Below are positions 1 to 64,000 of a stretch of DNA of 64,000 nucleotides, piece by piece. The stretch lies in the NCBI RefSeq assembly GCF_001425825.1, contig NZ_LMDM01000011.1:31040-95039 (forward strand), written 5' to 3'. Positions within the stretch are counted from its first letter, which is position 1; each line of letters opens with the position of its first letter. This stretch comes from Rhizobacter sp. Root1238 (lineage in GTDB: Bacteria; Pseudomonadota; Gammaproteobacteria; Burkholderiales; Burkholderiaceae_C). Position numbers and translations under genes: made by a program. A model generated the notes under the pieces. That model was not told the origin of the DNA and did no database searches. It saw only the letters and a program-made list of their open reading frames with translations.

Positions 1-1
1 C

Positions 2-1201
2 GACGCGTTCTTCGCCGACCCGGCGGTCGAGCAGGTGCACTTCATCGGCAAGGACATCACCTACTTCCACACGCTGTTCTGGCCGGCGATGCTGCATTTC
101 AGCGGCCGCAAGACGCCGGACCACGTCAACGTGCACGGCTTCATCACCGTCAACGGCGGCGAGAAGATGAGCAAGAGCCGCGGCACCGGCATCTCGCCGC
201 TGAAGTACCTCGAGGTCGGGCTGAACCCCGAATGGCTGCGCTACTACATCGCCGCCAAGCTGAACGCGAAGGTCGAGGACATCGACTTCAACCCCGACGA
301 CTTCATCGCCCGCATCAACTCCGACCTGGTCGGCAAGTACATCAACATCGCGAGCCGCGCCGCCGGCTTCCTCAGCAAGCGCTTCGACGGACGGCTGTCG
401 TCCGACCTGGGCGTCGAGGGCCGCTCGCTGCTCGACGGCCTGCGCAACCACCGCCGCGCGATCGAGGAGCTGTACGAGGAGCGCGAGTACGGCAAGGCGC
501 TGCGCGAGGTGATGCTGCTGGCCGACCGGGTGAACGAATACGTCGACCAGAACAAGCCGTGGGACCTGGCCAAGAAGGCCGGGCAAGAGGCGGTGCTGCA
601 CGACGTGTGCAGCACCTGCATCGAGGCCTTCCGCGTGCTGACCATCTACCTGAAGCCGGTGCTGCCGACGCTGGCGGCGCAGGTCGAGGCCTTCCTGAAG
701 CTCGAGCCGATGGTGTTCGCCGACGCGGCGCGCGCGATCGGCGGGCACACGATCGGCGACTACAAGCACCTGATGCAGCGCGTCGACCCGGCGCTGCTCG
801 ACAAGCTGCTCGAGCCGCCGGTGATCGAGCTGCCGCCGCCCGGTGGCGAGCCGCTCGCGCCCGAGATCAAGATCGACGATTTCGCGAAGGTCGACCTGCG
901 CATCGCGAAGATCGTCGCCTGTGAAGCCGTCGACGGCAGCGACAAGCTGCTGCGGCTGACGCTCGATGTCGGCGAGGCGAAGACGCGCAACGTCTTCAGC
1001 GGCATCAAGTCGGCCTACAAGCCCAAGGACCTGGTCGGCAAGTACACCGTGATGGTGGCCAACCTGGCGCCGCGCAAGATGAAGTTCGGGCTCAGCGAAG
1101 GGATGGTGCTGGCGGCCTCGCATGCCGACGAGAAGGCGAACCCGGGCTTGTATGTGCTGGAACCGTGGCCGGGTGCGACGCCTGGGTTGCGGGTGAGGTG
1201 A
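2..1201 (+). CDS. metG: Methionyl-tRNA synthetase, 3' part (5' end outside window)
   Basis: Charges tRNA-Met with methionine in the cytosol. The reading frame is open from base 2, so the gene enters from the left; 399 residues are visible and about 290 N-terminal residues, with the HIGH motif, are missing. The visible part begins in the catalytic domain ([19 protein letters not shown]) and carries the KMSKS loop ([10 protein letters not shown], visible residues about 56-65). An alpha-helical anticodon-binding domain follows. The last about 110 residues are the C-terminal OB-fold tRNA-binding/dimerisation domain ([14 protein letters not shown] ... [13 protein letters not shown]). It ends 27 bp before the stop of the convergent minus-strand gene. 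Identification is secure; only the true start cannot be given. Confidence 0.97.
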
Positions 1202-1228
1202 GCACGGCTCGACGCCGCGTGGGCTCCC

Positions 1229-2014
1229 TCAGCGGCGGACGAGCGGCTTGCCGTTGGAAAGTGCGGTCTGCTTCAAGGCAGGATCCGTCGAGATGCGCCT
1301 GAACGCGTCCGCCAGGACCGGCCAGCCGGCTGACGCGAGGCCGGGCGGGCACCTCAGGGCGCCCGGCGCCGGTCGCAACCCCGCACGGCTCGCGAACACC
1401 ACGCAGTTGCTGCGATCGTCGTCATGCACCACGAGCGGCTCGTGGCCGAAGCTGCGCCCGATGCGCTCCAGCCACACCGGCTGCTCGGCATGGTTGGCGT
1501 GCAGGTTGGCCGCCAGCACGCCGGTGGGCTGCAGCGCATCGGCGCAATCGTCGTAGAAGCGCTGCGAGCACAGCTGCCGCGGCAGGCCGTGGCGGTCGAA
1601 ACCGTCGACCAGCAGGGCGTCGTAGCGCACCGCCGTTTCACTGACGAAACGCGCTCCGTCGACCAGCAGCACCGACAACCGGTCGTCGTCCGGCGGCAGG
1701 TGGAACCGATCGCGCAACGCAATCACCTGGGGGTTGATCTCGGCCACGTCGAGCCGCGTGCGGCGCAGGTGGCGGTGGCAGAACTTGGCAATCGAGCCGC
1801 CACCCAGCCCGATCATCGCAACGCGCCTGGGCGCCGCGACGAACATCAGGAAGCCCATCATCAGCTGCGTGTACTGCAGGTCCAGCGCATGCGGGTCCAG
1901 CAGGCGCATGCGGCTCTGGATCTCGGCATCGGAGAACTGCAGCACCTGCGCATCCAGCGTGGCACGCACCAGTGGCGGGCTGTCGTCGGCGGTCGGTGAA
2001 TCGGGAGGGGCCAT
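1229..2014 (-). CDS. Spermidine synthase-like (polyamine aminopropyltransferase family) protein
   Basis: A 261-residue Rossmann-fold methyltransferase-like protein. The glycine-rich nucleotide-binding motif IGLGGGSIAKF is followed by an acidic strand (DVAEINPQVIALRDRF) and a YDALLVDGFD strand, the pattern of the SpeE/spermidine synthase superfamily. It is shorter than typical SpeE (about 290 residues) and lacks a clear copy of the substrate gatekeeping loop. True putrescine aminopropyltransferase activity is therefore not certain; many single-domain family members in this order are only annotated as SpeE-like. I chose the ATG at 2014; an in-frame TTG at 2029 would add five residues. Transcribed convergently with metG and divergently from the next gene. 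Confidence 0.8.
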   Translation of the reverse strand: MAPPDSPTADDSPPLVRATLDAQVLQFSDAEIQSRMRLLDPHALDLQYTQLMMGFLMFVAAPRRVAMIGLGGGSIAKFCHRHLRRTRLDVAEINPQVIALRDRFHLPPDDDRLSVLLVDGARFVSETAVRYDALLVDGFDRHGLPRQLCSQRFYDDCADALQPTGVLAANLHANHAEQPVWLERIGRSFGHEPLVVHDDDRSNCVVFASRAGLRPAPGALRCPPGLASAGWPVLADAFRRISTDPALKQTALSNGKPLVRR

Positions 2015-2124
2015 CGGGCGCCGTGGCAAAGTGGGCTTTTCCCCATCATAGGGGGGATGTTTCGGCGCCCCGGCCCCGCTATGCTGCCGCGAAACATTCA
2101 GTCACTCGATGAGGGAGAAGTTCC

Positions 2125-2796
2125 GTGAGTTTCCTGGACGACCTGAAGCGCCAGGCCGATGCGCTGAAGTCAAGGCAGACGATAGACACCGCCACGCTGG
2201 CCCGCAACGCTGCGCTGGTCGAAGCCGCCTGCAAGACCACCTGGCATTACTGGATGGACCTCGCGCAGCAGCTCAACGTGCTGCTGCCGACGGCGCCGGT
2301 GCGTTTTTCGCTCGACAAGGTGACCGCGCTCGAAGGCCTGAAACGCTGCGATTTCCGGGTCGACGCCCGGCGCAAGCAGCACCGCGGTCACGAGGTCTTC
2401 GACCATGTGGTGATCCATGCGCAGCAGACGAGCGGCCGCAAGCTCACGCTGAACAAGGACTTCCCACCCGAGATCGAGCGCCTGGAGTCCCGGCTGCGCC
2501 AGGCCGGCATCGCCGCTGAAACCGAATGGATCCGCCACCCCGACAACGGCCGGCTGGAGCAGGTGCGCTTCAGCTTCATCGCCGACGTGGTGCTGACGCT
2601 GCGGCTGCTGCCCGACCACGACGAAGGCAAGCTGGCTTTCCAGCTGATGAACCTGGACGGGCTGGAGACCGTAACGGCCACGTTTGCGGCCTTCCAGGTG
2701 ACGTCGGCGCTGCTCGATCAGCTGGCGCGCGGGGTCGTCGGCGAGCCAAACGATTTCCTGAAGCTGGCCGAGAGCGTGCGCCGCGTGGAAGCCTGA
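2125..2796 (+). CDS. Conserved hypothetical protein
   Basis: A 223-residue soluble protein with no signal peptide or membrane segment. It starts at GTG 2125, preceded by a purine-rich ribosome-binding stretch (GAGGGAGAAG) about 4 bases upstream. The N-terminus is helical and polar (SFLDDLKRQADALKSRQ), and the rest looks like an alpha/beta domain with no motif I recognise. Its position just before the DUF3460 and scpA genes suggests a core-genome gene of the order. I cannot give a function. The frame is supported by its codon bias, its good ribosome-binding site and the absence of a competing frame. Confidence 0.8.
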   Translation: MSFLDDLKRQADALKSRQTIDTATLARNAALVEAACKTTWHYWMDLAQQLNVLLPTAPVRFSLDKVTALEGLKRCDFRVDARRKQHRGHEVFDHVVIHAQQTSGRKLTLNKDFPPEIERLESRLRQAGIAAETEWIRHPDNGRLEQVRFSFIADVVLTLRLLPDHDEGKLAFQLMNLDGLETVTATFAAFQVTSALLDQLARGVVGEPNDFLKLAESVRRVEA

Positions 2797-2810
2797 TCGG
2801 CGAGCCCGGC

Positions 2811-2816
2811 TAAAAT
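2811..2816 (+). promoter_or_regulatory. Possible -10 element upstream of the DUF3460 gene
   Basis: TAAAAT, five of six matches to the sigma-70 -10 box, in the 51-bp gap between the hypothetical gene and the DUF3460 start. It stands out in a GC-rich background and lies 31 bp before the start codon. The -35 position at 17-bp spacing (GAAGCC) is poor, so the call rests on the -10 alone. Confidence 0.35.
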
Positions 2817-2847
2817 CCGCCCTCCTCCCGCTCACCTGGCCCCGACC

Positions 2848-3048
2848 ATGCCGCTCTTCTGGAAAGCCTACAAGTCCGACACCACCTCGTTCATCGAGGA
2901 GCTGAAGGCCAAGGACCCGACGCTGCCGGACCGGATGCTGCAGGGCCGCCAGCTGCTGTGGGACAAGCCGGTCGACCGCGACGCCCTGAAGGAGTCCCGC
3001 GAATCCCAGGTGCCGCAGCAGCCCTACGTCTACCAGACCGGGCACTGA
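2848..3048 (+). CDS. DUF3460 family small protein
   Basis: A 66-residue protein (MPLFWKAYKSDTTSFIEELK ... PYVYQTGH) that matches the small DUF3460 family found in Burkholderiales, usually of this length and usually next to scpA. The function is unknown. It has no signal peptide or membrane segment and is mixed-charge. A gap of 36 bp separates it from scpA, so the two are probably co-transcribed. Confidence 0.85.
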   Translation: MPLFWKAYKSDTTSFIEELKAKDPTLPDRMLQGRQLLWDKPVDRDALKESRESQVPQQPYVYQTGH

Positions 3049-3084
3049 TCCGGGCCGGACCGCGACACCGAACGGATTCTCCCC

Positions 3085-3924
3085 GTGAGCGAAGACGCCC
3101 TGGCGCAGGCCGCGCCCGATGCGGCAGTGCCCCATGTGGTCGACCACGTCGCAGTGGCGCGCCTGTATGGCGAGCCGCTGTTCACGATGCCGACCGACCT
3201 GTACATCCCGCCGGATGCGCTGGAGGTCTTCCTCGAGGCCTTTGAAGGCCCGCTCGACTTGCTGCTCTACCTGATCCGCAAGCAGAACTTCAACATCCTC
3301 GACATCCCGCTGGCCAGCGTGACGCGCCAGTACCTGGCGTATGTCGAACAGATCCGCAAGACCAACCTCGAGCTCGCCAGCGAATACCTGCTGATGGCGG
3401 CGATGCTGATCGAGATCAAGTCGCGCATGCTGCTGCCGCCGAAGAAGGCCGCCGAGGGCCAGGAGCCCGAGGACCCGCGTGCCGAGCTGGTGCGCCGGCT
3501 GCTGGAGTACGAGCAGATCAAGCTGGCCGCGGCCGGGCTCGACCGGCTGCCGGTGCTGGGCCGCGACTTCCTGCGCGCGCAGGTGACCATCGAGCAGTCG
3601 CTGACGCCGCGTTTCCCGGACGTCGAGATCGACGAGCTGCGCGCCGCCTGGGCCGACATCCTGAAGCGCGCGAAGCTGAACCAGCACCACACGATCACCC
3701 GAGAGGAACTGAGCGTGCGCGAGCACATGAGCATCGTGCTGCGCGGGCTGCAGGGCCGGCGTTTCGCGATGTTCGAGGAGCTGTTCGACCTGACCCGCGG
3801 CCCGCAGGTGCTGGTGGTGACCTTCATCGCGATGCTGGAGCTGGCGCGCGAGCGCTTGCTGGAGATCACGCAGGCGGAAGCGTTTGCGCCGATCTACGTG
3901 CGGCTGGCGTACCAACCCGCCTGA
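3085..3924 (+). CDS. scpA: Segregation and condensation protein A (ScpA)
   Basis: Kleisin subunit that bridges the SMC head domains and binds ScpB in the bacterial condensin complex, acting on the chromosome. The 279-residue length fits the family. The signature N-terminal segment is clear at about residues 53-70 (FEGPLDLLLYLIRKQNFNI), followed by the helical LASEYLLMAAMLIEIKSRMLLP region. The C-terminal winged-helix part ends the protein. The N-terminus carries about 50 extra residues before FEGPLD, as in other betaproteobacterial copies. The start is GTG 3085. scpB is not in the window. Confidence 0.95.
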   Translation: MSEDALAQAAPDAAVPHVVDHVAVARLYGEPLFTMPTDLYIPPDALEVFLEAFEGPLDLLLYLIRKQNFNILDIPLASVTRQYLAYVEQIRKTNLELASEYLLMAAMLIEIKSRMLLPPKKAAEGQEPEDPRAELVRRLLEYEQIKLAAAGLDRLPVLGRDFLRAQVTIEQSLTPRFPDVEIDELRAAWADILKRAKLNQHHTITREELSVREHMSIVLRGLQGRRFAMFEELFDLTRGPQVLVVTFIAMLELARERLLEITQAEAFAPIYVRLAYQPA

Positions 3925-3931
3925 GGTGCCG

Positions 3932-3958
3932 CCCCGAATTGGCCTGACCAATTTGGGG
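3932..3958. terminator. Hairpin between scpA and bioB (terminator or operator)
   Basis: An 11-bp stem (CCCCGAATTGG / CCAATTTGGGG, one G-T pair) with a 5-base loop, starting 8 bases after the scpA stop. No T-run follows on either strand, so a classical intrinsic terminator is not shown. The inner AT-rich part (AATTGG...CCAATT) could equally be an operator for bioB. It does not resemble the BirA or BioR operators I know. Confidence 0.5.
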
Positions 3959-4004
3959 CTGCGGGGCGTTTAGACTGCGCCACCTTCACTGCCCGACCCC
4001 GCGC

Positions 4005-4997
4005 ATGACGATCCACGAAGCCCCCGTCCACCTCGTGACCCGCGCCGCCCCCCAGGCCGCGCCGACCGACCGCTGGCAGGTGGCCGACATCGAGGCCTTG
4101 TTCGAGCTGCCGTTCACCGAGCTGATGTTCCGCGCGCAGACCGTGCACCGCGAACACTTCGACCCGGCCGAGGTGCAGCTGTCGACGCTGCTGTCGATCA
4201 AGACCGGCGGCTGTCCCGAAGACTGCAGCTACTGCCCGCAGGCCGCGCGCTACGACACCGGCGTCGAAGCCGGCAAGCTGATGGAGACCGAAGCGGTGCT
4301 CGACGCCGCGCGCCGTGCGCAGGAAGCCGGTGCGTCGCGCTTCTGCATGGGTGCCGCGTGGCGCGGCCCGAAAGACCGCGACATCGAGAAGGTGGCCGAG
4401 CTGGTCGCCGCGGTGAAGTCGCTGGGCCTCGAGACCTGCGCGACGCTCGGCATGCTGGAAGACGGCCATGCCGAGCAGCTGCAGAACGCCGGCCTCGACT
4501 ACTACAACCACAACCTCGACACCGCGCCGGAGTTCTACGGCGACATCGTGCGCACCCGCCAGTACCAGGACCGCCTCGACACGCTGCAGCGCGTGCGCGG
4601 CGCCGGCGTCAAGGTGTGCGCCGGCGGCATCGTCGGCATGGGCGAGACGCGGGCGCAGCGCGCCGGCCTGATCGGCGCGCTGGCCAACCTCGACCCGTAC
4701 CCGGAATCGGTGCCGATCAACAACCTGGTGCAGGTCGAAGGCACGCCGCTGCACGGCACGGCGCAGCTCGACCCGCTGGAGTTCGTGCGCACGATCGCGG
4801 TGGCGCGCATCACGATGCCGAAGGCCCGCGTGCGGCTGTCGGCCGGGCGCCAGGCGCTCGGCGAGGCGGTGCAGGCGCTGTGCTTCACGGCCGGCGCCAA
4901 TTCGATCTTCTACGGCGACAAGCTGCTGACCACCGGCAACCCCGACGTGCAGGCCGACCGCGCGCTGCTCGACAAGCTGGGGATGCGGCCGGCATGA
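4005..4997 (+). CDS. bioB: Biotin synthase
   Basis: Radical-SAM enzyme that inserts sulfur into dethiobiotin, the last step of biotin synthesis. The CxxxCxxC cluster motif is visible ([16 protein letters not shown]), followed by typical BioB blocks ([59 protein letters not shown]). The length of 330 residues is normal. The start ATG 4005 comes after an 80-bp gap containing the hairpin. The stop overlaps the panB start by four bases (ATGA), so bioB and panB are translationally coupled. No other biotin genes are in the window. Confidence 0.97.
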
Positions 4998-5827
4998 GCA
5001 GCCACCCGGTCCTCGACGCCGCGCCCGGCCGCAAGGCGATGACGCTGCACCGGTTGCGCGAGATGCACGCCGCGCGCGAGCCGATCGCGATGCTGACGTG
5101 CTACGACACCAGCTTTGCGCGGCTGCTCGATGCCGCCGGCGTCGACTGCCTGCTGGTCGGCGATTCGCTCGGCATGGTGCTGCAGGGCCAGCCGAGCACG
5201 CTGCCGGTCACGCTGGACGAGATGGCGTACCACACGCGCTGCGTCGCGCGCGGCAACCGCGGTGCGTGGCTGATCGGCGACCTGCCGTTCGGCAGCTACC
5301 AGCAGGGGCCGGCGCAGGCGCTGGCCAGCGCGACGGTGCTGATGCAGGCCGGCGCGCAGATGGTGAAGCTCGAAGGCGGCGGCTGGACGACCGAGACGGT
5401 GCGCTTCCTGGTGGAGCGCGGCATCCCGGTGTGTGCCCACCTGGGGCTGACGCCGCAATCGGTGCATGCGCTGGGCGGCTACCGCATCCAGGGCCGCAAC
5501 GACGACGCCGCGGCCACGCTGCTGCGCCATGCGCGCGAGCTGGCCGATGCCGGTGCCGCGATGCTGGTGCTGGAGCTGATGCCGGCGGCGGTGGCGAAGC
5601 AGATCACCGATGCACTCGACATCCCGGTGATCGGCATCGGTGCCGGCGTGGCCTGCTCGGGCCAGGTGCTGGTGCTGCACGACATGCTCGGCATCACGCA
5701 GGGCAAGCTGCCGCGCTTCGTGCGCAACTTCATGGACGGCAGCGCGGCCATCGGCGACGCGATCACGCGCTATGTGGCCGACGTGAAGGCCCGCCGCTTC
5801 CCCGACGACACGCTCCACGGTTATTGA
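4994..5827 (+). CDS. panB: 3-methyl-2-oxobutanoate hydroxymethyltransferase
   Basis: Adds a hydroxymethyl group from methylene-tetrahydrofolate to alpha-ketoisovalerate to form ketopantoate, the first committed step to pantothenate. At 277 residues it has the normal length. Recognisable blocks are [20 protein letters not shown], the metal-binding [11 protein letters not shown], the lysine-containing MVKLEGGGW and the C-terminal [17 protein letters not shown]. The start ATG 4994 overlaps the bioB stop. panC begins 21 bp downstream, so bioB-panB-panC form one unit. Confidence 0.96.
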
Positions 5828-6682
<855 letters not shown>

Positions 6683-6711
6683 GTTCGCCGAGCGCCTCGA
6701 TCGATCATCGC

Positions 6712-6727
6712 GTATCGAATTCGATAC
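6712..6727. repeat. Perfect 16-bp palindrome downstream of panC
   Basis: GTATCGAATTCGATAC reads the same on both strands, 30 bp after the panC stop and 127 bp beyond the 3' end of the low-GC minus-strand gene. No T-run follows it, so it is not an obvious terminator. It may be an operator, a restriction/recombination-type site or chance. The rest of the 171-bp gap shows nothing recognisable. Confidence 0.55.
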
Positions 6728-6853
6728 CGAAGCGCATGGCAATGGCCCGACGCGCAAGATGCCGAACGCGCTCTGCCGTCAGCCTGAGACTTGCCAAGGC
6801 CGCCAGCGCGGCGAGGTTCCGCGACGGCGCACTCAGCAAGTTCGGGCTGCGAG

Positions 6854-7471
6854 TCAATCCCTTTGCATCGACGCCAAGGTCACGGCGTAGTGAAGGGCCT
6901 TCAGCGCTTGGTCGTACTTGCCCGGTGACGATTCGCGAAGAGCGTCGTGCGCATCCGAATCAAAGGTGCTCAGCGCGTTCGCCAACGACGCATCGAGCGT
7001 CGCTTGGTCTTCCTGAGACATCGTCGATCCGCTTTTCCCAATCTGCGCGGAGATGCGGTCGATGCTCTTGGAGATCACGTGGACGACTCCCTTTTCCGCG
7101 ACCACATCGTCACGCCGACCCATCGCTTTCTTCTCGGCTTCGATGAAGTCAGTGCAATTCTCGAGAGCCTGGGTCCGATTGCTCTGCGAGGACTTCGTCG
7201 GGGCGCTTGTCGATGCTGTGTCTTGGGAGAATTTCGGAGCCTCGTGGGCAGGAACCGACGCGGGGGTGATGTTCTTCGCCTTGCGATACGACTTCACCGC
7301 ATGCTCGTTGGCCTTCGTCGCGATGACTTTTGCTCGTGATTCCGAGAACAGCTTGACGACATGAATGTTGGCTGCGTACTTCGTCCGCTTGAAATCGGCT
7401 TGCCATTCGACCAACTTCGGCCGGGCCCATTTCGTGACTGCTGACTTGATACTCGATGCTGCTGCGTGCAT
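6854..7471 (-). CDS. Hypothetical protein of low GC content
   Basis: A 205-residue protein that I do not recognise. It is rich in Lys, Ser, Ala and Thr, hydrophilic, and without signal peptide or membrane segment. The central stretch (about residues 70-105) is Ser/Thr/Pro-rich and probably disordered; the ends look helical (IDRISAQIGKSGSTMSQEDQ). A good ribosome-binding site (CGGAG, 5 bases from ATG 7471) supports the start. GC is roughly 55-60% by eye against about 70% around it, and codon choice is looser than in the neighbours, so it was probably acquired. It lies between the pan genes and the 3' end of the biosynthetic operon. A secreted effector or a mobile-element remnant are possibilities without direct support. 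Confidence 0.6.
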   Translation of the reverse strand: MHAAASSIKSAVTKWARPKLVEWQADFKRTKYAANIHVVKLFSESRAKVIATKANEHAVKSYRKAKNITPASVPAHEAPKFSQDTASTSAPTKSSQSNRTQALENCTDFIEAEKKAMGRRDDVVAEKGVVHVISKSIDRISAQIGKSGSTMSQEDQATLDASLANALSTFDSDAHDALRESSPGKYDQALKALHYAVTLASMQRD

Positions 7472-7633
7472 TTCGACTCCGGTGTGTAGAGGTGAGACAA
7501 CGCCGCTCTGCTGAGACTCACTCGTGGTGCGTCGCCTTGGGAGTCGGCCGACATCAGTAACCGAAATGGCACTGAGGTTCGCCCCGCGGCAGAGAAAGGA
7601 AGCTATGGATGCTGTCGCGTACCTTCGTACACC

Positions 7634-8509
7634 TCAGGCCCCCGCCGCCACCCACCCCACGATCCCCCCGATCACCCGCTCCCGGTTCACCTCCGCGGTG
7701 AAGGTGTGATCCGTGTCGTCGTGGTACTCCAGTTGCAGCCGGTCGCCGAACGGCACCTCGGGGAACGCGTCGATCAGCTGCTCGCGGTAGTTGTGGCTGT
7801 CTTCGCGCTCGCCCGTCAGCACCGCCAGGAAGCGGTTGCCGGAGCGGTGCGCCGCCGCGTAGGCGTTCGACAGGAAGGCCTTGGCCTCGGGCGAGTTCAC
7901 GTCGGCCCGCGGGCCTTCGTCAGGCCCGTCCGCAGGCCCCGCCCCCCCCATGCGCTGCCCCAGCGCCTGCCACAGCGGGTGCTTGCCCCGCGCGATGTTC
8001 ATCCAGCTGCTCAGCCGCGTCGCGCGCCGCGCATAGTGGTTCAGGTAGTAGCGCGGCGTGTGCGGGATCGACGGGTCCAGCAGCACCAGGCCCGTCACGC
8101 GCGCATCGCGGCCTGCATAGACCACCGCGTGGTCCGCGCCCGAGCACAGCCCGACCAGCACGAAGCGCCTGAAACCCCGCGCTGATTCCAGCGTGTCCAG
8201 CGCCTCCTTGATGTCGGCCAGGCTCGCGTCCAGCAGCCCGAGCCCGTCGTCGCGCGGCTCGCTGTCGCCGATGCCGGAGAGGTCGAAGCGCACCGCATCG
8301 ATCCCCTGTTGCGACAAGCGCCGGCACAACTGCACCGTCATCCGGTTCGCACCGACGCGGTGGATGATTCCCGAGTTCAGCACCACCACCGCGGGCCGGT
8401 CCGGCGTTGCAGCCGTGCCGTCCACCGCCGGCGTCACGATGCCCACCAGCGCCTTGCGCGGCCCCATCAGCAGCACCTGTTCCGTCACGTTCACCATCGG
8501 TGTTCCCAT
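7634..8509 (-). CDS. Alpha/beta hydrolase with Cys nucleophile, last gene of the PKS/NRPS operon
   Basis: A 291-residue alpha/beta hydrolase fold protein. The nucleophile elbow reads G-L-C-S-G (about 120-124) instead of G-x-S-x-G, so the nucleophile would be Cys122, as in dienelactone hydrolase. The oxyanion-side GGP-like segment (LNSGIIHRVG) and RFDLSGIGDSEP precede it, and a DTDHTF motif near residue 268 supplies the likely His. From memory it resembles the type 1 hydrolase of exosortase/PEP-CTERM loci. Its ATG overlaps the stop of the preceding hydrolase (ATGA). In this operon, which has no integral release domain, it is a candidate for freeing or cyclising the NRPS product; an editing role is the alternative. 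Confidence 0.75.
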   Translation of the reverse strand: MGTPMVNVTEQVLLMGPRKALVGIVTPAVDGTAATPDRPAVVVLNSGIIHRVGANRMTVQLCRRLSQQGIDAVRFDLSGIGDSEPRDDGLGLLDASLADIKEALDTLESARGFRRFVLVGLCSGADHAVVYAGRDARVTGLVLLDPSIPHTPRYYLNHYARRATRLSSWMNIARGKHPLWQALGQRMGGAGPADGPDEGPRADVNSPEAKAFLSNAYAAAHRSGNRFLAVLTGEREDSHNYREQLIDAFPEVPFGDRLQLEYHDDTDHTFTAEVNRERVIGGIVGWVAAGA

Positions 8510-9234
8510 CAGCTCCACCACTGCGCAATGCGCTGCAACACCTTCACCGGCACCGCGCCGGCCCCCGAATGGTGATCCTCCAGCCAGGCGGGCTGGCCCT
8601 CGACCTGCTCGACGGGCACGGCACCGATGACCTCGCCCGGCACCGACCGAACCACCAGCGTGCGTGCCGGCAACTCCGCATGCGGCAGCACCAGGCCTCG
8701 CAGCTCCGCCGCCATCGCCCCGCCCAGCGCGAAGCCCATCACCTCGTGCCCGCCGCCGTGCGCCGGGGGGCGCGCCGGCGCATCGGCCAGCAGTTCCTTC
8801 AGGTAGCCCTCGCCCAACACCACCGGGTCCCACAGCACCAGGCTGTCGACGTCCTTGCGCCGGCGCGCCGCGACGCCCGCGGCCAAGCTGCCGCCCAGCC
8901 GCAGCCCCACCAGCCCGACGCGCGCCGCATCGGTCGTGTCCTTCAGCTCGTCGATCGCCGTCTCGATGTCGGCCTGCCAACCGGCCAGGCTCGCGTCCAG
9001 CATCTCGCCGGCCGAATCGCCGGTGCCGAAAAAGTCGAAGCGCAGCACATGCACGCCGGCCTGGTTCAGCAGCGTCGCGAGCTGCTTCATCGCGCGGTGG
9101 GCACGCAAATATTCCTGGCCCCACGGCGGGCACAGCAGCACGGCCTTGCTGCCGCTGCCGGCCGCCGACGCCCGCGCCGGGCTGTAGACACCGAACAGCC
9201 GCCGTTGCCGGGTGCCGAAGAAGAAAGGATTCAT
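8509..9234 (-). CDS. Alpha/beta hydrolase-like protein lacking the Ser nucleophile
   Basis: A 241-residue alpha/beta hydrolase-fold protein (MNPFFFGTRQRRLFGVYSPA; LLCPPWGQEYLRAHRAMKQL; LRFDFFGTGDSAGEM). The elbow reads G-L-R-L-G (about 110-114), with Arg where the Ser should be. That pattern is, from memory, typical of the type 2 hydrolases paired with type 1 in exosortase loci. It may be a non-catalytic partner of the next gene, or Ser116 in the following GGSLA may act instead. Its ATG 9234 overlaps the NRPS stop (ATGA), so it is made together with the NRPS. Its direct fusion to the operon points to a role in product release or maturation. Confidence 0.72.
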   Translation of the reverse strand: MNPFFFGTRQRRLFGVYSPARASAAGSGSKAVLLCPPWGQEYLRAHRAMKQLATLLNQAGVHVLRFDFFGTGDSAGEMLDASLAGWQADIETAIDELKDTTDAARVGLVGLRLGGSLAAGVAARRRKDVDSLVLWDPVVLGEGYLKELLADAPARPPAHGGGHEVMGFALGGAMAAELRGLVLPHAELPARTLVVRSVPGEVIGAVPVEQVEGQPAWLEDHHSGAGAVPVKVLQRIAQWWS

Positions 9235-12200
9235 GTGCTGGGCAGGTGATCTGAAACATGCGCGGCGCCCGCTGCCGCGATCTGGCGAAGGTTCTGGAAG
9301 AAGAGCACGCGTGGATCCATGCGCCAGCCGGTGCGCTGCTCCACCGCCAGCGCGACCCGCAGCGACAGCAGCGAATGCCCGCCCAGTTCGAAGAAGTTGT
9401 CCTCGGCGCCCACCCGCTCGATCTGCAGCGTCTGCTGCCACACATCGGCCAGCAGCCGCTCCAGGCCCGGGGCCGGCGGTTCATACGCCGCCACCGGCGC
9501 GGCGTTGCGGAACGGGTCCGGCAGCGCCGCCCGGTCGACCTTGCCGTTCGGCGTCAGCGGGATCGCATCGAGCGCGACCACCAGCGACGGCACCATGTAG
9601 TCCGGCAGCTCGCGCCGCAAATGGCGCCGCACCTCGCTGACGGTCAGGTCCTCGCCGGGCTGGTAGACGACGTAGGCCACCAGCCGCAGGTCGCCCGGCC
9701 CGGCCTCGCGCGCGATCACCACCGATTGCCGCACCGACTCATGACCCGCGAGCACCGATTCGATCTCGCCCAACTCGATGCGGAAGCCGCGGATCTTCAC
9801 CTGGTGGTCGATGCGCCCCAGGTGCTCCAGCCGCCCCTGCGCGGTCCAGCGGCCGAGGTCGCCGGTGCGGTAGAGGCGCGCGCCGGGCTGCGTGGAGAAC
9901 CGGTCGGCGACGAAGCGATCCGCCGTCAGCTCCGGCCGCCGGTGGTAGCCGGTCGCCACGCCCGCACCACCGATCCACAGCTCGCCCGGAATGCCGGCCG
10001 GCTGCAGCTCGCCGGCCCGGCTCAGCACATGCACCTGCGTGTTGTCGATCGGCCGGCCGATGGTGATCGGTGCGCCGCCGCCGGTGACGCGTTCGGCGGT
10101 CGACCAGATCGTCGTCTCGGTCGGCCCGTACAGGTTCCACAGTTCGCCGACGCGGGCCAGCAGCGCATCGGCCAGCTCGCGCGGCAACCCCTCGCCGCCG
10201 CACAGCGCGCGAAAGCCCGGGCCACCGGTCCAGCCGGCTTCGAGCAGCAGCCGCCAGGTGGCCGGCGTCGCCTGCAGCACCGTCGTGCCGCTGGCCGCCA
10301 GCGCCGCCGCCAGCGCGACACCATCGGCCGCCGTCTCGCGCGGCAGCAGCTCGACCCGCGCGCCCACCAGCCACGGCAGGTACAGCTCCAGCCCGGCGAT
10401 GTCGAACGACACCGTGGTCACCGCGGCCAGCACATCGGCGGCCTGCAGCCCCGGCTCGCGGCGCATCGAATGCAGGAAGTTCGCGAGCGCGCCGTGCGGC
10501 ACCACCACGCCCTTCGGCCGGCCGGTCGAGCCGGAGGTGTAGATCACGTAGGCCGGGTCGTCGGGCGCGGGCGCGCTCGCGAGGTTGTCCTCGCTGCCGG
10601 CGCCCAGCGCGACCGCATCGGCCAGCACGTCCAACAGCTGCACCCCCGGTGGCAGCGCGATGCCGTCGGCCGCATCGCCGCCGGCCACCAGCACCGTCGC
10701 GCCGCTGTCCTCCAGCATGTAGGCGAGCCGCTCGGCCGGGAAGCCCGGGTCCAGCGGCAGGTACGCGCCACCGGCCTTCTGCACGCCGAGCAAGGCCACC
10801 ACCAGCGCGAGCGAGCGCTGCAGGCACACGCCGACCAGCTGGCCCGGGCCCACGCCCATCGCGCGCAGCCGGTTGGCCACGCGGTTCGCGCGCGCGTTCA
10901 GCGCCGCATAGGTGAGCGACGCGCCTTCATGGCGCACCGCCTCGGCCGTCGGGCTGCGCACGACCTGCGCCTCGAACAGGCGCGGGTAGACGTCGTTGGC
11001 ATGCGCGGCCGCGGTGCCGTTCATCTCGACGAGCAGCCAGCGCTGCTCGTCGGCCGTCAGCATCGGCAGCGTCGCGAGCGGCGTGGCCGGTGCCAGCACC
11101 AGCGATTCGAGCAAGGCCCGGTAGTGCCCCGCCATGCGCCGGATCGTCGGCTCGTCGTACAGCTCGGTTGAGTATTCGAACAGCACGCTGCCGCTGACGG
11201 CCGCCTCGATGTACAGCCCCAGCTCGAACGGCGCCGCGGCGCGGTCGATCGCGACCGGCTCCCACTGCAGCCCCGGGAACTCGATGCTGCTCATCGGCGC
11301 GTTCTGCAGCGTGAACAGCACCTGCGCGAGCGGCGGCAGCGCCGGGCCGCGCAGCGGCCGCAGCTCTTCGACCAGCTTCGCGAACGGCAGCTCCTGGTGC
11401 GCATAGGCCTCCAGCGCGGTCGTGCGCACGTTCGCCAGCAGCTCGGAGAACGGCAGGTCGTCGCGGCAGGTGCTGCGCATCACCAGCGTGTTGATGAAAC
11501 CGCCGACCAGTCCCTCGACCTCGCGCTGCTCGCGGTTGGCGATCGGCACCGCCACCGCGATGTCGGCCTGCCCGCTGTAGCGGTGCAGCAGCGTCACGTA
11601 GGCGGCGAACAAGGTCATGAACAGCGTGCAGCCGTGCGCGCGGCTGAAGGCCTCGAGCGACGCGATCAGCGCCGGCGGCAGCACGTCGGCATGCCAGGCG
11701 GCGCGGTCCGACAGGATGGTCGGGCGCGTGTGGTCGGTCGGCAGCAGCAGCGGCGCGACGCCGTCGAGCTGCCGCCGCCAGTAGCCGAGCTGCGCCTCCA
11801 GCACCTCGCCCTGGAAGCGCTCGCGCTGCCACACCGCGACGTCGCGGTACTGCACCGCCAGCGGCGGCCAGGCCGGTGCCGCGCCGCGGCGGAACGCCGC
11901 ATAGGCCTCGGCCAGCTCGCGGCCCAGCACGCCGTATGACCACTGGTCGCCGGCGATGTGGTGCATCGCGAGCAGCAGCAGGTGCTCGTCGTCGGCGACC
12001 TGGGCCAGCAGCGTGCGGAAGACCGGGCCGTGGACCAGGTCGAAGTAGGCGCGCGCGGTGTCGGTGGCCAGCGCAATCGCCGCCTCCTCGGCCTGCCGGC
12101 CCTGCGCGCGCAGGTCGTGGAAGGGCAGCGCGACCGGCTGGTGAGGCTGCACCGTCTGCATCGGCCGGCCGTCGACCATCGCGAACGTCGTGCGCAGCGT

Positions 12201-15200
12201 CTCGTGGCGCTGCACCAGCGCATCGAGCGCCCGCTCCAGCGCGGCGCGGTCGAGCACGCCGTGCAGCCGCAGCGCGACCGGCATGTTGTAGGCCGAGCTC
12301 TCCGGCGCCAGCTCGTGCAGCAGCCACATGCGCTCCTGCGCGAACGACAGCGGCGTCGGGCCGTCGTCGGCCAGCCGCAGGATCGCCACGCTCGCCGCCG
12401 CCGGCGCGCGGCCGGCCTCGATCGCCTGCGCCAGCTCGTGCAGCACCGGCCGCTCGAACACCGTGCGCAGCACGAAGCCGCGGTCGAAGGCCTGCCGGAT
12501 GCGCGCCGTCACCTGCGTCGCGAGCAGCGAGTGCCCGCCCAGTTCGAAGAAGTTGTCGTGGCGGCCGATCTCGGCATCGCCCAGCCCGAGCACGTCGCGC
12601 CAGATCGCCGCGAGGCCCGGTTCGACATCGCCCCGCGGCGGCTCGATGCGCCGAATGGCCGCCGCCGCCAGTCCTGCCGGCGCCGGCAGCGCCTGGCGGT
12701 CGACCTTGCCGTTGCCGGTCAGCGGCAGCGTCGGCAGCGCGACGAACGCGGCCGGCACCATGTAGTCGGGCAGCCGTTCGCGCAGCGCCTGCTTCAGCGC
12801 GTCGACCTCGGCGGTGCCGGCGACATACGCGACGAGCCGCTGGTCGCCCGGCACGTCCTCGCGTGCCAGCACCGCGCTCTCGCGCACGCCGGGCTGCTGC
12901 GCGAGCAGCGCCTCGATCTCGCCGAGCTCGATGCGGAAGCCGCGGATCTTCACCTGGTGGTCGATGCGGCCGAGGTACTCCAGCTCCAGCGCGCCATCGC
13001 CGGCACGCACCCGCCAGCGCGCCAGGTCGCCGCTGCGGTACAGCCGCTCGCCGGGGTGGAACGGGTCGTCGACGAAGCGCGCCGCCGTCAGCTCGGGCCG
13101 GTTCAGGTAGCCGAGCGCCAGGCCCGGCCCGCCCACATACATCTCGCCGGTCACGCCGACCGGCACCGGCTGCAGCAGCGCATCGAGCAGCCGCACGCGC
13201 AGGTCGGGAATCGGCACGCCGATCACGCTGCCGGCGCGCGCGTCGACATCGGCCCGCGCGATCGGCCGGTACGTCACATGCACGCAGGTCTCGGTGATGC
13301 CGTACATGTTGACGAGCCGCGGCTGCGCGTCGCCATGGCGCTCGAACCACGGCCGCAGTGCCTGCAGCTCCAGTGCCTCGCCGCCGAACACCACCTCGCG
13401 CAGCGCGGTCTGCCGCGGCGCGCCGCTGTCCACGTCGGCCTGCACCAGCTGGCGGAACGCCGACGGCGTCTGGTTCAGCACCGTGACGCGCTCGTCGTGC
13501 AGCAGCTGCAGGAAGGCCTCCGGCGAGCGGCTCACCGCCTGCGGCACGACCACCAGGCAACCGCCGTGCGCCAGCGCGCCCCACAGCTCCCAGACCGAGA
13601 AGTCGAACGCGACCGAGTGGAACAGCGTCCACACGTCCTGCGGGCCGAAGTGGAACCAGCCGGCGGTCGCGCTGAACAGCCGGTCGACCGCGCGGTGCGT
13701 CAGCAGCGTGCCCTTCGGCTGGCCGGTGGAGCCGGAGGTGTAGATCACGTAGACCAGGTCGTCGGCGCCGACCGCGCTCGCCGGGTTGCCGGCCGGCGCG
13801 TCGGCGAGCGTCGGGTCGTCGAGGCACAGCGTCGTGCCGGCGTGCCGCGGCAGTTGCGCGAGCAGCGCCGTCTGCGTCAGCATCACCGGCGCCTGTGCAT
13901 CGCCGAGCATGAAGGCGACCCGCTCGGCCGGGTACGACAGGTCGATCGGCAGGTAGGCGCCGCCGGCCTTCACGATGCCGAGCAGGCCGACCACCAGCGC
14001 GATCGAGCGCTCGGCGCACAGCCCGACGCGCGTGCCCGCTGCGACGCCCAGCGCCTGCAGCCGGTGCGCCACCTGGTTCGCGCGGCGGTTCAGCTCGCCG
14101 TACGACATCGAGATGCCGTCGCAGCGCAGCGCGGTCGCGTCCGGGCTGCGGGCGGCATGGGCCTCGAAGCGATGGTGGATGGGCCGCACGTCGGCGGCCA
14201 CCATGGCCACCGGCGGCAGCACCGCCGCACGCTCGGCGGCGTCGAGCAGCGGCAGCCGGCCGATCGGCATCGCCGGGTCGGCAACGATGCCGTCGAGCAG
14301 CACGCGGTAGTGCGCCCACAGCCGCGCGATCGTCGCGCGGTCGAACAGCACGGGGTTGTACTTGAACGCGCCCGACAGCGCATCGCTGCGGTCGATCAGG
14401 CCGAGCCCGAGGTCGAACTGGCCTTCCTGCTGCGCGATCGCATACGGCACGACGCGCCAGCCGGCGAAGTCGACCGGCACGTCGCTCGCACCGGCGACCA
14501 GCAGGTCGTTGAGCTCGCGGAACTGCTCGAAGCGCTGCAGCACGAACATCGTCTCGAACAGCGGCGAGCGGCTCGCATCGCGCACCGGCTGCAGGCGCTC
14601 GACCAGCAGCGACAGCGGGTACTCCTGCGCGTCCAGCGCTTCCAGCAGCGTGCCGCGCACCTGCTGCATCAGCTCGCGGAACGGCAGCCCGGCATGCACG
14701 CGCGAGCGCAGCGCCACCGGGTTCACGAAGTCGCCGATCACGCTCGCGAATTCGGGCTGCGTGCGGCCGAAGGTCGGCGTGCCGACGATCACGTCCTCGC
14801 AGCCGGTGTGGCGGAACAGCAGCGCCTTGAACGCGGCCAGCAGCAGCACGTACAGCGTCATGCCCTCGTCGCGTGCCAGCTGGTTCAGGCGCGCGGTGGT
14901 CGCTGCGTCGACATGGAAATCGAAGCTCGCGCCCTGCCCGCTGCGGCGCGGCGGGCGCGGCCGGTCGGGCGGCAATTCGACCTCGGCGCGCGGCGCGGCG
15001 AGCTGGCGCGTCCAGTACGCGGCGAGCTGCTCGCCCTGCGGGCCGGCCAGCATCGCGGCCTGCCAGTCGGTGTAGTCGGCGTACTGCAGCTCGACGCGCG
15101 GCAGCCCGGCCGGCGCGCCGCCGCCGGCTTCGACGAGCAGCGCGCGAAACTCTTCCAGCAGCATCAGCAGCGACCAGCCGTCGATCGCGATGTGGTGCAT

Positions 15201-15779
15201 CGCGAGCAGCAGCACCTGGTCGTCGGCCGCGCGGCGGTACAGCGCGCTGCGCATCACCGGGCCGCGCGCCAGGTCGAACGGGCGGCGGGCGTCGGCGTCG
15301 ATGCGCTGGCGCAGCGCGGCGTCGTTGACGCCGGCCGCGTCGTGCACCTCCAGCACCGCGGTACCGGCACCGGCGATGCGCTGGCGCGGCAGGCCGTCGA
15401 TCACGTCGCAGGTGGTGCGCAGCACCGCATGCCGGTCGACCAAGGCCTGCAGCGCCTGGCGCAGCGCGGCCTCGTCCACCGGCGACAACACGCGCAGCGC
15501 GAACAGCACGTTGTAGGCCGCGCTGTCGGGTTGCTCCTGGTGCACGAACCACAGCGCCTGCTGCGGGTGCGACAGCGGCGCGATGCGCTGCTGCTGCGCC
15601 GCCTGCGCGCGCAGCGCGGCCAGCACCTCGTCGCGGCGCGCGCCGATCTGCGCGCGCTGCTCGGCCGACAGCGCGCCCTGCGGCGCCCGGAAGCGCAGCC
15701 GGCTGCCCTCGAACCACAGCAGCACGCCTTGCGCGGCCAGCGCGGACAACAGGTCGGTCACCGGAGTCACTTGAGTCAC
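9231..15779 (-). CDS. Two-module NRPS (docking-C-A-T-C-A-T), predicted Thr then Gly
   Basis: A 2,182-residue peptide synthetase that should take the polyketide from PKS6 and add two amino acids. Order: TubC-type N-terminal docking domain (about 5-55, TDLLSALAAQGVLLWFEGSR); C1 (about 70-500, HHIAIDG); A1 (about 530-1020, YTSGSTGQPKG); T1 (GGHSLL, Ser near 1083); C2 (about 1140-1560, HHIAGDQ, with Gln for the usual Gly); A2 (about 1590-2080, YTSGSTGRPKG); T2 (GGHSLL, Ser near 2131). Aligning to GrsA, I read the A1 code as DFWNVGMVHK, which fits Thr (DFWNIGMVHK), and A2 as DILQLGLIWK, which fits Gly. No epimerase, thioesterase or reductase is present. The start is GTG 15779, overlapping the preceding transporter stop (GTGA). 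Confidence 0.92.
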   Translation of the reverse strand: MTQVTPVTDLLSALAAQGVLLWFEGSRLRFRAPQGALSAEQRAQIGARRDEVLAALRAQAAQQQRIAPLSHPQQALWFVHQEQPDSAAYNVLFALRVLSPVDEAALRQALQALVDRHAVLRTTCDVIDGLPRQRIAGAGTAVLEVHDAAGVNDAALRQRIDADARRPFDLARGPVMRSALYRRAADDQVLLLAMHHIAIDGWSLLMLLEEFRALLVEAGGGAPAGLPRVELQYADYTDWQAAMLAGPQGEQLAAYWTRQLAAPRAEVELPPDRPRPPRRSGQGASFDFHVDAATTARLNQLARDEGMTLYVLLLAAFKALLFRHTGCEDVIVGTPTFGRTQPEFASVIGDFVNPVALRSRVHAGLPFRELMQQVRGTLLEALDAQEYPLSLLVERLQPVRDASRSPLFETMFVLQRFEQFRELNDLLVAGASDVPVDFAGWRVVPYAIAQQEGQFDLGLGLIDRSDALSGAFKYNPVLFDRATIARLWAHYRVLLDGIVADPAMPIGRLPLLDAAERAAVLPPVAMVAADVRPIHHRFEAHAARSPDATALRCDGISMSYGELNRRANQVAHRLQALGVAAGTRVGLCAERSIALVVGLLGIVKAGGAYLPIDLSYPAERVAFMLGDAQAPVMLTQTALLAQLPRHAGTTLCLDDPTLADAPAGNPASAVGADDLVYVIYTSGSTGQPKGTLLTHRAVDRLFSATAGWFHFGPQDVWTLFHSVAFDFSVWELWGALAHGGCLVVVPQAVSRSPEAFLQLLHDERVTVLNQTPSAFRQLVQADVDSGAPRQTALREVVFGGEALELQALRPWFERHGDAQPRLVNMYGITETCVHVTYRPIARADVDARAGSVIGVPIPDLRVRLLDALLQPVPVGVTGEMYVGGPGLALGYLNRPELTAARFVDDPFHPGERLYRSGDLARWRVRAGDGALELEYLGRIDHQVKIRGFRIELGEIEALLAQQPGVRESAVLAREDVPGDQRLVAYVAGTAEVDALKQALRERLPDYMVPAAFVALPTLPLTGNGKVDRQALPAPAGLAAAAIRRIEPPRGDVEPGLAAIWRDVLGLGDAEIGRHDNFFELGGHSLLATQVTARIRQAFDRGFVLRTVFERPVLHELAQAIEAGRAPAAASVAILRLADDGPTPLSFAQERMWLLHELAPESSAYNMPVALRLHGVLDRAALERALDALVQRHETLRTTFAMVDGRPMQTVQPHQPVALPFHDLRAQGRQAEEAAIALATDTARAYFDLVHGPVFRTLLAQVADDEHLLLLAMHHIAGDQWSYGVLGRELAEAYAAFRRGAAPAWPPLAVQYRDVAVWQRERFQGEVLEAQLGYWRRQLDGVAPLLLPTDHTRPTILSDRAAWHADVLPPALIASLEAFSRAHGCTLFMTLFAAYVTLLHRYSGQADIAVAVPIANREQREVEGLVGGFINTLVMRSTCRDDLPFSELLANVRTTALEAYAHQELPFAKLVEELRPLRGPALPPLAQVLFTLQNAPMSSIEFPGLQWEPVAIDRAAAPFELGLYIEAAVSGSVLFEYSTELYDEPTIRRMAGHYRALLESLVLAPATPLATLPMLTADEQRWLLVEMNGTAAAHANDVYPRLFEAQVVRSPTAEAVRHEGASLTYAALNARANRVANRLRAMGVGPGQLVGVCLQRSLALVVALLGVQKAGGAYLPLDPGFPAERLAYMLEDSGATVLVAGGDAADGIALPPGVQLLDVLADAVALGAGSEDNLASAPAPDDPAYVIYTSGSTGRPKGVVVPHGALANFLHSMRREPGLQAADVLAAVTTVSFDIAGLELYLPWLVGARVELLPRETAADGVALAAALAASGTTVLQATPATWRLLLEAGWTGGPGFRALCGGEGLPRELADALLARVGELWNLYGPTETTIWSTAERVTGGGAPITIGRPIDNTQVHVLSRAGELQPAGIPGELWIGGAGVATGYHRRPELTADRFVADRFSTQPGARLYRTGDLGRWTAQGRLEHLGRIDHQVKIRGFRIELGEIESVLAGHESVRQSVVIAREAGPGDLRLVAYVVYQPGEDLTVSEVRRHLRRELPDYMVPSLVVALDAIPLTPNGKVDRAALPDPFRNAAPVAAYEPPAPGLERLLADVWQQTLQIERVGAEDNFFELGGHSLLSLRVALAVEQRTGWRMDPRVLFFQNLRQIAAAGAAHVSDHLPST

Positions 15780-16690
15780 GTCGCAGGGGTCCTTTCCAGT
15801 GCGGATTGCCACAACCACAGCGCCAGCAGCGCGAGCGCGATCCACACCGCGCCGAGCAGGTCGCGGTGCGTGAACGCCTCGCCGGCGGCGCCCCATTCCA
15901 CCAACGCCATGCACAGCAGGTGCACATGCAGCGTCGGCGCCACCTGCGCGACCGGCGCGCGTTCGCAGGCCCGGTCGAGCGCCCACAGCGCCAGCAGCCC
16001 GACGGTGCCGATGCCGGCGAGCAGCGCCGCGTCGTGCAGGTTGGGCATCACCCAGACGAAGGGCATCAGCGGCGTCAGCAGCGCGAACACGCCGAGCGCG
16101 GTGAAGAACAGGTTGGCCTGCACCGGCTCGTCGCGCAGCGCGCGCGTCATCACGACGTAGATGCTGAACGACAGCGCCATCACGAGCGGCAGCACCGCAC
16201 CGGCCAGCGACCGCGGCAGCGCCGGCTCGGCCATCACCGCGGCCACGCCGCTGCCGATCGCCGCCACCGCCCACACCCAGCGCGGCACGCGCTCGCCCAG
16301 TGCCAGCCGCGCAAAGCCCAGGACCATCAGCGGCGCCACCCAGAACAGCGCCCACACCGTGCCGGGCCGGTCGCCGGCTGCGAGCGACAACGCGAAGCTG
16401 GCCGGCATCACCAGCATCAGCAGCGAGCGCGACAGCTGGAAACCGAGGCGCCGCGTGCGCCACAGCCGCGACGGCGCACGCCAGCCGACGAGCAGCCCCA
16501 GGCAGGCCAGGTGCACCGCATAGCGGCACCACACCACCTGCATCAGCGAATAGTGCAACTGCAGCCGCGCGCCGAACACGCCTTCGACGACCGCCCAGGC
16601 GAGCGCGAACAGCGCCAGCAGCAGCATCGCGCTGCGGCCCGGCGCACGCTGCGCGAGCGAGGCCACGGGGTGCAGCGGCGCGACGTCCAT
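15776..16690 (-). CDS. EamA/DMT-family transporter, second of a tandem pair
   Basis: A 304-residue inner-membrane protein with about ten hydrophobic segments in two repeated halves, as in the drug/metabolite transporter superfamily (RhaT/EamA type). Typical pieces are LLALFALAWAVVEGVF, LFWVAPLMVLGFARL and the second-half start LAGAVLPLVMALSFSIYVVM. It is a clear paralogue of the gene before it (shared RLWRTRR/PLWRTGR and ANLFF/TNLFW with NLHDA/TLHDA blocks). Located inside the operon between PKS6 and the NRPS, it probably exports the product or an intermediate, or confers self-resistance. I chose ATG 16690; an in-frame GTG at 16696 overlaps the upstream stop (GTGA) and is equally possible. 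Confidence 0.85.
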   Translation of the reverse strand: MDVAPLHPVASLAQRAPGRSAMLLLALFALAWAVVEGVFGARLQLHYSLMQVVWCRYAVHLACLGLLVGWRAPSRLWRTRRLGFQLSRSLLMLVMPASFALSLAAGDRPGTVWALFWVAPLMVLGFARLALGERVPRWVWAVAAIGSGVAAVMAEPALPRSLAGAVLPLVMALSFSIYVVMTRALRDEPVQANLFFTALGVFALLTPLMPFVWVMPNLHDAALLAGIGTVGLLALWALDRACERAPVAQVAPTLHVHLLCMALVEWGAAGEAFTHRDLLGAVWIALALLALWLWQSALERTPAT

Positions 16691-16692
16691 CG

Positions 16693-17678
16693 TCACGGCC
16701 TCGTCTCGTCGTCCAGCGGCACCGGGCCGGTCGCCGGTTCCAGCCGCATCGGCGCGCCGATCGGCGCGCGCGGTGCCGGCAGGTCGCGCGCGATCGCGGC
16801 GCGCCACAGCGCGAGCGCGATGCCCCCGACCATCAACAGCCCGAGCGCGATGCGCAGCGACGGCAGGTGCCCGCGCACCGCCAGCGACACCCCCGTCAGG
16901 CAGGCCACGTGCACATACAGCGCCGGCGCGATCCACGGCAGCGGCGCGCGGCGCAGCGCCTGCTCCAGCAGCCACAGCGCGGCAAAGCCGACGACGCCGA
17001 GCGCGGCGAACACCAGCGCGTCGTGCAGCGTGGGCGTCACCCACACGCCGGGCAGGAAGGGCAGCACGCCGACCAGCCCGCCGAGGCCGACCCAGAACAG
17101 GTTGGTCATCGCCGGCTCGTGGCGCAGCGAACGCGTCAACGCGAGGTAGCCGGCGAAGGCCAGCCCCATCAGCAAGGGCACGACCGAGGCCTGCAGCGTC
17201 GGCGGCCGCGCCGGCTCCAGCATCGCGACCGTCGCGCACAGCCCGGCGGCCGCGGCGACCCACAGCAGCAGCGGCGCCTTCGACAGCAGCCAGCCGCGCG
17301 CCAGCAGCAGCGCGAACACCGGCGCGACCCACAGCCCGGTCATCGCGAGGTGCGGCGACGCGCCCTGCAGCACCGCGACGCCGAACGACAGCGGGATCGC
17401 GAGCATCAGCAACGCTCGCACCAGCTGTGCCAGCGGACGGCCGGTGCGCCACAGCGGCGTCCCGCTTCGCCAGCCCCACACCGCGCCCATCAGCGCGAGC
17501 TGCAACGCGAAGCGGCAGCCTTCGATCTGCAGCACGTCGTAGCCGCCCTGCAGGCGGCTCGCGATCAACTCCAGCACGGCCCAGACTGCCGAGAACGCGA
17601 ACGCGAACAGTAGCCCGGATGCCAATCCGGGTCGGCGTGACCGGGGACCCCGGATTGGCATCCGGGCTACGGGATCAC

Positions 17679-17682
<4 letters not shown>
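16693..17682 (-). CDS. EamA/DMT-family transporter, first of a tandem pair; repeat-derived N-terminus
   Basis: A 329-residue inner-membrane protein with about ten membrane segments, paralogous to the next gene. It starts at GTG 17682, which overlaps the PKS6 stop (GTGA). The first about 24 residues (SDPVARMPIRGPRSRRPG) are encoded by a 22-bp inverted repeat and its loop; the first membrane helix begins directly after it (ASGLLFAFAFSAVWAVLEL). The positively charged repeat-encoded segment would lie on the cytoplasmic side, which suits the topology. Likely role: export of the polyketide-peptide, alone or as a heterodimer with its neighbour. Confidence 0.85.
17610..17670. repeat. 22-bp perfect inverted repeat inside the EamA gene start
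   Basis: Arms at 17610-17631 and 17649-17670 are exact reverse complements (core TAGCCCGGATGCCAATCCGG), separated by 17 bases. The sequence resembles the TAGCCCGGAT...ATCCGGG intergenic palindromes I remember from beta- and gammaproteobacterial genomes. Here it lies within the 5' coding sequence of the transporter, just after PKS6, and could also fold in the mRNA and slow or stop transcription between the PKS and transporter genes. Confidence 0.85.
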
Positions 17683-48686
<31,004 letters not shown>

Positions 48687-48688
48687 CG

Positions 48689-53929
<5,241 letters not shown>

Positions 53930-53942
53930 CGGGGCCTCGGGG

Positions 53943-54719
53943 TCAGGCGAAGGTCGGAGACGCTGCCCAGAGCGGCGCCAGCGTCACCGACAGGTCGGCC
54001 AGCAGCGCGTCGCGCCGGCCGGCCAGGTAGAAGTGGTCGCCGGGGAACACCCGCACGCGGAACGGGCCGCGCGTCTCGCCGCGCCAGCCGTCCAGGTGCT
54101 CGCGCGGCGTCAGCGGATCGTCGCTGCCGCCGAACACCGACAACGCGCAGTCGAGCGGCGCGCGGCCGGCCGGCGGCTGGTGCGTCTCGAGCGCGGCGAT
54201 GTCGGCGCGCAGGCTGGGCAGCAGCAGCGCCATCACGTCGGCATGCTGCAGCACCTCGGCGGGAATGCCGCCGTAGCGGCGCTGGATCTCGGCGACGAAG
54301 GCGTCGTCCGGCAGGCGGTGCAGCGGGGCGTCGTTCGACGGCCAGTGCGGCGGGCGGCGGCCCGACACGATCAGCTGCTGCGGCACCGGCGCGCCGTGCT
54401 GTTGCAGCGCACGCGCCATTTCGGCGGCGAGCACCGCGCCCATGCTGTGGCCGAAGAACGCGAACGGCTTGCCGTCGAAGTCCGCGCGCAACGCCGGCAG
54501 CAGCGCGTCGACCAGCGTGGCCATGCGCGCGATCGGCGGCTCGTCGAGCCGGTTCGCGCGGCCGGGCAGCTGCACCGCGACCAGCTCCAGTTCGGCCGGC
54601 AGGCCGGCCAGCCACGGCCGGTACACGGCGGCGCCGACACCGGCATGGTGGAAGCAGTACAGCCGGGCTCGCGCCTCGGTGCGGGGAGTGAAGCGTTGCA
54701 GCCAGGAATTTGCGCTCAT
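53943..54719 (-). CDS. Type II thioesterase, first gene of the operon
   Basis: A 258-residue stand-alone thioesterase of the GrsT/RifR type that hydrolyses wrong or stalled acyl groups from PKS and NRPS carriers. It has the FCFHHAG-like start (YCFHHAGVGAAVYRPW), the nucleophile elbow GHSMG (Ser92), Asp in FGGSDDPL near 196 and the catalytic His in PGDHFYL near 223. No signal peptide. As first gene it is followed at 13 bp by PKS1. The start ATG 54719 has no strong ribosome-binding site (purine-poor GTCCTGCG). A release role for the final product cannot be excluded, since the NRPS lacks its own thioesterase. Confidence 0.93.
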   Translation of the reverse strand: MSANSWLQRFTPRTEARARLYCFHHAGVGAAVYRPWLAGLPAELELVAVQLPGRANRLDEPPIARMATLVDALLPALRADFDGKPFAFFGHSMGAVLAAEMARALQQHGAPVPQQLIVSGRRPPHWPSNDAPLHRLPDDAFVAEIQRRYGGIPAEVLQHADVMALLLPSLRADIAALETHQPPAGRAPLDCALSVFGGSDDPLTPREHLDGWRGETRGPFRVRVFPGDHFYLAGRRDALLADLSVTLAPLWAASPTFA

Positions 54720-54873
54720 CGCAGGACGCCGTCGACAACGGGGTCGAGCCCGCCCGAGTGCGGCCTGTGATCCTCCGTGTCTTTCCAGTGAAGCAATGTA
54801 AAGTCAAAGCGCGTCCCGACACCCTGGTAACGACCCCCCATCTGAGTGAAACTGCGCCCCCTGGAATGCGTGG
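54720..54873 (-). promoter_or_regulatory. Intergenic region that should hold the operon promoter
   Basis: The only sizeable gap (154 bp) upstream of the 47-kb operon. On the minus strand it holds a TTGACT (54807-54802), five of six matches to a -35 box, in an AT-richer patch (TTTGACTTTACATTGC). The hexamer 17 bases further (AAAGAC) is a poor -10, so a sigma-70 promoter is only suggested. No strong hairpin was seen after the upstream peptidase gene, so read-through into the operon is possible. Confidence 0.35.
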
Positions 54874-55794
54874 TCAGTGTGCGGTTTGCAACGCCTCGTC
54901 GAGCGCCTGTTGCGCCTGTGTCTGCCAGCGGTCGTGCAGCGCGAGCGCGGCCCGCGCCGCCTGCACCGCGGCGTCGCGCCGGCCGAGCGCCAGCAGCGCA
55001 TCGGACAAGTTGATGAAGGCCGGCGCGCTGCGGTGCTGCTCGGCGGCAGCGCGGAACACGTCGGCGGCCTGCGCCACCTTGCCGCTCGCACGCAGCGTGT
55101 TGCCCCAGCCGATCTGCAGGCTCAGCGTGCCCGGCCAGCGCCGCAGCGCCGACGCATACACGCCGGCCGCCACCGCCGGCGGTGCGTTGCGCTCGAAGCC
55201 GACGGCCGCCTCGATGGCAGCTTCTGCGTGCGCGGTGGCCGGCCAGTCGCCCGGCGGCAGCGCGACGAAGGCCCAGAAGCCGGAGCGGCCCCAGGTGTGC
55301 TCGAAGGTCGACAGCGGCAGGCGCTCGCGCTCGGTGCGGCCGGAGCGCAGCAGCAGCTCGCCGCGTGGCAGGTCGTGCCCGACGACGACCGCGTAGTGCC
55401 ACAGCGGCACGAACGACAGCCCGAGGTTCTGCAGCACGACGACCGGGTGGCCGGCCGCCACCTCGCGCAGCAGCGCATCGAGCTCGCCGGGGATGCGCGT
55501 CGCGACCGCGCCGTGGCGGCGTGCGCCGGCCAGCATCTCGGTCTGCAGGCTGCCGGCACGCGCCGGCACGAAGACCTCGTCGGCCAGCGCGACCGGATCG
55601 ACCGCGATGCCGGCCGCGCCGAGCGCAGTGGCCAGCGCCGCCGGGCCGCACTGGTGGTCGGTCTGCGGGAAGAACGGCGTCGCGCGCAACTCGGCGACGG
55701 GCGGCAGGTCGGCAGGCGGGTGGTCGCGCAGCGCGGCGGTCTGCACCGCACAGCCGGTGAGGACGAGGCTCAGCGCCAGCCACGCGGCGCGCAT
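54874..55794 (-). CDS. PA2778-family C39-like cysteine peptidase lipoprotein with TPR tail
   Basis: A 306-residue envelope protein. The N-terminus is a lipoprotein signal (lipobox LTGC, Cys15). The papain-like C39 core has Gln44 and the catalytic Cys49 (FPQTDHQCGPAALATAL) and His133 (LWHYAVVVG). The C-terminal third is TPR-like helices (WGNTLRASGKVAQAADVFRAAAEQ, INLSDALLALGRRDAAVQAA). The arrangement is that of the PA2778 family, commonly paired with PA2779-type genes as here (4-bp gap). The substrate is unknown. It precedes the biosynthetic operon on the same strand, but the family is widespread, so it probably belongs to the flank. Confidence 0.85.
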   Translation of the reverse strand: MRAAWLALSLVLTGCAVQTAALRDHPPADLPPVAELRATPFFPQTDHQCGPAALATALGAAGIAVDPVALADEVFVPARAGSLQTEMLAGARRHGAVATRIPGELDALLREVAAGHPVVVLQNLGLSFVPLWHYAVVVGHDLPRGELLLRSGRTERERLPLSTFEHTWGRSGFWAFVALPPGDWPATAHAEAAIEAAVGFERNAPPAVAAGVYASALRRWPGTLSLQIGWGNTLRASGKVAQAADVFRAAAEQHRSAPAFINLSDALLALGRRDAAVQAARAALALHDRWQTQAQQALDEALQTAH

Positions 55795-55798
55795 CGCC

Positions 55799-56206
55799 CT
55801 AGCGGATCGGCCGCGTGAACGGGAACACCTTGGTGTAGCCGAGGATGTCGGTGATCAGCAGCAGCACCAGCACGAAGATCAGCGAGCCGACGATGTCGTT
55901 GGCGCCGGCCGGCGCGCGGTCGATCTCGGCCCCCAGCCGCGCCGCCTCGGCATCGCTCAGCGCGGCGACGCGCAGGCGCGCCTGGTCGAGGTCGACGCCG
56001 CGTTCGGCCAGCGCGCGGGCGACGTCGTCGCGCTGCAGCGCCGCCAGCAGGCGCTCGCGCTGCGCGGCGCCGCTGACGATGCCCTCGCTTTCGGCGACCT
56101 GCTCGGTGCCGATCGTCAACGCATGCGCCGGCGCACCGGCCAGCGCGAGGCTCGCGGACAACACGGCGGACAACGCGAAGGACGGAACACGGGTGGCAGG
56201 GCGCAT
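55799..56206 (-). CDS. PA2779-family small membrane protein
   Basis: A 135-residue protein with a signal peptide (PSFALSAVLSASLALAGAPAHA, cleavage after AHA), a helical middle (RERLLAALQRDDVARALAERGVDLDQARLRVAALSDAEAARL) and one C-terminal membrane helix (IVGSLIFVLVLLLITDILGY) followed by a short basic tail. This is the layout of PA2779-type proteins, which accompany the PA2778-type peptidase. It may be a substrate or anchor of that peptidase; this is unproven. Start ATG 56206 was chosen because it gives the complete signal peptide. Confidence 0.82.
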   Translation of the reverse strand: MRPATRVPSFALSAVLSASLALAGAPAHALTIGTEQVAESEGIVSGAAQRERLLAALQRDDVARALAERGVDLDQARLRVAALSDAEAARLGAEIDRAPAGANDIVGSLIFVLVLLLITDILGYTKVFPFTRPIR

Positions 56207-56381
56207 GCGGGATCTCCGGCGGGTCGGGGCGGCGCCGGTGGGCGCGACGGGCCATCGTAGCAAGCCGGCCGAAGGTCTGCGTATCCGCGGCGCGAGCCTG
56301 ATAGGCTCCGGGTCTGCGCCGGTGCGTGTCGTACCGCGCGCGCCTCCCCTTCATGCCGCCGTGACCCCTTCCCGCCATTCG

Positions 56382-57593
56382 ATGAGCCCCGCCGTGGTGG
56401 TGCTCTCGCTGATCCTGCTGCTCGGGATCCAGCCGGTCACGACCGACCTGTACCTGCCGGCCCTGCCGATGCTGACGCGCGCGCTCGACGCGCCGGTGTC
56501 GGCGGCCCAGCTGACGCTGTCGGCGCTGATCATCTGCTTCGGCCTCGCGCAGCTGGTGTGCGGGCCGCTGGCCGACCGCTTCGGCCGCCGGCCGGTGCTG
56601 CTGGCCGGACTCGCGCTGTACACCGTGGCCAGCGTGCTGAGCGCGCTCGCGCCGGCTATCGGCTGGCTGGTGTGGTGGCGCGCGCTGCAGGGCGCGGCGA
56701 TGGCGGCGGCAGTGACCTGCGGCCGCTCGATCATCCGCGACCTGTACGCGCCGCACGAAGGCGCCCGCGTGATGTCGCGCGCATTGAGCGGCCTGGGCGT
56801 GATCGCGATGGCGAGCCCGGTGATCGGTGGCCTGCTGGCGCAGCACCTGGGCTGGCATGCGGCGCTGATGGCGCCGGCGGTGTTCGGCGCGCTGACGCTG
56901 GCCTTCATCGCGTCGCGCTTCGACGAGACGGTGCCGGTGCTGAATGCCGGCGCGACGCGGCTCGGCCCGCTGCTGCGCAACTGGGGCAGCGTGCTGCGCC
57001 ACCCGACCTTCCAGGCCTGGGCCGCGCTGTCGGCCTTCACCTACGGCGGGCTGTTCTTCCTGCTGGCCGGCTCGTCGTTCGTGTTCATCGAGGTGCTCGG
57101 CACCTCGCGCGTCGGCTATGGCGTGATCATGCTGAGCAACTCGCTGGCGTACACGCTGGGCACGCTGCTGTGCCGGCGGCTGCTGGCGTCGCACGGGCTG
57201 CGCCGCGCGGTGGCGGTCGGCGGCGGCTTCACGCTCGGCGGCGGCGTGACGATGGCCGCGCTGAGCCTGGCCGGCGTGCACGAGGTGTGGGCGATCGTGC
57301 TGCCGCAGTGGCTGTACGCGCTCGGCCACGGCATCCACCAACCCTGCGGGCAGGCCGGCGCGGTCGGCCCGTTCCCCGAGAAGGCCGGCACCGCGGCCTC
57401 GCTGTCGGGCTTCGGCATGACGCTCAGCGCGCTGGCCGTCGGCCTGTGGCTCGGCAAGCACCTCGACGGCACCGTCTACCCGCTGACGCTGGGGATCGGG
57501 CTGTGCAGCATCGGCGTGGCCACGGTGGCGTGGACGCTGGTGCAGCGGCATGGCGAGCCACCCCGCGCCGCCGCCGCCACGCAGGCCGCCTGA
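56382..57593 (+). CDS. Bcr/CflA-type multidrug efflux MFS transporter
   Basis: A 403-residue inner-membrane protein with twelve predicted helices. The motif A loop [16 protein letters not shown] between helices 2 and 3 and the N-terminal [12 protein letters not shown] are typical of the Bcr/CflA drug:proton antiporters. ATG 56382 was chosen; an in-frame GTG at 56361 would add seven residues. Divergent from the PA2779-type gene across a 175-bp gap in which I see no clear promoter. It could contribute to resistance or export for the nearby cluster, but its separation by the peptidase pair argues for an independent role. Confidence 0.9.
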
Positions 57594-57618
57594 ACCATTT
57601 CAAGACAACTGCTTTCCG

Positions 57619-58553
57619 ATGACCGCATCCCTGAACTACCTCTGCCTCGCCGGCCCCACCGCTTCCGGCAAGACCGCCGCCTCGCTCGCGATCGCGCAGG
57701 CCCTGGCCGAACGCGGCAGGCCGGTCGAGATCGTCAGCGTCGACTCGGCGCTGGTCTACCGCGGCATGGACATCGGGACAGCGAAGCCCGGCGCCGCCGA
57801 GCGCGCCGCGGTACCGCACCACCTGATCGACATCATCGAGCCGAGCGAGGCCTACTCGGCCGCGCGCTTCGTCGGCGATGCCGAGCGCTTGATCGCCGAG
57901 ATCGGCGCGCGCGGTGCGTTGCCGCTGCTGGTCGGCGGCACGATGCTGTACTTCAAGGCGCTGTTCGAAGGGCTGGATGCGATGCCGGCTGCCGACCGCG
58001 CGGTGCGTGCCGCGCTCGAGGCGCAGTGCGAGCGCGACGGGCTGCATGCGCTGTACCGCGAGTTGCAACGCGTCGACCCGGTCACCGCGAAGCGGCTGCA
58101 GCCGGGCGACCAGCAGCGCATCCAGCGCGCGCTGGAGGTGTACCGCGTCAGCGGCCAGCCGATCTCGTCGTTCCACACCGAGAAGCCGGCGCGCGAGCTG
58201 CCGCCGCTGATCTCGCTGGAGCCGGCCGATCGCGCGTGGCTGCACCAGCGCATCGAGGCCCGCTTCCACCAGATGCTCGAAGACGGCCTGGTCGACGAGG
58301 TGCGCCGGCTCGAAGCGCGTGGCGACCTGGATGCCGACATGCCGTCGATGCGCTGCGTCGGCTACCGGCAGACCTGGGAGGCGCTGGTCGAGGACGACCT
58401 CAGCGAGCTGCCGGAACGCGGCATCGCCGCGACGCGCCAGCTCGCGAAGCGGCAGATCACCTGGCTGCGCGGCATGCCGCAGCGGCAGGTGATCGCCTGC
58501 GATGCGCCGGACGCGTTGGCGCGCGCGGTCGAGTGCGCGCTGCGGCTGGTGGC

Positions 58554-58557
<4 letters not shown>
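57619..58557 (+). CDS. miaA: tRNA dimethylallyltransferase
   Basis: Transfers the dimethylallyl group to A37 of tRNAs reading UNN codons. The 312-residue protein has the P-loop GPTASGKT (about 11-18), the [18 protein letters not shown] block, the [16 protein letters not shown] block and the [14 protein letters not shown] block. The ATG at 57619 is used. Its stop overlaps the start of the ABC ATPase gene by four bases (ATGA). In many Burkholderiales miaA follows mutL; mutL is not present here. Confidence 0.96.
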
Positions 58558-59237
<680 letters not shown>

Positions 59238-59239
59238 CC

Positions 59240-61780
59240 GTGCTGTCGCTGCTGCGCCACCTGTCCTGGCCCGAGCTGCGGCACCACCCGTGGCGCAACC
59301 TGGCCGCGCTGCTGGCAGTGATGCTCGGGGTGGCGCTGGCGTTCTCGGTGCAGCTGATCAACCAGTCGGCATTGGGCGAATTCAGCTCGGCGGTGCGGGC
59401 GGTCAACGGCGAGCCGGATTTCGAGCTGCGCAGCCAGCGCGGCGGCTTCGACGAAGGGCTGTACGGCCGCGTCGCGGCGCAGCCGCAGGTGGCCATCGCC
59501 AGCCCGATCGTCGAGCTCGACACCTATGCGTTCGACGCGCAGGGGCAGCGCGTGCCGCTGCATGTGGTCGGCGTCGATGCGCTGGTGGCCGGGCCGCTGT
59601 CGCCGGCCTTGATGCCGCGGCCCGCGGCGCCGGCGAGCGCCGCCGGCGATGCCGCGGAGGATCACGATCGCTTCGCGGTGCTGGCGGCCGACTCGATCTT
59701 CCTGAACGCGCAGGCGCAGCTTCAACTCGGGCACCCGCGCCGGGTGCGGCTGCAGACGACGGCCGGCAGCGTCGAGCTGCAGGTGCGCGGCAGCATCGGC
59801 GCGAACGGGCCGGCGCTCGCGGTGATGGACATCGCCGGCGCGCAATCCACCTTCGGCTGGAGCGGCCGGCTCAGCCGCATCGACGTGCGGCTCGCACCCG
59901 GCGCCGACCGCGCGGCCGTGCTGCGTGCGCTGGCGTTGCCCGAGGGCGTGCGCGCGGCATCGCCGGACGAGGCGGCGCAGCGCGTGTCGAACGTGTCGCG
60001 CGCCTACCGCGTGAACCTGACGGTGCTGGCACTGGTCGCGCTGTTCACCGGTGCGTTCCTGGTGTTCTCGATCCTGTCGCTGTCGGTCGCGAAGCGGCAG
60101 CCGCAGCTGGCGCTGCTCGGCGTGCTCGGGCTGGGCGGCCGCGAGCGGCTGCAGCTGGTGCTGGCGGAGTCGGCGCTGCTGGGGCTGGTCGGCAGCCTGC
60201 TCGGACTGGCGCTGGGCACCGGGCTTGCCGCGTTGGCGCTGCGGCTGCTGGCCGGCGACCTGGGCGGCGGCTACTTTCCCGGCGTGGCACCGCAGCTGCA
60301 GTTCAGTGCGCTCGCGGCCGTCGCGTATGGCGGGCTGGGCGTCGCCGCCGCGCTGGTCGGCGGCTGGCTGCCGGCGCGGGCGGCACAGCAACTGGCGCCC
60401 GCGCTGGCACTGAAGGGGCTGGGCACGCAGCAAGGCCGTGCGGCGCGCTGGCCGGGGCCGGTGCTGCTCGTCGCAGGGGTCGGGCTCGCGCTGCTGCCGC
60501 CGGTTGCCGAGATCCCGCTCGCCGCGTATCTCTCGGTCGCCTGCCTGCTGCTGGGCGGCATCGCCTGCGTGCCGGTGGGCGTCGCGGCGCTGCTGTCGCT
60601 GCTGAAGCCGTCGGCCCGGCCGCTGGCGCTGCTGGCCATCGAGCGCGCACGCCACCAGCGCAACACCGCGACGATCGCGGTGGCGGGCGTGGTCGCGAGC
60701 CTGAGCCTGGCGGTCGCGCTGACGGTGATGGTCGCGAGCTTCCGCGATGCCGTCACGCAGTGGCTCGACACCGTGCTGCCGGCCGATCTTTACCTGCGCG
60801 CGGCGACCAACGCCGGCGGCAACGACGTGGTGACGCTGCCGCCGCAGCTGCTGCAGCGCGCGGCGGTGATCGGCGGCGTGCTGCGCGTCGAATCGCAACG
60901 GGTGTCGGTGGTCCAGCTGGATCCGCAGCGGCCGGGGGTCGTGCTGATCGCACGCCCGTTGTCGCAACCCGGGAAGGAACTGCCGCTGGTCGGCGAGTTG
61001 CTGGCGCTGCCGGCGGGCGAGCGGGCTGCCTACGTCAGCGAGGCGATGGTGAGCCTGTACGGCGCAGCACCGGGCACGCGCATCGACCTGCCGCAGCCGA
61101 ACGGGCAGCGCGCGCGACTTTTCGTGCGCGGCGTGTGGCGCGACTATGCACGCCAGCATGGCGCCGTCACGCTGACATCGGCCGACTACCAGCAGCTGAC
61201 CGGCGACACGCAGGTCAACGACATGGCGCTGTGGCTGGCGCCGGGCGCCGATGCCGGCGCGGTGCAGGCGGCGTTGCGGGCCGCGGCGCAGGCGAGCGGG
61301 CTCGATGGCCGCTTGCTGGAGTTCGCATCGCCGGGCGAGATCCGCGCGCTGTCGCTGCGCATCTTCGACCGCAGCTTTGCGGTCACCTACTGGCTGCAGG
61401 CGGTCGCGATCGCGATCGGGCTGTTCGGCATCGCGGCCAGCTTCTCGGCCCAGGTGCTGGCGCGGCGCAAGGAATTCGGGCTGCTGGCCCACCTGGGGCT
61501 GACGCGCCGCCAGGTGCTGGCGGTGGTGTCGATCGAAGGCGCGGTGTGGACGGCCGCCGGCGCGCTGCTCGGGCTGATGCTCGGCCTCGCGGTCAGCGTG
61601 GTGCTGGTGAAGGTCGTCAATCCGCAGAGCTTCCACTGGACGATGGACCTGCTGCTGCCCTGGGGTCGGCTCGCGGCCTTGTGCACCGCGGTGATCGTCG
61701 CGGGCACGCTGACGGCTTGGTTGTCGGCCCGCAGCGCGGCGGGGCGGCAGATGGCGCTGGCCGTCAAGGAAGACTGGTAA
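59240..61780 (+). CDS. FtsX-family ABC transporter permease, YbbP-like
   Basis: An 846-residue inner-membrane protein with two FtsX domains. A first helix (LAALLAVMLGVALAFSVQLI) is followed by a large periplasmic domain (about 45-250), a helix cluster (VLALVALFTGAFLVFSILSL...), a second periplasmic domain and a C-terminal cluster (VAIAIGLFGIAASFSAQVLA ... LMLGLAVSVVLVKVV). This is the YbbP layout rather than the four-helix LolC/MacB layout. Start GTG 59240, two bases after the ATPase stop, so the two are translationally coupled. Substrate unknown. Confidence 0.88.
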   Translation: MLSLLRHLSWPELRHHPWRNLAALLAVMLGVALAFSVQLINQSALGEFSSAVRAVNGEPDFELRSQRGGFDEGLYGRVAAQPQVAIASPIVELDTYAFDAQGQRVPLHVVGVDALVAGPLSPALMPRPAAPASAAGDAAEDHDRFAVLAADSIFLNAQAQLQLGHPRRVRLQTTAGSVELQVRGSIGANGPALAVMDIAGAQSTFGWSGRLSRIDVRLAPGADRAAVLRALALPEGVRAASPDEAAQRVSNVSRAYRVNLTVLALVALFTGAFLVFSILSLSVAKRQPQLALLGVLGLGGRERLQLVLAESALLGLVGSLLGLALGTGLAALALRLLAGDLGGGYFPGVAPQLQFSALAAVAYGGLGVAAALVGGWLPARAAQQLAPALALKGLGTQQGRAARWPGPVLLVAGVGLALLPPVAEIPLAAYLSVACLLLGGIACVPVGVAALLSLLKPSARPLALLAIERARHQRNTATIAVAGVVASLSLAVALTVMVASFRDAVTQWLDTVLPADLYLRAATNAGGNDVVTLPPQLLQRAAVIGGVLRVESQRVSVVQLDPQRPGVVLIARPLSQPGKELPLVGELLALPAGERAAYVSEAMVSLYGAAPGTRIDLPQPNGQRARLFVRGVWRDYARQHGAVTLTSADYQQLTGDTQVNDMALWLAPGADAGAVQAALRAAAQASGLDGRLLEFASPGEIRALSLRIFDRSFAVTYWLQAVAIAIGLFGIAASFSAQVLARRKEFGLLAHLGLTRRQVLAVVSIEGAVWTAAGALLGLMLGLAVSVVLVKVVNPQSFHWTMDLLLPWGRLAALCTAVIVAGTLTAWLSARSAAGRQMALAVKEDW

Positions 61781-61792
61781 GCGCCGTGCGGC

Positions 61793-62302
61793 TCAGCGCG
61801 CGCGCGATGCCTCCGCCTCGCGCCAGGTGAGGTAGACGCGCAGGTCGAACTCGAGCTGGTGGTAGTCGGGTTCCATGTGCGTGCACAGCTGGTAGAAGGC
61901 CTTGTCGTGCGCGCGCTCCTTCAGGTGGGCGAGCTCGTGCACCACGATCATCTTCAGGAAATCGGCCGGCGTCGTGCGGAACACGCCGGCGATGCGGATC
62001 TCGCGCTTGGCCTTCAACTGGCTGCCCTGCACGCGGGAGGTCATCGTGTTCAGGCCGAGCGCCTGCTCGACGACCTGCAGCTTGTTGTCGAACACCACCT
62101 TGCTGAGCGGCGGCGAGCTGCGCATGTAGCGGTTCTTCAGCGCCATCGTGTAGTCGTAGAGCGCGCCATCGGTGCGGACCTCGTGAAGGTCGGCGTAGCG
62201 CGACGACAGGCGCTCGCCCAGCGTGCCGGCATCGAGCAGCTCGCGCACCTGGGCTTGCAGCGGCTCGGCATAGCCGGTCAGGTACTTGAGTGGCGGGGTC
62301 AT
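61793..62302 (-). CDS. YgjP-like metal-dependent peptidase (DUF45/M48-like)
   Basis: A 169-residue cytosolic protein. The zinc motif HELAHLKERAHDKAF (HExxH plus a downstream His) and the preceding RTTPADFLKMIVV block match the YgjP-like metallopeptidase family. It has no signal peptide or membrane segment. Start ATG 62302 was chosen because it opens the conserved region with little extra sequence. Convergent with the permease gene (12-bp gap). No substrate is known. Confidence 0.88.
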   Translation of the reverse strand: MTPPLKYLTGYAEPLQAQVRELLDAGTLGERLSSRYADLHEVRTDGALYDYTMALKNRYMRSSPPLSKVVFDNKLQVVEQALGLNTMTSRVQGSQLKAKREIRIAGVFRTTPADFLKMIVVHELAHLKERAHDKAFYQLCTHMEPDYHQLEFDLRVYLTWREAEASRAR

Positions 62303-62442
62303 CGGGGGATGGGTCGCTTGGTGCGGGGCTGGTTCCGTGCGGACTTCCATGCGGTTGGCCGGTGACCGGCGCCGGCGTGGATTCCATCGGGCAAGGCGCG
62401 CAGTGTGCCAGGACCGTCGCCGGCACCGGCGACAATCCGCGG

Positions 62443-63009
62443 ATGGACATCGATGCAGCGGCCGTGACGGCCGAAACCCGCGCGTGGGTCGAGCTGGCCG
62501 TCGTCGGGCTGAACCTGTGCCCGTTCGCAAAGGCGGCACAGGTCAAGAACCAGATCCGGTATGTGGTCAGCGATGCGGCCGACGATGAAGCGCTGCTCGC
62601 GACGCTGTGCGACGAGATGCAGCGCCTGGTCGACACGCCCGCGGCCGAGGTCGAAACGACGCTGCTGATCCACCCCGGCGTGCTCGGCGACTTCGGCGAC
62701 TTCAATGACTTCCTCGGTGTTGCCGAGGCCGCGGTCGACGAGATGGGGCTCGAAGGCGTGCTGCAGGTCGCGGCCTTCCATCCGGATTTCCAGTTCGGCG
62801 GCCCCGAGGCCGACGACATCACGAATGCCACCAACCGCTCGCCCTGGCCGACGCTGCACCTGCTGCGCGAGGACAGCATCACGCGCGCGGTCGACAGCTT
62901 CCCGCATCCCGACAGCATCTACGAGACCAACATGCGCACGATGGAGACGCTGGGCGTTGCCGGGTGGTTGGCGCTGCGGCAGCGCTGCAAGCGAGATGCG
63001 ACGGGGTGA
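62443..63009 (+). CDS. DUF1415 family protein
   Basis: A 188-residue soluble protein. The conserved start ETRAWVELAVVGLNLCPFAK, the PGVLGDFGDFNDFL block, the FHPDFQFGG block and RSPWPTLHLLRE are characteristic of DUF1415. The function of the family is unknown; its conserved Cys and aromatic residues suggest a redox or metal role, but this is speculation. It is separated by 140 bp from the divergent peptidase gene. Confidence 0.9.
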   Translation: MDIDAAAVTAETRAWVELAVVGLNLCPFAKAAQVKNQIRYVVSDAADDEALLATLCDEMQRLVDTPAAEVETTLLIHPGVLGDFGDFNDFLGVAEAAVDEMGLEGVLQVAAFHPDFQFGGPEADDITNATNRSPWPTLHLLREDSITRAVDSFPHPDSIYETNMRTMETLGVAGWLALRQRCKRDATG

Positions 63010-63046
63010 GCCCGGCACTTGCGTCGCCGCGCCGCAGCGGTCATCT

Positions 63047-63712
63047 TCAGTCGGCGGCGAAGCAGTAGAACAGGCCGGCGCCACCGGTGGCCTTCAGCGC
63101 CTCCGGGCTGCAGCCGCGCGACGGGTGCGACGCATTCCACGACTTCGCCGGCGCTTGCTCGTCGAGCCCGGTGCGATCGTGGTGGCCGACGATTGCCGAG
63201 CCTTCGCCGCTTTGCGTCCAGTTGCCGCAGGTCAGGTTCTTGTCGCCGGTGGCGATGCGGCCGTCCGGCGTCGAGCCGGTCAGCATGTCGTGCAGATTCG
63301 GCGTGTCGCCACGGCCGTTGATCACCTCGCCCTTTTCGGTGAGGGCAGTCTGCTTGGTGAGGTTGTTGGCACCGTGGAGCTGTTCGACGTCGGTCGCCAC
63401 GACAACACCCCTCACGTTCTGCCACGGACCACGTCCGATGCGGTCTCGGGCATTGACCGGCGTGGCGCCGCCGACGCTGTCCGTGCTGAGGTAGGCGCGC
63501 CAGTTCCTGTCGCCGGCACCGACGGCGCTCGCGAGGGCCTTGCAGTACTGGTCAGCGCCCGCCAGTCCACCGAGATCGGCACCCTTGCCCGGGTTCGCAC
63601 TGGTCACGAAGAAGCTCATCGGGTTCTTGCTGGCAGGCGTCCCGGCGCATGCAGCCAGGCCGGCGATGCCGGCCAGGCAAACCGGCGCGATCCAGTGGCG
63701 GGAGATGGTCAT
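63047..63712 (-). CDS. Lectin-like lipoprotein
   Basis: A 221-residue probable lipoprotein (signal with lipobox LAAC, Cys22). The mature part begins SFFVTSANPGKGADLGGLAGADQYCKALA and ends with the Cys-containing WNASHPSRGCSPEALKATGGAGLFYCFA. This pattern, with four Cys and many Trp/Gly, resembles the C-type-lectin-like/endostatin-like domain of secreted bacterial proteins. Ligand binding at the cell surface is plausible but unproven. GAGGA lies six bases before ATG 63712. Confidence 0.75.
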   Translation of the reverse strand: MTISRHWIAPVCLAGIAGLAACAGTPASKNPMSFFVTSANPGKGADLGGLAGADQYCKALASAVGAGDRNWRAYLSTDSVGGATPVNARDRIGRGPWQNVRGVVVATDVEQLHGANNLTKQTALTEKGEVINGRGDTPNLHDMLTGSTPDGRIATGDKNLTCGNWTQSGEGSAIVGHHDRTGLDEQAPAKSWNASHPSRGCSPEALKATGGAGLFYCFAAD

Positions 63713-63949
63713 GACGCGTCCTCGAGAAGTTCATGGAACGCGGGACCTTAGGGCATGACTTGGACCGCGACAATGCGGGTATTGCTTGGAAGCGATGGTG
63801 CCTCTGGTGCGTATACCGTCCCTGCGGACAATGTCAGTGCAGCGAGTCAGGCGTCGAGGGTGTCCTGAGCCCGTCGGTCCGGTTCCCGCCGAGGTGCATT
63901 CACATCCCCGGAATTTGCATCCCGCAAAACCGGTTCCCCCAAAGCGAAA

Positions 63950-63977
63950 CCCCCGTCACCTTGGGAGGAGACGGGGG
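63950..63977. terminator. Hairpin near the right edge
   Basis: An 8-bp GC stem (CCCCCGTC / GACGGGGG) with a 12-base loop. On the minus strand it is followed by TTTCGCTTT, on the plus strand by CTTTATTA, so it may end transcription in either direction, most likely for a minus-strand gene entering from the right. The stretch from 63713 to the window end has no gene that I can support. Confidence 0.5.
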
Positions 63978-64000
63978 CTGGCTTTATTAATAGCCTGATG

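What the first reader, a model, noticed from the sequence alone, without database searches (positions are those of the whole stretch)
7634..54719. A 47-kb PKS/NRPS operon with predicted C-methylated lipo-dipeptide product
Twelve same-strand genes: type II thioesterase, six single-module PKSs, two transporters, a dimodular NRPS and two hydrolases. Colinear reading gives R-CH=CH-CH2-CH2-CO-CHMe-CH2-CHMe-CHOH-CHMe-CH2-CH2-CO-Thr-Gly. The ketone and hydroxyl are placed so that a six-membered hemiketal could form. I cannot match this architecture to a named compound from memory.
Basis: partly seen in the sequence, partly recalled or inferred. Interest (0 to 1): 0.85.

Follow-up and report, generated by a model that had tools for sequence, protein, structure and literature searches.

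The report
Polyketide-peptide operon with paired release hydrolases
A bacterium that is likely a Rhizobacter carries a 12-gene operon predicted to build a methyl-branched polyketide joined to threonine and glycine, and its last two genes encode a pair of hydrolases that likely free the finished molecule in place of the usual built-in release domain, which this assembly line lacks.

Summary
In detail: 12 co-directional, nearly gapless genes (54719 to 7634) encode a type II thioesterase, six one-module PKSs, two EamA transporters, a C-A-T-C-A-T NRPS and two hydrolases. The same 12 genes recur (85-98% protein identity) in 2 of 10 other same-genus genomes. The A-domain codes support Thr-Gly. An orphan PKS/NRPS cluster is ordinary.

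The end stands out. The NRPS has no thioesterase; the hydrolases follow it. HYD2 is a Cys-His alpha/beta hydrolase; HYD1 has Arg where the nucleophile should be. The pair follows a thioesterase-less terminal NRPS in 27 of 55 other loci examined: next to it in 13, fused to it by HYD1 in 6, one gene further on in 8. In 11 places HYD1 and HYD2 are one protein. Control NRPS stretches, including one in this genome that ends in a normal thioesterase, lack the pair. I infer a two-part cysteine off-loading enzyme; no assay exists, my searches found no description, and 28 of 55 loci without such an NRPS show that the pair is not NRPS-only.

The parts
53943..54719 (-). type II thioesterase (PF00975), first gene of the operon
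   Evidence: E 3.5e-50
48689..53929 (-). PKS1: KS-AT-DH-KR-T; AT with methylmalonyl-type motifs (GHSMG, VASH); no loading module
42195..48686 (-). PKS2: KS-AT-DH-ER-KR-T
37687..42198 (-). PKS3: KS-AT-cMT-T, no KR
29954..37690 (-). PKS4: KS-AT-DH-cMT-ER-KR-T; KR has NHAAAN at 30701-30718
24113..29953 (-). PKS5: KS-AT-cMT-KR-T; KR has NHAAAN at 24887-24904
17679..24116 (-). PKS6: KS-AT-DH-ER-KR-T; DH motif HxxxDxxxxP at 21216-21245
16693..17682 (-). EamA-type transporter 1
   Evidence: 28.9 bits, cut-off 28.2
15776..16696 (-). EamA-type transporter 2
   Evidence: 34.4 bits, cut-off 28.2, scored on a longer frame
9231..15779 (-). NRPS: TubC_N docking-C-A(Thr)-T-C-A(Gly)-T, 2182 aa, ends 12 residues after the T-domain match, no thioesterase
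8509..9234 (-). HYD1: alpha/beta hydrolase with Arg112 (codon 8899-8901) at the nucleophile position (GLRLG)
7634..8509 (-). HYD2: alpha/beta hydrolase with Cys122 (8144-8146) nucleophile and His268 (7706-7708)

Best explanation
The operon encodes six one-module polyketide synthases and a two-module peptide synthetase that has no thioesterase, and the finished chain, predicted to be a methyl-branched polyketide acyl-Thr-Gly, is likely released by the two hydrolases encoded last, with HYD2 as the likely cysteine enzyme and HYD1 as a partner that lacks a nucleophile. Predicted chain, with R unknown: R-CH=C(CH3)-CH2-CH2-CO-CH(CH3)-CH2-CH(CH3)-CH(OH)-CH(CH3)-CH2-CH2-CO-Thr-Gly; each position is inferred from motifs. 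Inferred mechanism: HYD1 stands in the place of a thioesterase domain, docks the last carrier domain and, with HYD2, forms a two-part enzyme; Cys122 of HYD2 takes over the peptidyl group from the carrier's thioester, and water or an internal hydroxyl (for example the PKS5 alcohol, giving a 12-membered ring) completes release. Shown: gene order, absence of a thioesterase, the conserved Cys/His of HYD2 and Arg of HYD1, recurrence of the pair after thioesterase-less NRPSs, and natural NRPS-HYD1 and HYD1-HYD2 fusions. Not shown: catalysis, binding, the acceptor and the product.
For: Of 53 other loci scanned, 26 have a terminal T domain as the nearest upstream assembly-line domain, same strand. None of the 26 NRPSs has a thioesterase: 20 stop 10-55 residues after T; in 6 (L209, L211, L212, L214, L215, L218) HYD1 is fused in frame to the NRPS C-terminus, and those six domains match TIGR03101 best and not PF00975. 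Of the 20, 12 have the HYD1 match within 151 nt of the NRPS frame end; 7 have one gene between, a phosphopantetheinyl transferase (PF01648); in L232 a cupin-like gene lies between and only HYD2 was detected. HYD1-HYD2 are one open frame at 11 places; AlphaFold of one, from this genome, gives pTM 0.84 over two alpha/beta-hydrolase domains. HYD2: Cys 54 of 54, His 54 of 54; HYD1: Arg 52 of 53, no conserved His. Controls: 0 of 80 NRPS loci from named genomes carry the pair; 0 of 14 other NRPS stretches in relatives do, among them the second cluster of this genome, which ends in a PF00975 thioesterase. Places looked at after the rule was formed: 1 of 2 follows it, in a different class of the phylum, near a separate cluster that ends in a thioesterase and has no pair.
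Against: No biochemistry. 28 of 55 loci carry the pair without a terminal T domain upstream (one of them, L225, has C and A matches upstream but no T match); in L140 and L143 it sits in polysaccharide loci, so the pair is not specific to NRPS. In 8 of the 27 another gene lies between NRPS and pair. The HYD2 tree needs 8 changes of the NRPS label (shuffled mean 18.3), and the window's HYD2 sits on a long, weakly placed branch. Loci were chosen by likeness to HYD2, not at random; in 7 of the 14 control stretches a thioesterase end was seen, the others end otherwise, at T or at the edge of the stretch; and I did not measure how often thioesterase-less NRPSs lack the pair. The operon also encodes a type II thioesterase that could act on the chain.
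Confidence: 0.6

Rival explanations
1. HYD1 and HYD2 do not release the chain but tailor the product or protect the producer (an esterase or amidase acting on the released compound), and release is by the type II thioesterase or by spontaneous hydrolysis.
For: Both are alpha/beta hydrolases of esterase/lipase-like fold; a type II thioesterase is the first gene of the operon.
Against: The NRPS-HYD1 fusions place HYD1 next to the last carrier domain in 6 loci; the pair is absent from the control NRPS loci; HYD1 keeps no nucleophile in 52 of 53 (Gly in the other), odd for a free-standing esterase.
Confidence: 0.2
2. The pair is an acyltransferase that hands the carrier-bound chain to a separate acceptor (a sugar, lipid or small amine), the role it would share with its relatives in polysaccharide loci.
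For: Related pairs lie beside an XrtA-type glycosyltransferase in L140 and a WecG/TagA/CpsF glycosyltransferase in L143 and, in L221, L222, L224 and L245-L247, near an AMP-binding enzyme.
Against: No glycosyltransferase or acceptor-making gene was matched among the 12 genes.
Confidence: 0.2
3. The cluster is decayed and makes nothing, since KR4, KR5 and DH6 deviate at catalytic residues.
For: His for Tyr in KR4 and KR5, HxxxDxxxxP in DH6.
Against: All 12 frames are intact, and the active-site motifs checked are kept in two relatives about 10% diverged, with one I to V in an A domain; His at that KR position is found in 112 of 120 proteins picked for likeness to the PKS5 C-methyltransferase region, the window's own included, so it looks like a type and not a lesion.
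Confidence: 0.05

Closest known systems
NRPS C-terminal thioesterase domain (PF00975, type I TE)
   Same: Alpha/beta-hydrolase fold placed at the C-terminal end of the last NRPS module to release the chain; HYD1 takes that place in six NRPSs.
   Different: Two proteins instead of one domain; Cys nucleophile on HYD2, none on HYD1; no PF00975 match.
Exosortase A system-associated hydrolases 1 and 2 (TIGR03100, TIGR03101)
   Same: Best-matching curated families of HYD2 and HYD1; a related pair sits beside an XrtA-type glycosyltransferase in L140.
   Different: Scores lie below both curated cut-offs (103 of 168.45; 104.1 of 202.75 bits); here the pair belongs to a PKS/NRPS operon.
Trans-acting penicillin-binding-protein-type thioesterases (SurE)
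   Same: Stand-alone off-loading enzyme acting on NRPSs (review PMC11735501, passages seen).
   Different: Different fold family; one protein; not a paired hydrolase.
Cysteine thioesterase of ObiF1 (obafluorin), recalled
   Same: Alpha/beta-hydrolase thioesterase with Cys instead of Ser.
   Different: Built into the NRPS and self-sufficient; recalled, not compared here.
Orphan modular PKS/NRPS clusters
   Same: One of a very large class: 8799 assembly-line PKS clusters, 95% orphan (PMC10394414, passages seen).
   Different: The termination pair.

Membership tests
cis-AT modular type I PKS-NRPS hybrid | each PKS module holds its own KS, AT and carrier domain; NRPS modules C-A-T | tested here: met
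cis-AT modular type I PKS-NRPS hybrid | a release domain (TE or R) at the end of the last module (usual, not defining) | tested here: not met
   NRPS ends 12 residues after the T-domain match
Type I NRPS thioesterase (PF00975) | PF00975 match for HYD1 or HYD2 | tested here: not met
   Hydrolase_4/Abhydrolase/DLH matches only; the C48 control matches PF00975
Type I NRPS thioesterase (PF00975) | Ser nucleophile in GxSxG | tested here: not met
   HYD2 Cys, HYD1 Arg
Exosortase A-associated hydrolase 1 (TIGR03100) | score over curated cut-off 168.45 | tested here: not met
   HYD2 103 bits
Exosortase A-associated hydrolase 2 (TIGR03101) | score over curated cut-off 202.75 | tested here: not met
   HYD1 104.1 bits
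Exosortase A-associated hydrolases | exosortase A gene in the same locus | tested here: inconclusive
   no exosortase among the 22 window frames scanned with Pfam or the 10 scanned with NCBIfam, but not every frame was scanned
PBP-type thioesterase (SurE) | beta-lactamase/PBP fold | tested here: not met
   one search matches; HYD2 model matches alpha/beta hydrolases
Paired Cys/Arg hydrolase off-loader (proposed here) | releases a carrier-bound chain | not testable with these tools
   needs an assay

The most novel reading that the evidence does not exclude
A so far undescribed class of assembly-line termination enzyme: a two-part alpha/beta hydrolase in which a nucleophile-less subunit (Arg at the elbow) takes the place of the thioesterase domain and a second, cysteine subunit does the chemistry. 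It replaces the thioesterase of many NRPS and PKS/NRPS lines in the window's own class and in at least one other class of the phylum, often travels with the carrier-activating phosphopantetheinyl transferase, and shares ancestry with the uncharacterised exosortase-associated hydrolase pair of polysaccharide loci, which would then also act on carrier-bound acyl groups.
Probability: 0.45. Interest if true: 0.78.

Novelty: new variant of a known kind. Interest (0 to 1): 0.6.

Why it matters
How a finished chain leaves its assembly line sets whether the product is an acid, a ring or an adduct. A recurrent thioesterase substitute, with one nucleophile-less and one cysteine subunit, would explain how a set of thioesterase-less NRPSs terminate, would give a testable function to two curated protein families known only as exosortase-associated hydrolases, and would help predict products of orphan clusters. 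The cluster itself offers a defined target: a polyketide with likely four methyls, on Thr-Gly.

Tried and rejected
Those 80 loci served as a control. Comparison with solved structures did not tell malonyl from methylmalonyl ATs: AT1 and AT2 both match DEBS ATs well, so the AT1 call rests on motifs. An empty site for the operon could not be read: of the 8 same-genus genomes without the operon, 5 have panC and a C39-peptidase relative far apart or on different contigs and 3 gave no C39 match. A test of the C-methyltransferase/His link on fetched DNA gave only 16 usable KRs: 13 without cMT have Tyr, 1 without cMT has Gly, the 2 with cMT are the window's own; 2 further KRs had no readable motif and were dropped. 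Paper searches: (10 of 10 used); searches returned nothing, one search listed 20 of 456 papers, 12 of 75, 12 of 34, one or two papers each; no listed title or abstract start names the hydrolase pair or a Rhizobacter PKS/NRPS product. Papers looked into by passage search only: PMC7762793 (no hits), PMC11735501, PMC10394414.

Choice of loci: all 9 non-window matches; 4 of the 41 match rows; 20 of the 49; 20 of the 89 (best ones plus lower-scoring ones as contrast); both new places. Of 20 control stretches fetched, 19 were used, joined to 14; L263 was left out because it belongs to the same region as L242. In one search hydrolase hits under 60 bits were not shown.

Full report
1. What is there. 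The window lies on contig C11 of a 6.52 Mb genome. The genus is likely Rhizobacter: the closest named PKS5 relative (91% over residues 900-1500) is from Rhizobacter sp. SG703 on a contig of 578053 bases, the same length as contig C3 of G005, which genome search lists as same genus. Twelve genes read leftwards from 54719 to 7634 with junctions of -7 to +13 nt, so they are likely one transcript. Pfam confirms each module. The same 12 genes in the same order are in G005 and G008 (85-98% protein identity); in the other 8 same-genus genomes neither the NRPS nor HYD2 is found at that level. Five further PKS5 versions, 74-87% identical over the same region and not named as to organism, are in public data.

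2. Reading the product. The A-domain residues, read by hand against recalled GrsA positions, are DFWNVGMVHK (Thr) and DILQCGLIWK (Gly); the motifs that carry them are conserved in the two relatives except for one I to V in G008. AT1 carries GHSMG and VASH, AT2-AT6 carry GHS[VL]G and xA[FA]H; by recalled rules AT1 is methylmalonyl-type and the rest malonyl-type (AT2, YAFH, is the least certain). A methylmalonyl-CoA-mutase-family gene (740-aa frame, 803 bits) is in the genome, as are two phosphopantetheinyl transferase matches. PKS1 has no loading domain, so the starter is unknown. DH6 has Asp for the Gly of HxxxGxxxxP, in all three clusters, so full reduction by PKS6 is uncertain.

3. The KRs of PKS4 and PKS5 have His where the catalytic Tyr should be, while those of PKS1, PKS2 and PKS6, which have no C-methyltransferase, have Tyr. 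Of 120 proteins fetched by likeness to the PKS5 C-methyltransferase region (the window's own included), 112 show the same His, 6 show no motif and 2 only an unrelated match. It looks like a C-methyltransferase-linked KR type; a DNA-based test was too small to decide, and two paper searches returned nothing.

4. The end of the line. The NRPS stops 12 residues after its last T-domain match: no thioesterase, no reductase. HYD1 and HYD2 follow with overlapping ends. Both are alpha/beta hydrolases; their best curated families are the exosortase A-associated hydrolases 2 and 1, below the cut-offs. HYD2 has Cys122 in GLCSGA and His268; HYD1 has Arg112 in GLRLG. In an alignment of 54 HYD2s the Cys and the His are invariant; in 53 HYD1s the Arg is kept in 52 (Gly in L233), and no column has His in more than 34 of 53.

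5. Recurrence. From matches to HYD2 in the genus, the order, the class and the family, I fetched 53 other places (selection told under Tried and rejected) and scanned them with profiles built from this window's domains and from the hydrolases. In 26 of 53 the nearest upstream assembly-line domain on the same strand is a terminal T domain. In 6 of these HYD1 is the NRPS's own C-terminal domain, verified as one open frame and by Pfam/NCBIfam. In the other 20 the NRPS stops 10-55 residues after T; in 12 of them HYD1 begins within 151 nt of the NRPS frame end, in 7 a phosphopantetheinyl transferase gene (PF01648, over the cut-off) lies between (L137, L228, L235, L236, L237, L241, L242), and in L232 a cupin-like gene lies between and only HYD2 was detected. 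A gene that activates carrier proteins, set inside the unit, fits a carrier-directed role of the pair. The 26 come from ten family labels. Of the other 27, L139 has the pair within a PKS/NRPS region but not downstream of a terminal T, L225 has C and A matches upstream without a T match, and 25 show no terminal T upstream; in L140 and L143 neighbours are polysaccharide genes. HYD1-HYD2 are fused at 11 distinct places, one in this genome on C45. Two further places found later gave one that fits (L271, another class of the phylum: C-A-T-C-A-T, then HYD1, then HYD2) and one that does not (L272). Total 27 of 55: 13 adjacent, 6 fused, 8 one gene away.

6. Controls. None of 80 NRPS loci from named genomes holds the pair (one weak 32-bit HYD2-like hit on the other strand); of 84 complete NRPS frame ends there, 22 look thioesterase-like, 30 end at T, 32 otherwise. 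None of 14 further NRPS stretches in relatives holds the pair; six have an NRPS frame ending in a long tail with a GxSxG motif and one a direct thioesterase match, while the other seven end otherwise, at T or at the edge of the stretch. The second NRPS cluster of this genome is one of the six and matches PF00975. G010, G006 and G1352 each have one thioesterase-type cluster without the pair and one thioesterase-less NRPS with it. The tree of HYD2 puts the NRPS label at 8 changes against a shuffled mean of 18.3, so the link has been gained or lost several times.

7. Structure. The HYD2 model (pLDDT 85.7, pTM 0.84) matches lipases and feruloyl esterases best. The natural HYD1-HYD2 fusion gives pLDDT 81.0 and pTM 0.84 for 605 residues, which suggests that the two domains pack in a defined way; the 50 PDB matches listed align 259-328 columns of it, about one domain, a myristoyl-ACP thioesterase among them. 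Inter-domain error was not reported, so the interface is a suggestion.

8. Reading. Fusions join T to HYD1 and HYD1 to HYD2; HYD1 takes the thioesterase's place but lacks a nucleophile; HYD2 keeps Cys and His. The simplest account is a two-part off-loading enzyme. Release as acid or as ring cannot be told. Rivals are tailoring, transfer to an acceptor, or release by the type II thioesterase. The pair's presence in 28 of 55 loci without such an NRPS is the main fact against an NRPS-only role.

9. Standing. An orphan PKS/NRPS cluster is ordinary: a 2023 catalogue counts 8799 assembly-line PKS clusters, 95% orphan (PMC10394414, passages). The pair as an NRPS terminator is what deserves follow-up. 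The ten paper searches list no description of it, but they cover open-licence papers only and three of the lists were cut.

Noticed in passing
window 30701-30718 and 24887-24904: KRs of the two modules that hold both a KR and a C-methyltransferase have His for the catalytic Tyr (NHAAAN); 112 of 120 proteins fetched by likeness to PKS5 share it. Possibly a C-methyltransferase-linked KR type.
   Followed up: partly
window 21216-21245: DH of PKS6 reads HxxxDxxxxP instead of HxxxGxxxxP, kept in two relatives.
   Followed up: partly
window 36206-36283, 40720-40797, 45027-45047: In-frame RPEPVEG / QAQP-type stretches, with CTGAGCCTGTCGAAGG and its reverse complement at two of the places, sit in the KS-AT linkers of PKS3 and PKS4, with one RPEPVEG later in PKS2; they look like a dispersed repeat that was inserted and translated.
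   Followed up: no
G000:C45, L147 9548-11368: The same genome encodes a HYD1-HYD2 fusion outside the cluster.
   Followed up: partly
G000:C48 50000-89999 (L248, L249): A second PKS/NRPS cluster that ends in a classical PF00975 thioesterase; a like-ordered one in G005 C1.
   Followed up: partly
L137, L228, L235, L236, L237, L241, L242: A phosphopantetheinyl transferase gene (PF01648) sits between the terminal NRPS and HYD1 in these seven loci.
   Followed up: partly
window 6854-7471: 205-aa protein downstream of the operon, no Pfam or NCBIfam match, not found in the stretches fetched around the operon in G005 and G008.
   Followed up: no
window 4005-6682 and 54874-58557: bioB, panC on one side and a C39 peptidase, miaA on the other flank the operon in all three carriers; of 8 same-genus genomes without it, 5 have panC and the C39 relative far apart or on different contigs and 3 gave no C39 match.
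   Followed up: partly
L232-L235, L237, L241, L242: In these seven relatives the NRPS before the hydrolases ends C-A-T-C-T, a last module in which no A domain was detected.
   Followed up: no
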